Origin: Rhizobiaceae bacterium
GTDB lineage: Bacteria > Pseudomonadota > Alphaproteobacteria > Rhizobiales > Rhizobiaceae
NCBI GenBank assembly: GCA_017640615.1
Contig: JAEPQK010000004.1
Location: 186,001-250,000 of the forward strand
DNA length: 64,000 nt
Direction: 5' to 3'
Part shown: positions 1 through 64,000 of the stretch, one piece after another
How positions within the stretch are numbered: the first letter of the stretch is position 1
Layout: each line of letters opens with the position of its first letter
Notes under the pieces: model-generated
Databases searched by the model: none
What the model saw: the letters and a program-made list of their open reading frames with translations, nothing else
Told to the model about the DNA's origin: nothing
Program-made: the position numbers and the translations under genes

Positions 1-803
1 CTCAGACCGTGCGTTACGAATGCGCCGGCATCAACCACATCGCCTTCATGCTGAAATTCGAGCAGCAGATGGCGGATGGTTCGCGCCGCGATCTCTACCC
101 CGATCTGCACGCCGCCTATCGCACCGGCCGAGCGCCAAAGGAAAACGAGCATAATCCGCGCTGCCCCAATCTCGTTCGCTACGAGATGATGAAGCGGCTT
201 GGCTATTTCGTCACCGAAAGCTCCGAGCACTTTGCCGAATATGTGCCGTGGTTCATCAAGGAGGGTCGTGAAGACCTGCTTGAGCGCTTCAGGATACCGC
301 TCGATGAGTATCCGACGCGTTGCGTAGAACAGATAGAAAGCTGGGCAGCCGAACGCGAGCGGCTGTCGCAAGGCGCGCGCATGGAAATCGGTTCAAGCCA
401 CGAATATGCGTCTTCGATCGTCAATTCGATCTGGACCGGAACGCCGTCCGTCATTCATGGCAACGTCGCCAATCACGGTCTGATCGACAACCTACCGCAG
501 GGCTGCGCTGTCGAGGTCGCGTGTCTGGTCGACAGCAACGGCGTGCAGCCGACCCGTGTCGGGGCTTTGCCGCCGCAGCTCGCGGCGCTCATGCAGTCGA
601 GCGTTTCGGTGCAGGGGCTGGTCGTCGAGGCGCTGATGACTGAAAACCCTGCGCACATCTATCATGCCGCGATGATGGACCCGCACACCGGCGCCGAGCT
701 CGATCTCGATCAGATATGGGCGCTGGTGGATGACCTTCGCGGCGCCCATGGCGACTGGCTCCCCGGCTGGGCGCGAGCGACAGGGGCCGCGAGAGTGGCG
801 TGA
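1..803 (+). CDS. alpha-galactosidase, glycoside hydrolase family 4 (3' part only)
   Basis: The reading frame is already open at the left edge (codons start at base 3), so the NAD- and Mn-binding N-terminal half lies outside the window. The visible residues match the C-terminal half of GH4 alpha-galactosidases: the AGINH motif with the family's metal-site histidine opens the fragment. It is followed by the NPRCPNLVRYEMMKRLGYF stretch and a C terminus with NGVQPTRVGALP. GH4 enzymes hydrolyse alpha-galactosides in the cytoplasm by an NAD-dependent oxidation/elimination route. No sugar transporter is visible on this side; it may lie upstream. The next gene is unrelated iron-locus material, so this looks like the end of another operon. 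The family call is firm; substrate is inferred. Confidence 0.88.
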   Translation, partial: QTVRYECAGINHIAFMLKFEQQMADGSRRDLYPDLHAAYRTGRAPKENEHNPRCPNLVRYEMMKRLGYFVTESSEHFAEYVPWFIKEGREDLLERFRIPLDEYPTRCVEQIESWAAERERLSQGARMEIGSSHEYASSIVNSIWTGTPSVIHGNVANHGLIDNLPQGCAVEVACLVDSNGVQPTRVGALPPQLAALMQSSVSVQGLVVEALMTENPAHIYHAAMMDPHTGAELDLDQIWALVDDLRGAHGDWLPGWARATGAARVA

Positions 804-881
804 TCCTTCTTGTAATTCACGGTCGTCTCAGAGAATCTCCCTGCGCGGCACAATGGCGCGCGTGGAGGAGGAATTCCGAGG

Positions 882-1973
882 ATGCATTCGCTAAGCCGAC
901 GTGCCTTTCTGGCGCTGGCGGGCCTATCAGCGCTTCCGACGAATTCGGCCAATGCGGACGACGAACTCTTCGTCGGCGCGCGGATCAATTCCGGGCGCTT
1001 TGAGGTCGCGGTCGTCAACGCAAGTGGCCGCGACCGGCTCATATTGCCGGTCAACATCCGCAAACATTCTTTTGCGATTGATGCGGGCAGCCGAACCGCG
1101 GTCGCGTTCGCCCGCTCGCCTGGTCGCCACGCTGTATTGTTCAGCGTCGATGGCGGGCGTGAACCCGTCGCGATTACGGCGAGACCCGGCAGGCATTTTT
1201 TCGGTCACGGTGCCTTTGCGCGCGACGGTCGTCTGCTGATCGCATCGGAGAACGACTACGAGGCCGGCATTGGCGTGGCAGGCATCTACTTAATCGACAA
1301 CGGCATTGAACGGATTGGCGAAATCAGTACCGGCGGAGTGGGGCCGCATGAACTGGTCCTTTTGCCCGACGGCCGGACTGTTTGCGTCGCAAACGGCGGC
1401 ATTCTGACTCATCCGGACTATCGTCGGGTGAAGCTCAACCTCGATACGATGAAACCTAGTCTAGCTTACTTCGACATAGCGAATGGCGAACTGATCGAAC
1501 GTGTCGAATTGGCGCCTGAGCTTCACCGGCTATCTATTCGTCACCTCGCGGTCGATCGGAACGCCTCTGTGTGGTTCGGCTGCCAATGGGAAGGCGACGC
1601 GCTCGATCGGCCACCATTGGTCGGGCGCCATGTTCGCGGCAAAGTCCCGGAGCTGTTTGCGGGACCGCCAGAAACGCTCCGTTCGCTGAAAAACTATGTT
1701 GGTTCGGTTGCGGTGGACGCCTCCGGCGAAATTGTCGCTACCTCCTCGCCACATGGCGGCCTGGTCGCATTCTGGGATGCAGCTTCGGGCCGCCACTTGG
1801 GTGACAGAAGGATCGCAGACGGCTGTGGGATAGCGCCCCTGGGCTCAGGGCGCATCATGGCAACCAGCGGTCGGGGCGCGGTCGCAGATATCACTCCGCA
1901 AAGTGCAGCCGTCTTGGTCGAGCCAGATCAAGCTGCGCCGGCCTGGGACAATCACCTGCGCCGTGTTGCGTAA
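882..1973 (+). CDS. DUF1513 domain protein with twin-arginine signal
   Basis: This 363-residue protein begins with a Tat-like signal (SRRAFLALAG from residue 5) and an Ala-rich stretch ending near residue 25, so it is probably exported folded to the periplasm. The body has repeated beta-propeller-like blades (GPHELVLLPDGRTVCVANGG, SVAVDASGEIVATSSPHGG) and matches DUF1513. In other proteobacteria DUF1513 genes close an operon of imelysin, di-haem oxidoreductase and second imelysin, linked to iron uptake or storage. Here it comes first and the partner genes follow at 2960, 5535 and 6842. A purine-rich GGAGGA lies a little upstream of the ATG. Biochemical role is unknown; the iron link is from context and family knowledge. 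Confidence 0.82.
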   Translation: MHSLSRRAFLALAGLSALPTNSANADDELFVGARINSGRFEVAVVNASGRDRLILPVNIRKHSFAIDAGSRTAVAFARSPGRHAVLFSVDGGREPVAITARPGRHFFGHGAFARDGRLLIASENDYEAGIGVAGIYLIDNGIERIGEISTGGVGPHELVLLPDGRTVCVANGGILTHPDYRRVKLNLDTMKPSLAYFDIANGELIERVELAPELHRLSIRHLAVDRNASVWFGCQWEGDALDRPPLVGRHVRGKVPELFAGPPETLRSLKNYVGSVAVDASGEIVATSSPHGGLVAFWDAASGRHLGDRRIADGCGIAPLGSGRIMATSGRGAVADITPQSAAVLVEPDQAAPAWDNHLRRVA

Positions 1974-2172
1974 GGCGGCTGAGATCAATCGCACGTCGAA
2001 ATAAGCGATCACAAAGTCGGCTAATGGAATAGCCATCAGCGACTGACACGACACCGCTACGAGTCTTTGTTTGTTCGCCGCCTAAGCTGATGGGCAAACG
2101 TCCGTTTAGGTAATGGCAACGACTCTAGGGGAGAATTGCCAGCCTGCCGAATGACTGCGTGGAGTGTTCGCC

Positions 2173-2798
2173 ATGGCATTAAGCACCCAATGTGATTTCC
2201 AGGATCGTGCGGAAGCACCGGATTCGTGTGACGGGCAGTGCGAAAACGCGGGTTCGTGCGACAGAATGTTGGCTGCGGTACGCCGCCTGAACGATCTAAG
2301 CGAAGAGTTCGCCACGGAAGCCGCTGCCGAAGCTGACAAAGTCGACCGTGATCACAAGCAGTTCGTGCTTACCTATGTACAGCCCGGATTGGCCGGTTTC
2401 ATCGACGGTTCGATTTCCACGCTGGCTCCGATTTTTGCAGTCGCGTTCGCCACTCAGAACTCATTTACAACTTTCATGGTTGGCCTCGCCGCCTCGCTGG
2501 GCGCCGGAATTTCGATGGGCTTCACGGAGTATGCCTCCGACGATGGCGTCGTTTCTGGAAGAGGTTCGCCGGTGGCACGGGGAATCGTCACCGGACTGAT
2601 GACGACCCTCGGCGGTCTCGGCCACACGCGGTGGCAACGTGGATCGCGATCGTGGTTGTCGCCATCGAGCTCGCCGCCATCGCTTATGTGCAAAAGCGGT
2701 TCATGGGGGTCCGTTGGATACGCTCCCTGACACAAACCGTCATCGGCGGCTCGATTGTGGTTTCTGTTGGCATCGGCATCGGAAGCGTTACCCTTTAA
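2173..2798 (+). pseudogene. VIT/MbfA-type membrane iron-transport protein, disrupted by out-of-frame deletion
   Basis: The protein resembles the C-terminal VIT domain of MbfA (membrane-bound ferritin-like iron exporter): [20 protein letters not shown], then [20 protein letters not shown] and the [12 protein letters not shown] motif. The ferritin-like N-terminal domain of MbfA is absent. A short Cys-rich leader ([11 protein letters not shown] and one earlier Cys) replaces it. After GLGHT (about 2628) the frame is lost, and the last two membrane helices ([19 protein letters not shown] and the glycine-rich final helix) continue in another frame from 2631 to the TAA at 2796-2798. About ten residues that MbfA has at the junction are missing, so the lesion looks like a deletion of roughly 30 bases rather than one miscalled base. 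ATG 2173 is preferred over GTG 2164. Probably non-functional. Confidence 0.75.
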
Positions 2799-2959
2799 CG
2801 GATCGACTTGGGATCTGCCTGAAAGAGCTTGGCGATCTACGCGCACCCTGGAGGGACGGCGCGCCTGCAGTCCCCGAAGCCATCGCAGATCGTCCGCACT
2901 TGAATTGAGCGGCAACAAGGCTCTAGCTAGCGCTTCCGCAGAGGCACAGCTTCCTTGTC

Positions 2960-4078
2960 ATGATCGAGCCATACCCCTTCCTGCATCGATTGCGCGTCCA
3001 CGCCGATCAATCGAGGGGGCAGTTGTGGCAGTTGGCGGTAGCGCTCCTGGCTGCCACATTGATCTCAATTCATTCAGCCAGCGCGAGATCGATTACTGGC
3101 GAACGCGTGGCTGAGAGCTTTGCGCTGCCGGTGCTTCAAGATCTTTTGGAAGCGGCCGGGGAGACGGAAGGCAAGCTGATGAGGCTGTGTGAAGCCCCCT
3201 CTGAGGCGGCATTGACGACAGCCAGGGACGCATTTTCCAATCTTGTCCGTGCATGGGGCCGGGTGACGATCTTGAGGTTCGGGCCACTGACGTCGGAAAA
3301 CCGCTTTGATCGCCTGTTTTTCTGGCCGGACCCGCGCGGTATCGCCCTTCGGCAGGTGCAACAGGTGCTTGCAAAGGGGGAGGCCGATCTGTCCGGCCTG
3401 GGCGAAGGAAGCGTTGCGCTCCAGGGATTACCGGCTCTGGAGTTTGTGTTGTTCGGAACCGGCGCCTCCGAAATGACGAATGCGGACGACGATTTCCGGT
3501 GCCGCATGGCGCACGCCATTGCGGCCAACATCGTTTCCGTTGCCACAGAGACACGTGACAGCTGGCGGGCGGATACAGAATTCTCTCGTACTTTCCGCGC
3601 TCCCGATCCGCAGTCGGACCTATATCGAACCGCCAATGAGGTCGACGTCGAGGTTATCAAGGCGCTCACGACGCTTTTTCAATATGTGAGGATGGCCGAG
3701 TTGCTTCCCGCCATGGGCGATAGCCTGGAGACAGCCAGGGGCAGGCGCGCGCCTCTCTGGCGTTCCATGCTGACCTTTGAGCTAGCGGCCCAGCAGCTAA
3801 CTGCAGCAAACGATTTGCTGCGAACCGCTGGGTATAGGAGTAGGTTGCCAGAGGAACGGCGCTGGGTCGTCGATACAATCAGAATTGAGATCGAAACGGC
3901 AATCCGGTTGCTCAGTGAAATCGAGACGGACCCTCAGAACGCGTTCGGCATACCGGACGACCGTAACAATATTGCATTTGCGATGAGCGCAGTAGCTCGA
4001 GCGGATACGATTCTGCTGCGATATCTGACCCAGTTACTGGGTCTCTATGTCGGCTTCAACGCCTTGGAAGGCGACTAG
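2960..4078 (+). CDS. imelysin family protein (second type, no GxHxxE histidine)
   Basis: This 372-residue protein has an N-terminal hydrophobic export signal (about residues 24-42, ending ASA-R). The body is helical imelysin/peptidase M75 with RFGPLTSENRFDRLFFWPDPRG (about 107-127). Where canonical imelysins have GxHxxE, it has G156-L-P158-A-L-E161, so the histidine is replaced by proline. This is the type usually found as the second imelysin of IrpA-like iron loci; those proteins are periplasmic or outer-membrane associated and their chemistry is unsettled. It lies downstream of the DUF1513 and broken VIT genes and upstream of the TadG-like gene. Family assignment is good, function inferred from neighbours. 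Confidence 0.83.
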   Translation: MIEPYPFLHRLRVHADQSRGQLWQLAVALLAATLISIHSASARSITGERVAESFALPVLQDLLEAAGETEGKLMRLCEAPSEAALTTARDAFSNLVRAWGRVTILRFGPLTSENRFDRLFFWPDPRGIALRQVQQVLAKGEADLSGLGEGSVALQGLPALEFVLFGTGASEMTNADDDFRCRMAHAIAANIVSVATETRDSWRADTEFSRTFRAPDPQSDLYRTANEVDVEVIKALTTLFQYVRMAELLPAMGDSLETARGRRAPLWRSMLTFELAAQQLTAANDLLRTAGYRSRLPEERRWVVDTIRIEIETAIRLLSEIETDPQNAFGIPDDRNNIAFAMSAVARADTILLRYLTQLLGLYVGFNALEGD

Positions 4079-4186
4079 TGTAGGCTGCCGCCAGCGCCCG
4101 GCGAGTGCGGTATTGCGCCGGCAAACCCTTTACGCATTGTTTACAGCCGAAGCGTACCCTTCGAGGGGCTTTGCTGGGGAATGCCC

Positions 4187-5454
4187 ATGACGCAGAATAT
4201 TTCCAATCGTGTCTTGCAGACAATCCGCAGGTTCAACAGGAACCGCTCGGGAAACTATGCGCTGATTTTTGGCTTGGTCTTCACCGCCCTGATTGGAGCT
4301 GGCGGAATGGCGCTCGATTACGGTTACGGCCGTAACCAGCGAGGCTCAAAGATGCTCTCGATGCGGCCTTGCTGGGAGCGATGTCCCAAAAGCATACCAA
4401 AGATGAGCAGATCGCCTATGCGCACGAGTTGCTGTCGGCAAATCTGATCGGCGTGAACAGCGAAATTCTCGACATTGATATCGTCGCAGGCGAGGGCGAA
4501 GATTGGGTGCTGTCAGGCACAATCTCGGCGCGGACGAAGACCGCGCTGCTCGGCGCCGTCGGGATCAATGAAATGAACATCACCACGGGAGCCGGGGTGA
4601 TCCGCGGACCTCAGTCCGGCCATCCTCTGTGCATCATGGCAATGCATCCGACGCGCAAACATACGCTGGAGATGAAGGGCAAGGTTTCTCTCCACGGTAC
4701 GAAGTGCCATATCTACGGCAACTCGAACCACGTCAACGATGTGGTCGATCCTCACACTCCGCACAACTTCATAACCGCTGCTTCAGTGACCGCCGTTGGC
4801 TACGGCCACCACTATATTCAGAACATCACACCGCCGCTCGAAGGATCGGTGAATGTGATCCCCGATCCATATCTGACCAAGACACTGCCTGCGATCGGTT
4901 CTTGCAAGGCGACCGGGCTCGAAATCGAAGCCCAGACGATCACTTTGGACCCAGGCACATATTGCGATGGCCTGACGATTTCGGACGGTTCGCATGTTAC
5001 GTTGAACCCTGGCCTCTACGTGGTTATTGGTGACACGCTCGAGATCGAGGAATCGACGCTCGAAGGAACGGGCGTAACGTTGTTCCTGGCAGATCGTCAC
5101 GCTGAGCTCTCGGTGTCGGAATCGACGGTGCGCCTTGTCGCGCCAACCAGTGGACCCTGGACAAGTTTCGTTATTCTCACGAAACGCGACTACAACACGT
5201 GGGAGTTCGAGGAGTCGACGCTCGATATGTATGGAATCGTCTACGCCCCGGGCAGCGATATCGAGTGGGAAAACGCCGGTACACCGGTCATCACCGCGGA
5301 GTGGACGGCTTGGATCAATGACGGGTTTTCCTGGAGTGGAACCGGCACGCTCAACTTCCCGTATGACACGGAAGGTAGTGTGGTTCCGCATCCGAGCAGC
5401 CTGAATGTAATACCTCGGCCAGGACTGCATGAGGTGGTGCGGTTGGCGTACTAG
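4187..5454 (+). pseudogene. TadE/TadG-like pilus-assembly family protein with single-base frameshift
   Basis: The N-terminal part (from ATG 4187, GGGGA six bases upstream) reads RNRSGNYALIFGLVFTALIG, a TadE/G-like leader with one membrane helix, then DYGYGRNQR. At about 4342 the frame changes: LKDALDAALLGAMSQKH continues in the next frame and stays open to 5454. One missing base in the run CGAGGCTC would restore a continuous protein of about 420 residues. The long C-terminal part is extracytoplasmic-looking and rich in Thr, Ser, Gly and short beta repeats, as in TadG-related proteins. It is unexpected between two imelysin genes. A sequencing error and a real frameshift cannot be separated here; I see no slippery heptamer suggesting programmed frameshifting. 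Confidence 0.72.
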
Positions 5455-5534
5455 CCGCCGCCAACCTGGCCTCCATCGTCGACTTGTTTCTCGACGCAGG
5501 TCGGCACAGCTTGAACCTAGTGACGGAGCACGCT

Positions 5535-6791
5535 GTGAAAAGAACTGCCTTTTCGCTATTTGCCGGTTTTTTGTTCGTACCTTCTGCCTTTGCCATAGAC
5601 GCGGAAGACATTCTCACCACCTATTCCGACATCGCACTGGCAGGCTACGAAGACAGCCTGACGACCGCCAAGGTATTGGACGAAGCGATCGAGGCGCTCG
5701 TTTCCGCCCCTTCTCAGGAAACCCTGGAGGCTGCCCGGACGGCATGGATTGCGGCGCGGGTGCCCTACCAACAGACGGAAGCCTACCGCTTCGGCAATGC
5801 TATCGTGGACGAGTGGGAAGGCCGCGTAAACGCATGGCCGCTTGACGAGGGGCTGATTGATTATGTCGACGCCAGCTATGGCATCGAGAGCGACGCCAAC
5901 GCGTTCTACACCGTCAATGTGATCGCCAATGCGCAGGTCAGCGTCGGCGGCGAGACGGTCGATGCCTCAACCATCACGCCTGAGGTGATCCAGTCGCTGC
6001 AAGAGCTTGGCGGCATCGAGGCCAATGTCGCAACCGGCTATCACGCGATCGAGTTTTTGCTGTGGGGGCAGGACCTCAACGGTTCCAAGGCAGGCGCCGG
6101 CAACCGTCCTGCGACCGACTTCGACACAGCCAACTGTACCGGCGGCAATTGCGACCGCAGGGTTCAGTATCTGACCGCGGCTTCGGACCTGTTGATTGCC
6201 GATCTGGAAGAGATGGTTGCGAACTGGCAGGCCGAAGGCGCTGCGCGGGCAGCACTTGTCGATGGCGATGAGGCGGAAGGACTGACGGCGATACTCACAG
6301 GGCTCGGCTCGCTTTCATATGGCGAGCTTGCGGGTGAACGCATGAAGCTGGGGCTCATCCTGCATGACCCGGAGGAAGAGCATGACTGCTTCGCCGACAA
6401 CACACACAACTCGCACTATTACGACGTGAAGGGCATCACCAACGTCTATCATGGCCGCTATGAGCGCATCGATGGCTCGATCGTAAGCGGACCGAGCCTG
6501 GCGGATCTGGTACGCGAGACAGATTCCGCTCTTGCCGACGAGACCGAAGCCAAGTTTGCAGCGACGCTAGCCGCGGCCGCTGCCCTGAAGGCGCGCGCGG
6601 AAGCTGGCGAGGCATATGATCAGATGATCGGCGAAGGCAACGATGCCGGCAACGCGGTGGTGCAGGCGGTGATCGACGGGCTGGTTGACCAGACCCGCTC
6701 GCTGGAGCGGGTTATCACGGCGCTCGACCTTGCGGGTGTAACCATCGAAGGTTCCGACAGCCTGGATAATCCGGGCGCGGTATTCGAATAG
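5535..6791 (+). CDS. imelysin (iron-regulated protein A-like, M75)
   Basis: GTG 5535 is chosen because GGAG lies six bases upstream and it gives a clean signal peptide, KRTAFSLFAGFLFVPSAFA, cleaved before IDAED. The mature protein carries the canonical imelysin motif G168-Y-H170-A-I-E173 followed by FLLWGQDLNG, and the HDCFADNTHNSHYYDVKGI stretch near the C-terminal third. Total length is 418 residues, normal for the family. Imelysins are periplasmic or outer-membrane helical-bundle proteins induced by iron limitation or linked to iron/haem handling. The di-haem oxidoreductase gene follows after 50 bases, the usual pairing, so the two are probably co-transcribed. Confidence 0.9.
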   Translation: MKRTAFSLFAGFLFVPSAFAIDAEDILTTYSDIALAGYEDSLTTAKVLDEAIEALVSAPSQETLEAARTAWIAARVPYQQTEAYRFGNAIVDEWEGRVNAWPLDEGLIDYVDASYGIESDANAFYTVNVIANAQVSVGGETVDASTITPEVIQSLQELGGIEANVATGYHAIEFLLWGQDLNGSKAGAGNRPATDFDTANCTGGNCDRRVQYLTAASDLLIADLEEMVANWQAEGAARAALVDGDEAEGLTAILTGLGSLSYGELAGERMKLGLILHDPEEEHDCFADNTHNSHYYDVKGITNVYHGRYERIDGSIVSGPSLADLVRETDSALADETEAKFAATLAAAAALKARAEAGEAYDQMIGEGNDAGNAVVQAVIDGLVDQTRSLERVITALDLAGVTIEGSDSLDNPGAVFE

Positions 6792-6841
6792 GCAATAGAT
6801 TGGCGGTCGGACCCCTCGCGTCCGGCCGTCCAGGTTCATCA

Positions 6842-8344
6842 ATGACCGCAAGACCGCTCCTGACCGCCCTCGTGCTCGCCGCCGCCGCAAGCGCGGCGAC
6901 GGGGAGCTTGGCGCGAGACGATCTGAGCGAGGCCGATCGCGTACGCGTCGAGGCTGTCACACAACCGGCGGCCGATTTCTCGAAAGCTGAGCCTTTCGAG
7001 GCGATGCCGGGTGGCAAGGCGACGACCCGCAAAACGCGGGACGCCAACGCTCTGTCTCACCCCTCAGCCAATCTCTCTTTCGAAGACCAGCAGCTCTTTT
7101 TGGTCGGCAACGGGCTGTTCCGAAAAGAGTGGGTGTCGGCGCCGTCTTCAACGCAGGCATCCGACGGGCTCGGACCGCTATTCAACGCGCGCGCCTGCCA
7201 GTCCTGCCACATCAAGGACGGCCGCGGGCACGCACCGGCAAGCGCCGAGGACGATGCGATCTCATTGCTGGTGCGGGTGTCGCTGCCGCCGGATGAGTCT
7301 CAGCAGAGCGCGATCGATGCCGGGCTGATGGTTGCAGTGTCGGAGCCGACCTACGGGCTGCAGATACAGGACTTCGCGGTGGCGGGCCTGCCGGCCGAAG
7401 GCAAGGTCGAGATCACCTATGAGACGGTACCGGTGGAGCTTGCGGGCGGCGAGGTGGTCGAACTGCGTAAACCGACGCTTTCGATTGGCAATCCGGGTTT
7501 TGGCGCGCTAGCGCATGGGGCAATGCTCTCGGCCCGCATAGCGCCAACGATGAGTGGCATGGGGCTTCTGGAAGCCATTCACCCATACGACATTATGGCG
7601 CTAGCCGATCCCGACGACGCCGACGGCGACGGGATATCCGGCCGACCCAACATGATCGGCGACGGCGCGGGTGGATTGACCATTGGCCGCTTCGGCTGGA
7701 AAGCAATTCAGCCAACGGTGGAGGTACAGACCGCGCACGCCTTCGCCGGCGATATGGGGCTCTCCACGCCGGTGCTTCCCGACCATTGGGGCGACTGCTC
7801 CGACGCCGAGGCGCCTTGCCGAACGTTGCCCCATGGCGCGCAGGCGCGGCTGGGCAACGAGGAGGTGCCGCGTGAACTGTTAGATCTGGTCGTGTTCTAT
7901 TCCGAGAACCTCGCCCTGCCTGCGCGCACGCACAGCGAGGAGCCGCAGGTTCTCCGTGGCAAGCGGCTGTTTTGTGGGGCCGGCTGTGCTGCCTGCCATA
8001 CGCCGAAATTTGTGACCAGCCGAGAGGCCCGACACGAGGCACACCGGTTCCAGCTTATCTGGCCATATACCGATCTCCTGCTGCACGACATGGGCGCTGA
8101 CCTCGCCGACGGCCGTCCCGAAGGCCGGGCGACCGGGCGCGAATGGCGAACACCACCGCTCTGGGGCATAGGGGCGGCAAGCAGGGTTAGCGCGGAAGCC
8201 GGCTTCCTGCATGACGGTCGAGCGCGGACGCTTAAGGAAGCGATACTGTGGCACGGCGGCGAGGCACAATCCGCGCGAGACGCGTTTGCGAACGCCAACA
8301 AGGCTGACCGCGATGCGCTGATCCAGTTTCTGGAGTCTCTGTGA
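6842..8344 (+). CDS. di-haem oxidoreductase, DUF1111 (imelysin-associated)
   Basis: From ATG 6842 the 500-residue protein starts with a signal peptide (TARPLLTALVLAAAASAATG). It has two c-type haem sites: C119-Q-S-C122-H123 in FNARACQSCHIKDGRG, and C382-A-A-C385-H386 in GCAACHTPKF. DDADGDGISGRPN and the C-terminal FLHDGRARTLKEAILWHGGEA stretch are typical of DUF1111, a MauG/cytochrome-c-peroxidase relative. An upstream TTG at 6800 would add residues before the signal and is less likely. It acts in the periplasm and, by family context, is an electron-transfer or peroxidase partner of imelysin. It converges with the ABC permease gene at 8429. Confidence 0.9.
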   Translation: MTARPLLTALVLAAAASAATGSLARDDLSEADRVRVEAVTQPAADFSKAEPFEAMPGGKATTRKTRDANALSHPSANLSFEDQQLFLVGNGLFRKEWVSAPSSTQASDGLGPLFNARACQSCHIKDGRGHAPASAEDDAISLLVRVSLPPDESQQSAIDAGLMVAVSEPTYGLQIQDFAVAGLPAEGKVEITYETVPVELAGGEVVELRKPTLSIGNPGFGALAHGAMLSARIAPTMSGMGLLEAIHPYDIMALADPDDADGDGISGRPNMIGDGAGGLTIGRFGWKAIQPTVEVQTAHAFAGDMGLSTPVLPDHWGDCSDAEAPCRTLPHGAQARLGNEEVPRELLDLVVFYSENLALPARTHSEEPQVLRGKRLFCGAGCAACHTPKFVTSREARHEAHRFQLIWPYTDLLLHDMGADLADGRPEGRATGREWRTPPLWGIGAASRVSAEAGFLHDGRARTLKEAILWHGGEAQSARDAFANANKADRDALIQFLESL

Positions 8345-8354
8345 TGGAGCAGAT

Positions 8355-8375
8355 CGGCTGAAGGGCGATCAGCCG
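8355..8375. terminator. hairpin between convergent genes
   Basis: CGGCTGA (8355-8361) and TCAGCCG (8369-8375) form a 7-bp stem with a 7-base loop, eleven bases after the stop of the di-haem oxidoreductase and before the convergent permease gene. A short CTTT follows. It could end transcription from both sides; strength is unknown. Confidence 0.45.
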
Positions 8376-8428
8376 GCCTTTGCAATCCGAGGTCCGAGCA
8401 GATCGCGGCCCGGTCACACGGTTTGTCC

Positions 8429-9361
8429 TTAGCGTTTGCCTGCGGCGCTAATCCCGATTGCAGCCAGGATGACGAGGCCTGTCGTCAGATCCCGATAAAA
8501 CGGGTCGGCATTGAGTATGTTGAAGCCATTGTTGATCAACGCCAGCAAGAGGACACCGGCCACGCTTCGCCAGACCGCACCGACGCCTCCGTAAATGCTG
8601 GTCCCCCCGAGGATAACGGCTGCGATCGCCTGCAACTCCATTCCAGTACCGGCGGATGCCTGTCCCATCGAAATACGGGAAACGGCGATCGCCGACGCGA
8701 GGCCTGCCGCTAAACCGGCGAGTGCAAATGTCGCGATCTTGATGCGGTTTGTGCGAATGCCCGAAAGAATCGCGGCCTCTTCATTGCCACCCACCGAAAA
8801 GACCTTGCGTCCGAATGCGGTCTTGTTGAGCACGAAAGTGAGGGCGACCGCGAAAGCGATCATGACCCAGACCGCGATGAAGACACCGCCGATGCGATCT
8901 CGTCCGAGCCACGTAAACTCATCCATGCGTACAGGAATGAGGCGACCGTCCGAGAGCACGATCGCTATGCCCTTGAAGATCAGACTGGTGGCGATTGTGG
9001 CGAGGAAGGAATGGACTTTCAGCGTAGTTATCACAACTCCGTTGACCGTACCCAGCAGCAGTCCAACCACCGGCGCAACAAAGAGGCCCAGGTAGGGATC
9101 GACATTCAACGCTATCCAGGCAGATGTCACTGCGCCCATTGCAAAAATTGAACCGACGGATAGGTCAAAGCCACCGGCAATAATGACCAGCGTCATGGCC
9201 GCTGCCATTATCGCAAGCGGTGCGTTCTGGTTGAGAATGTTGATCAGGTTGCGCGGGGTGAGAAAGCTGTCAGACAACATGCTGAGAGCGATCATCAACA
9301 CAACGATCATGACCAGCACTGCGTAGTCTTGCAGAAAGCGCAGGATGGCGTGGCTATTCAT
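8429..9361 (-). CDS. ribose/xylose-type ABC transporter permease
   Basis: A 310-residue, very hydrophobic protein of the BPD_transp_2 family (RbsC-like). The conserved loops LVIIAGGFDLSVGSIFAMGAV and GRKVFSVGGNEEAA and the AVILGGTSIYGG segment are all visible, with about eight to ten membrane helices. It forms the membrane channel for the ATPase encoded next; the two genes overlap by 8 bases (9354-9361). It is the last gene of a minus-strand operon that starts with the binding protein at 15686. Substrate is not certain: most relatives carry sugars, but here HyuA/HyuB genes lie in the operon. Confidence 0.92.
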   Translation of the reverse strand: MNSHAILRFLQDYAVLVMIVVLMIALSMLSDSFLTPRNLINILNQNAPLAIMAAAMTLVIIAGGFDLSVGSIFAMGAVTSAWIALNVDPYLGLFVAPVVGLLLGTVNGVVITTLKVHSFLATIATSLIFKGIAIVLSDGRLIPVRMDEFTWLGRDRIGGVFIAVWVMIAFAVALTFVLNKTAFGRKVFSVGGNEEAAILSGIRTNRIKIATFALAGLAAGLASAIAVSRISMGQASAGTGMELQAIAAVILGGTSIYGGVGAVWRSVAGVLLLALINNGFNILNADPFYRDLTTGLVILAAIGISAAGKR

Positions 9362-10889
9362 GGGCTATTTCCGGCAAATTGGAACCTTGGTGGCGGAAAA
9401 GTGCTGCAAGAACGGAAGCTTCATCGTTTTCGGCGGGGTCAACCTCCCCGACCGTGCGCCCGCGATCGACCAGATAGGCGCGATGCGCCAAGCCAAGCAC
9501 TTCGTCGATCTCACTGGAAATAAGAAGGATGGACGTTCCTGAAGCCGCCAGGTCGCAGATCGCTTCGTGAATGCGCTCGCGCGCGCCGACGTCAACGCCA
9601 CGGCTCGGCTCATCAAGGATGACCAGCTTCGGATTTTCCATCAACCATTTGCCGATCAGAACCTTTTGCTGGTTGCCCCCGGAGTAGTTGGAAACGTCGC
9701 CATCGAGAATGGCCGGCCGCACCTGAAAATAGTCGATGAGCTCGGTTGCGCGCTTTTTTTCGGCTCGTGAATTGACAACGCCGTACCGTGAGAGGTGCCT
9801 GAGATGCGGCAACGACATGTTGGCGCGCACTGGCATCGTCATGACCAGGCCCTCCTTGCGCCTGTCTTCGGGTACCATGACGACGCCGCGCTCGGTCGAT
9901 GCTCTGAGATCTCTGTCGCGGTAAGGCTGCCCTTCCAAAAGCAACTCCCCGCCGGTCGCCGCATCGGCGCCGATAATTGCGCGTGCGATTTCGGTTCGAC
10001 CGCTGCCCACGAGACCGATGAGCCCCACTATCTCACCTTTGGCTATTCGGAGCGAGGCATCGCGCGTGCCGTTTTTGCTTTGAATGCTGCGCGCCTCAAG
10101 AACGATGTTACCGACCTCGGGTGGGGTCTTGGCCGGAAATTGCGTCTCTGTTTTTCCTCCGCCCAGCATGGCGGCGACAAGGTCGGGCTTGCCGATGTCA
10201 CGCGTGTGCATTGTGGCAACGTGCTCGCCGTCCCGCAGGACTGTCACGCGGTCGGTGACAGCAATGATGTCGTCGAGAAAGTGCGATACATAAATGACCG
10301 TTCGCCCCTCCTGGCGGAGTTTACGCATCGCATCGTGAAGCTGATCGACTTCGCCTTTTGAAAGGGACGATGTCGGTTCGTCCATGACGATCACGCGGGC
10401 ATCGCGCGCCAGGGCCCGCAGGATTTCGATCTTCTGTTGATCTGCAATGGGAAGGTCGGCGACGACAGCGTGCGGATCGAGCGAGAACCCGCTCGTTTTC
10501 ATGAGTTTGTCGAGCCGCTGCGCTTCGGTGGAGCGAAGCACGCCCCACCGATGATCTTCGATGCCCATGAACACGTTCTGGGCCACCGTCAATGCGGGAA
10601 CGAGTTGCAGTTCCTGGTGCATGATGGCGACGCCGTGATTAAGCGCAGTATGCGGATCCCAGCCGGTTGCCCGGTGGCCAAATACCTCCAGTTCGCCCTG
10701 CGAGGCGTGGTAGTAGCCGCCAAGCACCTTTCCCAGGGTTGACTTGCCGGCGCCGTTTTCCCCTACCAGGCCGTGAACTTCTCCTGGTAAAATGTCGAGT
10801 GTCACACCGCGAAGCACGGAGACACCGGAGAAAGAAACTCCGATGTCCTTTGCCCGGATGGCCGGAGCGTTTGCGACATTGTTCGACAT
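9354..10889 (-). CDS. ribose-type ABC transporter ATP-binding protein (two ATPase domains)
   Basis: This 511-residue protein has two fused ABC ATPase domains as in RbsA/MglA. The first has Walker A GENGAGKST and Walker B VIVMDEPTSSLS. The second has a degenerate Walker A (GLVGSGRTE), signature YSGGNQQK and Walker B LVILDEPSRGVDVGA. The weak second P-loop is normal for this family. It energises the permease at 8429 and should receive substrate from the binding protein at 14694. HyuB ends 12 bases upstream, placing all five genes in one transcription unit. Confidence 0.93.
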   Translation of the reverse strand: MSNNVANAPAIRAKDIGVSFSGVSVLRGVTLDILPGEVHGLVGENGAGKSTLGKVLGGYYHASQGELEVFGHRATGWDPHTALNHGVAIMHQELQLVPALTVAQNVFMGIEDHRWGVLRSTEAQRLDKLMKTSGFSLDPHAVVADLPIADQQKIEILRALARDARVIVMDEPTSSLSKGEVDQLHDAMRKLRQEGRTVIYVSHFLDDIIAVTDRVTVLRDGEHVATMHTRDIGKPDLVAAMLGGGKTETQFPAKTPPEVGNIVLEARSIQSKNGTRDASLRIAKGEIVGLIGLVGSGRTEIARAIIGADAATGGELLLEGQPYRDRDLRASTERGVVMVPEDRRKEGLVMTMPVRANMSLPHLRHLSRYGVVNSRAEKKRATELIDYFQVRPAILDGDVSNYSGGNQQKVLIGKWLMENPKLVILDEPSRGVDVGARERIHEAICDLAASGTSILLISSEIDEVLGLAHRAYLVDRGRTVGEVDPAENDEASVLAALFRHQGSNLPEIAHE

Positions 10890-10901
10890 GGCAATGCGTT
10901 T

Positions 10902-12608
10902 TCAGGCCCGCGGCGTCGAGGCTGCCTCGTCGACAACCATATCAGTGCCAATCGCTACGCCATAGTCGGCAAGCGCGGCTTCGCGGCTAAGGTAGCCGTA
11001 GCGCACGTCCTTCAACACCTCCGGAAATGGGCGCGCGAGCGAGTCGCCGTTGCCGCCGCCGCCGCCGGTCTTGGTTTCAACGACAGTGTTTGCCTGGAAC
11101 GGACGCGCGCGCATCTTTAGCAGGCGCTCCGTCGAACCGTCGGGAAGACTGATGGTTATCTCCGGTCCCATCCCGTTACCTCCGCCGTTCAGGCCCCAGG
11201 CCGGTGTCTTGGAGCGCTCGAACCAGAGCGCGCCATAACAATCCTCGAGGGTCTTGTAGCGCCGCACAACGCCACAGCCGCCACGATAGCGACCCGGACC
11301 GCCGGAATCTGGCCGGATGGAGAACTCCTCAAGCCGGATCGGGAACTTGGTCTCCATCACCTCGGCGGGGATGTTTCGGAAGCCCCCATTTACGAGGTTG
11401 ATCAGCGCGCTTTCCCCATCGCCGTCTGCACGGCCGCCCCAGCCGCCGGCAGTTGGTTCGATAGAGATCCACTGACCGCGCTTTGGATCAACGGAGAAGA
11501 ATCCCGCGACCATCGAGTCTCCGTAATGAGCTGCGGTCGAGCGCTCCGGCATCGCTTCGGACAGACAGGAAATGAACAGATCGGCGAGCAGGCCCAACCC
11601 TGTGAAGTACCATTCACAGGCGGCCGGCTCCTGGGCGTTGAACATGCATTCGTCCGGCATCACCACGCTCATGGTCTCGAATGAGCCACCGGTAATTGCG
11701 CGTTCCGGGCTGATCATTGTCTTGTAAGCGAGCCGCAGCAGCGATTCCGTCTGGCTTGCGCCACAATTTACCGAGCCCGCCACGGGACCGGACGTACCGG
11801 TCAGGTCGACGATCAACTCTTCGCCCCGGACGGTCAGCGTCAGTGCCACTTTGACCGGCTCGTCGCCGACGCCGTCATTATCGAGGAAACCTTCTCTGGA
11901 CCATGTGCCGTCACTGATTGCCGCAATCGCCTCGCGATCCAGGCGCCGCGCCTGCTCGAAGACGTTCTGGCAGGCAGCGCGGTAAGTGTCCGCGCCAATT
12001 CGCTCCAGCAACTGTCCAAGGCGCCGTTCCCCGGTGCGGATGGCCGCGATCTGAGCTCCGAGGTCGCCGATTGTCGCATCAGGCAGCCGGGTGTTGAGGC
12101 GCAGATGATCATACCATTCACGGACCTGCTTGCCGCCTTTGACGATCCGTGTAGGACCAAGGCGCAGACCTTCCTGGTAAATGTTCGTCGAACCCATGGT
12201 GGAGCCGGGGTCGATGGCGCCGATATCGTTCCAATGCGCACGGGCCGCGCCGAAACCAACGATTTCCCCGTCATAGAAAATCGGACCAACGGCAGTTACG
12301 TCGTGCAGGTGCGTTCCCTGCATATAGCTGTCGTTCATGATGAAAATATCGCCTTCGCCGATATCGTCACCATAGTAGTCCTTGATAAACCGGACGCAGA
12401 CATCGATTGCGCCTACAAAAAGCGGAACGCCGGTCGATTGGCCAAGCATGTTGCCGTGCTCATCCATTAGAGCGACGGCACTGTCTTTGCCCTCATAAAT
12501 GATCGCCGAGTGTGCCGAGCGCCACAGCGAGGCGTTCATGTCTTCTGCACATGAGATGACGAAATTACGGACCACTTCAGTGGTGATGGGATCGGCTTGC
12601 ATTGTCAT
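10902..12608 (-). CDS. hyuB: HyuB: hydantoinase B / 5-oxoprolinase family subunit
   Basis: This 568-residue protein begins DPITTEVVRNFVISCAEDM, the standard HyuB opening. It carries YEGKDSAVALMDEHGNMLGQ, FIMNDSYMQGTHLHDVTAV and the C-terminal SGGPGRYRGGCGVVRRYKT and KTGGGGGNGD motifs. With HyuA it forms an ATP-dependent ring-opening enzyme of the N-methylhydantoinase/5-oxoprolinase/acetone carboxylase superfamily. It overlaps the hyuA stop by 4 bases (ATGA, 12605-12608), indicating translational coupling. Its place inside an ABC transporter operon suggests that the imported compound is a cyclic amide, hydantoin or similar; that is inference. Confidence 0.92.
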   Translation of the reverse strand: MTMQADPITTEVVRNFVISCAEDMNASLWRSAHSAIIYEGKDSAVALMDEHGNMLGQSTGVPLFVGAIDVCVRFIKDYYGDDIGEGDIFIMNDSYMQGTHLHDVTAVGPIFYDGEIVGFGAARAHWNDIGAIDPGSTMGSTNIYQEGLRLGPTRIVKGGKQVREWYDHLRLNTRLPDATIGDLGAQIAAIRTGERRLGQLLERIGADTYRAACQNVFEQARRLDREAIAAISDGTWSREGFLDNDGVGDEPVKVALTLTVRGEELIVDLTGTSGPVAGSVNCGASQTESLLRLAYKTMISPERAITGGSFETMSVVMPDECMFNAQEPAACEWYFTGLGLLADLFISCLSEAMPERSTAAHYGDSMVAGFFSVDPKRGQWISIEPTAGGWGGRADGDGESALINLVNGGFRNIPAEVMETKFPIRLEEFSIRPDSGGPGRYRGGCGVVRRYKTLEDCYGALWFERSKTPAWGLNGGGNGMGPEITISLPDGSTERLLKMRARPFQANTVVETKTGGGGGNGDSLARPFPEVLKDVRYGYLSREAALADYGVAIGTDMVVDEAASTPRA

Positions 12609-14632
12609 TTCCCCTGCATTCTGGTGAGGGACAGATGTCCGCCCGTGATCATCTCGACGGTCCAGTCCGGGGGCACGAGCGTTGTCGTCGTGCCTTCCTC
12701 GATGATTGCCGGGCCTTTTACCTTGTCGCCGGGTTTGATGGCGTTCCGGTCGATAATGGCTGTCTTGAGCGGATCGCCGCCGAAAAAGACGTCACGCTCG
12801 CGCGCCGGTTTCGGTGCTTCGGCAACTGGTGGCGCGTTATCCGGTCTGGGCAGGCGCCCTAGCGCTGCGACCCGGATATTGGCCATTTCAACCCTGCCTT
12901 CCGGACTTGAATGCCCGTACTGGCGCTCATAGGCCAAATCGAACGAGTGCCGCACGGCGTTCATGTCGATAGGTCCTTCGGGGACCGGAATGGTCAGCAC
13001 GTACTCCTGTCCATAGTAGCGAAAATCGATTGCGCGCTCGAAGCCGATTGCGTCCTGCGCGATGCCCTCGCTGCGCAGATAGTCGCGTCCGCGCTGCTGG
13101 AGCCCTTCGAATGCCTGATCGAGCGTCTCGGGCTCAAGCAAATCCCAGAAACCGTAGAGCGTTTCCTTGAAATCGTGGCGGACGTCAGTCTGGAGCATGC
13201 CCCAGGCCGAGAATGCGCCCGGATGAACGGGAATGATCACTTCGCCTATCTGCAACTCCTCGGCGAGCGCAGCCGCTTGCGCCGGACCGGCGCCGCCAAA
13301 GGCGACGAGAGAGAAATCCCGCGGGTCGATACCGCGCCGGATGGTGATGGTGCGGATGGCGTCCGCCATTTTGGCATTGACAATGTCGACCACGCCCTGG
13401 GCCATCGCTTCGGCCGTCATCTCAAATCGCTGACCCATCTTACCGAGCGCCTCAGCTGCGGCCCCGCGATCCAGCGTCATTTCTCCGCCGGAGAAGTTGG
13501 CGCCATCAAGTCGGCCCAGCACCAGATTAGCGTCCGAGACGGTCGGCTCCGTGCCACCGAGGCCGTAGCAAACCGGGCCCGGGTTTGAGCTGGCAGATTG
13601 TGGCCCGACGCGCATTGCGCCCGCTTCCTCCCAGGCGATCGATCCGCCTCCTGCTCCGATAACGTGAATGTCTACGACCGACATCTGGACAGGCAGGCCT
13701 TCGAGTTTGGTTTCATTTGAGCCGGAAGGACGACCGTCAATGATCAAACTGGCGTCGAATGACGTGCCGCCCATGTCGACGCAGATGAGATTTGGCCGCC
13801 CCGTTGTTGCCGAAAGCGCCTTTCCGCCAATGGCCCCGCCCACAGGGCCGGAAAGCAGAGTTTGGAGAGGGGCCTGGCTGGCGGAGCCTGCGCTCATCAC
13901 GCCGCCATTCGATTCCATGACATGAATGCCCTGGTCCTCGGGGAGACGATGGTTGAGCTCGCCAACCAGCGTTTCCAGATAGCGCCGGACGACCGGAGCC
14001 AGATAGGCATCCATCACTGTGGTGGACGTGCGTTCGAATTCGCGCCACTCCGGAGAGACCTGATGGGAAAGCGCTATTGAGACCCCGGGCAGGCGCTCGG
14101 AAAGATATTCAGCTGCCTGCAGTTCATGGGCCGGATTCTTGAACGCAAACAGGAAGCAGATCGCGATTGCTTCATAGCCACCGTCTTTGACAGCCGTTGC
14201 GAAGGCATCGAGATCGGTAAGCGAGAGCGGCTCGACTACTGTGCCGTCTGCGGCGATGCGCTCGCATGCCGTGTAGGTATGTTCAAGCGTGGCGAGCGGC
14301 TCAGGCTTGTTCCAGCGGATGGAAAAAATCTCGCCTCGGTCGTTGCCCTGGATTGTGTAGATGTCGCGAAAGTTCTTCGTCGTGAGCAGGGCGATCTTTG
14401 CGCCGCGCCGTGTCAGGAGGGCGTTGAGGCCGACCGTCGTACCGTGCACGAAGAAATCGATCCCGGCATCAGGCTCGATTGCTGCCTCGATACCCTTGAG
14501 AACGGCCAGCGCCGGATTCTCAGGCGTCGAGAGCACTTTGAATGCTCCGCACGAGCCGGTCTTGGCATCCTGATAGACAATATCTGTGAATGTCCCGCCA
14601 ATGTCAGCGGAGACCCGGTAGTTCTTAGCCAC
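12605..14632 (-). CDS. hyuA: HyuA: hydantoinase A / 5-oxoprolinase family ATPase subunit
   Basis: GTG 14632 is chosen because it gives the normal start AKNYRVSADIGGTFTDIVY and has AGGG at good spacing. An in-frame upstream extension to 14746 runs through a hairpin and is unlikely. The 675-residue protein has the N-terminal phosphate-binding ADIGGTFTD (9-17), the VHGTTVGLNALLTRRG motif, LSHQVSPEWREFERTSTT and the C-terminal actin-like LICVDMGGTSFD and VAFGGAGPAQA. It supplies the ATP-binding half of the HyuAB enzyme. Located between the solute-binding protein and hyuB. Substrate could be a hydantoin, oxoproline or other lactam. Confidence 0.92.
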   Translation of the reverse strand: MAKNYRVSADIGGTFTDIVYQDAKTGSCGAFKVLSTPENPALAVLKGIEAAIEPDAGIDFFVHGTTVGLNALLTRRGAKIALLTTKNFRDIYTIQGNDRGEIFSIRWNKPEPLATLEHTYTACERIAADGTVVEPLSLTDLDAFATAVKDGGYEAIAICFLFAFKNPAHELQAAEYLSERLPGVSIALSHQVSPEWREFERTSTTVMDAYLAPVVRRYLETLVGELNHRLPEDQGIHVMESNGGVMSAGSASQAPLQTLLSGPVGGAIGGKALSATTGRPNLICVDMGGTSFDASLIIDGRPSGSNETKLEGLPVQMSVVDIHVIGAGGGSIAWEEAGAMRVGPQSASSNPGPVCYGLGGTEPTVSDANLVLGRLDGANFSGGEMTLDRGAAAEALGKMGQRFEMTAEAMAQGVVDIVNAKMADAIRTITIRRGIDPRDFSLVAFGGAGPAQAAALAEELQIGEVIIPVHPGAFSAWGMLQTDVRHDFKETLYGFWDLLEPETLDQAFEGLQQRGRDYLRSEGIAQDAIGFERAIDFRYYGQEYVLTIPVPEGPIDMNAVRHSFDLAYERQYGHSSPEGRVEMANIRVAALGRLPRPDNAPPVAEAPKPARERDVFFGGDPLKTAIIDRNAIKPGDKVKGPAIIEEGTTTTLVPPDWTVEMITGGHLSLTRMQGK

Positions 14633-14661
14633 GGTGTTCACCCTAGAAGATCTGGAGGCAG

Positions 14662-14683
14662 GCCGGGGCGTTTTCGCCCCGGC
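14662..14683 (-). terminator. intercistronic hairpin after the binding-protein gene
   Basis: GCCGGGGCG (14662-14670), a TTTT loop and CGCCCCGGC (14675-14683) form a perfect 9-bp GC-rich stem between the binding-protein stop and the hyuA start. There is no T run on the minus-strand downstream side, so it may act as a partial terminator or an RNA-stability element. Such an element would keep the binding protein more abundant than the downstream enzyme and transporter. Confidence 0.6.
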
Positions 14684-14693
14684 GTCCGAAAGT

Positions 14694-15686
14694 TTACTGA
14701 GCCCACTCGCCCTTGAAGTCGGGATTTGCGTCCAGCACAGCTGCATCGATCATCGCGTCAAGCGGACCGGCGGTGTCCATATTGATGACCTGCTTCACAG
14801 GCTTGCCTTCGATGGCATTGATAACCTGTTCGGCCGCGAGCGCGCCCATGGTCTTGGGAAAGTATGCCAGGGTCGCGTCCCAGCGTCCCTCGCGGATGGC
14901 GTCAATGGCAATCGATGCCGCGCCGCCACCGGACAGGTAGAGGTCGGACACGGTATAGCCGGCGGCCTCTAGCGCAATTTCTGCGCCGACGAGATGCTGA
15001 TCCGCATTGGACAGAACAACGTGAACATCGCTGGCCGACTGAAGAATGTCGGTCATCGCCGTCAGAGATTTGTCCGGATCGTACCAGCCTTCGCCGACAG
15101 CCAGCACTTTGATGTTCTCGTGCTCGCCAAGTACCTTCTCGAAGGTCTCAAGGCGCAGATTGTCGAACGGGAAGATCTTTGCGCCAATCAAGATGATGAC
15201 ATTGCAAGGATCGCGCCCTTCGCATTCTGAAACCACGGCATTTGCCTGAACCGTTGCCCCGTCAACCGGCGGCGAGGCGACAGTAGCCGTGATGCCTTCT
15301 ACCTGCGGTTCAAGCGTTGTCAGGTCCGGACCGACAGGGAAGAGGACCGTTGCGATCGGCGTGTCCGCAGCGATCACCTGCTCGAATGCACCGGCGATAC
15401 CGACCGTGTCATTCGGGGCAACGATAAAGCCGGCATAGTTGCCGCCGGCCAGCGCATCCTCGATCTGGCTATATTGATGCGCGGGATCGAACTTGCCGTC
15501 GAAGATGGCCGCTTCGTATCCGAGCTCTTTCGCCCTTTCCTCCACGCCGGCATAGGTCGCCTGATTAAAGCCGTTCTGCGAAGAGGCGGCGAAATAGGCA
15601 ATCTTCTTCGACTGAGCGTCTGCAACAGGTACGAGCGCCATCGCGAGCCCGGCCCCCAGCGCCAGTGATTTTATAGTCCTTAACAT
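14694..15686 (-). CDS. ribose-type ABC transporter substrate-binding protein
   Basis: The start at 15686 has GGGAGG seven bases upstream and gives the signal peptide LRTIKSLALGAGLAMALVPV ending ADA-Q. The 330-residue product is a type-1 periplasmic binding protein (RbsB/LacI-like fold): KIAYFAASSQNGFNQATYAG, YAGFIVAPNDTVGIAGAFEQ and VVLSNADQHLVGAEIALEAAG are visible. It captures the substrate for the ABC transporter encoded at the far end of the operon. It is divergent from the GntR gene at 15767, with only 80 bases between them, so that regulator probably controls it. Confidence 0.9.
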   Translation of the reverse strand: MLRTIKSLALGAGLAMALVPVADAQSKKIAYFAASSQNGFNQATYAGVEERAKELGYEAAIFDGKFDPAHQYSQIEDALAGGNYAGFIVAPNDTVGIAGAFEQVIAADTPIATVLFPVGPDLTTLEPQVEGITATVASPPVDGATVQANAVVSECEGRDPCNVIILIGAKIFPFDNLRLETFEKVLGEHENIKVLAVGEGWYDPDKSLTAMTDILQSASDVHVVLSNADQHLVGAEIALEAAGYTVSDLYLSGGGAASIAIDAIREGRWDATLAYFPKTMGALAAEQVINAIEGKPVKQVINMDTAGPLDAMIDAAVLDANPDFKGEWAQ

Positions 15687-15722
15687 CTGAAACCTCCCAA
15701 TCTCTTGTCTTGTGCCGCAACC

Positions 15723-15750
15723 CATTATACAATTATGCAAACATTATACA
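15723..15750. promoter_or_regulatory. repeated CATTATACA element in a divergent promoter
   Basis: CATTATACA occurs at 15723-15731 and again at 15742-15750, a direct repeat with 19 bases start to start, in the 80-base gap between the binding-protein gene and the GntR regulator gene. The centre (TACAATTATG) is AT-rich compared with the surroundings. Likely the operator/promoter region for both directions; protein binding is inferred. Confidence 0.5.
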
Positions 15751-15766
15751 AGAGGGTGGATTGAGG

Positions 15767-16498
15767 ATGGCTCCTGAAGAGAAAAACGCGAAACCTAACG
15801 CACGCCGTGGGGCGCTTCAGGTTTATGACGCGTTGCGCGAGGACATCTTGTGGGTACGGATAAAGCCCGGATCGGCGCTCGATGAAGTCGGACTTGCGGA
15901 GCGCTTTAAGGTGTCACGCACGCCTATTCGCGAAGCGCTGCTGCTGCTCTCAGGGGAGAGCATCGTTCAGTTCCTGCCGAACCGGACGACCATCGTCGCG
16001 CCGCTGCTGCTCAATAATCTTGGCGACTATCTGGATACGTTTCTCATCTTGTCGCGGGGTGCGGCGCGTTCGGCAGCTCTGTGCGGGCTGGCCGATCCCG
16101 AAAAGCTGTCCGGCTATCTGGATCGTTATCGGGCTGCGATTGCCGACGGGCGCTTCGAAGATGCACTGCGCGCAGACAATAGCTTTAGGCGCTATCTGGC
16201 CGGCCTATCGGGCAACATCTTTCAGATACGCTATTTCGATCAGGTGCTCGACGCAGGCGTGCGAACGAAGGTGCTTTATTACTTTCCGGGTGCAACAAAG
16301 GCCGAACTGGAAGCGTCGGCCGATATGCTCGGCCAGCTCGCTATGGCTGTGGCCAGTGGAGATGCTGACGCAAGCGACCGTTATGTGACCGAGGCAATCC
16401 ATGCGGAGTTCGAGATCGTCACCCGCGTCGTAAAGCCCCGCTTTGCCGACACCCTTGATATGAGCAATCACCCAGTCAATCCGGGTGCATTGAAATGA
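15767..16498 (+). CDS. GntR family transcriptional regulator
   Basis: From ATG 15767 the protein is 243 residues. The N-terminal winged helix-turn-helix reads REDILWVRIKPGSALDEVGLAERFKVSRTPIREAL in family order, with VSRTPIREAL as the recognition helix. The rest is an all-helical FCD-like ligand-binding domain. It is divergent from the hydantoinase/ABC operon and overlaps the M24 peptidase gene by 4 bases (16495-16498). It probably represses or activates the divergent operon in response to its substrate. It is clearly different from the two paralogous GntR proteins at 47638 and 57458. Confidence 0.88.
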   Translation: MAPEEKNAKPNARRGALQVYDALREDILWVRIKPGSALDEVGLAERFKVSRTPIREALLLLSGESIVQFLPNRTTIVAPLLLNNLGDYLDTFLILSRGAARSAALCGLADPEKLSGYLDRYRAAIADGRFEDALRADNSFRRYLAGLSGNIFQIRYFDQVLDAGVRTKVLYYFPGATKAELEASADMLGQLAMAVASGDADASDRYVTEAIHAEFEIVTRVVKPRFADTLDMSNHPVNPGALK

Positions 16499-17601
16499 CC
16501 GAACTTCTGACTAGCCGCCGCGCCAAACTGGCGACCCTCCTCAAGCAGGCCGATCTCGATGGAGTCGCATTCGTTCCGGGTCCGAACTTTTTGTACCTGT
16601 CGGGGCTTAACTTTCACCTCATGGAGCGGCCGACGCTGCTCATTGCTTTCGGTTCTGGTGAAGTCGCGGGTATCGTGCCCGAACTTGAGCGCGAGAAGTG
16701 GCGGGAAGTGTTCCCGGATGCGCAGGTCTGGTTCTGGCAGGACAGTGAAGGATTTGATCGCGCATTCGCGCAAGCGGCTGACGCGCTTAACATCCCGCGT
16801 CTGGGTATCGAATGCGGGCGAATGCGCGCCTTCGAAGCTGACGCACTACGCCGCCATTTTGGTCAGCACAGTGTCTTCGACGCTGAAGTCCTCCTGAGAG
16901 AACTGCGACTGGCAAAAACACCTGAAGAAACAGAGGCCATCGAAGCGGCCATCCGCGTGAGCGAGGTTGCTCTTGGTGAGACACTCGCCGAGGTCAAGAC
17001 CGGGATGAGCGAACGTACGATCCTCGCCATCCTGAAAATGCGGCTGCTTGCCAACGGCGCAGATGGATTTGCGTTCGAACCGATCGTTCTTGCCGGGGGC
17101 AATTCCTCGAATCCTCATGGCGTCGCAGGAGAGCGCGCGCTTCAAGCCGGCGAACCGCTCCTTATTGATTTTGGTGCACAGCTCGAAAGCTACAATGCCG
17201 ACATCACTCGCACATTCTTTTGCGAATATGCGAGCGATCAGCATGCGCAAATCTATGAGACGGTGCTTGCGGCAAATGAAAAAGGCCGCGCGTGCGCGCG
17301 AGCTGGGCTCACGGCCCATGAACTCGATGAAACTGTGACTGCGAGGCTGCGGAGCTCGCCCTTCGCGGACATGGTGGTTCACAAGACCGGCCATGGATTG
17401 GGGCTGGATGTTCACGAAGCGCCTCAACTTATGGCCGGCAACCATGCCGAGCTCGTTCCCGGAACGGTAGTGACCATCGAGCCGGGTCTCTACCGGCCTG
17501 GTGAGATTGGGGTGCGCATCGAAGACGATGTGGTGATCGAACCAGGGGGATGCCGATCGCTGACATCTTTCCCGCGCGACCTCACACTTATCGGGGGCTG
17601 A
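16495..17601 (+). CDS. M24 family metallopeptidase (Xaa-Pro aminopeptidase/creatinase-like)
   Basis: This 368-residue protein has a creatinase-like N-terminal domain (VPGPNFLYLSGLNFH) and a C-terminal pita-bread domain. All five metal ligands are visible: D225 (LLIDFGAQ), D236 (NADITRTF), H300 (TGHGLGLDVHE), E329 (TIEPGLY) and E343 (RIEDDV). It should be an active cytosolic di-metal hydrolase that cleaves Xaa-Pro peptides or a small C-N substrate. ATGA overlap with the GntR gene implies coupling. Beside a HyuAB operon it might act on the ring-opened product, but this is inference. Confidence 0.9.
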   Translation: MTELLTSRRAKLATLLKQADLDGVAFVPGPNFLYLSGLNFHLMERPTLLIAFGSGEVAGIVPELEREKWREVFPDAQVWFWQDSEGFDRAFAQAADALNIPRLGIECGRMRAFEADALRRHFGQHSVFDAEVLLRELRLAKTPEETEAIEAAIRVSEVALGETLAEVKTGMSERTILAILKMRLLANGADGFAFEPIVLAGGNSSNPHGVAGERALQAGEPLLIDFGAQLESYNADITRTFFCEYASDQHAQIYETVLAANEKGRACARAGLTAHELDETVTARLRSSPFADMVVHKTGHGLGLDVHEAPQLMAGNHAELVPGTVVTIEPGLYRPGEIGVRIEDDVVIEPGGCRSLTSFPRDLTLIGG

Positions 17602-17602
17602 G

Positions 17603-18088
17603 ATGATTTGTTCCAGCGACTACGTAGGTATTGCCGAGACTGGTCCGACCGATCGCCTGTTCGCGTCTCTCGAAGACATGTTTCAGCGTGAGATCGGAGC
17701 GATCATCTTCACCTGCTCCACCTTTAATCTGGCGACGCGTCAGGCCAAACGGATCCATACCAATCAGCCCGACGCTTATCCGCTTTCCGGCTTGAAGGAC
17801 GTGGAGACCAGCCGGTGGACCGAGACCGTCCTGGATCGCGGTGAGACATTTGTCGCAAATACGATCGACGAGATAGCGCAGGTATTCCCCGACCATGGGC
17901 TGATCGCCGAACTCGGCTGCGGCTCCGTCATCAACATCCCGGTATTGCTCGGGGGAAAAACGCTCGGAACCGTCAATCTTTTGCATGAAGACGGCTACTT
18001 TTCGGCAGACCGCGTCGAGCGGGCCCGAGATCACAGGTCAGCGGCCATCATCGCGTTCGCCGCTTTGAACATGAGCACCAGCGCCTAG
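17603..18088 (+). CDS. GAF domain protein
   Basis: This 161-residue protein is a single GAF domain: RLFASLEDMFQREIGAIIFT at the start, and GCGSVINIPVLLGGKTLGTV followed by NLLHEDGYFS at the end. GAF domains bind small molecules or act in signalling. There is no attached output domain, so it may be a sensor or ligand-binding accessory. It begins one base after the M24 peptidase stop codon and should be the third gene of that operon. Function not assignable beyond the domain. Confidence 0.8.
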   Translation: MICSSDYVGIAETGPTDRLFASLEDMFQREIGAIIFTCSTFNLATRQAKRIHTNQPDAYPLSGLKDVETSRWTETVLDRGETFVANTIDEIAQVFPDHGLIAELGCGSVINIPVLLGGKTLGTVNLLHEDGYFSADRVERARDHRSAAIIAFAALNMSTSA

Positions 18089-18410
18089 CCTCTGAAGTCG
18101 CTCTCGCTGAGTCTCCTGTGCCTTGGTTTCTTGGAAAGCCCAGCGGCTCCGGCGCATCCGGCGACCCTTCTACCAACCAGGCGAATGAGACCTAAGGTAG
18201 CGGGTCATGGCGCTTGCCGCGGTTCTGCTGCGTGTCCGTGTTGCTGCCCAGCCATAAGCGTTCACATGAGGTGCCGTGGCTAGCCATGTGCGCTGTAAGC
18301 TGCGACAATTCCTACGATCACGTTGCGGCTGCGCGCGGTTAACCCACCGGAGAGCGCGGCTTCGACGAGCGGAGAGGCATTGATATCAGGCTTCAACGGA
18401 AAAGGACGAA
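18089..18410. other. intergenic region upstream of the decarboxylase cluster
   Basis: About 320 bases without a supported gene. It should hold the promoter of the nitrilase/decarboxylase/ATP-grasp operon. AAAGGA lies just before the ATG at 18411. I see no clear palindrome or RNA gene. Confidence 0.5.
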
Positions 18411-19412
18411 ATGACCCCATTCGCCATCGCCGGCATACAGATGTACGTCAATGCGCTGCAACCCAACGTAGAGGGAATGCTGCACCGGCTAGATATATTG
18501 ATGGCGCGGTTTCCCTGGACGCAGATGGTCGTGTTCAGCGAACTTGCGCCATTTGGTCCGCTCACCAAATTCGCACTGCCGCCCGAAAACGAAACGCTGA
18601 TGCGCTTTAGGGAGGCGGCTCGGAAGCACAATGTCTGGCTCGTACCAGGCACCATGTTCATCCGCGGTGAGGACGGCCTCGTCCGGAACACCGCGCATGT
18701 GATCTCGCCGGATGGCGATACAGTCGCAACCTACGCCAAGATGTTCCCGTTCCGCCCTTATGAGGCGGGTGTCGCGGCGGGAACCGAGTTCTGCATCTTT
18801 GACGTTCCCAATGTCGGCCGTTTCGGTCTGTCCATCTGCTACGACATCTGGTTTCCCGAAACGACAAGAACGCTCACCGCACAGGGTGTCGAGGTTTTGC
18901 TTCACCCCGTGTTGACGGGCACTACCGATCGCGACGCCGAACTCGCGATTGCGCGCGCAACGGCGGCGCAGTTTCAGTGCTACGTCATCGACGTAAACGG
19001 CCTTGGCGCCGGCGGGAACGGACGTTCGGTTTTTGTCGATCCATCGGCGACGGTGATGCACCAGTCCGCCGGTCAGGAGGACATGTTCCCGATGGAAATC
19101 GACCTGGCGTTGGTTCGCCGGCAAAGGGAAACTGGGTTGAAGGGCCTTGGCCAGGTGCTCAAAAGTTTCCGCGACCGTGAGGCCGACTTCGCAGTCTACG
19201 ATCGCTCATCGGGGCTCGATACCTACCTGAGATCGCTTGGTCCGCTCCAGGTGCAGGGTCAGGGTTCGCGCGCTGGATTGGAGCAAGACCTGCGTACCGG
19301 ACCTTATGACGATTTCGAGCTGCAGCCGGTCTCCAAGCAACAAGAGCCGCATCAATTCAAAGGGGCAGAGGAAATCCCATCGCCTGAACTGAACAGAACT
19401 GGGTCTGGCTAA
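18411..19412 (+). CDS. carbon-nitrogen hydrolase (nitrilase superfamily)
   Basis: This 333-residue protein has the complete nitrilase catalytic triad: E44 (VFSELAPFG), K110 (TYAKMFPFRPYE) and C143 (LSICYDIWFPET). The superfamily hydrolyses nitriles, amides or N-carbamoyl groups in the cytoplasm. The C-terminal 60 residues (after LKSFRDREADF) extend beyond the core and look poorly conserved. AAAGGA precedes the ATG at good distance. It is 36 bases upstream of the PLP decarboxylase gene, so it is likely part of the same operon. An N-carbamoylputrescine amidase-like role would fit an amine pathway, but the triad alone does not show substrate. Confidence 0.88.
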   Translation: MTPFAIAGIQMYVNALQPNVEGMLHRLDILMARFPWTQMVVFSELAPFGPLTKFALPPENETLMRFREAARKHNVWLVPGTMFIRGEDGLVRNTAHVISPDGDTVATYAKMFPFRPYEAGVAAGTEFCIFDVPNVGRFGLSICYDIWFPETTRTLTAQGVEVLLHPVLTGTTDRDAELAIARATAAQFQCYVIDVNGLGAGGNGRSVFVDPSATVMHQSAGQEDMFPMEIDLALVRRQRETGLKGLGQVLKSFRDREADFAVYDRSSGLDTYLRSLGPLQVQGQGSRAGLEQDLRTGPYDDFELQPVSKQQEPHQFKGAEEIPSPELNRTGSG

Positions 19413-19448
19413 CGGCCGACCCGGGAGGATCGCAGAACGGAGGACATG

Positions 19449-22184
19449 ATGCACAATATGAGTGACTACTATTCCGCCGTACAGCTGCGATCGGATCGTT
19501 GGAGTGACCTGCGCGGCGCATTGGAGTCACTGGCGCGTAACCCCGAGGGGCGTGACGCGAAGCGCCACCGGGAAAAGATATCCAAGCTTTTCGAAGCGCT
19601 CGAACCGATTGAAGCCTATTGGGCGTTCCCCGGCATGTCGGCGTTCGAGCATATGCGTCGGCAGTTCGACAATGGTCATGTGCATGATGTGGCGTTTGCC
19701 GCGCGACGGATCACCCGCGCTCTCCTGACAGGCGCCTACCGTCGCCGCTCGATTCCACTCGAACGCGAGGGAGTCGACACCGAGGAGCACGAGGATGAAG
19801 CTACGCTGTCGCCGGAAGCGCGGGCCCTCTCCAAGCCCTACTTCGAAGTTCTGATTGTTGACGACGTCAACGAGCATCAGGAACGTTTTCTCCGTCAGTC
19901 GGTGAATGCCATGCGCCGGCCGGAAGATGCGTTCATTTATGAGCCCGTCGTCGTCCCTTCACTGCAAGACGCCCTGATTGCGATACTTTTCAATCACAAC
20001 ATTCAAGCGATCGTCGTACGACCGGGGTTGAAGCTCGAATCGCGGCTGGAGCTTCCCATTCTGACCCGCTACCTCAACCGGGCTGGCGGCGAGGAAGTCA
20101 CCGAAGATATTGCCCCTGAAGACCTCGGGCCGGAACTATGCCGGCTAATTGCTCGGGTCAGGCCTGAGCTGGACGCATACCTGGTGACCGATCGGTCCGT
20201 CGAGGACATTGCCGGTCTCGACCTCGGGATATGCCGCCGAGTGTTCTACAACCAGGAAGACTTCATGGAGCTGCACCTCAACATCATCAGGGGGGTGCAG
20301 GCGCGCTACAAGACGCCGTTCTTTACGGCGCTCAAGGACTATTCGAAGCAACCCACGGGCGTCTTTCACGCAATGCCGATATCGCGCGGCAAGTCGATCT
20401 CGCGTAGCCACTGGATACAGGATATGGGCGCATTTTACGGGCCCAACATCTTTCTGGCGGAGACCTCCGCGACATCGGGCGGCCTGGATTCGCTGCTCGA
20501 ACCCCATGGACCGATCAAGCAGGCGCAGGAGCTCGCCGCGCGCGCCTTTGGCGCCAAGCAGACCTTCTTTGCAACGAACGGCACCTCGACCTGCAACAAG
20601 ATCGTTGTGCAGGCCTTGGTCAGGCCCGATGACATCATCCTGGTCGATCGAGATTGTCACAAGTCACACCACTACGGCATGGTGCTGGCGGGCGCGCAGG
20701 TCTGCTATCTCGATAGCTATCCCCTGAACGAATACTCCATGTACGGCGCGGTTCCTCTGCGCGAAATCAAGCATAAGCTTTTGCAGTTGAAGGCCGCCGG
20801 CAAGCTTGATCGCGTCCGCATGCTTTTGCTTACAAACTGCACGTTTGACGGCATCGTCTACAATGTCGAACGTGTGATGGAGGAGTGTCTGGCAATCAAG
20901 CCCGACCTGATATTCCTTTGGGATGAGGCGTGGTTCGCGTTCGCCCGCTTTGGGCCCACCTACCGCCAGCGCACAGCCATGAACGCCGCCTCGAACCTCC
21001 GCGCGCGGCTGCGCACTGATGAGCATCGGAAAATCTGGGAGAAGCAGCAAGACAAACTCCAGGACGCCGATGACGAGGTGCTGCTCAAAACCCGGCTTCT
21101 GCCGCCGCCCGATGCGCGTATTCGTGTTTATGCCACGCAGTCGACCCACAAGACGCTGACGTCGCTCCGCCAGGGTTCGATGATCCATGTGAACGATCAG
21201 GATTTCAAAGGAGAGGTCGAGCAAAGCTTCCACGAAGCCTATATGACGCACACCTCGACGAGCCCGAACTATCAGATCATTGCATCGCTCGATGTCGGCC
21301 GCAGGCAGGTGGAGCTCGAGGGCTTCGAGTTTGTCCAGCGGCAAGTCGAGGCGGCAATGTCCATGCGCCGCGCTATCTCGACACATCCGCTCCTGCAAAA
21401 ATATTTCAAGGTTCTGACAGCTGGCGACATGATACCGGCGGAATACCGGGAAAGCGGCGTGGAAAGCTATTACAGCCCGGAGCAGGGCTGGACCGATATC
21501 TGGAATTGCTGGGACAAGGATGAATTCGTGCTCGATGCGACCCGCGTTACGCTTGCGGTCGGAGGCACGGGCTGGGACGGAGATACATTCAAGACCCAGA
21601 TATTGATGGACAAATACGGCATTCAGATAAACAAGACCTCGCGCAATACCGTCCTGTTCATGACGAATATTGGCACAACGCGCTCCTCGGTCGCTTACCT
21701 GATCGAGGTCCTGGTGGAGATCGCTCGCGAGCTGGACGATCTTCTCGACGACGCTTCCAAGATGGAAAAACTCGGCTTCGACCGTCGAGTGCGGGCCTTG
21801 ATGCAGGACCTGCCGCCTCTGCCGGATTTCAGTCGCTTCCACGGGGCGTTCTGCGCCGACGCGAAAACGGGCGAGGGCGACATGCGCTCCGCCTTCTTCC
21901 TGAGCTACGATGAAGAAAACTGCGACTACCTGGAGCTCGGGTCGGAGATCGACAAGGTGATGGACGACGGTCGCGAGGTCGTTTCAGCCTCGTTCATTAT
22001 CCCCTATCCGCCCGGTTTTCCGATCCTTGTGCCCGGCCAGGTAGTTAGCCGGGAAATACTCGCCTTCATGCGTGCACTCGATGTGAATGAAATTCACGGG
22101 TACCGCGCCGATCTGGGATTGCGTGTTTTCACCGACGAGGCGCTCAGCCGCCAATCGGGTAAGTTTGCCGCCGCCGCTGAATAA
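19449..22184 (+). CDS. Orn/Lys/Arg-type PLP-dependent decarboxylase, 911 residues
   Basis: ATG 19449 has GGAGG five bases upstream; ATG 19446 is also possible. The protein has a receiver-like N-terminal wing (EVLIVDDVNEHQERF) and a fold-type I core: ATNGTSTCNKIVVQALV, DRDCHKSHHYGMVLAGA, D492 in FLWDEAWFAF and the PLP lysine K568 in QSTHKTLTSLRQGSM. A C-terminal domain ends in IIPYPPGFPILVPGQVVS. It should decarboxylate a basic amino acid to a di- or polyamine in the cytosol. At 911 residues it is longer than typical 710-760-residue members, with a larger N-terminal region. It is followed after 11 bases by an ATP-grasp gene, so the amine may be a building block rather than an acid-stress product. 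Confidence 0.9.
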   Translation: MHNMSDYYSAVQLRSDRWSDLRGALESLARNPEGRDAKRHREKISKLFEALEPIEAYWAFPGMSAFEHMRRQFDNGHVHDVAFAARRITRALLTGAYRRRSIPLEREGVDTEEHEDEATLSPEARALSKPYFEVLIVDDVNEHQERFLRQSVNAMRRPEDAFIYEPVVVPSLQDALIAILFNHNIQAIVVRPGLKLESRLELPILTRYLNRAGGEEVTEDIAPEDLGPELCRLIARVRPELDAYLVTDRSVEDIAGLDLGICRRVFYNQEDFMELHLNIIRGVQARYKTPFFTALKDYSKQPTGVFHAMPISRGKSISRSHWIQDMGAFYGPNIFLAETSATSGGLDSLLEPHGPIKQAQELAARAFGAKQTFFATNGTSTCNKIVVQALVRPDDIILVDRDCHKSHHYGMVLAGAQVCYLDSYPLNEYSMYGAVPLREIKHKLLQLKAAGKLDRVRMLLLTNCTFDGIVYNVERVMEECLAIKPDLIFLWDEAWFAFARFGPTYRQRTAMNAASNLRARLRTDEHRKIWEKQQDKLQDADDEVLLKTRLLPPPDARIRVYATQSTHKTLTSLRQGSMIHVNDQDFKGEVEQSFHEAYMTHTSTSPNYQIIASLDVGRRQVELEGFEFVQRQVEAAMSMRRAISTHPLLQKYFKVLTAGDMIPAEYRESGVESYYSPEQGWTDIWNCWDKDEFVLDATRVTLAVGGTGWDGDTFKTQILMDKYGIQINKTSRNTVLFMTNIGTTRSSVAYLIEVLVEIARELDDLLDDASKMEKLGFDRRVRALMQDLPPLPDFSRFHGAFCADAKTGEGDMRSAFFLSYDEENCDYLELGSEIDKVMDDGREVVSASFIIPYPPGFPILVPGQVVSREILAFMRALDVNEIHGYRADLGLRVFTDEALSRQSGKFAAAAE

Positions 22185-22195
22185 GGGAGGACAAG

Positions 22196-23656
22196 ATGGC
22201 CGCTAAGGAACTCAAGAATATTTCCGAAATTCGCCGCTTCTTCCACCGGAACGAAGACCCGATCTATTTCGTGTCCGCGACAAATTTCAATCTGCTCGGC
22301 ATCGATGAATGGTGTAAGAATTTCAAATACATATGCTATATCGACTGTTACGACGGTCGACACCCCAATGTGTTCTGTCCCTCCGAGCAGCCGCACGCTG
22401 AGTTCCAGTCTATCGAAGACATCAACAATTACCTTCTCCAGCACAAGGAGGTCATCGATTATGTTCGGCGGCGCGGCGGCAGGCCGAAATTTGTCTTCCT
22501 CATGTTCGATGAGGAAACAGAGCGTCTCGCCAAGGAATTGGGAGGCGACGTCTGGTTTCCCAAGGCGAAGCTGCGCACCAAGATGGACAACAAGATCGAA
22601 ACCGTGCGCGTCGGCAACAAGGCCAAGGTACCGTCCGTGCCGAACACGCTGGCCGAGGTCGACAGCTATGACAGCTTGACAAAAACCTGCGCGAAAGCCG
22701 GGCTTGGCAGCGATCTTGTCTTGCAGTCCGCGTTCGGCGATTCAGGCCACACAACATTCTTCATCAAGTCCGAAGCGGATTTCCGCAAGCATGAACATGA
22801 GATCGTCGGTCAGGGCGAAATCAAGATAATGAAGCGCATCGACTGCCGAGGTTCGGCGATTGAGGCCTGTTGTACGTCCCAAGGTACGATTGTCGGTCCG
22901 CTGATGACCGAGTTGGTTGGGTTCAAGGAACTGACCCCCTATCGCGGCGGCTGGTGCGGCAACGAGATATTCTCGACCGCCTTTCCCCCGAAAGCACGCC
23001 AGCATGCGCGCGATTTGACGTTCAAGTTCGGCGAGCAGCTCAGGAAGGAAGGCTATCGCGGCTATTTCGAGTTGGATTTTCTGATCGACAAGAAGACGGG
23101 CGATCTCTGGCTGGGCGAACTGAATCCCAGGATTACCGGTGCCAGCTCGATGACCAATCACGCGGCATTTGCACATGCGGATGCGCCGCTTTTCCTGTTT
23201 CATCTACTCGAATTTTCCAAAACGAAATTCAAACTCAGCGTCGATGAGTTGAATGCGCGGTGGGCCGACCCTTCAATGATCGATTCATGGAGCCAGATGG
23301 TCATCAAGCACACGGAAGATTCCGTGGACATTATCTCGCAGGCGCCACAGACGGGCATCTACAGAATGCTCGATGACGGCAGCGTCGTTTACGACCGGTT
23401 CGACTACCACCGTCGCGCGGTAGAGAGTGAATCCGAGGCGTTTTTCTTGCGTATCCTGAAGGAAGGCGACTACCGCTATGAGGGTGCCGATCTGGGCATC
23501 CTGGTCACGCGCGGCCGCTCCATGACGAGCGGTTTCAAGTTGAACGAACGCGCCAAGCGCTGGATTCACGGAATAAAGCAGGCCTTCTCTGCGAAGCCTC
23601 TGCCGGTCGCAGAAGCAGGACCTGCTCTAGCCGATCCCGCGTTCAAGATATTGTAA
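22196..23656 (+). CDS. ATP-grasp ligase (carboxylate-amine ligase-like)
   Basis: This 486-residue protein shows ATP-grasp features: an A-domain lysine-rich segment (KLRTKMDNKIETVRVGNKAK, about 125-144) and a glycine loop VLQSAFGDSGHTTFF (about 175-189). It also has metal/ATP residues in GYFELDFLID and the diagnostic E308-L-N310-P-R312 of GELNPRITGASS. Such enzymes activate a carboxylate as acyl phosphate and couple it to an amine or thiol; databases often label this type biotin carboxylase-like, but no biotin partner is present. GGGAGG precedes the ATG. Position after an amine-forming decarboxylase suggests an amide-forming ligase; that is inference. Confidence 0.85.
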   Translation: MAAKELKNISEIRRFFHRNEDPIYFVSATNFNLLGIDEWCKNFKYICYIDCYDGRHPNVFCPSEQPHAEFQSIEDINNYLLQHKEVIDYVRRRGGRPKFVFLMFDEETERLAKELGGDVWFPKAKLRTKMDNKIETVRVGNKAKVPSVPNTLAEVDSYDSLTKTCAKAGLGSDLVLQSAFGDSGHTTFFIKSEADFRKHEHEIVGQGEIKIMKRIDCRGSAIEACCTSQGTIVGPLMTELVGFKELTPYRGGWCGNEIFSTAFPPKARQHARDLTFKFGEQLRKEGYRGYFELDFLIDKKTGDLWLGELNPRITGASSMTNHAAFAHADAPLFLFHLLEFSKTKFKLSVDELNARWADPSMIDSWSQMVIKHTEDSVDIISQAPQTGIYRMLDDGSVVYDRFDYHRRAVESESEAFFLRILKEGDYRYEGADLGILVTRGRSMTSGFKLNERAKRWIHGIKQAFSAKPLPVAEAGPALADPAFKIL

Positions 23657-24648
23657 TGGAGTTGGTCTGGCGAACCTTCGCCGAAGCGGAGCCCGGAGAA
23701 AAATGGGCCGCACTGTTCGCTGAATACTGGCCTGACTACCGGATGTGGTGGCTGAAGGAAGGGGAGCAAGCGCGCCCCACCTTTTTAGAGTGTCGGCGTG
23801 CCCTCGACCGGCACATGCCCGAATTGCTTCCCCTCTACGAACAGCTTTGCAGGCTGGCGGGCGGAGGCGATCTCGCAGCGCGCTTCCTGTCCTTCTACCG
23901 ACCCCCGGCTTATCTTTCGGGCTGTAGCCAGGCGATTTGGCCCGGCGAAGAGCCGACCCTGGTGCGCAACTACGACTATCATCCGGCCGCTTTCGATAGT
24001 CTGGTGATGTCAACGTCGTGGCAGGGAAGGCGTGTCATTGGCACGTCCGACGGGCTGTGGGGGCTTGTTGATGGCATGAATGACGCCGGACTTGCCGTGT
24101 CGCTCACATTTGGCGGTCGCACGGTGGTCGGCGACGGCTTCGGCGTACCGCTGATCTTGCGGTATGTCCTGCAAACCTGTCGCACGGCCAGGGAGGCAAG
24201 CGAGGCGCTGGCTCGGGTTCCAACTCACATGAGCTACAACGTCACCGTGCTGGATGCCGAGCGCAACTTTCTAACAGTGCTGCTCGGCCCCGATCGCCCG
24301 GCTGCTGTCACCCATGCGGCTGTCGCGACCAATCATCAGGAGCGCGTGGAATGGGAAGCGCACGCCCGCATGACGGCAACCGTCGAGCGGGAACGTTTCC
24401 TGTTGCAGCGGCTGACGCTGCATGTGGAACCCCAGGAAAAGTTCATTGGGGCATTTCTCAAGCCGCCAATCTATTCCACGGCATTCGACCGTGGATTCGG
24501 GACACTCTATACGGCGGTATATCGCCCCAGGCAGGGTGAAATGGAGCTGCGATGGCCGCGTGCCGTGTGGCCGCTTTCCTTTAGCCGGTTCAAAGAAGAG
24601 ACGCGGCGTATTTACACCCCTGACTCGATGATGGACGGGGTAAGCTGA
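23656..24648 (+). CDS. C45-like Ntn hydrolase (acyl-CoA:6-aminopenicillanate acyltransferase family)
   Basis: This 330-residue protein matches the C45/AAT family. A linker domain precedes G-C90-S-Q, the expected autocatalytic nucleophile, followed by the family signature LVRNYDYHP. Further on come GLVDGMNDAGLAVSLTFGGR, GFGVPLILRYVLQTC and TNHQERVEW. Family members self-cleave before the Cys and then hydrolyse or transfer acyl groups on amides. Its ATG overlaps the TAA of the ATP-grasp gene (TAATG), so the two are translationally coupled. It may trim, transfer or degrade the product of the ligase. Substrate unknown; family call good. Confidence 0.87.
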   Translation: MELVWRTFAEAEPGEKWAALFAEYWPDYRMWWLKEGEQARPTFLECRRALDRHMPELLPLYEQLCRLAGGGDLAARFLSFYRPPAYLSGCSQAIWPGEEPTLVRNYDYHPAAFDSLVMSTSWQGRRVIGTSDGLWGLVDGMNDAGLAVSLTFGGRTVVGDGFGVPLILRYVLQTCRTAREASEALARVPTHMSYNVTVLDAERNFLTVLLGPDRPAAVTHAAVATNHQERVEWEAHARMTATVERERFLLQRLTLHVEPQEKFIGAFLKPPIYSTAFDRGFGTLYTAVYRPRQGEMELRWPRAVWPLSFSRFKEETRRIYTPDSMMDGVS

Positions 24649-25408
24649 AGAACCGGCGGGAGTTGGCTAGCGCATTGAAAAAGCGGCGTCTTTTCGCAAA
24701 ACGTCAGAGACTGCCCCAACTTTGTGAAAGGCTGGTGCAGTTGGCAGTCACCAGCGAACTGGTCTCAGGCGCGTTTACTGGGAATTTACTGGGAATTTCG
24801 AGCCAAACGGGCCGATTTGAAGCCATTTTTTCGTGAATGGAGTATATTTTTTCGCAATAAATAACGCGATTTCAATGGGTTAGATTTTCCGCTAGTTCTT
24901 TCAGTTGGCCGGGAAATTCGGTGTCTTAAACAGGGAAGTCGCCGGGAACTGAACATGCTGGAACTGGCAACTGTCGACTGTTTCAGGAAGCGAGTACTGC
25001 CGTCCGACTAGTGGGATAGCGCAAGGCGTTTGCTAGCGCGGTGGTACGACGCGTTGGCAGAGCGGCCGGCAGGACTTTTGAAGTGGGCTGACGGAGTTTT
25101 TTGTCGAACTCTGTTATGCTGAGAGATCGTCTTAGTGAGATTCCAAGCAGTCCGACAAAATTCTTTGGTGCCTTCGTTGTCGGTGAACAGCGTTCCGATC
25201 AACTGCGCTGGCTTGATTGCTTAACACTCCTGACATCTTCAACCCGATTCCCGGGGATGAAAACTGACCTTGCAGTAGACAGGGGCAGGTGAGTCACATC
25301 ACCCTTTGACGATCGATCGGGCGAATCTCCGACCGCCGCTCGACGAGGCATAGCGATCTCCTCCCAGGTCGATATGCGTCTATGAATGGAACATAAAAGG
25401 TATATCAA
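24649..25408. other. 760-base gene-free stretch with GGGAA motifs
   Basis: No convincing gene is present. The left part is AT-richer than its surroundings (ATTTTTTCGTGAATGG region) and contains five GGGAA pentamers at 24780, 24791, 24911, 24933 and 24944. The right part has scattered open stretches without family resemblance (for example 25101-25292). It separates the decarboxylase cluster from a DNA methyltransferase, so it may be the edge or decayed part of a mobile element. No integrase, terminal inverted repeat or tRNA was seen. Confidence 0.5.
24774..24795. repeat. tandem 11-bp repeat TTTACTGGGAA x2
   Basis: TTTACTGGGAA occurs at 24774-24784 and directly again at 24785-24795, followed by TTT. 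It is the tightest part of the GGGAA-containing region. Possible remnant of a mobile element end or iteron-like site; function unknown. Confidence 0.7.
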
Positions 25409-26791
25409 ATGAACTTATCAGGAACACAGACCGAAGCGGAGGGCGGGGATCGACCTCGCAGCTCTGCTATCGAGGCCGCAGGCAAGGCGCTACAGATCGA
25501 GTATCTAGGCCTTAGCGACCTGAAGCCGTATCGCCGTAACTCTCGAAAGCACTCGCGCAAGCAGATCCGCCAGGTGGCACAGAGCATGCGCGAGTTCGGC
25601 TTCACCAATCCGATTCTGATTGATGAGGACTGCACCATCATTGCCGGCTATGGCCGGCTTGAGGCTGCCAAGCTCAATGGAATGACCTCGGTTCCCTGCG
25701 TGCGCATTGGCACGATGACTGAGGCCCAGAAGCGCGCCTATGTGATTGCCGACAACAAGCTCGCGCTGAACGCTGGGTGGGACGATGAGATACTGGCCGA
25801 AGAGCTTAAGGCCTTGCTCGATGTTGAGATCAGCTTCGACGTCGAACTGACCGGCTTCTCGATCGCCGAGGTTGATAGCCTGGTCGAAGGCCTTGTGCCC
25901 GAAGAAAAGGGCGATCCGCGGGCCGATGCGCTGCCCCCGCTCGATCACAGTTCGACCCGCTGTCGGGTCGGTGATGTGTGGCAGCTTGGTCCGCACCGAC
26001 TGGTTTGCGGCAATGCGCTTGATCCGGTGGTGGTGGGGACCCTGATGGACGGTGACGTTGCACGGATGGTCTTTACGGATCCACCGTACAACATTCCTGT
26101 CCAGGGTTTTGTGGGCGGTGCCGGCAAGGTCAAGCACCGCGAGTTCGCCATGGCCTCGGGCGAGATGACGAATCAACAGTTCACTTCGTTTCTAGCGACT
26201 TCCTTCTCCAACCTCCAGCGCCATTCCTGTGACGGCTCAATCCACTTCGTGTGCATGGACTTCAGGCACATGCGCAACGTGATTGAGGCGGCAGACGGCA
26301 TCTACACCGAACTCAAGAACCTCTGTGTCTGGGTCAAGGACAATGGCGGCATGGGGACCTTCTACCGGTCTCGTCACGAACTGGTCTTCGTCTACAAAAA
26401 CGGCACGGCAGCACATGTGAACTCCTTCGAGCTTGGTCAACATGGGCGCTATCGCACCAATGTCTGGGAATACCGGGGCGCCAATACGCTCAAGGCCGGT
26501 CGGATGGACGAGCTTGCCATGCATCCGACGGTTAAGCCTGTCGATATGATTGCCGATGCGATCAAAGACTGCTCGGCTCGCGGCGAGATCATCCTCGATC
26601 TCTTCGGGGGCTCCGGGTCCACATTGATTGCCGCGCACAAGACCGGGCGGCGAGCCTATCTGAGCGAACTCGACCCCATCTACTGCGACCGTATTCTGCG
26701 GCGCTGGGAGAGCTACGCAAAGGACGAGGCAATCCGCCTCGTTGCCGCAAATGAAGTCGACGCATCGCAACTCAAGGAGGCCGCGCAATGA
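25409..26791 (+). CDS. ParB-domain fused DNA methyltransferase (N4/N6 adenine/cytosine type)
   Basis: Residues 30-135 form a ParB/Srx-like domain (LKPYRRNSRKHS, IIAGYGRLEAAKLNG, AYVIADNKLALNAGWDDE). Residues 180-460 form an S-adenosylmethionine methyltransferase with DPPYN at 224-228, HPTVKPVDMI and then FGGSGST (399-405). The order catalytic motif before SAM motif is that of the beta class. Such ParB-MTase fusions are common in prophages and integrative elements and usually act as orphan modification enzymes; no restriction gene is next to it. It overlaps the DUF5681 gene by 4 bases (26788-26791). Likely mobile cargo. Confidence 0.92.
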   Translation: MNLSGTQTEAEGGDRPRSSAIEAAGKALQIEYLGLSDLKPYRRNSRKHSRKQIRQVAQSMREFGFTNPILIDEDCTIIAGYGRLEAAKLNGMTSVPCVRIGTMTEAQKRAYVIADNKLALNAGWDDEILAEELKALLDVEISFDVELTGFSIAEVDSLVEGLVPEEKGDPRADALPPLDHSSTRCRVGDVWQLGPHRLVCGNALDPVVVGTLMDGDVARMVFTDPPYNIPVQGFVGGAGKVKHREFAMASGEMTNQQFTSFLATSFSNLQRHSCDGSIHFVCMDFRHMRNVIEAADGIYTELKNLCVWVKDNGGMGTFYRSRHELVFVYKNGTAAHVNSFELGQHGRYRTNVWEYRGANTLKAGRMDELAMHPTVKPVDMIADAIKDCSARGEIILDLFGGSGSTLIAAHKTGRRAYLSELDPIYCDRILRRWESYAKDEAIRLVAANEVDASQLKEAAQ

Positions 26792-27597
26792 CTGGAACGA
26801 AACAGTTGCCGGCGATCCCGGCAGAAACGCTCCCGTACGAAGTGGGCTATCGCAAACCGCCGGTCCAGCACCAGTTCGGCAACGGACAGAAGATCAACCG
26901 CAAGGGCCGTCCCAAGGGCTCCAAAAACAAGCAGCCGAAGTTCAACGAGTTGGTTGAGATCACTTTGGAGGAAGCCGGTCGTGACATCGTCGTCACCGAG
27001 GGCGGTCAAAGGGCCGAGATCAGCCGATGGCGCGCGTTCATGCGTCGTCTTTACAGCGATGCCCTTATGGGAAAGTCCCATGCGTCACGACTGTATGCAG
27101 GCCTGGTGACCAATGCGGCTTTGGAAAAGGATCGCCGGCACGAGGAGGGCTTCAAGCATGTGATTGAATTCAAGTTGGGGGCCGAAAAGAGGCTCGAGGA
27201 GTACAAGAAGCGTGGCATTGAGCCACCCAAATTTTTCCTCCATCCCGATCAGTTCGTGCTCGACATCCGCAACGACACCTGGTGGATCGAAGGCCCGCTA
27301 AGCGAGCAGGAGAGGGACGAGTCGATCGCCTTCTATGAAGAACGCCGTAACGAGTGTCAGAGGCTTCTAAAGTTCATTCAAGACCGACTGAGCGAGAGTG
27401 AGCGCGCTCATTCAAATGAGACAGATCCGAAGCTGAGGAAGCGGCTGCAGCGCGACATTGACCAAGACAGGAGCTCCATTGCGACATTCAAGCGGCGCAG
27501 CGAAGAGCTCCTGGAGGCTCTGAAGCCTTGGGGCTTTGTAGAAACGCGGCCGCTTTTGGACGAACAGAAGCCGTCTACCGACACGGGCCAAGGGTGA
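26788..27597 (+). CDS. DUF5681 domain protein
   Basis: This 269-residue protein has the DUF5681 signature near residues 15-50: YRKPPVQHQFGNGQKINRKG, then RPKGSKNKQPKF. The rest is rich in charged helices (for example QDRLSESERAHSNETDPKLR) and could form coiled coil. DUF5681 proteins commonly accompany ParB-MTases in phage-like islands, where a small DNA-binding or packaging-related role has been suggested; function is not established. It is coupled to the methyltransferase gene by an ATGA overlap and followed after 22 bases by a hairpin. Confidence 0.82.
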   Translation: MTGTKQLPAIPAETLPYEVGYRKPPVQHQFGNGQKINRKGRPKGSKNKQPKFNELVEITLEEAGRDIVVTEGGQRAEISRWRAFMRRLYSDALMGKSHASRLYAGLVTNAALEKDRRHEEGFKHVIEFKLGAEKRLEEYKKRGIEPPKFFLHPDQFVLDIRNDTWWIEGPLSEQERDESIAFYEERRNECQRLLKFIQDRLSESERAHSNETDPKLRKRLQRDIDQDRSSIATFKRRSEELLEALKPWGFVETRPLLDEQKPSTDTGQG

Positions 27598-27618
27598 CAC
27601 TCACAAGGACCGGGGGAT

Positions 27619-27641
27619 GGCCAACGCGCATTGCGTTGGCC
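27619..27641 (+). terminator. hairpin terminator after the methyltransferase/DUF5681 pair
   Basis: GGCCAACGC (27619-27627), loop GCATT and GCGTTGGCC (27633-27641) form a perfect 9-bp stem just downstream of the DUF5681 stop, followed by TCTCTTC. The T tract is weak, but the position fits a terminator. Confidence 0.6.
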
Positions 27642-28110
27642 TCTCTTCACCTACTGGCAAAAGACACTCCGGCCGATTGATAGAGCCCGAATGGGACACT
27701 GCCTTTGCCGGTTGATGCCGGAACCTGTGCCAGTCTGCACACCTGCGCGGCGATATCGGCAAGAACAAGTTTGGACTTGGCGGTGTCGGATCTCTGTCCG
27801 CGAACTGCCGAAGATATACATCTGGATCGATATGTTCCACGGTTCCAATCAGGGCGATTCCGTCGCCGCCCCGGAAGAGCCGGCCGTGGCAGCGCAACTC
27901 AAGTCAAACGGCCCCCAGTGATCCCTGGGCGGTTCAAACCGTCCGGATACGTCCTGCTCCCGGACGCAACGCAAGACAAGACGCATACGCCGCCAAGCGG
28001 CAGCATTTCCTACGCCACCAGTTGGAACTGACGAAGCAGCAGCAACGAAATCACTCTAAGAGAGACTATCAGATCAACTCTCGACGTGTGTTTCGCGGTC
28101 GGCGAAATCT
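27642..28110. other. intergenic stretch, no supported gene
   Basis: About 470 bases without a convincing coding sequence. An open stretch at 27705-28031 has no recognisable family or ribosome-binding site. TTTCGC and GCGAAA arms around 28089-28105 could form a small hairpin downstream of the convergent hyuB gene. Probably the right edge of the methyltransferase insert. Confidence 0.45.
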
Positions 28111-29832
28111 TCACGTCTCAAATGCGTGCGGATAATGCTCTTTCGCGTATGCCTCTGAAATGTAGCCATTGCGCAAGTCCGTTCTTACCCGTTCGACCTC
28201 CCGCTCGTTGCTGGGACCGTATCCGCCGCCGCCGCCTGTTCGCAGTGTGAAGACTGCGTCAGACGGGACCGCGAGGCGCGTTACCTTGGAAAAGTCGCGC
28301 TGGCGGCCGTCGGCGTACCTCAGAGACGCTCCGTTCGGTCGCGCTTCGCCGCCGCCGGCCAAACCCCAAGGTGCATTGTGGGCGCGTTCAATGGCAGCCG
28401 TCATGTTGATCTGCTCGGTAAACCGGAACTCGAAATCGATACCCGGGCCGCCACGATACTGGCCTGGTCCGCACGAATCCTGTGCAAGCTCCATGCGCTC
28501 GGTGATCCATGGGTCGCGTTGTTCCCAGACCTCCAGCGGAGTGAAGCGTGTCGCAGACTCGGCGATATGCAGCATAGTGCCGCCGTCACCACCTTTCCAT
28601 GCGCCCTGGCCGACCGGATGCGGCGCTCCGTCAGCCCATGGCTCGCCGGTTCCTTCACGCCAGCCCGAATAGGAGATGCCGAGAATGCAGCCGCCGCTGC
28701 AAGCGGGGACAGCGTCCGGAACGGCCTTGGAAACGGCATTGTAGATGACCTCGATAGCCTGCAGTGCCGGCCAACCGTAGAGGTAGCAGGGAGCGGGCGG
28801 GAGCGGGTGAAACAAGGTGTTTGGCCGCGTGATGACCGTCAGCGCTCGAAACATGCCCTCATTCGGAGGTTCGCCGAATCCGGCCAACATCGAAATTGCC
28901 ACCCGGCTGGCAGACAATGTCGAGGGAACGGGGCAGTTAATGGGACCGCCCTGTGCCGGCGGGGAGTTTGAGTAGTCAAGTGTGACCTGCGATCCCTCGA
29001 CCTTGAGCGTCACCTCAAACGGAATCGGATGATTCTGAACCCCGTTGTTGTCGAGGATGCCCTGACCGACATACGTGCCGTCGGGAATGGATTCGAAATA
29101 CTGCCTCACGACCCGCTCGCCGTGATTGTACATCTCCTCGACGCATGGCCAGAACGTTTCGGTGCCGAAGCGCTGGAACACGCGCTTGAGCGCAATCCCG
29201 CCGGCGCGCACGGCGACAATGGTGGCGTTCATGTCGCCTTCGACCATCTTGGGAATGCGCGAGTTGGCGACCACCATACGGTAGATGTCGCGCACGATTA
29301 CGCCGCGCGCACAAAGCTTCACGCCGGGAAATACGGTTCCTTCCTGGAAGACATCGACGGTATCGGTGCAATAGACATCCTTGGCCCCGATATCGAGCCA
29401 ATGTCCCTTGATTGCCGTGTAGCCAATCAAGCCCACATCATCGTCGAAAACCGGCATTACCATCGCTACGTCCTGCGGGTGCGATCCGGTACCGTAGGGC
29501 CAGTTGTATAGAAGCACGTCGCCAGGCTCGAGCGCCTCCACGCCGCCCACATTGGTTACTGCCTCGCGGATGCAGAAATCGAGTGTGCCCATGAACATTG
29601 GAAGGCTGGGAGCCTGGGCCAGCAGACGAATATCCTTATCATAAATCGCAACGGCGAAATCGAGCACCTCGTAGATCACCGGCGAAAACGCCGTGCGCAT
29701 CAGCGCATGCTTCATCTGATTGGCCGCCGAATTCAGCGCGTGCCGCACCACTTCAGTGGTTATCGGGTCTGCGTGCGTTTCCTTGACCGCTCCGGATGCA
29801 GCTTCGTGTACAATGGGATCATAGGTCTTCAT
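28111..29832 (-). CDS. hyuB: HyuB: hydantoinase B / oxoprolinase family subunit (second copy)
   Basis: This 573-residue HyuB protein contains ADPITTEVVRHALNSAANQM, YEVLDFAVAIYDKDIRLLAQ, LLYNWPYGTGSHPQDVAMV and C-terminal CGPGQYRGGPGIDFEFRFTE and LRTGGGGGYGPS. It differs clearly from the copies at 10902 and in the fused gene, so these are separate paralogues rather than a recent duplication. It overlaps the hyuA gene by 4 bases (29829-29832). No transporter gene is attached to this pair; it stands back to back with the fused HyuA-HyuB operon. Confidence 0.91.
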   Translation of the reverse strand: MKTYDPIVHEAASGAVKETHADPITTEVVRHALNSAANQMKHALMRTAFSPVIYEVLDFAVAIYDKDIRLLAQAPSLPMFMGTLDFCIREAVTNVGGVEALEPGDVLLYNWPYGTGSHPQDVAMVMPVFDDDVGLIGYTAIKGHWLDIGAKDVYCTDTVDVFQEGTVFPGVKLCARGVIVRDIYRMVVANSRIPKMVEGDMNATIVAVRAGGIALKRVFQRFGTETFWPCVEEMYNHGERVVRQYFESIPDGTYVGQGILDNNGVQNHPIPFEVTLKVEGSQVTLDYSNSPPAQGGPINCPVPSTLSASRVAISMLAGFGEPPNEGMFRALTVITRPNTLFHPLPPAPCYLYGWPALQAIEVIYNAVSKAVPDAVPACSGGCILGISYSGWREGTGEPWADGAPHPVGQGAWKGGDGGTMLHIAESATRFTPLEVWEQRDPWITERMELAQDSCGPGQYRGGPGIDFEFRFTEQINMTAAIERAHNAPWGLAGGGEARPNGASLRYADGRQRDFSKVTRLAVPSDAVFTLRTGGGGGYGPSNEREVERVRTDLRNGYISEAYAKEHYPHAFET

Positions 29833-31853
29833 TTCTGGGCTGCTCCACGCGTCAGGATCAGTTCACCCTTCGAGCCGGCTCGGACGGACCAGCCGGCGTC
29901 AACGTAAAGGGTGGTTGTGCTTTCGGTAATGATCACCGGCCCCGAAATCTCGTCGGCGATCGAAGATCGGTCGATCACATCGAAATCGATGTGTTCGCCG
30001 CGACTGAACGAGTAGGCCGACCAGATCGATTTATCCGCGGCCTGCATAGGTGGCGCTGAATGCTCACGGCGCGGCAGTGGAATACGGTTCGTCGCCCGCG
30101 TCGCAACAATCTCGACGTCGAACTCCATCGTGCTTCCATAGGTGCGAACGTAGTCTTCCTCAAACAGGGTCCGGATAGCGGCCGAGGAAGCAGCCAGCTT
30201 GCGGTCAGCGAGCGGGACCGGGATCGAAGGGCCATGCTCCTGCCCGACATAGCGTAGATCCAGACTGGCAAGTCGCTCCAGCGCAGGGTCGGCGAGTTCG
30301 CCGCGGCGGTCGAGTTCACCGAAGAGTTCGGCAAGAACCTTGTTAGTTTCAACGAGGCTTTCGTCGCTTAGCGGCATGATGCGTGTAAGCGCTGCGGATT
30401 GTACCATGTCTGCGCCCAGCAATCCCCAGGCGGAGAAGTTTCCAGCAAGGGGCGGTACCACGATCTTACCAATCTGCAATTCATCAGCGAGTAGGATCGC
30501 GAACATCGGCCCTGCGCCGCCAAATGGAAGCAGGGCCATGCTTCTGGGATCGAGACCTTGCTCTACCGTGATCTCCCGCATAGCGTTCGCCATGCTGGAG
30601 GTGGCAATTCGCATGATACCGACCGCCGTCTCCAGAACGCTCTTACCGATTTGTCCGGCCACATTGCCAATCGCATTTTCGGAAGCGGCGAAATCGAGCT
30701 GAATACCGGAAGCAAGCTTGCCCGGGCCGAGCATGCCCAGATGTGCCGCCGCGTCGGTGGTCGTCGGTTCCGTGCCTCCCTTGCCATAGCAAGCTGGCCC
30801 GGGCACAGCGCCGGAGCTGCGCGGGCCGACACGCAGCAGCCCGCCAATGTCCTTGTAGGCCACCGAGCCGCCGCCGGAGCCGATCGATCGCACATCGACC
30901 CAGGCCGATTGCACCGGCATTCCGGCCACCTCGCCCTCAAAGAGCACCTGCGCCTGCCCGTCCAGTATGAGCGCCGTGTCGAAGCTGGTGCCACCAACGT
31001 CAGCGGTAATGAGCGCGTCGATTTCGAGAGAACGCGCAATCTCCGACCCGCCCTGAGCGCCGCCGACAGGTCCCGACATGATCGTTTCGAACGGGCGCTC
31101 TCCGGCTTCGGCGAACGTCATCGAGCCTGACCCGGACCGCGCGATGAGGCAGCGTCCCTTGAAACCCAGATCGGCGAGGCCTTCCTCAAGCCGCTGCAGA
31201 TAGCTCGACATGCGCGTTCTTACAAAGGCGTCTATTGCGGTCGTGGAGAAGCGCTCATACTCACGATATTCGCGCGACACCTTGTGCGACAGCGAGATGT
31301 CGCCGGTGAAACCATGCTCGCGCAACAGCTCAGCTGCGCGCAGTTCGTGCGCCGGGTTGGCGTAGGCGTTCATGAAACAGATCGCCAGGCTGTCGACGCC
31401 TTCGGCATTGAAATGCTTGACCAGCGCGGCCACTCCCGTTTCGTCCAGCGGGCGGTGCTCGGTTCCGTCGAAAAGGATACGGCCGTCGAGTTCCAGGCGC
31501 AGATAGCGCGGTACCAGTGGTTCTGGCTGTTGCCAGAACAGATTGTACATCTCCGCGCGGTCACCCCGTCGGATCTCCAGCACGTCGCGGAATCCCTTGG
31601 TGCATACCATGCCCACCTTGGCACCTCGACGCTCCAGAAGGGCGTTGAGGCCGACGGTCGTTCCGTGAAGGAAATAGTCTGCCTTGGCGACAATCTCGGG
31701 AGGTACGAACTCGCGGACTGCGTTCAGCACTCCCTGTTCGGGTGCGGACGGGACAGTCGGAAGTTTTCCTTCCCTGGTCTGTCCGGTGTCTTCGTCGAAG
31801 AAAACGAGATCGGTGAACGTGCCACCGATATCGACCCCGATGCGTGTCGCCAT
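29829..31853 (-). CDS. hyuA: HyuA: hydantoinase A / oxoprolinase family ATPase subunit (second copy)
   Basis: This 674-residue HyuA protein starts ATRIGVDIGGTFTDLVFFDE, with GGAGAG a few bases upstream of the ATG. It includes LHGTTVGLNALLERRGAKVG, LSHKVSREYREYERFSTTAI, LITADVGGTSFDTALI and LPFGGAGPMFAILLA. It forms the ATP-binding subunit partner of the HyuB encoded immediately downstream. The 5' side faces a 458-base gap shared with the fused HyuA-HyuB gene. Likely acts in the cytosol on a cyclic amide or hydantoin; substrate not determinable from the sequence. Confidence 0.91.
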   Translation of the reverse strand: MATRIGVDIGGTFTDLVFFDEDTGQTREGKLPTVPSAPEQGVLNAVREFVPPEIVAKADYFLHGTTVGLNALLERRGAKVGMVCTKGFRDVLEIRRGDRAEMYNLFWQQPEPLVPRYLRLELDGRILFDGTEHRPLDETGVAALVKHFNAEGVDSLAICFMNAYANPAHELRAAELLREHGFTGDISLSHKVSREYREYERFSTTAIDAFVRTRMSSYLQRLEEGLADLGFKGRCLIARSGSGSMTFAEAGERPFETIMSGPVGGAQGGSEIARSLEIDALITADVGGTSFDTALILDGQAQVLFEGEVAGMPVQSAWVDVRSIGSGGGSVAYKDIGGLLRVGPRSSGAVPGPACYGKGGTEPTTTDAAAHLGMLGPGKLASGIQLDFAASENAIGNVAGQIGKSVLETAVGIMRIATSSMANAMREITVEQGLDPRSMALLPFGGAGPMFAILLADELQIGKIVVPPLAGNFSAWGLLGADMVQSAALTRIMPLSDESLVETNKVLAELFGELDRRGELADPALERLASLDLRYVGQEHGPSIPVPLADRKLAASSAAIRTLFEEDYVRTYGSTMEFDVEIVATRATNRIPLPRREHSAPPMQAADKSIWSAYSFSRGEHIDFDVIDRSSIADEISGPVIITESTTTLYVDAGWSVRAGSKGELILTRGAAQK

Positions 31854-32311
31854 TAGCTACTCTCCATCGCCGACGGTTCGAATTGTCGACGTACCAAGTT
31901 GTCAGGCAGGCACGGCGGCGGCCCGCCGTGTGTGCGGTTTTATGAGAGCGGCCCGACTTGGTGTCAAGATTTTGTTCGATATTTCTGCATGTGTTCACAT
32001 ACTGGTACAAATCTTCGTCGTGCGCTAACCGAAAGTGTCGCTTGGTTCCTGGGTTAGGGCGCCAGCTGCGAGCCCTCACCGGGGGCGGTTTTTGCGATCC
32101 ACGTAAAACCATGATATATATAAATAAAATCACAAAAAGACTCTGCGAGGCGTATCGCTCTGCTTGTCGGTGGTTGCATAAAAATGATGGTTGCGGTTTG
32201 AGGCTTGCATTGCGCCTGACCTCATGCTTAGATGCGAACAGATGTCCATTATATGAACATTCGGTCTGATGATTGCGCGACAATCGACCGAGCAGACTGG
32301 CGGGTAGAGCG
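31854..32311. other. divergent promoter region between two hydantoinase-family operons
   Basis: A 458-base gap between the second hyuA (minus) and the fused hyuAB gene (plus). It includes a notably AT-rich run at about 32110-32135 (TATATATAAATAAAATCAC) and holds the promoters for both directions. A GACAATCGAC element (32279-32288) close to the fused gene matches operator-like sites of the 44-57 kb block. Confidence 0.6.
32273..32288. promoter_or_regulatory. operator-like site upstream of the fused hydantoinase gene
   Basis: TTGC-GCG-ACAA (32273-32283) is a near match to the FadR-type pattern TTGTnnnACAA, and GACAATCGAC (32279-32288) is the exact reverse complement of GTCGATTGTC seen at other promoters in the window. 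It overlaps a possible TTG start at 32273, which is one reason to prefer GTG 32312 for the gene. Confidence 0.4.
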
Positions 32312-35300
32312 GTGCGGATTGGTTTTGATATTGGCGGCACATTCACGGATTTTGTGCTGGTCGATCAAACCGACGCTGTTCGGCTTCACAAAGTGCTCAC
32401 CTCCTACCCGAACCCGGCAGACGCAGCATTCGCCGGCCTTGGCGAACTGCTTGACCAAGCCGGTGCGTCCTTCGGTGATGTGACAGAAATCCTGCACGGA
32501 ACGACGCTGGTCACCAACGCGCTCGTGGAAAGAAAGGGCGCAAGGCTCGGCCTGCTGACCACTGAAGGTTTCCGTGACACTCTCGAAGCGGGCAGAGAGC
32601 AGCGTTATGACATCTACGATCTCAGCCTGAGTTTCCCCGAACCGCTCGTGCCGCGTGCGCTTCGGCTGGAAGTTTCGGAGCGGCTGGACCGGGATGGCAA
32701 TGTCGTTCACGCGCCTAACCGCGTACAAATTAGCGAACAGCTCCGCACGTTACAGGCAGCCGGCGTTGAGGCGGTCGCGGTTTGTCTTCTTCATTCCTAT
32801 GCGAATGCTGCGCACGAACGGCTGGTTGCGCAAGTCGCGCGCGAGGAATTCCCTGAACTCTTTGTTTCGCTCTCCAGCGATGTCGTTGCGGAGATGTGGG
32901 AATACCAGCGCACCGTAACCACCTGCGCAAATGCCTATGTGATGCCGCTCATCAACCGCCACCTTGTAACGCTAGAGCGCGACCTCAGGGCGCGGGGGTT
33001 TCGAGGCGCAATTCGCATGATGCACTCGGCGGGTGGTCTGATGTCGCTCGAGGCAGCCCGGCAAAACCCGGTAAGGCTTCTTGAGTCAGGACCCGCAGGA
33101 GGTGGGCTGGCTTCTGCAATGTTTGGCAGGAAATCCAGACGCGGCGATCTCCTTTCTTTCGACATGGGTGGTACGACGGCCAAGGCCTGCCTGGTCGAGG
33201 ACGGCGAAGTGGCGGTTGCTAGCGAGCTTGAGGCTGCACGCGTAAATCGCTTCACCAAAGGGTCGGGTCTTCCCATTCGTACGCCGGTGATCGATCTGAT
33301 CGAGATTGGTGCTGGCGGTGGATCGATCGCCGAGGTCGACCAGGTCGGTCTGCTCAAGGTGGGTCCGCGTTCCGCGGGCTCTTCGCCCGGTCCGGCGTGC
33401 TACGGGGCAGGCGGAACCGAGCCGACAGTCACCGACGCCAACCTCCTGCTGGGATATTACGATCCCGGTTTCTTTCTCGGCGGCCGCATGAAAATCGACG
33501 TCGACGCCGCGCGCGGCGCGATAGATGGTCTCGCAACCGAATTGGGGTTGAAAACCGAGGAAGCAGCGGCCGGCATTCACGACCTCGTTGTCGAGAACAT
33601 GGCGGCGGCCGCCCGCGTTCACATCGTCGAAAGGGGCAAGGACCCGCGAAGCTATTCCATGATCGCATTCGGCGGTGCCGGACCTGCACACGCGGTCGAC
33701 GTGGCGCGCGCGCTGGGCGTGCGCGAAGTCATCATCCCACCCGCTTCGGGCGCGGCTTCCGCACTTGGCTTTCTTGTCGCGGCACCGCGTTTTGAGATGG
33801 TGCGATCGCTGAACGTGCGCATGAATGGTTCGGCTGATTTCTCCGAGGCCAACGTGATTCTGGATCAACTGCGGCAAACGTGTAGCGCCCAGATCGAGGC
33901 AATGGGTGTCGATCAGGCCGATGTGCAGACGACGCGGTTTGCCGATATGCGCCTGGTCGGACAGATGCATGAGGTGACGGTCGAACTTCCGCCACAAGGC
34001 ATTGGACCCGAAACGCTGCCTGCCATCATGAAGACATTCGAGGCGGATTACACAAAACTGTTCTCGGCGATGCCAGACGGTGTGGACGCTGAGATTACCA
34101 ATCTACGGGTTCGTTGCGCATCTGCCGCGCCGGAGGTGGACCCTCGTTCGCCGGAAACAGCACGTGATACCGGTGCATTGAAAGGGATGAGGCAGGCTTG
34201 GTTCGATGGCCGTTTTCAGGACGCGCAGGTTTATGATCGTTACGCCCTCACCAAAGGCGACACTGTTGTCGGGCCGGCCATCATCGAGGAAACGGAATCG
34301 ACCACGATCATCCCGCCGCGATGCAGTCTATCGGTTGATGACCAGCTCTGCCTTCGCATCGAAGTAGCCGTCGAGACCAGCAAGGATCTGGGTCTGCCGG
34401 CCAACGCTGGCGAAGCGGAAATCATTGCGCGGCTCGATTCCGATCCCGTGACACTCGAGATCATGTGGAGCCGGTTGGTCTCGGTGACCGAAGAGATGTG
34501 GCACACAGTATGCCGCACTGCCTTCTCGCTTGTGATCTCCGAAGCCCAGGACTTTGCCTGCGATCTTCTAGATATCAACGGGGACACGCTGGTTCACTCG
34601 CCTCGCGCGATGCCGGTGTTCAATCTCACATTGCCTCGTGCAGTAAAGGCGTTACTGGCTGAGTTCCCGGTTGAAACGCTGAAGCCCGGCGACGTGCTGA
34701 TTACCAACGATCCCTGGCTGTGCGCAGGGCACCTCTTCGACATTGCGATCGTCACGCCAATCTTCTTCGAAGGCAGAGCCGTCGCATTGTCCGGCACCGT
34801 CGGTAACGTGAACGACATCGGTGGAACGCGGGACTGGCTGAAGGCCCGCGAAGTCTACGAGGAAGGGTTCCAGATCCCGCCCATGAAACTCTACGAGGCG
34901 GGCGAGCCGAACCATGTCCTTTTCAAGCTGCTGGCCAAGAATGTGAGAACCGCCGACCAGGTACTTGGCGACCTGGGTTCTCTGGTTTCTGCAAACGAAA
35001 TTGGCGCACAGCGCCTGATTGCGTTCATGAACGACTACGGCCTGCCCGACATCGGGCCGCTCGCGAAACTGATTCAGGGCAAGTCTGAAGCTGCCATGCG
35101 CAAGGCCATCAGCGAATTACCCGATGGCATCTACAGGTCTGAGACCCGGAACAACCCGTTCGGCACGCCGATGCGCTTTCCGGTCCGCATTGAGGTTATG
35201 GGCGACGAGATGAGCGTCGATTTCGACGGCGCGCCGACTCAAGCTCCTCAAGGCGGCATCAATTGCACGATGAGCTACACCGCTGCCCACGCCGTCTACC

Positions 35301-36124
35301 CGATCAAATGCATGCTGACGCCCGAGGTCCGATCCAACGCGGGCTGCTATCGGCCGATCTCGGTGTCCGCTCCCAAAGGTTCCATCCTCAACGCCGAATA
35401 TCCGGCGTCTGTCAATCTTCGCACGCGCACGGGCTGGTACATCGCACCCAACATCCTTTCGGCATTGGCGCCGGCCGCGCCTGCGCGAGTGATCGCGGCG
35501 ACTGGACTGCCTTTCACCTCAAACATCTATGGCGACGCCGGCGACGGCAGCGCCTATTCCGACGTGCTGTTCGCCGGCGGCGGGCAGGGGGCGTCGGTGC
35601 GATCGGATGGCAAGAGTGGCCTGCTCTGGCCGACATCGGCATCGAACACGTCGATTGAACTGTTTGAGTCGCGTGTGCCCATCCTGATCCTGGAAAAGTC
35701 GTTCATCCCCGACTCTGGCGGTCCCGGAAAATACCGCGGCGGTCTCGGTCAGAAGATCCGCTACCGGCGCTTGCAATCCAGTGGCAGCACGATGCTGAGC
35801 ACGCTCTATCCGGAAGGGGTTACCCATCCGGCAGAGGGCCTGTTTGGCGGAGGATCGTGCATCCCTGCATCGGCTCGAATCCTAGACGAAGACGGGACGG
35901 TTCTGCGCGACTGCGGAACCGGAGCCTTGGTGGAAATCGAGGGAACCAACGAGACAGTCGAGGTCATTGTCGCCGGCGGCGCCGGTTATGGGAGCCCGCA
36001 AGAGCGCGACCGGGCAGCGATCGAGGAAGACATCGCTGCCGGCGCGGTGACGCCGGAAGGCGCTGTACGGGACTACGGATATCAACCTGCCGAACAGACA
36101 GGGACTTACGGGGCGGCCAATTGA
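32312..36124 (+). CDS. fused HyuA-HyuB hydantoinase/oxoprolinase family protein
   Basis: GTG 32312 gives the normal HyuA start RIGFDIGGTFTDFVLVDQ; an upstream in-frame TTG at 32273 overlaps an operator-like site. The 1270-residue protein has a full HyuA domain (HGTTLVTNALVERKGARLGL, LSFDMGGTTAKACLVEDG, IAFGGAGPAHAVDVARALGV). A full HyuB domain starts near residue 710 (DPVTLEIMWSRLVSVTEEMW, LITNDPWLCAGHLFDIAIV, DSGGPGKYRGGLGQ, VAGGAGYGSP). Fusion in one chain is as in eukaryotic 5-oxoprolinase and some bacterial homologues. It heads an operon with a Dpp-type ABC importer, M20 amidohydrolase and OYE, so it probably opens a ring in an imported lactam or hydantoin with ATP hydrolysis. Confidence 0.92.
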   Translation: MRIGFDIGGTFTDFVLVDQTDAVRLHKVLTSYPNPADAAFAGLGELLDQAGASFGDVTEILHGTTLVTNALVERKGARLGLLTTEGFRDTLEAGREQRYDIYDLSLSFPEPLVPRALRLEVSERLDRDGNVVHAPNRVQISEQLRTLQAAGVEAVAVCLLHSYANAAHERLVAQVAREEFPELFVSLSSDVVAEMWEYQRTVTTCANAYVMPLINRHLVTLERDLRARGFRGAIRMMHSAGGLMSLEAARQNPVRLLESGPAGGGLASAMFGRKSRRGDLLSFDMGGTTAKACLVEDGEVAVASELEAARVNRFTKGSGLPIRTPVIDLIEIGAGGGSIAEVDQVGLLKVGPRSAGSSPGPACYGAGGTEPTVTDANLLLGYYDPGFFLGGRMKIDVDAARGAIDGLATELGLKTEEAAAGIHDLVVENMAAAARVHIVERGKDPRSYSMIAFGGAGPAHAVDVARALGVREVIIPPASGAASALGFLVAAPRFEMVRSLNVRMNGSADFSEANVILDQLRQTCSAQIEAMGVDQADVQTTRFADMRLVGQMHEVTVELPPQGIGPETLPAIMKTFEADYTKLFSAMPDGVDAEITNLRVRCASAAPEVDPRSPETARDTGALKGMRQAWFDGRFQDAQVYDRYALTKGDTVVGPAIIEETESTTIIPPRCSLSVDDQLCLRIEVAVETSKDLGLPANAGEAEIIARLDSDPVTLEIMWSRLVSVTEEMWHTVCRTAFSLVISEAQDFACDLLDINGDTLVHSPRAMPVFNLTLPRAVKALLAEFPVETLKPGDVLITNDPWLCAGHLFDIAIVTPIFFEGRAVALSGTVGNVNDIGGTRDWLKAREVYEEGFQIPPMKLYEAGEPNHVLFKLLAKNVRTADQVLGDLGSLVSANEIGAQRLIAFMNDYGLPDIGPLAKLIQGKSEAAMRKAISELPDGIYRSETRNNPFGTPMRFPVRIEVMGDEMSVDFDGAPTQAPQGGINCTMSYTAAHAVYPIKCMLTPEVRSNAGCYRPISVSAPKGSILNAEYPASVNLRTRTGWYIAPNILSALAPAAPARVIAATGLPFTSNIYGDAGDGSAYSDVLFAGGGQGASVRSDGKSGLLWPTSASNTSIELFESRVPILILEKSFIPDSGGPGKYRGGLGQKIRYRRLQSSGSTMLSTLYPEGVTHPAEGLFGGGSCIPASARILDEDGTVLRDCGTGALVEIEGTNETVEVIVAGGAGYGSPQERDRAAIEEDIAAGAVTPEGAVRDYGYQPAEQTGTYGAAN

Positions 36125-36149
36125 GGCAACATCTTCTGGAGGTGAACAC

Positions 36150-37712
36150 ATGCTAAAAATGAACAGACGACAACTCATGCTAAGCACCGTCGCGGCGACG
36201 GCGGGGGCGGCGTTTCCATCCGCGTTGATGGCTCAGCAGAACAAGACGCTGGTGATCGGCAATCAGGGCGCGCAGAGCCATTTCGACCCACATGCTGGTC
36301 AGGACTACCCGACCTCAGTCTTGATGCGGAACATCTACGACGCGCTGGTTGATGCTGTCGGTGCGCCGCCGCGGATCGTGCCCCGCGTCGCAACGGAGTG
36401 GATGATTTCCGAGGACGGGCTTGTCTACACGTTCAAGCTCAATCCGAATGCCAAGTTCCACGATGGCAGCCCGCTCAATGCTGAAGCGGTCAAATATTCC
36501 TTCGATCGCATTCAGGCCATCGGCCGCGGCAACAACTGGATGATCAACGGTGTCGTCGGTCCGGACACCATCAAGATCATCGACGACCACACCGTCGAGT
36601 TCACACTGCTTCAGCCTTTCGCTGCCTTCCTGCAGGTCCTTCCATGGATATCTATTGTCAACCCGGCGGTCATCGAGGCTAATGCCGGCAGCGATATGGG
36701 GCAGACCTACCTGCTGAACAACACAGCCGGCTCCGGGCCGTTCACCGTGGTCCGCTTCGAGCCCGAAAGCGTGATCGAGTTCAGGCGCGATCCCGAAGGC
36801 TGGCGCGAAGGTGGCGGCAACACCGACACCATCATCTGGCGTTATGTGCGGGAAAACACCAACCAGCGTTTGATGCTTCAGCGCGGTGAGATCCATATGG
36901 CTGTGGATCTGACGAGCGACGACGTCATGGCGCTTGAAGGCGTGCCGGGCGTAAAGACTGTCGTGGAGCCGGGCGACCGCACCTTTTCAATCAAGATGAA
37001 CACCGAGCACGGTCCGACCGCAGATGTGAATTTGCGCAAGGCAATCTCCTACGCGTTCGACTATGACGAGATGCTGCGTGTCAGCGGTCTGGCCGAACTC
37101 ATGCAGGGTCCGCTGCCGTCGAGCTTCTTCGGTCACGACGGCAATCTGGAGGTCCCGCGCCGCGATATCGAAAAGGCCAAGGAATACCTTGCCAAGACCG
37201 AATGGCCGGAAGGCGGCCTGACGCTCGATGCTGTCTATGTTACCGGCCTCGAGCAGGAGCGCCTCTGGTGTCTGGTACTGCTGGACAGCCTTCGCGACCT
37301 CAACATCAACGTGAACATTATTCCCGCCACCTGGCCCGACATGCTCAGCATGGCGGAAAGCCCGGAAAAGTTCCCGGCGTTCTTCTGCGTCTATCTAGGC
37401 GTTGGCTATGCCGACCCCGATGTGATCGCCTATGCCGGCTATCACTCCAGCCGCAATGGTGGTTGGCAGAACCCCGTCTACAAGAACCCGGCGGTCGACG
37501 CATTGATCGAACGGGCTCGCTACGAGCCTGACACTGACAAGCGCGCCGAACTCTACGCCGAAGTTCAGGAGGCGATCGTCGATGACGCGCCGGATATCTT
37601 CGGTGTTGTGGAGAAATCGAAGGTCGGTCTGCGCGACAACGTGGAGGGTTATACCTTCACGCCGATCATTGTGCAGGCGGTGGACTTCTTCCCGCTGTCT
37701 CTGAGCGACTGA
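36150..37712 (+). CDS. peptide/nickel-type ABC transporter substrate-binding protein (SBP family 5)
   Basis: GGAGGT precedes the ATG. The N terminus is a Tat-like signal (NRRQLMLSTVAATAGAAFPS ending MA-Q), so the 520-residue protein is periplasmic. SBP_bac_5 landmarks include FDPHAGQDYPTSVLMRNIYD, VPRVATEWMISEDGLVYTFK, FHDGSPLNAEAVKYSFDRI and LRKAISYAFDYDEML. Family members bind oligopeptides, opines, glutathione or similar. The genes downstream encode the matching permeases and ATPases, and the fused HyuA-HyuB upstream suggests a cyclic peptide- or lactam-like ligand. Confidence 0.93.
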   Translation: MLKMNRRQLMLSTVAATAGAAFPSALMAQQNKTLVIGNQGAQSHFDPHAGQDYPTSVLMRNIYDALVDAVGAPPRIVPRVATEWMISEDGLVYTFKLNPNAKFHDGSPLNAEAVKYSFDRIQAIGRGNNWMINGVVGPDTIKIIDDHTVEFTLLQPFAAFLQVLPWISIVNPAVIEANAGSDMGQTYLLNNTAGSGPFTVVRFEPESVIEFRRDPEGWREGGGNTDTIIWRYVRENTNQRLMLQRGEIHMAVDLTSDDVMALEGVPGVKTVVEPGDRTFSIKMNTEHGPTADVNLRKAISYAFDYDEMLRVSGLAELMQGPLPSSFFGHDGNLEVPRRDIEKAKEYLAKTEWPEGGLTLDAVYVTGLEQERLWCLVLLDSLRDLNINVNIIPATWPDMLSMAESPEKFPAFFCVYLGVGYADPDVIAYAGYHSSRNGGWQNPVYKNPAVDALIERARYEPDTDKRAELYAEVQEAIVDDAPDIFGVVEKSKVGLRDNVEGYTFTPIIVQAVDFFPLSLSD

Positions 37713-37728
37713 CCGGAAACGAACCGGC

Positions 37729-38739
37729 ATGCTTCGATACGCCCTGTTTCGGATCGCGCTGATTGCGCCTCTGCTGATCGGATTGTCGATGCTTGTCTTC
37801 GTGATCGGCCGAGTCCTGCCGGGAGATCCGGCAGGGCTTGCGGCCGGTCCATATGCCACGATGGAGCAGCGCGAGGCGATTGCCGCCGAATATGGGCTCG
37901 ATCAACCAATACCTGTGCAGTACTGGCGTTACATCACCGGCGTGCTGGAGGGCGATTTCGGTCGCTCGCTGATGACGCGACGCCCCGTTGCCGGTGACCT
38001 CGCGGGCTATTTGCCGGCGACACTGGAGCTGGTGTTCTTCTCGCTGTTCCTCGCAATCCTGATTGGCATTCCGCTTGGATTGATTGCCGGTATCAGGCGC
38101 AATAGCGCGACCGACATGACAATCGCCGCCGGAACGCTGTCGGCGATGTCGATGCCACAGTTTTTCCTCGGGCTCGTTCTGCAGCTTATCTTCGGCATGA
38201 TGCTGTCATGGCTCCCGCTCAGCGGGCGGCTGCCATTCATCGTCTCGCCCCCACCGGGCGTCACCGGATTCTACACGATAGACAGTTTGATTGCCGGTGA
38301 TTTGACGGCGTTCCGATACTCGTTGCTTCATCTCATACTTCCAGCCCTCACCATGGCGCTGGCGCCAATCGCAACGATTGCGCGCATCATGCGTTCGTCG
38401 ACCATCGAGGTATTGCAACAGGACTATGTGCAGACGGAACGGGCACTCGGACTGCCATCCTCGCTCATCCTGTTCAAATACGTGTCCAAGAACGCGGCAT
38501 CGGCGACGCTGACACTGATCGGCCTCTATGTCGGCTGGCTTCTGGGCAGCACCGTGCTGGTTGAGAAGGTGTTCGATTGGCCGGGTATCGGCCTTTATGC
38601 CACCAACGCAATCCTCAACCAGGACTTCAACCCGGTGATCGCCGTGACGCTGGCAATCGGCGTGGTGTTCATCCTGGCCAATCTGGTTGTCGACATGTTG
38701 TACGGCGTTCTCAATCCCAAAGTGAGCAACAAGCAATGA
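37729..38739 (+). CDS. Dpp/Opp-type ABC transporter permease (DppB-like)
   Basis: This 336-residue membrane protein begins LRYALFRIALIAPLLIGLSM, followed by the family's GRVLPGDPAGLAAG and QPIPVQYWRYITGVLEGDFG. The BPD transport loop ARIMRSSTIEVLQQDYVQTE and a C-terminal DWPGIGLYATNAILNQDFNP are also seen. Six membrane helices are expected. It pairs with the DppC-like protein, whose start overlaps its stop (ATGA, 38736-38739). Confidence 0.93.
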   Translation: MLRYALFRIALIAPLLIGLSMLVFVIGRVLPGDPAGLAAGPYATMEQREAIAAEYGLDQPIPVQYWRYITGVLEGDFGRSLMTRRPVAGDLAGYLPATLELVFFSLFLAILIGIPLGLIAGIRRNSATDMTIAAGTLSAMSMPQFFLGLVLQLIFGMMLSWLPLSGRLPFIVSPPPGVTGFYTIDSLIAGDLTAFRYSLLHLILPALTMALAPIATIARIMRSSTIEVLQQDYVQTERALGLPSSLILFKYVSKNAASATLTLIGLYVGWLLGSTVLVEKVFDWPGIGLYATNAILNQDFNPVIAVTLAIGVVFILANLVVDMLYGVLNPKVSNKQ

Positions 38740-39635
38740 GTGAGGTTGTTCAATCAACCGGCAGCGCCGCCACGCGTTCGGCACGACGGACCAACTGGGC
38801 CCGTGGCTTCTATCGTTTCCGTCAGAATCCGTTGTCGGTTGTTGGGCTGGTTATCGTCGTGCTCCTGCTGCTCCTTGCGCTGTTTGGCGAGTACATCGCG
38901 CCTTACCCCGAGCATCTCAATGGCGAATTGAACGTCGCAAACCGCTTCCAGCCGCCTTCGGCCGAGTTCTGGTTCGGTACCAACGAAGTGGGTCAGGACA
39001 TCTTCTCTTTGGTACTCGCCGGTGCGCGCATATCACTGCTGAGCGGCATCGCTGTCATTGTTGTTGCAACCCTGATCGGCACCTTCATCGGCGTGATCGC
39101 GGGCTATTTCGGCTCATGGTTGGACGAGGTTCTGATGCGGTTCACCGATCTCGTCCTGACCTTGCCGGCGTTGATTTTGGCCATGGCCATTGCCGCCGGA
39201 TTGGGCCCCAGTATTCCCAACATGATACTTGCATTGGCGCTGGCGTGGTGGCCGGGTTTTGCGCGGATGGCGCGCGGAGAGGTGCTGTCGACCAAGGCCG
39301 AGCTCTACGTCCTCGCCGCCAAGGCGCAGGGCGGTGGCAACACCCGTATTTTGACGCGGCACATCCTACCGAACATAACCTCTCCCATCATCGTGAAGAT
39401 GTCGCTGGATGTGGGTTTCGCGATCCTCGCGGTAGCGTCTCTTGGCTTCATCGGGATCGGCGTCCGTCCGCCAACGCCGGAGTGGGGTGTCATGCTGTCG
39501 GTTTCGCGCTCCAACCTCCCGCATTTCTGGTGGACTGCGATTTTCCCGGGCATGGCGATCTTCCTGTCGGTGTTGAGCTTCAACTTCATGGGCGACGGGC
39601 TTCGTGACGTATTCGACCCGAGGGCGCGCAGATGA
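38736..39635 (+). CDS. Dpp/Opp-type ABC transporter permease (DppC-like)
   Basis: ATG 38736 is used because it overlaps the dppB-like stop in an ATGA and gives SEVVQSTGSAATRSARRTNW, a normal cytosolic leader. The longer reading frame upstream lies inside the previous gene. The 299-residue protein has a first helix in SVVGLVIVVLLLLLALFGEY, the periplasmic NRFQPPSAEFWFGTNEVGQD motif, and the EAA-like loop GEVLSTKAELYVLAAKAQGG. It is the second channel subunit of the importer. Confidence 0.93.
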   Translation: MSEVVQSTGSAATRSARRTNWARGFYRFRQNPLSVVGLVIVVLLLLLALFGEYIAPYPEHLNGELNVANRFQPPSAEFWFGTNEVGQDIFSLVLAGARISLLSGIAVIVVATLIGTFIGVIAGYFGSWLDEVLMRFTDLVLTLPALILAMAIAAGLGPSIPNMILALALAWWPGFARMARGEVLSTKAELYVLAAKAQGGGNTRILTRHILPNITSPIIVKMSLDVGFAILAVASLGFIGIGVRPPTPEWGVMLSVSRSNLPHFWWTAIFPGMAIFLSVLSFNFMGDGLRDVFDPRARR

Positions 39636-40510
39636 GTTTGCTCGAGATCAATGGCCTACGTCTGGCAATGCGCAGCTTCGACGGCGAGACCGAGGTTCTC
39701 AATGGTGTCGACCTCGCCGTTGGAGAAAACGCGATCGCCGGCGTTGTTGGCGAGACAGGGTCGGGCAAATCGCTGACCGGGCTTTCGATTTCACGCCTCG
39801 TGCCAACGCCCCCGGGTCGGTACCTCGGCGGAACGATACGCTTCGACGGTCAAGACCTCATGACCGCGTCGGAAGAGGAGATGCGGCGGCTGCGCGGCCG
39901 GCAGATAGGCATGATCTTCCAGGACCCGACAACCAACCTCAATCCGGCCTTCCGTATCTCGACGCAGATGGTCGACATTGCGCTGAATGTTGCGAAATCC
40001 GACCCGGAGCTCATCGGCATTCAGGCGCGCTCTTCTCGCCGAGCAAGGCGTGTAGCGGCGCGTCAGCGCTGCGTCGACCTTCTCGGGCAGGTTGGGATTT
40101 CCGATCCGGATACGCGCATCGACGCTTATCCGCACACATTCTCGGGCGGCATGCGTCAACGCGTGCTGATTGCGATGGCGCTGATCGGACAGCCGCGTTT
40201 GCTCATTGCCGATGAGCCGACAACTGCCCTCGACGTTTCGGTTCAGGCCCAGGTGCTTGAACTGATGAGTTCGTTCGTGCGCGAGCGCGATCTGACCATG
40301 ATCTTCATCACCCACAATATCGGGGTGGTCGCGCAATTGTGCACGGATGTCTCGGTGATGAATGCCGGGCGTGTGGTTGAGAGCGGCGACGTGCGCAAGG
40401 TCCTGAAGAACCCGGAAGACAGCTACACGAAGGAGTTGCTTTCAGCGGTCATGACACGTGACACGCCGCGACCGGCGAGGAACCGAGCAGCCGCTGGAGC
40501 TGTGGCATGA
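39632..40510 (+). CDS. Dpp/Opp-type ABC transporter ATP-binding protein (DppD-like)
   Basis: This 292-residue ATPase has Walker A GETGSGKSLTGLS, the family-typical Q-loop FQDPTTNLNPAF, ABC signature FSGGMRQRVLIAMAL and Walker B LLIADEPTTALDVS. It is slightly shorter than usual DppD proteins because the C-terminal extension is short. It overlaps both neighbours by 4 bases (39632-39635 and 40507-40510), showing tight coupling with the permease and the second ATPase. Confidence 0.93.
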   Translation: MSLLEINGLRLAMRSFDGETEVLNGVDLAVGENAIAGVVGETGSGKSLTGLSISRLVPTPPGRYLGGTIRFDGQDLMTASEEEMRRLRGRQIGMIFQDPTTNLNPAFRISTQMVDIALNVAKSDPELIGIQARSSRRARRVAARQRCVDLLGQVGISDPDTRIDAYPHTFSGGMRQRVLIAMALIGQPRLLIADEPTTALDVSVQAQVLELMSSFVRERDLTMIFITHNIGVVAQLCTDVSVMNAGRVVESGDVRKVLKNPEDSYTKELLSAVMTRDTPRPARNRAAAGAVA

Positions 40511-41337
40511 CCATCCTGCAGGTTGAAAATCTCACCAAGCATTATGTCACCTCGGGCGGCTATTTCGACGGGCGAGGCGAGACAATTGTCGCGCTCGACG
40601 ATGTCAGTTTTGACGTGCGCCGGGGTGAGAGCATCGGTATCGTTGGCGAGTCTGGCTCCGGCAAGTCGACACTTTCACGTATTATTCTTGGTCTGGAGAG
40701 GCCCGACAGTGGCCGCATCGTATTTGACGGAACCGACCTTTCGACGCTGTCGAAACGCGAATTGCGAGCCATCTGTGCACGCATTCAGGTTGTGTTCCAG
40801 GACCCCTACGCATCGCTGAATCCGCGGATGTCGGTTCGCGACCTCATTGCAGAGCCGATGGAAATACACCGCGATATACTTGGAATGTCTAACGCGCAGA
40901 TTACCGATCGTGTCGCCGAACTTCTTACGCTTGTACGCATGGAAGAAGACCACATGCACCGCTATCCGCACGAGTTTTCGGGCGGGCAGCGACAGCGGAT
41001 AGGAATAGCGCGTGCACTGGCCTGCAAGCCTCAATTGATCGTTCTGGACGAACCAACCTCAGCACTCGACGTCTCGGTGCAGGCGCAGGTGCTTTCCTTA
41101 TTGATTGGGCTGCAGGACGAGCTCAATCTGACCTACCTCTTCATCAGCCACGATCTCGCGGTCGTGCGCTACCTGTGCCAATCGGCAATCCTTATCCGCA
41201 AGGGCAAGCTGGTCGAGAACGCTCCGATCGAAAGCCTCTTCGACGCACCGGAGAGCGATTACGGCCGCATGCTGATCGGTGCGATGCCGGACATCGATCC
41301 GGACAGGTCGCCGTTTCGTCTAAAATCAGAAGCCTGA
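40507..41337 (+). CDS. Dpp/Opp-type ABC transporter ATP-binding protein (DppF-like)
   Basis: This 276-residue ATPase has Walker [17 protein letters not shown], the Q-loop [18 protein letters not shown], signature [15 protein letters not shown] and Walker [15 protein letters not shown]. It is the second nucleotide-binding subunit of the heterodimeric importer. The M20 amidohydrolase gene follows after 8 bases. Confidence 0.93.
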
Positions 41338-41345
41338 AGGCAGAC

Positions 41346-42755
41346 ATGTCCAATACCAAACCCATCTGGGAAATTGTCGATTCCAAAAAGCCTGCGTTCA
41401 TCGAACTCAGCGATTCCGTTTGGGACAATCCCGAACTGCTCTATCGCGAGCACAAATCCGTCGCCCTTCATCGGCAGCGCCTGCAAGAAGAGGGGTTCCG
41501 CATCGTGGACAGGGTTGCCGGAATCGATACGGCAGTCATGGGTGAAGCCGGCGATGGTGGTCCGGTAATTTCAATCTTGGGCGAGTTCGACGCTCTTCCC
41601 GGCCTTAGCCAGGTGGCCGGTATCGATGAACAGAAGCCGCTGGAGAAGGGCGGCAATGGGCACGGCTGCGGCCACAACCTGCTTGGCGCCGGTGCATTGC
41701 TGGCGGCAGTTGCGGTCAAACAATATCTGGCAGCCAACAACATTCCCGGCCGGGTGCGCTACTATGGCTGCCCGGCCGAAGAGGGAGGTGCCGCAAAGAC
41801 GTTCATGGTCCGCGATGGCGTGTTCGCGGATGTGGACGCCGCGCTTTCATGGCATCCGACGGCCTTCAGCGGGATCATCCCTCCGCTGACGCTGGCCGTG
41901 ACCATGATCGATTTCCGCTTTTCCGGCCGCGCTTCACATGCCGCCGTTTCACCCCATCTAGGTCGAAGCGCGCTCGACGCAGTCGAACTGATGAGCGTCG
42001 GCGTCAACTACCTGCGCGAGCATGTGCCGCAGGATGCGCGCATGCACTATGCTGTACTCGACAGCGGCGGTCGGGCGCCCAATGTTGTTCAGTCGGAAGC
42101 GACGGTTCGATACTCCGTTCGCTGCCTCAAGAGCGCAGATCTCGACGCCCTGCTGGAGCGCGTCAAGGATGTTGCGCGGGGCGCGGCTCAGATGACCGGT
42201 ACAAAAGTCGACTGGAATGTCGTGACGGCCATGTCGGAGGTGCTCGACAACCCGCCGCTCTATAAGCTGCTTCACAAGAACATGATGGAATTGGGTCCAA
42301 CGCCGTTCGACGAGGCCGACCGTGAGTTCGCGTGCCGTATGCAGGCGACAATGAGCCCGGACGATATAGAGGCCGCATATCTCGGCGCAGGCGTGCCGCA
42401 AGGCGACGCGCCCATCTGCGATATCATCGTTCCGCTTGAGACGCGCGGCGTACCCATGCTGGGTTCAACCGACCTCGGCGATGTTTCCTGGGTTGTGCCA
42501 TTCGCACAGGCTGGATCGGCGACATATGCTATCGGAACGCCCGGTCATTCTTGGCAGGTAACCGCACAGGGCAAGACGCCGGCCGCGCATAAGGGCATGG
42601 TCCATGTTGCTAAGGCTCTGGCCGCTACTGCGATAGATCTGTTTACCGACCCCGTTCACCTTGAGGCCGCCAAGGCTGATCTCCACAAGCGGGTTTCTTC
42701 CACGCCTTATGTTTCGCCTCTGCCCGGTGAACTGAAGCCACAGGTGCCGGCATGA
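41346..42755 (+). CDS. M20 family amidohydrolase (AbgB-like)
   Basis: ATG 41346 is preferred; the longer frame reaches into the ATPase gene. The 469-residue protein resembles p-aminobenzoyl-glutamate hydrolase subunit B. Metal-site motifs are GNGHGCGHNLLG (His, Cys, His), PAEEGGAAK with the Glu pair, and SWHPTAFSG. The dimerisation segment RASHAAVSPHLGRSALDA is also present. M20 enzymes cleave amide or N-carbamoyl bonds in the cytosol with a two-metal centre. After a ring-opening HyuAB enzyme, it may hydrolyse the opened amide; this is inference. Confidence 0.9.
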   Translation: MSNTKPIWEIVDSKKPAFIELSDSVWDNPELLYREHKSVALHRQRLQEEGFRIVDRVAGIDTAVMGEAGDGGPVISILGEFDALPGLSQVAGIDEQKPLEKGGNGHGCGHNLLGAGALLAAVAVKQYLAANNIPGRVRYYGCPAEEGGAAKTFMVRDGVFADVDAALSWHPTAFSGIIPPLTLAVTMIDFRFSGRASHAAVSPHLGRSALDAVELMSVGVNYLREHVPQDARMHYAVLDSGGRAPNVVQSEATVRYSVRCLKSADLDALLERVKDVARGAAQMTGTKVDWNVVTAMSEVLDNPPLYKLLHKNMMELGPTPFDEADREFACRMQATMSPDDIEAAYLGAGVPQGDAPICDIIVPLETRGVPMLGSTDLGDVSWVVPFAQAGSATYAIGTPGHSWQVTAQGKTPAAHKGMVHVAKALAATAIDLFTDPVHLEAAKADLHKRVSSTPYVSPLPGELKPQVPA

Positions 42756-43858
42756 GCGGGGGGCACGATCAACTTTTCCAGCCTTTCACCCTTCGTTCGC
42801 TGACGCTGAAGAACCGGCTTGTGATGGCGCCGATGACCCGTTCGCGCTCGCCTGACGGTGTGCCGACCCAAGCAGTTGTCGATTATTACAGGCGTCGCGC
42901 CGAAGCCGATGTCGGTCTTATCCTGACAGAAGGGACGGTGGTGAACAGGCCATCCTCGAAAAACGATCCGAGGGTGCCGCATTTTCATGGAACGGAAGCA
43001 CTTGCAGGCTGGCAGCGTGTTGCTGACGCGGTTCATGACGCAGGTGGGAAGATCGCTCCGCAGATCTGGCACGTCGGTCCGCGCCTCGACCCCCGGGTCG
43101 AATGGACGCCGCCCGGACCGGTCGACACCGCATCCGGCTTGGTTTCTCACGACAGACCGCGGCTCCCGGCGATGGACGAACGTGCGATCGAAGAAACGAT
43201 CGCTGCGTTTGCGGATGCAGGTGAGGCCGCGGTTCGGCTTGGCTTCGACGCAGTCGAAATCCACGGCGCCCATGGCTACCTGATCGATGACTTTTTCTGG
43301 CATGTTTCAAACACGCGCAAGGACGCTTGGGGCGGGCCAACGTTGCGCGAGCGTGCCCGCTTCGGTGCAGAGGTCGTGAAGGCGGTTCGTGCCGCGCTCC
43401 CCGCTGATCTTCCGCTCATTTTCCGATTGTCGCAATGGAAGGGCCTCGACTACGACGCGATGGTTGCGCGCATGCCGGAAGAGATGGCCGAGTGGCTGGA
43501 ACCGCTCGCGGATGCCGGCGTCGATATCTTTCACTGTTCCCAGCGCAGGTTTTGGGAACCGGCATTTCCCGGTTCCGATCTCAACCTTGCCGGGTGGGCG
43601 AAGAAGGTTTCGGGACTGCCGACGATTACTGTGGGATCCGTCGGGCTCACAGGTGAGTTCATTGCCGGTGTGAACGGAGAGAAATCCCAACCGCAAAGCC
43701 TCGATGAACTCTTGCGCCGCTTCGACCGCGGTGACTTTGACCTTGTCGCGGTCGGCCGTGCGGTGCTGGCAGATCCGGAATGGGTGATGAAAATCAGGGA
43801 AGGCGAATTCGGCGCCCTCAAGTCTTTCGATCCGGAAGTATTGAAATCGTACTATTGA
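42752..43858 (+). CDS. Old Yellow Enzyme family NADH:flavin oxidoreductase
   Basis: This 368-residue FMN protein begins LFQPFTLRSLTLKNRLVMAP with MTRSR following, characteristic of OYE/NemA-like reductases. The barrel contains FADAGEAAVRLGFDAVEIHG, then AHGYLIDDFFW, and a late VGRAVLADPEWVMKIREG segment. It reduces activated C=C bonds using NAD(P)H. ATGA overlap with the M20 gene (42752-42755) shows it belongs to the operon. A pathway with a C=C double bond next to a carbonyl is implied, but the actual substrate is unknown. Confidence 0.91.
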   Translation: MSGGHDQLFQPFTLRSLTLKNRLVMAPMTRSRSPDGVPTQAVVDYYRRRAEADVGLILTEGTVVNRPSSKNDPRVPHFHGTEALAGWQRVADAVHDAGGKIAPQIWHVGPRLDPRVEWTPPGPVDTASGLVSHDRPRLPAMDERAIEETIAAFADAGEAAVRLGFDAVEIHGAHGYLIDDFFWHVSNTRKDAWGGPTLRERARFGAEVVKAVRAALPADLPLIFRLSQWKGLDYDAMVARMPEEMAEWLEPLADAGVDIFHCSQRRFWEPAFPGSDLNLAGWAKKVSGLPTITVGSVGLTGEFIAGVNGEKSQPQSLDELLRRFDRGDFDLVAVGRAVLADPEWVMKIREGEFGALKSFDPEVLKSYY

Positions 43859-44145
43859 GTGGCAGGTCATTTGAGGAGATCGGCGGACGGCTCGATATTG
43901 AAACGAGACTTCGGAGCAGAGCTCACGAATGAGTAAATTTCGCTTTTGCTGCAATTGGACGGGGGAGAACTGATGGTGACCGGCTTGTGCATCTGGCCTG
44001 CATTTGCCAAAGGGTCGTTCGTTCTCCGGGCCGACCCGATTGTTTCGCTGGCGCTGGTTGCGGATCGGAGTGCGCCATGACCTTGGTATCAGACGATTCC
44101 CAGGCGTAGAGCCAACGGCCAGCGCGGGCGGAGGGCGCGAAGGCG

Positions 44146-44901
44146 ATGACCCAGGAATACCTGTCCACTTTTGCACGCGGCCTGGAAGTCATTCGCGTAT
44201 TTACCAGGCATAAGCCTCGCCTGACCCTCAGCGAAGTCGCGGCTGAAACCGGCATGACGCGCGCTACCGCACGGCGCTTTCTCCACACTCTGGTGAAGGA
44301 AGGTTATGTCGGCATTGAGGGCCGCTATTTCAGCCTGCTGCCAAAGGTCTTCGATCTCGGTTTCTCTGTCTTTGCGTCGATGGACATCTGGGATGTGATC
44401 CAGCCGGTACTCGACGATCTCGCCGAGGATCTCCAGGAATCGGCGATGGCCGCAATTCTCGACCAGGACTCCGTTATCTACCTCGCGCGGGCGTTTCCGA
44501 ACCGGCAGGTGACGGTCGGAATTCGTGTGGGTCACCGCATGCCAGCGCACATCGGGTCTACCGGACGCGTCCTTCTGGCGGCACTTCCCGATCGTGAACT
44601 TCGCGCCTTTCTCGACCGCGCCACATTGACGAAACTGACGCCATCGAGCATCACCTCCAAAGTCCGCCTGCGTGAGGAAATCGAACTTGTCCGCCGCCAG
44701 GGTTTTGCTCTCGTCGAGGATGAGATGGAAATCGGGCTGCGGTCGATATCCGTACCCGTGTATGATCTCGACAACAATGTGATTGCGGCACTCAATGTCG
44801 GCTGCCCTTCGGGCCGGGTCAGCGCCGATACACTTCGGGGGCCCATTCTTATCGCATTGCTTGAAGCATCCCGCCGCGTCACAAACGCTCTTCACGGCTA
44901 G
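44146..44901 (+). CDS. IclR family transcriptional regulator (PcaR/PobR-like), copy 1
   Basis: This 251-residue protein has the N-terminal winged helix (FARGLEVIRVFTRHKPRLTL, then SEVAAETGMTRATARRFLHT) and a C-terminal effector domain with MPAHIGSTGRVLLAALPDRE and EDEMEIGLRSISVPV. It is a paralogue of the IclR at 61234; both resemble regulators of aromatic/pca-type pathways. It stands upstream of two SDR genes in the same direction and probably controls them. The 287 bases upstream hold no gene. Confidence 0.9.
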   Translation: MTQEYLSTFARGLEVIRVFTRHKPRLTLSEVAAETGMTRATARRFLHTLVKEGYVGIEGRYFSLLPKVFDLGFSVFASMDIWDVIQPVLDDLAEDLQESAMAAILDQDSVIYLARAFPNRQVTVGIRVGHRMPAHIGSTGRVLLAALPDRELRAFLDRATLTKLTPSSITSKVRLREEIELVRRQGFALVEDEMEIGLRSISVPVYDLDNNVIAALNVGCPSGRVSADTLRGPILIALLEASRRVTNALHG

Positions 44902-44946
44902 AACTTTACCAGAGTTGTGACCGGCGCGGGATCAGAATTGACGTCG

Positions 44947-44963
44947 CTGTCAGACAATCGACA
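44947..44963. promoter_or_regulatory. operator-like site before the first SDR gene
   Basis: CTGT-CAG-ACAA (44947-44957) plus the following TCGAC gives GTCAGACAATCGAC, the reverse complement of GTCGATTGTCTGAC. It lies about 20 bases upstream of the SDR start and is one of the recurrent GntR-type elements in the 32-57 kb part of the window. Confidence 0.5.
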
Positions 44964-44982
44964 GAAAACCGGTGGAGGCGAA

Positions 44983-45747
44983 ATGCAGGGACTCTTGAAC
45001 GGATACAGGGCGGTTGTTGTCGGTGGTGGACGCGGCATTGGTCACACGGTCGCACAACGCCTCTCCGAACACGGGGCCAAGGGGCTGATGTGCGATCTTC
45101 CGGATGTGATCGATCATGCTTCGCAACTTTCGGCGTTCGAAAAGGCGGAGATCGATGTCAGTAGCGAGGAAAGCATTGCCGCCGCATTTGATCGGGCCAA
45201 GCGTGAATTCGGAACGCTCGACATCGTAGTGGCAAACGCGGGCATAGTCCCCCCCTGGCGCCGGACCGAGGACGTCGACCTCGACGAGTGGGATCGGGTG
45301 TTTTCAATCAATGTGCGCGGCGTCGTTGCAACCCTAAAGTACGCAGTCCCCCTGATGAAGATGCGCGGCGGAACCATTGTCGTTACGGCTTCGATCAACG
45401 GTATCACGGGCGCTCCCTTGCAGAGCGCCTACACCAGCTCGAAACATGCCGTGCTCGGTCTGGTGCGCTGTGCGGCGTTGGAACTGGGGCAACACGACAT
45501 CAGGGTCAACGCGGTCGGCCCGGGTCCCGTGCTCACCGATGCTTTGCGGGAGCGCATCCGTTTTCGCTCGACCGAAGGCGGGCCGACTGAAGAGGAGGCG
45601 GAGAAGCTGCTTGCCGGACAGACGCCCCTCGGCCGCATCGCGACCGAAGACGATGTGGCGGATGGCGTCCTGTTTCTGGCATCAAAACTGTCAGCTGCCA
45701 TTACCGGGCATCTCCTTCCGATCGATGCCGGATATGGGATCAACTGA
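44983..45747 (+). CDS. short-chain dehydrogenase/reductase (SDR) 1
   Basis: ATG 44983 has GGAGG five bases upstream; the frame extends further but has no start signal. The 254-residue protein has the nucleotide-binding GGGRGIGHTVAQRL, NAG at VVANAGIVPPW, the catalytic Ser in VVTASINGITG and the YxxxK pair in AYTSSKHAVLGLV. The C terminus GHLLPIDAGYGIN is standard for classical SDRs. It oxidises or reduces an alcohol/ketone with NAD(P). The second SDR begins one base after its stop. Confidence 0.9.
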   Translation: MQGLLNGYRAVVVGGGRGIGHTVAQRLSEHGAKGLMCDLPDVIDHASQLSAFEKAEIDVSSEESIAAAFDRAKREFGTLDIVVANAGIVPPWRRTEDVDLDEWDRVFSINVRGVVATLKYAVPLMKMRGGTIVVTASINGITGAPLQSAYTSSKHAVLGLVRCAALELGQHDIRVNAVGPGPVLTDALRERIRFRSTEGGPTEEEAEKLLAGQTPLGRIATEDDVADGVLFLASKLSAAITGHLLPIDAGYGIN

Positions 45748-45748
45748 C

Positions 45749-46516
45749 ATGGAAGGCCTGCGTGATAAGGTAGTTCTGGTCACGGGCGCGTCGAAGGGCA
45801 TGGGCGCAGCGATCGCACGCACCGTCGGCCAGCACGGCGCCAGGGTGATCTTCCACTACAACTCTGATCGCGCCGGCGCCGAAGAGGCAGGGCGCGAGAT
45901 ACCGGCTGGCCATAAGACGCTCATTCAGGCCGACATGCACAGCAAAATGGAGGCGTCTCGTTTGTGGGCCGAGGCGCTTGCATGGAGGGGCCGTATCGAC
46001 GTCTTCGTGAACAATGCCGCGGTCATGCTGGAAAACGGACCGATCGACGCGGACGACGAAGAATGGGATGCGGTCTGGGAAGAGACCTTGCAGGTCAACC
46101 TGATTGCACCTGCCAGGCTGCTTCGCGAGGCGGTTCGCCATTTTCGCGAGGCCGGTGGCGGCATAATCGTATCCTTCTCAAGCTGGGCGGGCCAACGAGG
46201 ATCGACCAATCCGGGAGCTTTTGCCTACGGGACCTCAAAGGCTGCGATCAAGGCGCTGACGCAGAGCATTGCGCGCAACTACGCCCGGGATGGCGTGCTT
46301 GCCTATGTTATTGCTCCCGGCCTGATCCACACGCAGATGTCGGAAACGTTCATGAAGAGCCAGGGCGGGCAGGAGAAGATCTTCAAGGAACTGGCAATGG
46401 GAGAATGGGGCAGTCCGCAAGAAGTTGCCGATATCGTCGCGTTCCTTGCGACCGGCAAGGCTCGCTATATGGCGGGCGCAACGCTCGATGTGAACGGGGC
46501 CACCTATATCAGGTGA
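45749..46516 (+). CDS. short-chain dehydrogenase/reductase (SDR) 2
   Basis: ATG 45749 begins one base after the previous stop; the longer frame upstream is inside the first SDR. The 255-residue protein shows TGASKGMGAAIARTVGQHGA, NNAAVMLENG, a Ser in VSFSSWAGQRGS and YGTSKAAIKALTQSIA with the YxxxK pair. It shares only general SDR architecture with its neighbour, so the two probably act on successive or distinct intermediates. A hairpin follows the stop codon. Confidence 0.9.
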   Translation: MEGLRDKVVLVTGASKGMGAAIARTVGQHGARVIFHYNSDRAGAEEAGREIPAGHKTLIQADMHSKMEASRLWAEALAWRGRIDVFVNNAAVMLENGPIDADDEEWDAVWEETLQVNLIAPARLLREAVRHFREAGGGIIVSFSSWAGQRGSTNPGAFAYGTSKAAIKALTQSIARNYARDGVLAYVIAPGLIHTQMSETFMKSQGGQEKIFKELAMGEWGSPQEVADIVAFLATGKARYMAGATLDVNGATYIR

Positions 46517-46525
46517 AAATGCACT

Positions 46526-46547
46526 CGGCCCGCCATCGGGCGGGCCG
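46526..46547. terminator. hairpin between convergent SDR and aldolase genes
   Basis: CGGCCCGCC (46526-46534), loop ATCG and GGCGGGCCG (46539-46547) form a perfect 9-bp stem in the short gap between converging genes. No strong T tract, but it may terminate from either side. Confidence 0.6.
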
Positions 46548-46584
46548 GTAGACAGGTGCTAAGACGGGGCATCAATGTGCCGTT

Positions 46585-47490
46585 CTAGATAAGACCCAGC
46601 TCGGCCAGGCCCTTTTCGAGACCGGCGCGTTGTTTGGCATCCAGCGACTTGAGAGGTCGCCGCGGGGTTCCGCCTCCGGGGACACCCATCATGTCCATGG
46701 CGGCCTTGGTGGCCGGATAGAGGGTGCGCCCCTCGGCGGTGAACAGATTTGTCAGCAGCCGCCCGGTCTTCTGAAGTTTGGCAGTCCTTACGCGATCACC
46801 GGCCATGGCAGCGTCGAATAGCGGCTTGCCGCCGTCGATCCAGACATTGGGGAAACAGTCAATGAAGCCATCGGCCCCAAGTTCAGCGGCAGGCGCACCG
46901 TAGATCGAAGACGGGCCGCAGAAAACGCGGATCTTGTCCTTGGCCGCGATCAGGGTCTGATAGAAATTGTTCCAGTCGCCGGAACTCTCCTTGACCGCCA
47001 CAACGTGGTCGATGTCGGCCAGCCGCGCAACAAGCTCCGGCGAGAGCACGTTCACCGCATTTGCGGGGATGTTGTAGAGCAGGATCGCAGCGTCCGTGCG
47101 GTCGGAAATTTCCTTGTAGTAGGCGAAGATCTCGTCGTCCGTCAGCTTGATGAAATAGGGCGGCAGGACCAGCACGCCATCCACACCAGCCGCTTCAGCC
47201 AGTTTGGTATTCTCAACTGTCTCATCGGGCGTAATCGCTCCGGTGCCCACGATCAGGGTTGCGCGCCCGTTCACGGCCTCTGCAGCGACCCGATAGCAAC
47301 GCTCACGTTCCGCCTTCGTCAGGGTCCAGAACTCACCCGTGCATCCCGCGACGACAAATCCAGTCGATCCCGCAGCGATCAGGCGTTCGATGTTGGCGGC
47401 CAGCGCTTCTTCGTCGAGTTGTCCTTTGCTGTCGAACGGAGTTGTGAGGGCAGGCATCGAGCCCGCCCAGGTGATGCTGTTTCGATCCAT
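46585..47490 (-). CDS. dihydrodipicolinate synthase family aldolase/lyase
   Basis: ATG 47490 gives a normal start (DRNSITWAGSMPALTTPFD). The 301-residue protein has the family's phosphate/carboxylate-binding-like GCTGEFWTLTKAE, the Tyr Y139 in LLYNIPANAV and the Schiff-base lysine K167 in VVAVKESSGDW. The superfamily includes DHDPS, N-acetylneuraminate lyase, KDG aldolase and pyrroline-4-hydroxy-2-carboxylate deaminase. Because aldehyde dehydrogenase and flavin amine oxidoreductase genes are found in the same block, the last is worth testing. Identity within the superfamily cannot be fixed here. Confidence 0.87.
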   Translation of the reverse strand: MDRNSITWAGSMPALTTPFDSKGQLDEEALAANIERLIAAGSTGFVVAGCTGEFWTLTKAERERCYRVAAEAVNGRATLIVGTGAITPDETVENTKLAEAAGVDGVLVLPPYFIKLTDDEIFAYYKEISDRTDAAILLYNIPANAVNVLSPELVARLADIDHVVAVKESSGDWNNFYQTLIAAKDKIRVFCGPSSIYGAPAAELGADGFIDCFPNVWIDGGKPLFDAAMAGDRVRTAKLQKTGRLLTNLFTAEGRTLYPATKAAMDMMGVPGGGTPRRPLKSLDAKQRAGLEKGLAELGLI

Positions 47491-47576
47491 GAAACGACTG
47501 TCCTTGGCGGCAATTGGAACTAATCGGGGCTTCGCTGCACATGCGCGCAAGGAGCGGCGCCCACTTCAAACTGGTA

Positions 47577-47592
47577 GTCGATTGTCCGACGA
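47577..47592. promoter_or_regulatory. operator-like site before the DapA-family gene
   Basis: GTCGATTGTCCGAC at 47577-47590 contains TTGT-CCG-ACGA (47582-47592), a near-palindrome of the FadR/GntR type. It lies about 90 bases upstream of the start of the DapA-family gene on the minus strand and downstream of the GntR gene. Confidence 0.55.
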
Positions 47593-47637
47593 TTGACAAG
47601 TGTATTTCGAGCACGTTGCATGTGCGTTGATGCCCGA

Positions 47638-48363
47638 TTAAGCGGAGATTTTTGTGTTCTCGCCTTTGCCGCTCATCAGGCGGCGAATGTCGTGGATCCC
47701 GATTGCGAGGTGCCGGTCTATTTCCATGAGCATCTCGTTCAGGTCTTCGCCGAGCGCTGCATCGAGAAAGCGCCGGCTGTTTTCAATGAACTCGACATTG
47801 CGCGAAAAGCCCTGCGTCATGGCGAAGCCCAACTGCACCTTGTTGGAGAGTTGCTCCCAGACATCGAGCAGTGTCTGGTTGTCCACGAACTGGTAGGGAT
47901 GACTGTGAAACGCCATTTCTGCGGCGACGATTTCATCCTGCCTGCCATCATGGATTGCTTGGGCGAGCGCTTCGTGCCGCGCCTCGAATTCGCGACGGAA
48001 GGCATCGTTTCTGTATGGCCAGAGCTCGGTGAAGCAGTGGCGTTCAATTGCACCGCGCAACGAGAACAGATCCCGCATTGTTTTTTCGTCGAGGCTGACA
48101 ACAAATGTCCCGGCATAGGGCCGGTTGACGAGCAGGCCCTGGTCGATCAGTTCCCAAATGGCCTCTCGGATAGAACTCCGGCTCACGCCGAGGCTGCTGG
48201 CAAGCCTGGACTCGATCAGCTGAGTGCCCGGCTGGATCTTGCCGCCCAGAACGAAACTGCGGATCGTTTCGGCGACCTGTGCGCGGCGTGTTTTGGGGAG
48301 GACTGTCTCGAATTCCGGCAAGGCGCCTGACTTCCGCGAACGGGTTCTTCTGGTGGCGGCCAT
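47638..48363 (-). CDS. GntR family regulator (FadR/FCD type), paralogue 1
   Basis: This 241-residue protein has the winged helix RRAQVAETIRSFVLGGKIQP and recognition helix VSRSSIREAIWELIDQGLLV, then an FCD effector domain (LRGAIERHCFTELWPYRNDA, AEMAFHSHPYQFVDNQTLLD, RRFLDAALGEDL). It is strongly similar along its whole length to the regulator at 57458. GGAGA precedes the ATG. Divergent from the GST gene and upstream of the DapA-family gene, it probably binds the palindromes on both sides. Confidence 0.9.
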   Translation of the reverse strand: MAATRRTRSRKSGALPEFETVLPKTRRAQVAETIRSFVLGGKIQPGTQLIESRLASSLGVSRSSIREAIWELIDQGLLVNRPYAGTFVVSLDEKTMRDLFSLRGAIERHCFTELWPYRNDAFRREFEARHEALAQAIHDGRQDEIVAAEMAFHSHPYQFVDNQTLLDVWEQLSNKVQLGFAMTQGFSRNVEFIENSRRFLDAALGEDLNEMLMEIDRHLAIGIHDIRRLMSGKGENTKISA

Positions 48364-48446
48364 TGCATTTCTCCAGGCGGGCGATTTGGCTGTGCCGGTG
48401 TCCGGGCGCTAATCGTCACAGTCCACGGGATCGGCAGATTTTATTA

Positions 48447-48467
48447 TACAATCGATTGTAGGACAAA
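48447..48467. promoter_or_regulatory. palindromic operator-like site between GntR and GST genes
   Basis: TACAATCGATTGTA (48447-48460) is a perfect 14-bp palindrome. It overlaps TTGT-AGG-ACAA (48456-48466), a perfect match to the TTGTnnnACAA pattern. Position between divergent genes suits an autoregulatory GntR site. Confidence 0.6.
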
Positions 48468-48581
48468 ACCCAGTTGAGATACACATACCCTTTAGTCAAG
48501 TTCCACTGATGCAACAAGTCAGCCGGGGCAAGGGCCACGAACGCCCGTGTCTGCCGGCACTCCAACGAGGGCGCTAGAACC

Positions 48582-49253
48582 GTGAAATTCTACTACAACC
48601 TGTCTCCCAACCCCATGAAAGTGGTCCTTCTGTTGGAGGAACTGGAACTGGATTATGAACCGGTTCCGGTGGACACGCGAAAGGGCGAGCAGTTTTTTAG
48701 CGAACTGGTATCGCTGAACCCCAACTGCAAAGTGCCCGTGCTCGTCGACGGCGAGGCAACAATCTTCGACAGCAATGCGATGCTGCTCTATCTGGCAGAG
48801 AAGTCTGGTCGCTTTTTGCCGCAAGGCGGCGAAAAATCGCGCGGCGAACTGCTGTCATGGCTCATGTTCATTGCTTCGGGCCTCAGCCCCTATTCCGGGC
48901 AAGCCGTTCACTTTCGGATTTATGCACCGGAAGGGCAGGACTACGCCAATCGGCGCTATCAGTTCGAGGCGCGCCGCCACTACGGAATTCTGGAAGAGCG
49001 GTTGGAGCAGCGCCACTACATGCTTGGTGACGAATACACCATAGTTGATATGGGTGTCTGGGGCTGGGCAACGCGTGTTCCGCTCATCATGGGCGATGAT
49101 GCCTGGTCCGACTTTCCCAATGTGAAGCGTCTTTGCGACGAAATTTCAGAGCGGCCGGCAGCGACACGCGCCGCAGCATTGAAGGAGCGACACACCTTTC
49201 ATCCCGAGTTCGATGAGACTGCGCGCAAGCACATGTTCCGGTTCCTCCAATAG
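48582..49253 (+). CDS. glutathione S-transferase family protein
   Basis: This 223-residue protein (GTG start) has an N-terminal thioredoxin-fold GST domain: YYNLSPNPMKVVLLLEELEL, the cis-Pro region NPNCKVPVLVDG and the glutathione-contact FDSNAMLLYLAEKSG. A helical C-terminal domain includes LGDEYTIVDMGVWGW. GSTs conjugate or isomerise electrophiles with glutathione. Divergent from GntR paralogue 1, so it is probably regulated with it. Role in the pathway (dehalogenation, isomerisation, detoxification) not determinable. Confidence 0.88.
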   Translation: MKFYYNLSPNPMKVVLLLEELELDYEPVPVDTRKGEQFFSELVSLNPNCKVPVLVDGEATIFDSNAMLLYLAEKSGRFLPQGGEKSRGELLSWLMFIASGLSPYSGQAVHFRIYAPEGQDYANRRYQFEARRHYGILEERLEQRHYMLGDEYTIVDMGVWGWATRVPLIMGDDAWSDFPNVKRLCDEISERPAATRAAALKERHTFHPEFDETARKHMFRFLQ

Positions 49254-49283
49254 AAAAAAGAGCGGCGGCCTTTCGGCCGCCGC
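49254..49283 (-). terminator. rho-independent terminator of the TRAP operon
   Basis: GCGGCGGCC (49262-49270), loop TTTC and GGCCGCCGC (49275-49283) form a strong 9-bp stem. On the minus strand it is followed by a run of T (the A run at 49254-49259), as expected for an intrinsic terminator of the dctM-like gene. It may also stop GST transcription from the other side. Confidence 0.8.
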
Positions 49284-49311
49284 GGCGCCGTTCAGCGCAA
49301 GTTGGCAACCG

Positions 49312-50589
49312 TCAGAAGCCGGCTGCGCGGGGGAGGAACAGCACCAGTTCCGGCACATAGGTGATCAGCAGCAGCACCACCGTGATCATCGCCCATAGCG
49401 GGTAGACGTGCCGCGTTACCATTGAGATCGGCCGCTGCGCGACCATCGCCGACACAAAGAGTGTGCCGCCGAAGGGAGGCGTGATCATCGCGATCACGCA
49501 GTTGAAGACAAAGACCACTGCAATGTGAACCGGGTCGAGCCCGTAAGACACGCCGACCTCGAGAAAGATCGGGCTGAGCAGAAGGATCATCGCGAAGCTC
49601 TCCATCGGCATTCCGAAGATCATCAGAAACACGTTCATCAGAAGAAGGAACAGCCAGGTCTGGTCAATGTTGCCGGTGAACCAGCTGGCCACGAGATCGG
49701 GAACGCCTTCGGTAGCCATCAGCCAGTTGAAGATCATGGCGCCGCCAACGAGGAACATGATGCCCGAGGAAATCGCTCCTGCTTTCAGCGTGATTTTGGG
49801 AATGTCCCTGAACGACAGCTCGCGGTAGACGAAGCGGCCCACCACAATTGTGTAGACAACAGCAACGGCCGCGGCTTCGGTCGGCGTGAATAGTCCTGAG
49901 AAGATGCCGCCGGAGATAACGACTCCGAGGCCGAGGGCCGGAATGGCTTTCACGAACGTCGTGCCGACTTTGCGAAGGTTGAATTCCTCGATTGCACTAT
50001 ACTGCGCTCCACCCTTCTTGGCGTGACGCCAGGACATGAAGAGCAGGCCGGGAACGACGAGCAGCCCGGGCACGATCCCACCAAGGAAGAGTGCCGAAAC
50101 CGATAGGTTGTTGGTCACCGCTATCAGCACCAGCATCGTGCTTGGCGGAATGATCTGCGCCAACGTTCCAGCCGTCGCGATCAGCGCGGCCGAGTAATCT
50201 ATATTGTATTTGCGCCGCTTCATGTCAGGGAGCAGCGCGGAGGATACCGCCGCGGTGTCGGCACTTCCGGAGCCGGACATGGCTGCGAGCGCCGTCGCTG
50301 CAATAACGGCCACCATGAGCAGGCTGCCGGTAATCCAACCGACCAGCGCCATCGCGAAATCGATGATGCGCCGGGCCAGGCCACCGGCCTCCATCAACAT
50401 TCCGGTCAGCAGGAAAAACGAGATCGCCATCAACGTAAAATTGTTGAGGCCGGTGAAGAATCGGTGGGCGATCACCACAAGCGGCAAATCTGACATGACC
50501 ACGGCGGCAAATGCCGCCAGGCCGAATACGAACGCGACCGGAACCCCGACGGCGATGAAGAAGAAGAAGCCGAAACCCAGCGCGATCAT
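49312..50589 (-). CDS. dctM: TRAP transporter large permease (DctM-like)
   Basis: This 425-residue membrane protein has the DctM pattern: an opening hydrophobic segment with VPVAFVFGLAAFAAVVM, MSGSGSADTAAVSSALLPDM, QIIPPSTMLVLIAVTNNLSV and the C-terminal ITPPFGGTLFVSAMVAQRP. About eleven to twelve helices. It carries substrate across the membrane using a sodium or proton gradient. Coupled by ATGA overlap (50586-50589) to the small permease gene. Confidence 0.94.
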   Translation of the reverse strand: MIALGFGFFFFIAVGVPVAFVFGLAAFAAVVMSDLPLVVIAHRFFTGLNNFTLMAISFFLLTGMLMEAGGLARRIIDFAMALVGWITGSLLMVAVIAATALAAMSGSGSADTAAVSSALLPDMKRRKYNIDYSAALIATAGTLAQIIPPSTMLVLIAVTNNLSVSALFLGGIVPGLLVVPGLLFMSWRHAKKGGAQYSAIEEFNLRKVGTTFVKAIPALGLGVVISGGIFSGLFTPTEAAAVAVVYTIVVGRFVYRELSFRDIPKITLKAGAISSGIMFLVGGAMIFNWLMATEGVPDLVASWFTGNIDQTWLFLLLMNVFLMIFGMPMESFAMILLLSPIFLEVGVSYGLDPVHIAVVFVFNCVIAMITPPFGGTLFVSAMVAQRPISMVTRHVYPLWAMITVVLLLITYVPELVLFLPRAAGF

Positions 50590-51101
50590 GTGAGTTCCTC
50601 TTCATTGCCGGGGAACGGGTTTTGCCACTTCTCGATGACCTGGAGAATGACCTCGCCGCCTAGCAGTACCATGCCGATCGGCAACGAGATGAAGATTGGC
50701 CACATCGGCATCTGCATCACCGGTGAAAGCTGGTGAAAGCCGGACTGGGTCAGAATGACGCCGCCATAGATGAGGACTGTAATGAGTATCAGGCTGAATG
50801 CGGCGATGAGTATCGAGAACGCGCGCGCAAGCGCGAGCCCGAGATGCCTGGTCAGCGTATCCAGCGCAAACATCGAACCGTGACGCAACGCAACGGAGGC
50901 GCCAATCGTTGTCAGCCAGATCTGCGCAAATGTCGCCGTCTCGACCGAATGACTGATCGTGAAGTTTAGATATCGGCCGATGACTTCCACGACGACCGAA
51001 ATGACCATGAACCCGAAAATCAGCATCACCGCCCTGTCGGCGACATATCTGTAGGCGGCGATGAACTTGTGCAGGCTGCCTGCCGGCTGGTCATCGGTCA
51101 C
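50586..51101 (-). CDS. dctQ: TRAP transporter small permease (DctQ-like)
   Basis: A 171-residue protein with four membrane helices, typical DctQ length. Landmarks are VVEVIGRYLNFTISHSVETA and FAQIWLTTIGASVALRHGSM, then a C-terminal MWPIFISLPIGMVLLGGEVI helix. It forms the membrane complex with DctM. The binding-protein gene is 83 bases upstream in the same operon. Confidence 0.93.
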   Translation of the reverse strand: MTDDQPAGSLHKFIAAYRYVADRAVMLIFGFMVISVVVEVIGRYLNFTISHSVETATFAQIWLTTIGASVALRHGSMFALDTLTRHLGLALARAFSILIAAFSLILITVLIYGGVILTQSGFHQLSPVMQMPMWPIFISLPIGMVLLGGEVILQVIEKWQNPFPGNEEELT

Positions 51102-51184
51102 TGGTTGCGGCTCCGATTGCGAATGTGCGGAGCCTCGCCGGCCCGCACATTCGACATGTCACGATGGTTCTAAAGAGCCATTGT

Positions 51185-52162
51185 CTAGCTGTTGATGATC
51201 AACTCAAGAAGTTCCTTCTCGGCGTCGCTCTTCAGGAATTCGCCATAGACCCGCTTGGCGGCTTCCTGGAATGGCGCACGATCCGGATATTTGACGGTAA
51301 CGCCCTCCGCGATCAGCTTGTCGAGCATCTCGCCGTCGCTGGCGCGGTAGCGGGTGAAGTGTTCCGCTCCGGTCTCGCGGCCGGCTGTGTTCAGGGCGCT
51401 CTGCGCCTCCGCCGGCAAGGCCTGGTACTTGTCTTCACGCATGATCATGAAGTTGGAGTAGAAGAGCCAGCTGACCTGCGCCCAGTGCGGTGCAACTTCA
51501 TAGAACTTTTCGGTGAAGTAGTTGGTGTTGGCCGCGTCGCCACCCTCCACCAGACCCGTCTGCAGGGACGAATAGAGTTCCGGGTAGGCAATCGCGGTCG
51601 CATTGGCGCCGAAAGCATTGAACGTCGCCACGTGCACCGGATTTTGCACAGTGCGGATCTTGCGGCCCTGCAGGTCTGCGAAAGAGTCCAGCGGTTCACG
51701 GGTCATGATGTGCCTGGCGCCGGAGGTCAGCATGCCCAGAACGCGAATGTTCTTGGCGGCTGCATACTCCACAATGCGATCGAACACCTCACCCTGCGAG
51801 ACGGCAGTGTAGTGATCCCAGTCGCGGAAGATAAACGGCATGTTGAGCACGTTCATTTCCGGCACCCAGTTGGCGATTGATGCCGCGCTGGGGATCGAAA
51901 TATCGACCGTTCCCAACAAGATGCCTTCGACCACGTCGATCTCGCCGCCCAACTGGGCGCCTGGGAATATCTTCGCAGTGTACTCGCCGCCGGTCGCGTT
52001 GTTCAGCTTCTCGGCGAAGGATTCCGACGTGACATGGTTGGGGTCTGATGTTGGCGAGAAATGCGCATAGCGGAATTCGGTTGCGGTATGGCCGAGTCGC
52101 ACGCTCAGACCGGTCGACATTGCCAGGGCGGATGCCCCGATCATTACTTCACGTCTGTTCAT
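51185..52162 (-). CDS. dctP: TRAP transporter substrate-binding protein (DctP-like)
   Basis: This 325-residue protein starts with an export signal containing RR (NRREVMIGASALAMSTGLSV). The mature protein has FAEKLNNATGGEYTAKIFPG, AQLGGEIDVVEGILLGTVDI, and LQGRKIRTVQNPVHVATFNA with the conserved Arg that binds the substrate carboxylate. TRAP binding proteins usually take up organic acids. With the enzymes around it, a hydroxy or amino acid is plausible. Confidence 0.93.
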   Translation of the reverse strand: MNRREVMIGASALAMSTGLSVRLGHTATEFRYAHFSPTSDPNHVTSESFAEKLNNATGGEYTAKIFPGAQLGGEIDVVEGILLGTVDISIPSAASIANWVPEMNVLNMPFIFRDWDHYTAVSQGEVFDRIVEYAAAKNIRVLGMLTSGARHIMTREPLDSFADLQGRKIRTVQNPVHVATFNAFGANATAIAYPELYSSLQTGLVEGGDAANTNYFTEKFYEVAPHWAQVSWLFYSNFMIMREDKYQALPAEAQSALNTAGRETGAEHFTRYRASDGEMLDKLIAEGVTVKYPDRAPFQEAAKRVYGEFLKSDAEKELLELIINS

Positions 52163-52279
52163 TTCGGTTTCCCCAGTTTGACTTGGCGGCGTCGGACTTC
52201 TTCGACTGTCCGCTCGGTGGTTCCGGAAGGTAAGTACAGCGAGGCAACGAGCGCTCCCATCGGCTCACTTCCGGAAATT

Positions 52280-53275
52280 TCAGCTGACCGCCTTCGCGGC
52301 CGTATCGGTGCTCTGGTTTGCGGCCATGCGTCGTCTGTGTCCGAGCAGCGCCATCAACTGCCGGTCACGCCATTCGGTTCGTGCTTGCCAGTCGTCGATA
52401 GGAAGCGCCGCCCGTCTTTCGGCGGTCGCACGCTCTACGAGTTCCGCGGTCCACGGATCATCCTGTCCCCGTTCCTTGCCCATGCGCGCGTAGGCCGGCC
52501 CCATCTTCAGCGCATGCGAGGCAAGTCCGCCCTGTGTATTCAGGTCGACCGTTTCAAACGGCCCCATGAATGACCAGCGCATTCCGAGCCCTTCGCGCAC
52601 GATGCTGTCGATCTCTTCGATCGAGGCCACACCGTCGCGAAAGAGACAGTACGCCTCGCGAAGCATCGCGCCCTGCAAGCGATTGAAAACAAAGCCCTCA
52701 ACTTCCTTGCGAACTATGATTGGCGACATGCCGGCAGCAGCGAAGAATTGCCGCGCCTTTTCGGCTATGTCGGGGTCAGTGAATGGAGCTGGCACGATTT
52801 CGATGACCGGAATCAGATATGGCGGGTTGCCGGGGTGGCACACGAGGCAGCGATGCTTGCTGTCCAGATGCCCCATCGACTGCGATGCCGGAATGGCTGA
52901 GGCCGAACTGGCAATAATCGCATCGGGCCTGGCATGCCGCTCGATCTCTGTGAACAGCGGCTGTTTCAACTCCAGCCTTTCGGGCGCACACTCCTGAATG
53001 AAATCTGCTTGGCAGACCGCTTGGCGCAAATCTGTCACATATCCGATCCGGCTGGCAATTTCCTCGATGGATCCCTCAAGCAGATCAAACTCACGGAGTT
53101 CCCGGAGCGAAGTGGCTACGCGCGCCTGCGCCTTTTCAAGGCTTCCAGCGTCTGGATCCTGAACGACGACGCTATGTCCGGCTGTGGCGAAGACGATTGC
53201 AAACGCTGACCCTATCGAGCCTGCACCGACAATCCCTGCCGTTTGGTTCCGGACTGATGCTTCGGGCGCTGGCAT
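52280..53275 (-). CDS. 3-hydroxyacyl-CoA dehydrogenase family protein (carnitine dehydrogenase/lambda-crystallin type)
   Basis: ATG 53275 has GGGAG five bases upstream; ATG 53287 is an alternative, and the longer frame to 53479 runs through the operator. The 331-residue protein has the dinucleotide motif G17-A-G-S-I-G22, IQECAPERLELKQPLFTEIE, ASSASAIPASQSM and CLVCHPGNPPYLIPVIEIVP with the catalytic His. The C-terminal domain contains VFNRLQGAMLREAYCLF and WSFMGPFETVDLN. This subtype oxidises free beta-hydroxy acids such as L-carnitine or L-gulonate. It is divergent from a BKACE gene, which would cleave the resulting beta-keto acid. Confidence 0.9.
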   Translation of the reverse strand: MPAPEASVRNQTAGIVGAGSIGSAFAIVFATAGHSVVVQDPDAGSLEKAQARVATSLRELREFDLLEGSIEEIASRIGYVTDLRQAVCQADFIQECAPERLELKQPLFTEIERHARPDAIIASSASAIPASQSMGHLDSKHRCLVCHPGNPPYLIPVIEIVPAPFTDPDIAEKARQFFAAAGMSPIIVRKEVEGFVFNRLQGAMLREAYCLFRDGVASIEEIDSIVREGLGMRWSFMGPFETVDLNTQGGLASHALKMGPAYARMGKERGQDDPWTAELVERATAERRAALPIDDWQARTEWRDRQLMALLGHRRRMAANQSTDTAAKAVS

Positions 53276-53313
53276 GTGCACTCCCATTCCCAAGGCTGCG
53301 ATATTGCAAGAAG

Positions 53314-53350
53314 GTCGATTGTCTGTAAAGTCAAATGTAAGACAATCGAC
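53314..53350. promoter_or_regulatory. inverted-repeat operator between HADH and BKACE genes
   Basis: GTCGATTGTCT (53314-53324) and AGACAATCGAC (53340-53350) are perfect 11-bp inverted repeats 15 bases apart, in the 97-base divergent promoter. Each arm carries the GTCGATTGTC element shared with other sites of the block. The symmetric pair fits binding of two regulator dimers controlling both genes. Confidence 0.75.
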
Positions 53351-53372
53351 AGAATGGCTCGGGGGGGGATGA

Positions 53373-54245
53373 TTGACACCGAAAACGATTGTGACCGTCG
53401 CGGTCACCGGCAACCACACGACGCGGGAGCAGCACCCTGGCTTGCCTTGCACACCGGCGGAAATCGCCGAGGCCGTCATTTCATCTGCGCGAGCCGGAGC
53501 AGTGATTGCTCACCTTCATGTGCGCTACCCCGACGGTCGCCCAAGCATGGAACTAGATCACTATCGCGAAACGGTTGACCGAATCCGGCAATCGGGATGC
53601 GGAGTGCTGATCAACCTTACGACCGGACCCGGCCAGCGCTTCGTCCCAGGAGACGATGATCCGTCCGTTGGAGGACCAGGCACCAACCTTGTGCATCCGC
53701 TCAGGCGTGTGGAGCATGTGGTCGAACTCAAACCGGAAATCTGCAGCCTCGACCTCAATACGATGTGGTCCGGCAGTTCGGCTGTCATCAACCCGCCGCG
53801 CTTTGTTTCGATAATGGCTGCGGCTATCCGCGAAGCCGGCACCAAACCCGAACTGGAAGTGTTCGATTCGGGCGACATTCACCTGGCCAGGCAATTGCTA
53901 GACGATGGTGTGTTGCCGCCGGATCCGTTCTTCCAGATCATTTGCGGCGTTCGTTACGGGTTCGGCGCAACGCCGCAGGCACTGGCATATGCGCAGTCCC
54001 TTTTGCCTTCAGGCGCGACGTTCTCCGCCATCGGAACCGGCCGGATGTCATTTCCTTTCGTGGCTCAATCCTATCTGCTGGGCGGGCACGTCAGAGTTGG
54101 ACTTGAGGACGCCGTGATGATCAGAAAAGGCGAACTGGCCGCGGACAACGCAGCGATGGTGGCCAAAGCGGTACGGATCGTCGAGGAGCTCGGCGGTCAG
54201 ATCGCCACATCAGACGAAGCGCGGCAGATGCTGGGGATCGCCTGA
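53373..54245 (+). CDS. beta-keto acid cleavage enzyme (BKACE, DUF849)
   Basis: TTG 53373 is the start that gives the normal N terminus (PKTIVTVAVTGN); it is preceded by a run of eight G. The 290-residue protein has the zinc histidines H47 and H49 in AHLHVRYPDGRPS, NLTTGPGQRF, and the Glu E245 in VRVGLEDAVMIRKGELA. BKACE enzymes condense a beta-keto acid with acetyl-CoA and cleave it to a CoA ester and acetoacetate. The divergent dehydrogenase would supply the beta-keto acid. Substrate specificity cannot be read from the sequence. Confidence 0.93.
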   Translation: MTPKTIVTVAVTGNHTTREQHPGLPCTPAEIAEAVISSARAGAVIAHLHVRYPDGRPSMELDHYRETVDRIRQSGCGVLINLTTGPGQRFVPGDDDPSVGGPGTNLVHPLRRVEHVVELKPEICSLDLNTMWSGSSAVINPPRFVSIMAAAIREAGTKPELEVFDSGDIHLARQLLDDGVLPPDPFFQIICGVRYGFGATPQALAYAQSLLPSGATFSAIGTGRMSFPFVAQSYLLGGHVRVGLEDAVMIRKGELAADNAAMVAKAVRIVEELGGQIATSDEARQMLGIA

Positions 54246-54273
54246 TCCCTGGCACGCCAGCCGGACGCGAGGA

Positions 54274-55710
54274 TCACGTGGCGCTGAGCTGTGTGACGAA
54301 TTTGGTGTTGAGGTAGGCTTCCAGCCCTTCCACGCCGCCTTCTGAACCATGTCCCGAATCCTTGATGCCGCCGAAAGGCGTTTCCGGCAGGGCGACTGCC
54401 GTGTGATTGAACGCGACGATTCCCGACTCGATTGCCGAAGACATCCTGGAGATGATGTCGGTGGAGCGTGTGTACACATAGCTGGCCAGACCGTAGGGTA
54501 GGCGGTTGGCTTCAGCTATCGCATCATCGGCCTCGGCAAATGTCCCGACCAGCGCAACGGGACCGAACACTTCGGTGTTCATCGCCTCGGCATCGGAGGG
54601 AGTGCCGGAGATGACGGTTGGCTCGAGGAAGTATCCCGCGTTGCCCATGCGCTTGCCGCCGGCATGGATTTCGCCGCCCCTGCGGGCGGCATCCCGTACA
54701 AGTTCCTCCACCGCCTGAAGTCGACGCTCGTGAATGAGCGGCCCCATGGTGACGCTTTCATCCAGGCCGTCGCCGACCTTGATTGCGTCCACTTCCTTCA
54801 GAAACGAGCTCATGAAATCGTCATAGACGGGCTTTTGCACTATTAGCCTCGTGGGAGCGATACATACCTGTCCCGCGTTTCGGTACTTTGCCGCGGCGAT
54901 CAGTTTGGCCGCCTGTTCGACATCGCTGTCTGAAAAGACGATTGCCGGTGCATGGCCGCCAAGCTCCATCGTCGCCCGCTTCATGTGAAGGCCGGCAAGC
55001 GAAGCAAGCTGCTTGCCGACGGCGGTGGAGCCGGTAAACGAAACCTTTCGGATCATGGGGTGCGGGATGAGATATTCCGAAATTTGCGACGGCACGCCGA
55101 ACACGAGATTAACCGCCCCTTCCGGTATGCCCGCGTCGACGCATGCGCGGACCAGTTCTGCGGCCGAGGCAGGCGTTTCTTCCGCGGCCTTGATGACCAG
55201 CGTACAACCGGCGGCCAGCGCAGCAGCCAGTTTCTTGACCACCTGGCTGATTGGAAAGTTCCACGGTGTGAATGCGGCAACCGGGCCGACAGGTTCGCTA
55301 ATCTTGTACTGATGGACGCCCTGTGCGCGTCCCGCGATTACACGGCCATAAGAGCGGCGACCTTCTTCCGCAAACCAATCCAGCATGTCCGCCGCCGACT
55401 CGACTTCGAGCCGTGCCTGCGAAATCGGCTTGCCGTTTTCGATGGTGAGCAAGCGGGCGACATGGTCTCGCCGTTCGCGCAGCAGATCGGCCGCGCGCCG
55501 CATGATGTGGCTGCGGTCATACGGCGAGGTCTTGCTCCATACGGGAAAACTGCGCGCGGCCGCCTGCGTTGCTTTCTCCAAATCAGCTAGTTCGGCTTTG
55601 GCTACGGTTGCGCAAACCTCTTCCGTTGCGGGGTTGATCACTTCGATGGTTTGGCCGGCAGAGCCTTCGGTCCACTTGCCATCGATCAGAAGGGAGACAT
55701 GGTGAGTCAT
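54274..55710 (-). CDS. aldehyde dehydrogenase, succinate-semialdehyde dehydrogenase-like
   Basis: This 478-residue NAD(P)-dependent enzyme shows FTPWNFPISQVVKKLAAALA (oxyanion Asn N151), KVSFTGSTAVGKQLA, E249 in MELGGHAPAIVF and the catalytic C283 in NAGQVCIAPTR. The sequence type is GabD-like, a group that also contains alpha-ketoglutarate semialdehyde dehydrogenases. Downstream of the class III aminotransferase gene (26 bases), it probably oxidises the semialdehyde produced by transamination. Confidence 0.92.
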   Translation of the reverse strand: MTHHVSLLIDGKWTEGSAGQTIEVINPATEEVCATVAKAELADLEKATQAAARSFPVWSKTSPYDRSHIMRRAADLLRERRDHVARLLTIENGKPISQARLEVESAADMLDWFAEEGRRSYGRVIAGRAQGVHQYKISEPVGPVAAFTPWNFPISQVVKKLAAALAAGCTLVIKAAEETPASAAELVRACVDAGIPEGAVNLVFGVPSQISEYLIPHPMIRKVSFTGSTAVGKQLASLAGLHMKRATMELGGHAPAIVFSDSDVEQAAKLIAAAKYRNAGQVCIAPTRLIVQKPVYDDFMSSFLKEVDAIKVGDGLDESVTMGPLIHERRLQAVEELVRDAARRGGEIHAGGKRMGNAGYFLEPTVISGTPSDAEAMNTEVFGPVALVGTFAEADDAIAEANRLPYGLASYVYTRSTDIISRMSSAIESGIVAFNHTAVALPETPFGGIKDSGHGSEGGVEGLEAYLNTKFVTQLSAT

Positions 55711-55736
55711 GACGGAGACTCGCTTTCGATTGCTGT

Positions 55737-57155
55737 TTAGGTTGCGGCCGCAAGGGCCTTCAGTTCAGAAGTCGCCGTATCGAGCCCGCGCGCGAACGCG
55801 TCCACCCCTTCGTCGATTTCCGCTTCTGTGATTGAGAGCGGCGGCGAGAAGGATACGACCTCGATAAAGGGCAGTGGCCGCATGGCGACACCCTGTTCCA
55901 TGCAGTGCTTCGCCACGATCCGGTGGGCGGCCTGTTCCTTGGCGAAGAATCGACGGCTGTTCCTGTCGGCTACGAACTCCACGGCGGCCATCAACCCCTC
56001 GCCCCGAATGTCGCCTACGAAAGGATGGTCGCCTGCAACAGCACGCAGCTTTTCGATCAGGTGCCGACCCATCGCGGTCGCGTTGTCCACGATTGCTTCA
56101 CGCTCCATCAGTGCAAGGTTCGCCAGCGCAACCGAACATCCGACCGGGTGCCCGGAATAGGTGAAGCCGTGCATCACTGGGCCATATTCGTTGGACGCGG
56201 ACCGCAGGGTCTGGAAGATGTCTTCCGAAATCACGGTTGCCGACAGCGGGAAATAGGCGCTGGTCACGCCCTTCGCCAACGTCACAATGTCCGGTGTCAG
56301 CTCGAAATGGCCAGTTCCGAACCAGGATCCTAGGCGGCCAAACCCGGTGATGACCTCGTCGGCGATGAACAGGATGTCATTTGCTTTCAGAACCTCCTGC
56401 ACCCGCCTGAGATAATTGGCCGGCGGCATGAGGACGCCGCCAGTTCCCATCACGGGTTCGGCAATCATCGCTGCGATCGTGTCGGCGCCTTCCCGTTTGA
56501 TCGTTTCCTCAAGCTCAGCGATCAGGCGGTCGCAAAACGCAGCTTCGCTCTCTCCGGCATCTCCGAACCGGAAGTGATGCGGACAGCTGAGATGAATGAC
56601 CCCCTCCTGAGGAAGGTCAAACGCCGTGTGGTAGGCGGGGATGCCGGTCAATCCGCCAGCAGCATAGGTGAGACCATGGTATGCGCCCAAGCGCGCGAGG
56701 AACTTCTTCTTCTGGGGTTGGCCGCGAATGTTGTTGTAGTAGCGAACGAGCTTGTAGGCGGTATCGTTTGCATCGGACCCTGAAGTGCCGAAAAACACCT
56801 TGGACAGGTGGCCGGCGCCCGAGCGCTCGTGGAAAAGGGTGAGTATCTGGTCTGCCAGCCGGACAGCCGGCTCGTTGGATGCGGCGCCAAACAGGTGATA
56901 GTAGCTGAGTTGGCGTATCGCATCGGCGGCAGCCTCGGCAAGCTCTTCGCGACCGTAGCCAACGTTCACGCACCAAAGGCCGGCGCCGAAATCGATGACA
57001 TCTTTCCCGAGTGGACCGGCAATTCGGACACCGGTCGCCTTGCCGTAAATCTGCGGCCCCGTTGCCTCAAGCGCTGCAATTGAAGTCACAGGGTGAAGCA
57101 TGGTGCGCTTGTCGAGTTCCGCGAGCGCGAAGTTGGCGCCGGCTGCATCAGTCAT
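55737..57155 (-). CDS. class III aminotransferase (omega-transaminase)
   Basis: ATG 57155 has GAGGA at good spacing; the longer frame upstream overlaps an operator. The 472-residue PLP enzyme has [38 protein letters not shown]266 in [17 protein letters not shown] and the PLP lysine K295 in [15 protein letters not shown]. Class III enzymes transaminate terminal amines such as GABA, beta-alanine, taurine or putrescine. With the following dehydrogenase it converts an omega-amino acid to a dicarboxylate. Confidence 0.93.
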
Positions 57156-57200
57156 CGTGGGTTCCTCATGAAAACGCGGCGCAACGCGCCGATCATTATT

Positions 57201-57217
57201 GTTGATTGTCCGACAAT
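57201..57217. promoter_or_regulatory. palindromic operator upstream of the aminotransferase
   Basis: ATTGTCCGACAAT (57205-57217) is a palindrome around a central base, with the perfect core TTGT-CCG-ACAA. With flanks it reads GTTGATTGTCCGAC, 13 of 14 like the 47577 site. It is about 50 bases upstream of the aminotransferase start and in the gap shared with GntR paralogue 2. Confidence 0.7.
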
Positions 57218-57457
57218 AGCGGCGGCCGGTCAAGAAGGCGGAACGCCCGATCGATTGTGCCAGACCGAACTTGTTGAGCGATTCTGGTTTCAGTCGCTGC
57301 GCTGCTCACTGCGCCCCGCGTTTTGCATACGGATGAGCCAATTGACGATTTGTATGGTTTCGTTGGATTGACAGGCGACGCAAGGCTGTAGGATCAAGTC
57401 CGCGCATCGGGCGGCATTGAGCGTCCAGGCTCCGTGCCGCTGCCCAAGGACTTTACG

Positions 57458-58162
57458 ATGAATGAGAATTCCAAACCGCGCATGCCGGCAAAACCGGTGC
57501 TTCCCGAATTTGACGAGGTGGTACCGGTCACGCGGCGCGCGCAGATAGCCGAAACTCTGAGGTCACTGATTCTGTCAGGTCAGTTTGCGCCGGGTACGCA
57601 AATTGTTGAATCGGAACTCGCCGCGCGCTTCGGTGTCAGTAGGGGTTCCGTTCGGGAGGCAATCTGGGAACTTGTCGACCAGCGTCTGGTGGTCAATCGC
57701 CCCTATGCCGGAACCTACGTCGTTGAGACGGACGTCACGACGATGGAGGAGGTGTACTCGGTACGCGGCGCGCTGGAACGGCATTGCTTCAGTGAACTTT
57801 GGAACCGGAGAGGCAAGGATTTTGAGAAGGAATTCACAGCCCGTCACAACGTGCTAAGCCGCGCAGTATCCTCCGGCAAGCGCATTGAGGCGATTGAAGC
57901 CGAGGTGCATTTCCATAGCTACCCTTATGAATACGCTGGAAATTCCGTGCTCATCGATGTTTGGCAGCAACTGTCGCAGAAGATGCAGCTGAACTTCGTC
58001 ATGACCCAGTCAATCGTCCGCTCCAACAGTTTCCTGGAGGAGACCAGGCGCTATCTCGATGCCGCGCTTGGCGACGACCTTGCCGCAATGCATGCCGAAA
58101 TCGACCGGCATCTTGAGCTTGGTGTTCAGGCTCTTCAGGCGCTTCGAGCCGGCGCCGACTGA
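57458..58162 (+). CDS. GntR family regulator (FadR/FCD type), paralogue 2
   Basis: ATG 57458 follows AAGGA by seven bases. The 234-residue protein has RRAQIAETLRSLILSGQFAP, VSRGSVREAIWELVDQRLVV, NRPYAGTYVVETD and an FCD domain with HFHSYPYEYAGNSVLIDVWQ and RRYLDAALGDDL. Almost every block aligns with the regulator at 47638, so the two are paralogues likely to recognise similar DNA. It is divergent from the aminotransferase/aldehyde dehydrogenase operon. The 302-base gap upstream holds the palindrome at 57201 and no gene. Confidence 0.9.
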   Translation: MNENSKPRMPAKPVLPEFDEVVPVTRRAQIAETLRSLILSGQFAPGTQIVESELAARFGVSRGSVREAIWELVDQRLVVNRPYAGTYVVETDVTTMEEVYSVRGALERHCFSELWNRRGKDFEKEFTARHNVLSRAVSSGKRIEAIEAEVHFHSYPYEYAGNSVLIDVWQQLSQKMQLNFVMTQSIVRSNSFLEETRRYLDAALGDDLAAMHAEIDRHLELGVQALQALRAGAD

Positions 58163-58259
58163 ACTCTGCCAAATCAACACAAGAGCCGACTGCCGAGATC
58201 ATCTGATTTTCGGCCGCCAGCGTTGACGCAATCCGCGGTGTTCGAATAATGTAATGCAT

Positions 58260-58274
58260 GTTCGCTATGCGAAC
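58260..58274. promoter_or_regulatory. IclR-type palindrome before the oxidoreductase operon
   Basis: GTTCGC-TAT-GCGAAC is a perfect inverted repeat of 6-bp arms. It lies 26 bases before the GTG start of the two-gene oxidoreductase operon and is nearly identical to a site before the ABC binding-protein gene at 62457. Probably bound by the IclR regulator encoded at 61234. Confidence 0.65.
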
Positions 58275-58300
58275 GCATTGCGCCATTCTAACTTTCGAGT

Positions 58301-60049
58301 GTGTCACCTATGCCGTCCGACAAGGCCGCCGACCGGCCGATAACAGACCCTGAAGGTTCGACGATAGCGCTCAGCTCTGCGAATGCGGGCAGGGCAGGCG
58401 CGCGCACTGAAATCGCGTTTGAAGGCGCGCCAGTGCCTGCGCGGATTGGCGAAAGTCTCGCATCCGCGCTTGCCGGGGCCGGGCATCTTGTCACGCGAAA
58501 CACGGCTCGCGGCAGTGAGCGGGGCGTTTTCTGTGGCATGGGCGTTTGCCGGGATTGTCTGGTCGATATTGGCGAACGGCGCAACATTCGCGCCTGCATG
58601 ACGCGGGTCGAGCCCGGGATGGTCGTTATACGGGCGGGCGGCGAAAGCCCGCCACGGCAGCCGACAAACGGATCGACCTTCAGACAGCTGGACAGTGTTC
58701 AGGTGGATCACCCCGATGTATTCGTCATCGGAGCCGGCCCTGCCGGTTTGTCAGCTGCCCTCTCCGCACGCCTGGCGGGCGCAAGGGTCCTACTTGCTGA
58801 CGAGCGTGCAAAGCCGGGGGGGCAATATTTCAAGCAATCCTCCGCCGGTGCACCAATCGACGCACAACAGGAAGAAGGCCGCAGGCTCATCGACCGAGCC
58901 ATCGAGGCTGGTGTCGAGATATGGTCGGATACGCTGGTCTGGGGTGGCTTCGAGCCCTTGGACTTCGCCGTCAATCGGGCAGGCGGGATCTTGGTGGTTC
59001 GTCCACGAACGGCGGTCTATGCCGGCGGCGCCTATGAGAAGCCATGGCCCGTTCCAGGCTGGACCCTTCCGGGCGTGATGACCACCGGCGCTGCGCAAAC
59101 GATGTGGCGCTCGGACCGAAGAGTTGCAGGCAAGCGTATATTGATTGCCGGCAATGGGCCTCTCAATCTGCAGTTGGCGTCGGAGCTTATAGCGGGCGGT
59201 GCCGAGGTTGTCGCGGTTGTGGAGTCTGCACCACCGCCCCGATCGTTTATGAATGCCGCACGCATGGCGCTCAATGCGCCTGGCCTCGTCGTGCAGGGAT
59301 TGCGTTATCTGGCCAGCTGCCGGCGCGCGGGCGTGCCGGTGTATTATGCCAGTCATGTTGGCGAAATCGCGCAAACTGCCTCTGGGCTCAAGGTCCAGGT
59401 CGCAGGCGCCCAGGAGCGCTCGCTTGTCGCCGACATAGTCTGCCTCGGCTACGGTTTTCTTCCTTCAAACGAACTCTTGCGGGCTATGGGTGCGCGTTGC
59501 AGCTACGACAGCGGAGCCGGTCATGCGGTGGTTGAGCGGAATGGGGAATGCGAAACCTCGATCGCCGGGCTGTTTGCAATCGGCGACTGCACGGGTCTCA
59601 ATGGCGCGCGCGTGGCGCTTGCCGAAGGCACATTAGCCGGTGAGGCCGCAGCGCGACATGCCGGGTTTAGCACATCGGGAACCCATTCTGTTCGCAAGGC
59701 ATCCGCCAGCCTGCGAAGGCATCGCAGGTTCCAGAAGGCGCTCTGGTCTGTGTACTGGCCATCGGTGAAAACGGCTCCCACATCGGATGACACGATCATC
59801 TGTCGCTGTGAGGAGGTGTCGCGGGGTGCTGTCCTTTCCGCTCTCGAAGAGGGATACCGCGCTGCCGGTTCAATTAAGCAGCGAACGCGGCTTGGAATGG
59901 GGCACTGCCAGGGACGTTATTGCGGGACGATCCTGTCTGCATTGCTGGAACATCGTGGACATCAGGTGGATGACCAGTCTGGGTTTGCCCCACGGTTTCC
60001 GGTGAAGCCTATTCCGATCGGATGCCTCGCATTGGACCCTGCCGAGTGA
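58301..60049 (+). CDS. flavin/iron-sulfur amine oxidoreductase, large subunit (opine oxidase/hydroxyproline dehydrogenase A type)
   Basis: This 582-residue protein combines three modules. A ferredoxin-like [2Fe-2S] domain (C78, C83, C86, C99 in FCGMGVCRDCLVDIG and RACMTRV) comes first. A pyridine nucleotide-disulfide oxidoreductase-type FAD domain follows (VIGAGPAGLSAALSARLAGA at about 142-161, GGQYFKQ, and FAIGDCTGLNG). A C-terminal BFD-like [2Fe-2S] domain ends it (C501-R-C503, C536, C541). This architecture is known from opine oxidase, HcnB-like and D-hydroxyproline dehydrogenase systems, where it pairs with a DAO-type subunit. GTG 58301 or ATG 58310 may be the start. GTGA overlap with the next gene. 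Confidence 0.88.
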   Translation: MSPMPSDKAADRPITDPEGSTIALSSANAGRAGARTEIAFEGAPVPARIGESLASALAGAGHLVTRNTARGSERGVFCGMGVCRDCLVDIGERRNIRACMTRVEPGMVVIRAGGESPPRQPTNGSTFRQLDSVQVDHPDVFVIGAGPAGLSAALSARLAGARVLLADERAKPGGQYFKQSSAGAPIDAQQEEGRRLIDRAIEAGVEIWSDTLVWGGFEPLDFAVNRAGGILVVRPRTAVYAGGAYEKPWPVPGWTLPGVMTTGAAQTMWRSDRRVAGKRILIAGNGPLNLQLASELIAGGAEVVAVVESAPPPRSFMNAARMALNAPGLVVQGLRYLASCRRAGVPVYYASHVGEIAQTASGLKVQVAGAQERSLVADIVCLGYGFLPSNELLRAMGARCSYDSGAGHAVVERNGECETSIAGLFAIGDCTGLNGARVALAEGTLAGEAAARHAGFSTSGTHSVRKASASLRRHRRFQKALWSVYWPSVKTAPTSDDTIICRCEEVSRGAVLSALEEGYRAAGSIKQRTRLGMGHCQGRYCGTILSALLEHRGHQVDDQSGFAPRFPVKPIPIGCLALDPAE

Positions 60050-61245
60050 CGATGGCGAAGCACCTTCCCCGCAAGGCCGAGGTGGTCGTCGTCGGCGGTG
60101 GCGTCGTTGGTCTGTCGATCGCGGGCTTCCTTGCCGAAGGCGGTCGCGAAGTCGTGCTTCTTGATGCCGGCGGACCGGCCGGGTCGACCGCCAACGCGGG
60201 CAGCCTGCACGTGCAGATGCAAAGCCGATTTCTGCGCATGTATCCAGAGCAGGTGCCGGCTCTTGAGTCCGGGTTGCACCTTTATCCGAAAGCGGTTGAT
60301 TTCTGGCACGATCTCGAGCGCAAGCTGAACGCCGATTTCGGGATGAAGATGACCGGCGGCTTGATGGTCGCCGAAACTGAGGACCAGCTTGATTTCCTGC
60401 GCAGGAAGGCTGCGCGCGAACGCGCCCTTGGTTTGGATTCCGAAATACTAGAGCGCAGCGACCTGGACCGTGTCGCACCCTATATCGGCCCTGCTGTCAT
60501 CGGGGCCGAGCTTTGCGCCAATGAGGGCAAGCTCAATCCGCTACAGGCCAATGCCGCGATCCGCGGCTGGGCCCAATCCTGCGGGGTCGCGATCCACGAC
60601 GGGGTGCATGTGGCGGCTTTGTCCCCTCAGGGTTCTGGCTTCATTGTCGAGACAGGCGGCGGCAAGGTCCATGCAGACCAGGTGGTTATCGCCGCTGCTT
60701 ACGGATCGCGCACGCTTCTCGAACCTTTCGGGTACGAACTCGCTATCGAAGCGGAACCGCTGCACGTGAACATCACCGAACGGGCTGCCCCATTCATAGG
60801 TCATCTGGTTCAACATGCTGAGCGGCCCATCACGCTGAAACAGTTCGCGAGCGGCCATGTCGTGATTGGCGGTGGCTGGCCGGCAAATCTAGGCAGTGAG
60901 CGTGGTTTCCCGACCGTCGAACTTGCCAGCATCATCGGCAATGCAACTTTGGCGCAGCATATCGTGCCGACCGTATCCAACCTTCACATCATTCGTACCT
61001 GGGCGGGCGTGAACACGCCAACTGACGGCAAGGGCATTCTGGGACCGGTTGAAGGCGTTCCCGGCCTGTTTGCCGCCATCCCCGGCGATGCCGGTTACAC
61101 GCTCGGCCCGTTATGTGCGAGCCTCGTCGCCGAATGCGTACTTGGAAAGAAGCCAGCCGAGGATATCGGCCCTTATTCGCCGGCGCGCTTTCGCACGCCC
61201 GCAGCCGCGAGGCCGAAGGCCGACGCTCATCTCTCAGCCCTGTAG
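60046..61245 (+). CDS. FAD-dependent oxidoreductase, DAO family (small/catalytic subunit)
   Basis: GTG 60046 overlaps the upstream TGA; ATG 60052 is an alternative. The 399-residue DAO-fold protein has EVVVVGGGVVGLSIAGFLAE (GxGxxG at 17-22), ERAAPFIGHLVQHAERPITL and a C-terminal FAD-contact region with PTDGKGILGPVEGVPGLFAA and AIPGDAGYTLGP. It oxidises the C-N bond of an amino acid, opine or sarcosine-like substrate, passing electrons through the large subunit. Its 3' end overlaps the convergent IclR gene by 12 bases. Confidence 0.9.
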   Translation: MTMAKHLPRKAEVVVVGGGVVGLSIAGFLAEGGREVVLLDAGGPAGSTANAGSLHVQMQSRFLRMYPEQVPALESGLHLYPKAVDFWHDLERKLNADFGMKMTGGLMVAETEDQLDFLRRKAARERALGLDSEILERSDLDRVAPYIGPAVIGAELCANEGKLNPLQANAAIRGWAQSCGVAIHDGVHVAALSPQGSGFIVETGGGKVHADQVVIAAAYGSRTLLEPFGYELAIEAEPLHVNITERAAPFIGHLVQHAERPITLKQFASGHVVIGGGWPANLGSERGFPTVELASIIGNATLAQHIVPTVSNLHIIRTWAGVNTPTDGKGILGPVEGVPGLFAAIPGDAGYTLGPLCASLVAECVLGKKPAEDIGPYSPARFRTPAAARPKADAHLSAL

Positions 61246-62082
61246 CGCGCTAGTAATCTGCTGGGAGGCTTCCATCAGGTCGGCGAGAAGCCTCGAGCGC
61301 ATGTCTTCGAGTGTCCATCTTGGCGTAGGGCAGCAGACATTGAGCGCCGCAATGGTGGTGCCGAAACGATTGCGGATGGGAACGGAGAGCGACCTCAGGC
61401 CGACCTCCAGTTCCTGATCGACTAGCGACCAGCCTTGCCGGCGCGTTTGTTCGATCGCGTCACGAAGCTTCACCTTTGAGGTCTGCGTATATTGGGTGAT
61501 CGGCGCGAGGTCGGCGGTGTCGAAATATTTCTCCAGTTCGGTGTCTGGGAGCGCCGCCAGCAAGACCCTGCCCGTCGACACGCAGTGTACCGGCGCCCGG
61601 CTGCCGATGTGAATGCCGATGGATATCATTCGGTTGAAAGAGGCGGCGCGCGCCACATAGACCACTTCATATCCATCCATGACCGCAGCAAAGACGGACT
61701 CCTGAATACGCTCGGACAAATTGTTCATGATCGGCTGGGCGATTTCCCAGATATCGAGCGATGACAATGCCGACAGGCCGAGTTCCAGCACTTTCGGCCG
61801 CAATGAGAAGTGCCGGCCATTGGACTGAACGTAGCCCTCGCGTTCCAGTGTCAGCAGCAACCGCCGCGCGGTTGCGCGGCTCAAATCCGTAGCGTTTGCG
61901 ACCTCGGAAAGCGTCATGCGCGGTTTCAGTCGGCTGAACGCTCGGATGACTTCGAGTCCGCGTGCGAGTGCGTTGACGAAATCGCGGTCGCCGCCGCGCC
62001 CCTTGTCCAGATCCAGCGAGTTCCGGGAAGAACGCGCACCAGCAGTTCTCCCTGACTGCTGCTCGATCGTGAGTTCCGTCAT
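61234..62082 (-). CDS. IclR family transcriptional regulator (PcaR/PobR-like), copy 2
   Basis: ATG 62082 follows GGGAG; the longer frame covers the promoter. The 282-residue protein has a 50-residue polar leader, the winged helix ALARGLEVIRAFSRLKPRMT then LSEVANATDLSRATARRLLL, and the effector domain with APVHCVSTGRVLLAALPDTE and DQELEVGLRSLSVPI. It is a paralogue of the IclR at 44146. Its gene lies between the oxidoreductase operon and the divergent ABC importer; matching palindromes stand before both of these and before its own start. Confidence 0.9.
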   Translation of the reverse strand: MTELTIEQQSGRTAGARSSRNSLDLDKGRGGDRDFVNALARGLEVIRAFSRLKPRMTLSEVANATDLSRATARRLLLTLEREGYVQSNGRHFSLRPKVLELGLSALSSLDIWEIAQPIMNNLSERIQESVFAAVMDGYEVVYVARAASFNRMISIGIHIGSRAPVHCVSTGRVLLAALPDTELEKYFDTADLAPITQYTQTSKVKLRDAIEQTRRQGWSLVDQELEVGLRSLSVPIRNRFGTTIAALNVCCPTPRWTLEDMRSRLLADLMEASQQITSALQG

Positions 62083-62137
62083 GGCCGCACGCTCCCAAAG
62101 TTTCCGATCGTCAGAACGCACAATACATAGCCCAACT

Positions 62138-62152
62138 GTGCGCGATGCGAAC
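62138..62152. promoter_or_regulatory. degenerate IclR-type palindrome before the IclR gene
   Basis: GTGCGCGATGCGAAC matches GTTCGCTATGCGAAC at 13 of 15 positions. It is 56 bases upstream of the IclR start codon, a likely autoregulatory site. Confidence 0.4.
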
Positions 62153-62303
62153 AGACCGGTTGTCAGAAAATTGTAGAACCTAAGCGTTGCATGGTTGCCG
62201 AGCATGCGAGCGGCGCCAGTGGTCGGTGCTAGGAATGGCCAATTGTCGCCTATATCGTCACTTCGGATCATCGACCCGCTCTGGACTTGCATTTCAGTGC
62301 CGA

Positions 62304-62314
62304 TTGCCTGACAA
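62304..62314. promoter_or_regulatory. GntR-type half-match near the ABC promoter
   Basis: TTGC-CTG-ACAA differs at one position from the TTGTnnnACAA pattern. It lies in the divergent region between the IclR gene and the binding-protein gene. Weak on its own. Confidence 0.25.
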
Positions 62315-62366
62315 TTTTACAATCTTTGATTTTGGGGCTTGTCAACGCGCATTTGGTGCCCGATTG

Positions 62367-62392
62367 TGCGAACACCAGTTCGCATAGCGGAC
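62367..62392. promoter_or_regulatory. IclR-type inverted repeats before the ABC binding-protein gene
   Basis: TGCGAAC (62367-62373) and GTTCGCA (62378-62384) form a perfect 7-bp inverted repeat. The overlapping GTTCGCATAGCGGAC (62378-62392) is the reverse complement of GTCCGCTATGCGAAC, 14 of 15 like the 58260 palindrome. The site is about 65-90 bases upstream of the ATG at 62457. Confidence 0.65.
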
Positions 62393-62456
62393 ATACTGGG
62401 GCAACGATAATCGCGGCGGGCTCAGAATTCTGCCGCTCAACTGAGGAGAATGGCAC

Positions 62457-63803
62457 ATGACGCCTAAGGGATTGTCGATGAAGGCATCACGCCGTCAGGT
62501 TCTGCAGGGCATGGGCGCGGCCGGTCTGGCTGCGGCTGCAGGAACGCTCGGCTCCACGCAGAGGGCGAGTGCGCAGGACGTGACGCTGCGCTGGTGGTCG
62601 CCGCAGTCTTCGCCGGCTCAGCTCGCAGCGTACAAGACACAGATTGCCGCGTTCGAAGCGGCAAACCCTGGTATCAAGGTGTTGTTCGAGCCGACCTCCG
62701 ACGAGGGGTATGCCCCGCAGCTGGCCGCGGCCTTCGCGTCCGGTGAACTGCCGCAAGTGATCACTCACCTCCCGTCCTTCGCAGTCCAGACTTACTACGC
62801 CCAGGGTCTTGTCGAGCCCTTCGATGACGTGATTCAGGCGATCGGCACGGACAAGTATTATGCCGGCGCAAACGACGTCTATAAGGCCGCCGACGGCAAA
62901 TATGTCGGCACGGGTATCGGCAACACGGCAGCCGACATGCTGTGGCTGCGCCGCGACCTGATGGAAAAAGCTGGGATTGGAGATGCGCCGCGGACCTGGG
63001 ACGAGCTTCGCAGCGCGTGCCAGAAGATGCAGGGCAATGGCGTGTATGGCGCGCCGTTGCCCTACGGGCTAAATTCGATGACGTCGTTGATCTTCATCGG
63101 CTTCATCCATCGCGCCGGCGGCTCGGTGTTCTCGCCGGACCTCGACGTGGCGATTGACAGCCAGGCCACCTATGACGCGCTGGAATTCTACAAGTCGATG
63201 CAGGAGCTCTGCCCTCCAGGAGCCACCGGCTACTCGTGGGGCGAAAGCCTCACCGCCTTCGTGTCCGGCGCAACGGCAACGGGCATCTATGCTGGCCGCG
63301 TCCTTGCCAATGTGAACGCCCAGAATCCCGGAATCGCCGACCAGGTGACCTGCGTCACGTACCCGACGATGTCGTCCGACATCCCGGCCTGGACGTTCAA
63401 CGATTTCCCCAGCGTATTCATTCCCGCAGGGGCGCAGCATAAGGATGAGGCTAAGAAGCTGGCCGCATACCTGTTCCAGCCCCCCGGCTACATTGAGCAG
63501 TTGCATGCCGCGCCGGGTCACGTTCTCCCGGTCCTCAAGACGATCGCGGAAGACCCTGCCTATCAGAATAACGAGATCATCCAGAAATACCCGGAGGAAA
63601 TCGACCTGATGGCGGCGTCCGCGGCAGCGGGCCACAATCTCGGCTACGAGACGCCAGAGCACCAGTCGAACGCAAAGGCCGGCGAAATCATCGCCTCCAA
63701 CGCGTTGGCCGAAATGGTGCAGCGGGTTGTTCTCAGCGGCGAAGACGCAAAAGCAGTCGTCGGCGACACTGCCAAGCGCCTTGAAGAACTGATGAACAGC
63801 TGA
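62457..63803 (+). CDS. ABC transporter substrate-binding protein, family 1
   Basis: This 448-residue protein starts with a twin-arginine-like signal (ASRRQVLQGMGAAGLAAAAG ending ASA-Q). It is an SBP family 1 protein: TLRWWSPQSSPAQLAAYKTQ, FEAANPGIKVLFEPTSDEGY, RRDLMEKAGIGDAPRTWDEL and FVSGATATGIYAGRVLANVN. Such proteins bind sugars, glycerol phosphates or other small polar molecules. GAGGAG precedes the ATG. The permease gene at 63880 follows, with a hairpin between. Probably imports the substrate of the flavin oxidoreductase encoded at 58301-61245. Confidence 0.92.
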   Translation: MTPKGLSMKASRRQVLQGMGAAGLAAAAGTLGSTQRASAQDVTLRWWSPQSSPAQLAAYKTQIAAFEAANPGIKVLFEPTSDEGYAPQLAAAFASGELPQVITHLPSFAVQTYYAQGLVEPFDDVIQAIGTDKYYAGANDVYKAADGKYVGTGIGNTAADMLWLRRDLMEKAGIGDAPRTWDELRSACQKMQGNGVYGAPLPYGLNSMTSLIFIGFIHRAGGSVFSPDLDVAIDSQATYDALEFYKSMQELCPPGATGYSWGESLTAFVSGATATGIYAGRVLANVNAQNPGIADQVTCVTYPTMSSDIPAWTFNDFPSVFIPAGAQHKDEAKKLAAYLFQPPGYIEQLHAAPGHVLPVLKTIAEDPAYQNNEIIQKYPEEIDLMAASAAAGHNLGYETPEHQSNAKAGEIIASNALAEMVQRVVLSGEDAKAVVGDTAKRLEELMNS

Positions 63804-63820
63804 CGTTGACGTAAACGAAG

Positions 63821-63844
63821 GCCGGGCGGGACTTCTCGCCCGGC
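63821..63844 (+). terminator. intercistronic hairpin after the binding-protein gene
   Basis: GCCGGGCG (63821-63828) and CGCCCGGC (63837-63844) make an 8-bp stem with an 8-base loop, in the 76-base gap before the permease gene, followed by TAATTCTTG. Likely a partial terminator or stability hairpin that keeps binding-protein levels high. Confidence 0.6.
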
Positions 63845-63879
63845 TAATTCTTGTAGTTGCAATCAAGCCGGCAGCAGGC

Positions 63880-64000
63880 ATGTCCTTTTCAGCGGTCGCC
63901 AGAAAGAATACCGATACGCTCGACCGCCGATACGCGATCCTCGGAACCGTCCTGATCGCGCCAACGGTACTGATCTTCTGCTCGGTAATTCTCTATCCAC
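63880..64000 (+). CDS. ABC transporter permease, MalF/UgpA-like (5' part only)
   Basis: ATG 63880 opens a frame running off the right edge: SFSAVARKNTDTLDRRYAIL then GTVLIAPTVLIFCSVILYP, the typical first membrane helix of MalF/UgpA-type sugar permeases. It follows the binding-protein gene in the same direction. Only about 40 residues are visible, so the call rests on position and the first helix. Confidence 0.75.
   Translation, partial: MSFSAVARKNTDTLDRRYAILGTVLIAPTVLIFCSVILYP

Follow-up and report, generated by a model that had tools for sequence, protein, structure and literature searches.

A recurrent nitrilase, decarboxylase, ATP-grasp and C45 gene cassette that may serve the breakdown of diamine-type amino acids

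What could a nitrilase-type hydrolase, a PLP decarboxylase, an ATP-grasp protein and a C45 Ntn hydrolase accomplish together, and are they a functional unit at all? Open reading frame calls in the window (the whole 64,000-nucleotide stretch of Rhizobiaceae DNA that was analysed) place four intact enzyme genes, NIT, DEC, ATPG and C45, on the + strand at 18411-24648, as follows:

18411..19412, + strand: NIT, a carbon-nitrogen hydrolase of the nitrilase superfamily, 333 aa (PF00795, 100.9 bits)
18540-18542, 18738-18740 and 18837-18839, + strand: NIT triad E44, K110 and C143, respectively (from alignment)
19446..22184, + strand: DEC, a PLP decarboxylase of the Orn/Lys/Arg fold, 912 aa (PF01276, 255.9 bits)
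21150-21152 and 21630-21632, + strand: DEC PLP lysine K569 and N729, respectively (from residue comparison)
22196..23656, + strand: ATPG, an ATP-grasp protein of the PRK06524/NF005096 family, 486 aa (NF005096, 757.6 bits)
23117-23131, + strand: ATPG motif E308-L-N310-P-R312
23656..24648, + strand: C45, an Ntn hydrolase/acyltransferase, 330 aa (PF03417, 114.5 bits; NF040521, 184.7 bits)
23923-23925, + strand: C45 Cys90, with presumed self-cleavage directly before it

The original prediction of a single one-strand, four-gene operon is confirmed by this layout: NIT and DEC are separated by 33 bases (36 if the second ATG is the DEC start, which makes that protein 911 aa), DEC and ATPG by 11 bases, and ATPG and C45 overlap in a TAATG at 23654-23658. 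Shine-Dalgarno-like sequences were seen by eye upstream of the NIT and DEC genes. The upstream GntR-like (identified by eye), M24 peptidase and GAF genes were considered as additional members of the unit and rejected: among 90 loci compared, M24 has a counterpart in just one, and a weak one, while no counterpart of the GntR-like or GAF gene was found. The window M24 peptidase is just 22 percent identical to the DoeA region of another locus (L035).

Do the four genes travel together in other genomes? Among 138 loci, all of which were fetched for ATPG so that its presence is by construction, and which include places that were fetched twice (L037 and L121 on one 664,411-base contig, L070 and L177 on one 479,430-base contig, and possibly further such pairs), a match anywhere in the stretch was found for C45 in 134, for DEC in 125 and for NIT in 118, and all four genes were present in 109, in several gene orders; in some loci ATPG is accompanied by NIT only or by C45 only. 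The conserved co-occurrence of decarboxylase, ATP-grasp and C45 genes that had been proposed as a check on the original prediction was thus found, and these genes are not rarely adjacent in relatives. As controls, 20 regions of 20 kb were chosen on cassette-bearing contigs, at positions hand-picked before their content was seen, and none of the four genes occurs in any of them; since the cassette also recurs in many genomes, it is not a chance assembly. Between-locus distances agree for each pair of genes (Mantel r 0.80-0.93, a value that includes species relatedness, as kinship was uncorrected, and that none of 2000 permutations reached). Of 398 genomes sampled across the phylum, 11 (that of the window among them) have an ATPG match above 500 bits; at an E value of 1e-60 or better, a match is present in 64 of the 201 genomes of a halomonad-like family and in 26 of the 69 genomes of a family that probably belongs to the same order as the window. 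Many of the hosts are marine, salt-loving or root-nodule bacteria. In annotated records the cassette enzymes go under labels like biotin carboxylase or C45 family peptidase.

We put the probability at about 45% that this quartet forms the heart of a catabolic pathway which masks and later unmasks an amino group of a diamino acid or diamine (ornithine, an arginine-derived compound or 2,4-diaminobutyrate), for which we infer the substrate, the masking group, the order of steps and the role of NIT to be as follows: ATPG, spending ATP, would join the distal amine to a small carboxylic acid, for which glutamate, reacting via its gamma-carboxyl, is the likeliest candidate, and DEC would then take the alpha-carboxyl off the masked amino acid, leaving a diamine with one end masked. 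Some bacteria could arrive at the same aldehyde by racemisation, oxidation of the D-amino acid and decarboxylation by AruI, and in an alternative order decarboxylation would come first and ATPG would mask the resulting diamine. The third step would fall to a class III aminotransferase and an aldehyde dehydrogenase, whose genes adjoin the cassette in some of the loci; they would convert the free end to a carboxylate with no cyclisation of the aldehyde. C45 would finally hydrolyse the amide to release the mask and GABA (or beta-alanine from diaminobutyrate), and GABA would reach succinate via GabT and succinate-semialdehyde dehydrogenase. A plausible task for NIT would be to clear a substrate masked by a carbamoyl group, or a side product, for example a gamma-glutamyl amide that has been deaminated. 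A more detailed version strikes us as rather doubtful: that this is a second, non-homologous Puu-type pathway with an ATP-grasp ligase and C45 in place of PuuA and PuuD, that the mask precedes decarboxylation, that Rv2531c-like decarboxylases act on N-acylated and not on free diamino acids, and that in halomonads the cassette forms a second branch of ectoine breakdown via masked 2,4-diaminobutyrate and beta-alanine. No description of the four-gene cassette was found in the open-licence literature searched; it looks like a previously unnamed breakdown route for diamine-type amino acids, where Puu, the familiar gamma-glutamyl putrescine pathway of bacteria, uses unrelated enzymes for the masking and unmasking.

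What does DEC decarboxylate? It belongs to the Orn/Lys/Arg fold (255.9 bits against a PF01276 cut-off of 27), and H405, D493 and K569 are present in all 24 aligned sequences. Comparison with five E. coli decarboxylases shows that the glutamate of LdcC and CadA (Glu526), SpeC (Glu524) and SpeF (Glu532) is Asn in 24 of 24 members of the DEC family (N729 in the window's own); over 112 aligned stretches the site is Asn in 111, and the exception, with Glu, is a different decarboxylase (L094, 28.5 percent identity). This Glu-to-Asn change makes it insecure that a basic amino acid is decarboxylated, as the original prediction had it, and leaves a canonical lysine or ornithine decarboxylase unsupported. 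AdiA also lacks the Glu (it has T571), so free arginine may be a substrate of DEC. The closest solved structure by sequence is that of Rv2531c (9n0o, 841.8 bits). The cassette DECs do not form one clade in our tree, which carries a long-branch warning. S. meliloti SMa0680/SMa0682 were considered as DEC counterparts and no tie was found; the accessible description of that region calls SMa0684 an arginine/agmatine antiporter.

The genes around the cassette were counted in stretches of at least 18 kb, which gave 61 of the 80 loci of the top-80 set (the best 80 of 570 confirmed stretches, mostly of Rhodobacteraceae type as judged by their titles), 27 of the 30 stretches of the genome-search set (the short L173, L175 and L179 were dropped) and eight of the nine ATP-grasp-centred stretches of the plasmid set (the 41-kb L137 was omitted). 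In these counts, which are not blind since the families were picked because they recurred in these same loci, and in which each family counts its source locus because the reference proteins were drawn from the loci themselves, a class III aminotransferase is nearby in 33/61 top-80, 9/27 genome-search and 1/8 plasmid loci versus 0/20 controls (it is absent from the stretch in 28/61 and 18/27 of the first two sets), an aldehyde dehydrogenase in 3/61, 9/27 and 2/8 versus 1/20 (no match in 58/61 top-80 loci), and a TRAP-TAXI importer in 36/61 top-80 loci versus 0/20. The nearest aminotransferase and aldehyde dehydrogenase pair in the window is 30 kb off, and this distance, like the stretches in which either enzyme is absent, counts against the masking pathway.

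Are these loci simply Puu loci? The E. coli Puu proteins were compared with 114 loci, namely the above 61, 27 and 8 plus 18 of 20 further stretches (L304 and L305, of another family, were omitted); the decarboxylase- or C45-centred plasmid stretches L130-L136 entered neither this test nor the neighbour counts. PuuE-like genes were found in 59 loci, PuuC-like in 32, PuuR-like in 22 and PuuP-like in 4, and all control values were zero except PuuC-like (1/20). The glutamate-putrescine ligase PuuA, the oxidase PuuB and the hydrolase PuuD were each found in 0/114 loci and had no match in the window, so membership in the classical Puu pathway is rejected. PuuR was the best family for three regulators that were scanned, at 134.6-143.2 bits, under the cut-off of 211. 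Two observations on the window's genome tell against the masking pathway: it encodes two strong Peptidase_C26 proteins (the PuuD-type family) outside the locus, and no GABA transaminase above the TIGR00700 cut-off was found in it. With their TRAP-TAXI importers, PuuR-like regulators, PuuE-like aminotransferases and PuuC-like dehydrogenases, the neighbourhoods look catabolic, and they favour the catabolic reading that the original prediction had left open.

Could the substrate simply be arginine? DEC would then convert it to agmatine, neighbouring enzymes would carry this on to 4-guanidinobutyrate and GABA, and ATPG, C45 and NIT would be side enzymes (e.g. for freeing arginine from acyl-arginines or for ureido by-products). 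We consider this improbable. AdiA, as noted, shares the loss of the Glu, and guanidinobutyrase-like genes accompany DEC in L099 and L167 and AruI in L123, L128, L168 and L181. The agmatinase-like neighbour in L123 is nearest guanidinobutyrase (3nio, 511 bits, vs 206 for the best agmatinase), its relatives beside the DEC cassettes of L167 and L099 are 69 and 75 percent identical to it, respectively, and the L167 protein is above the NCBIfam agmatinase cut-off (213.6 vs 174.3). AruI, DaDH and racemase genes occur together in six loci from few lineages (L123, L128, L168, L181, L182 and L304), none of which has DEC; that is, DEC and the AruI route are mutually exclusive at the loci seen. The L123 AruI scores 737 bits (cut-off 500) and its racemase 393 bits to ornithine racemase (below the cut-off of 480). 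GABA is within reach of the AruI route plus guanidinobutyrase with no need for ATPG or C45, a point against the masking pathway. Against the arginine-centred reading, the guanidinobutyrase-like gene is missing from 60/61 top-80 and 24/27 genome-search loci, L182 and L304 retain ATPG, C45 and AruI without it, and an ATP-consuming ligase is left with no evident role.

The ectoine genes bear on a second alternative, that the operon is biosynthetic and its product, retained as such, is an amine conjugate joined by an amide bond (for instance an osmolyte or signal), in which DEC would provide the amine, ATPG the amide and C45 acyl trimming or transfer. In 18 of 18 sampled loci that are halomonad-like (a label resting on doe gene order, for genomes selected for being in one or few contigs), the cassette sits inside an ectoine-degradation cluster, flanked by doeX and doeC, with DoeB in 18/18 and DoeA in 17/18; we count this placement in favour of the masking pathway as well. 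This adjacency, the marine origin of many hosts (as judged by their record titles) and the compatibility of all four enzyme types would suit biosynthesis, but the doe genes degrade ectoine and do not make it, according to the available parts of PMC3187862, the recurrent neighbours among the families compared are importers, PuuR-like regulators, aminotransferases and aldehyde dehydrogenases, and no recurrent exporter or precursor was seen among the neighbour clusters inspected. Such a biosynthetic role is quite improbable, and the amide-linked polyamine conjugate of the original prediction probably survives as a transient masked intermediate only; the neighbourhoods favour catabolism.

Is ATPG the ligase that the mask-and-unmask pathway needs? 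It scores 757.6 bits against the curated cut-off of 684 for NF005096, a family named biotin carboxylase, and is thus a member; E308, N310 and R312 are invariant in 42 of 42 sequences. Its AlphaFold model (mean pLDDT 89.9) has a biotin carboxylase/PurK-type fold, and the structures most like it are those of biotin carboxylases and of PurK (Foldseek E as low as 3.7e-18; Z about 23). Against PDB sequences its profile finds mainly carboxylase-type ATP-grasp domains, together with carbamoyl phosphate synthetase and PurK. Amide ligases are built on the ATP-grasp fold too, and ATPG may be one even though none was among the 50 structural matches listed for it. In AccC, Q294 and E296, which follow the E-x-N-x-R motif, handle bicarbonate; in ATPG these positions are T/S/C and A/I/V in 42/42, so a biotin carboxylase function is rejected even though that fold remains the closest. 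It is likewise very unlikely that ATPG is a biotin-independent, PurK-like N-carboxylase that turns an amine or guanidine into a carbamate, for C45 and NIT to act on later as amidohydrolases: the best folds would fit, but the bicarbonate residues are replaced and amine carbamates are unstable masks.

C45 scores 184.7 bits against an NF040521 cut-off of 85, and Cys90 is invariant in 27 aligned sequences. The closest fold to its model (mean pLDDT 93.8) is isopenicillin N acyltransferase (2x1c, Z 29.6, rmsd 3.3, 303 aligned); its profile gives only weak matches, to choloylglycine hydrolases, among PDB sequences. Isopenicillin N acyltransferase cuts the alpha-aminoadipyl amide of isopenicillin N, a bond that may be likened to the gamma-glutamyl amides of the proposed pathway. 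The NIT triad is invariant in 20 aligned sequences, and the best NCBIfam match of NIT is deaminated glutathione amidase at 57.8 bits, far under the cut-off of 355. The catalytic residues of all four enzymes are thus invariant in aligned relatives, in agreement with the intact motifs first reported for the window.

Finally, there is a slim chance that DEC serves in acid or osmotic stress with the other genes as loosely linked passengers, a view that draws on universal-stress-protein genes in 23/61 top-80 loci and on non-cassette DEC relatives (48-51 percent identity) beside AspT aspartate:alanine antiporters in three loci, two of which also have aspartate 4-decarboxylase and one HdeA, but these AspT-linked DECs form their own clade (SH-aLRT 100) with no ATPG or C45 annotated beside them, and the cassette partners stay together despite rearrangements. 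The AspT neighbours hint at acidic substrates for those relatives, which counts against the masking pathway, as does the lack of a single clade of cassette DECs.

If the mask-and-unmask reading is true, it would give functions to four families, suggest which class of substrates to test on a decarboxylase family that has a structurally solved mycobacterial member with no known activity, and add an unexpected branch to the nitrogen and osmolyte metabolism of marine, halophilic and nodule bacteria. How does it compare with known systems? The predicted logic, in which an amine is masked, the other end oxidised and GABA unmasked, is that of E. coli Puu (PuuA-B-C-D-E, PuuR, PuuP), and PuuR-, PuuC-, PuuE- and PuuP-like genes lie near part of the cassettes; the cassette differs in having an ATP-grasp protein and a C45 Ntn hydrolase, no PuuA, PuuB or PuuD, and a built-in decarboxylase. 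The arginine racemase/dehydrogenase route (AruI, guanidinobutyrase) is encoded alongside ATPG and C45 in the six cases above; as described, that route is not known to include ATP-grasp or C45 enzymes. The Ebony/Tan pair likewise makes and breaks an amide, Ebony by linking an amine to an amino acid and Tan, which is a C45 peptidase, by cutting the bond, but Ebony is not an ATP-grasp enzyme, and this pair and isopenicillin N acyltransferase are eukaryotic and belong to unrelated pathways. The doe system (Halomonas elongata doeABX-doeCD) contributes in DoeC and DoeD the enzyme types that the cassette model needs; it differs in that DoeA and DoeB are missing from 61/61 top-80 loci and in that doeX adjoins doeC, with no cassette, in the H. 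elongata cluster as described in the available parts of PMC3187862. Rv2531c, an amino acid decarboxylase with no activity known according to the accessible text of PMC12910592, aligns with the DEC family over nearly its whole length and has the same Asn and PGQ motifs.

Four complete genes on the + strand make up the cassette in the window, just as the original prediction had them, and the gene spacing it gave is correct provided that the second ATG of the decarboxylase gene is the start. These genes and those directly 3' of them are as follows:

18411-19412, +, NIT, nitrilase-superfamily carbon-nitrogen hydrolase, complete gene
19446-22184, +, DEC, PLP decarboxylase of the Orn/Lys/Arg fold, complete gene
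22196-23656, +, ATPG, ATP-grasp protein, complete gene
23656-24648, +, C45, Ntn-hydrolase, complete gene
25409-27597, +, ParB/DNA-methylase-like gene followed by a DUF5681 gene, next to the cassette on its 3' side

On the 5' side lie a regulator-like ORF (recognized by eye), an M24 peptidase and a GAF protein; the ParB/DNA-methylase-like gene begins 0.76 kb 3' of the cassette, and it and the DUF5681 gene that follows are perhaps a mobile-element remnant. Elsewhere the window encodes two imelysin-like (M75) proteins (2960-8344, +), with a di-haem oxidoreductase after the second, and, 30 kb from the cassette (54274-57233, -), a PuuC-like aldehyde dehydrogenase (34% identity) paired with a PuuE-like class III aminotransferase (28% identity). 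There is also a fused A+B hydantoinase/5-oxoprolinase-like protein identified by Pfam (32273-36124, +) and two A/B-like pairs of this type recognized by eye only (10902-14746, -, and 28111-31853, -); a 5-oxoprolinase would convert pyroglutamate, the breakdown product of gamma-glutamyl amides, to glutamate.

The ATPG family (NF005096) scores above 500 bits in 11 of the 398 genomes of the phylum sample, including the window's own, and above its cut-off in 8; weaker matches in that sample resemble carboxylase-type ATP-grasp domains in score and frame length. In two further samples, 369 genomes of another class yielded 10 with ATPG, and 297 from the window's order yielded 14. Among the matches listed, none of 16 same-family genomes has a strong ATPG match (15 weak, one without any), so the window cassette was probably acquired horizontally. 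The proposed check for conserved co-occurrence of DEC, ATPG and C45 bore the grouping out: the trio is together in 124 of 138 stretches, all fetched for ATPG and including the best 80 of 570 genome-collection loci, and 20 control regions elsewhere on cassette-carrying contigs contain none of the four genes. Over the 138 stretches C45 is found in 134, DEC in 125, NIT in 118 and all four genes in 109. In 90 loci (ten other phylum-sample genomes plus the best 80 of 570) the values are DEC 90, C45 89, NIT 83 and all four 82, the single C45 exception (L061) being a stretch that stops at a contig edge. Gene order varies among the 138 (NIT-DEC-ATPG-C45 in 87, NIT-ATPG-C45-DEC in 21), and thus common function rather than frozen order seems to hold the genes together. 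Pairwise distances are concordant between the genes (Mantel r 0.80-0.93, 24 to 42 loci), a value that still includes species relatedness. A contig labeled Oceanobacillus sp. HTM 045, which may be a wrong label, carries cassette proteins 66-83% identical to the window's beside EutB/EutC-like genes; three stretches (L183, L184, L305) have divergent ATPG and NIT and no C45 or DEC match; and L167 has a second C45 gene (14168-15388) just 3' of its cassette.

What might these enzymes do together? We favor mask-and-unmask amine catabolism, with a probability of roughly 0.45. ATPG would mask an amine; DEC, or instead a racemase, D-amino-acid dehydrogenase and AruI (the arginine/ornithine-route decarboxylase), would decarboxylate; an aminotransferase and aldehyde dehydrogenase would oxidize; and C45 would unmask, after which GABA would go to succinate. 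Unmasked 5-amino-2-oxopentanoate and 4-aminobutanal cyclize, which masking would prevent. That masking comes first, with the decarboxylase acting on acylated diamino acids, is a bolder and less likely reading. The original interpretation is partly supported; the amide-linked polyamine conjugate that it proposed is less well supported than the catabolic option it left open. No description of the four-enzyme set was recognized among the matches listed from the open-licence literature, which is not proof of absence, and the available portions of PMC6815383, PMC3187862, PMC5924519 and PMC5320631 do not mention the four genes.

The predicted C45 model (mean pLDDT 93.8) aligns with isopenicillin N acyltransferase over 303 residues (Z 29.6, rmsd 3.3). 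That enzyme cleaves off alpha-aminoadipate bound through its side-chain carboxyl, an amide that by analogy is chemically next to a gamma-glutamyl amide, and we therefore favor glutamate as the putative mask. The ATPG model (mean pLDDT 89.9) resembles biotin carboxylase and PurK, and the AccC residues Q294 and E296, which follow the shared motif, are not retained. The best profile match of NIT is mouse NIT2 (2w1v, 96.2 bits), and its best NCBIfam match is deaminated glutathione amidase, far under the cut-off; this weakly suggests that NIT hydrolyzes an amide of the alpha-ketoglutaryl type, such as should form if an aminotransferase mistakenly attacks the gamma-glutamyl end.

DEC retains the compared PLP-site residues H405, S407, D493, A495, S566, H568 and K569. 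Where LdcC and CadA (526), SpeF (532) and SpeC (524) have a Glu that presumably contacts the distal amine, 24 of 24 DECs have Asn (N729). A C-terminal Glu differs as well: all five E. coli enzymes have it, within PGE in four and SGE in AdiA, whereas DEC has Gln, in a PGQ motif. AdiA has Thr at the N729 position, so arginine is still a possible substrate. The Asn and PGQ are shared with Rv2531c, which among solved structures is nearest in sequence and has no known activity according to the part of PMC12910592 available. In the tree, DEC relatives adjoining AspT antiporters form a separate clade and the cassette DECs are not one clade. Three such AspT-linked stretches (L131, L132, L133) have relatives of 48-51% identity; L133 has two AspT antiporters and, within the stretch, no annotated aspartate 4-decarboxylase, and this setting suggests an acidic-amino-acid decarboxylase clade in acid resistance.

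In Shinella and similar records ATPG and C45 are embedded in an arginine/ornithine operon that also encodes AruI, aldehyde dehydrogenase, D-amino-acid dehydrogenase and a racemase closest to ornithine racemase. DEC is absent from all six such loci, which represent few lineages; on one plasmid of this kind a lone DEC lies at another place. The S. meliloti AruI homologue IlvB1 has sevenfold higher activity with 5-amino-oxopentanoate (available part of PMC7268258), which agrees with AruI-like enzymes acting on substrates of the ornithine type. A guanidinobutyrase-like gene adjoins some cassettes and fits a common end point, GABA, with the amine masked by an acyl or a natural guanidino group; the L167 copy passes the NCBIfam agmatinase cut-off, which counts against a shared GABA end point and would fit agmatine instead. 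Next to one AruI-type operon, L123:15981-21443 has consecutive genes for NadE, an adenylate-forming enzyme, an acyl carrier protein and AsnB, apparently a small natural-product cluster.

A TAXI-type TRAP importer (representatives: TIGR02122 355 bits, TIGR02123 651 bits) precedes the cassette in 36 of the 61 long Rhodobacteraceae-type loci drawn from the best 80 of 570; these 61 also have class III aminotransferase (33), universal stress protein (23) and XRE-cupin regulator (19) genes, and one of the aminotransferases passes the GABA transaminase cut-off (550 versus 507 bits). On a Rhizobium plasmid (L125) DEC, ATPG and C45 adjoin nifHDKEN, with an oligopeptide-type ABC importer and amidase 3' of them; L129 has the same cassette genes and importer, but RiPP maturation genes in place of nif. 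Rhizobium plasmid copies also include L126 and L137, the latter about 10 kb from nifA/nifB, and several Sinorhizobium and Rhizobium plasmid copies are partial matches only. A lone DEC lies among transposases near ectB (diaminobutyrate transaminase) on an S. meliloti plasmid (L134:4963-11718), a second hint at 2,4-diaminobutyrate, which would be the parallel substrate in halomonads.

E. coli PuuA to PuuE, PuuP and PuuR of the gamma-glutamyl putrescine pathway were compared with 114 cassette loci (61+27+8 long stretches and 18 halomonad-like) and 20 controls. PuuE-like proteins occur in 59 loci (32+9+1+17), PuuC-like in 32 (3+9+2+18), PuuR-like in 22 and PuuP-like in 4; the controls have one PuuC-like match and no other. 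These neighbor families are broad, three regulators scanned are all under the PuuR cut-off, and the halomonad-like PuuC/PuuE matches are evidently DoeC and DoeD. The cassette is thus accompanied by the flanking half of the Puu pathway, whereas PuuA, PuuB and PuuD gave no match in the 114 loci and the Puu ligase and hydrolase were never seen alongside, which would make ATPG and C45 their natural stand-ins. No other single argument for the model is as strong as this neighborhood analogy; Peptidase_C26 proteins elsewhere in the window genome count against it.

Family f51 of another class, taken for halomonads from its doe (ectoine degradation) genes, has ATPG in 64 of 201 genomes. The cassette lies between doeX and doeC in 18 of 18 sampled f51 loci and in L035 and L036, the latter with EhuR, DoeA, DoeB, EutB and EutC genes above curated cut-offs. 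In H. elongata, as described in the available part of PMC3187862, doeABX form one operon with doeCD outside it, which would put the cassette on the border of an operon; in H. elongata doeX lies directly beside doeC, whereas the halomonad-like loci have the cassette in between.
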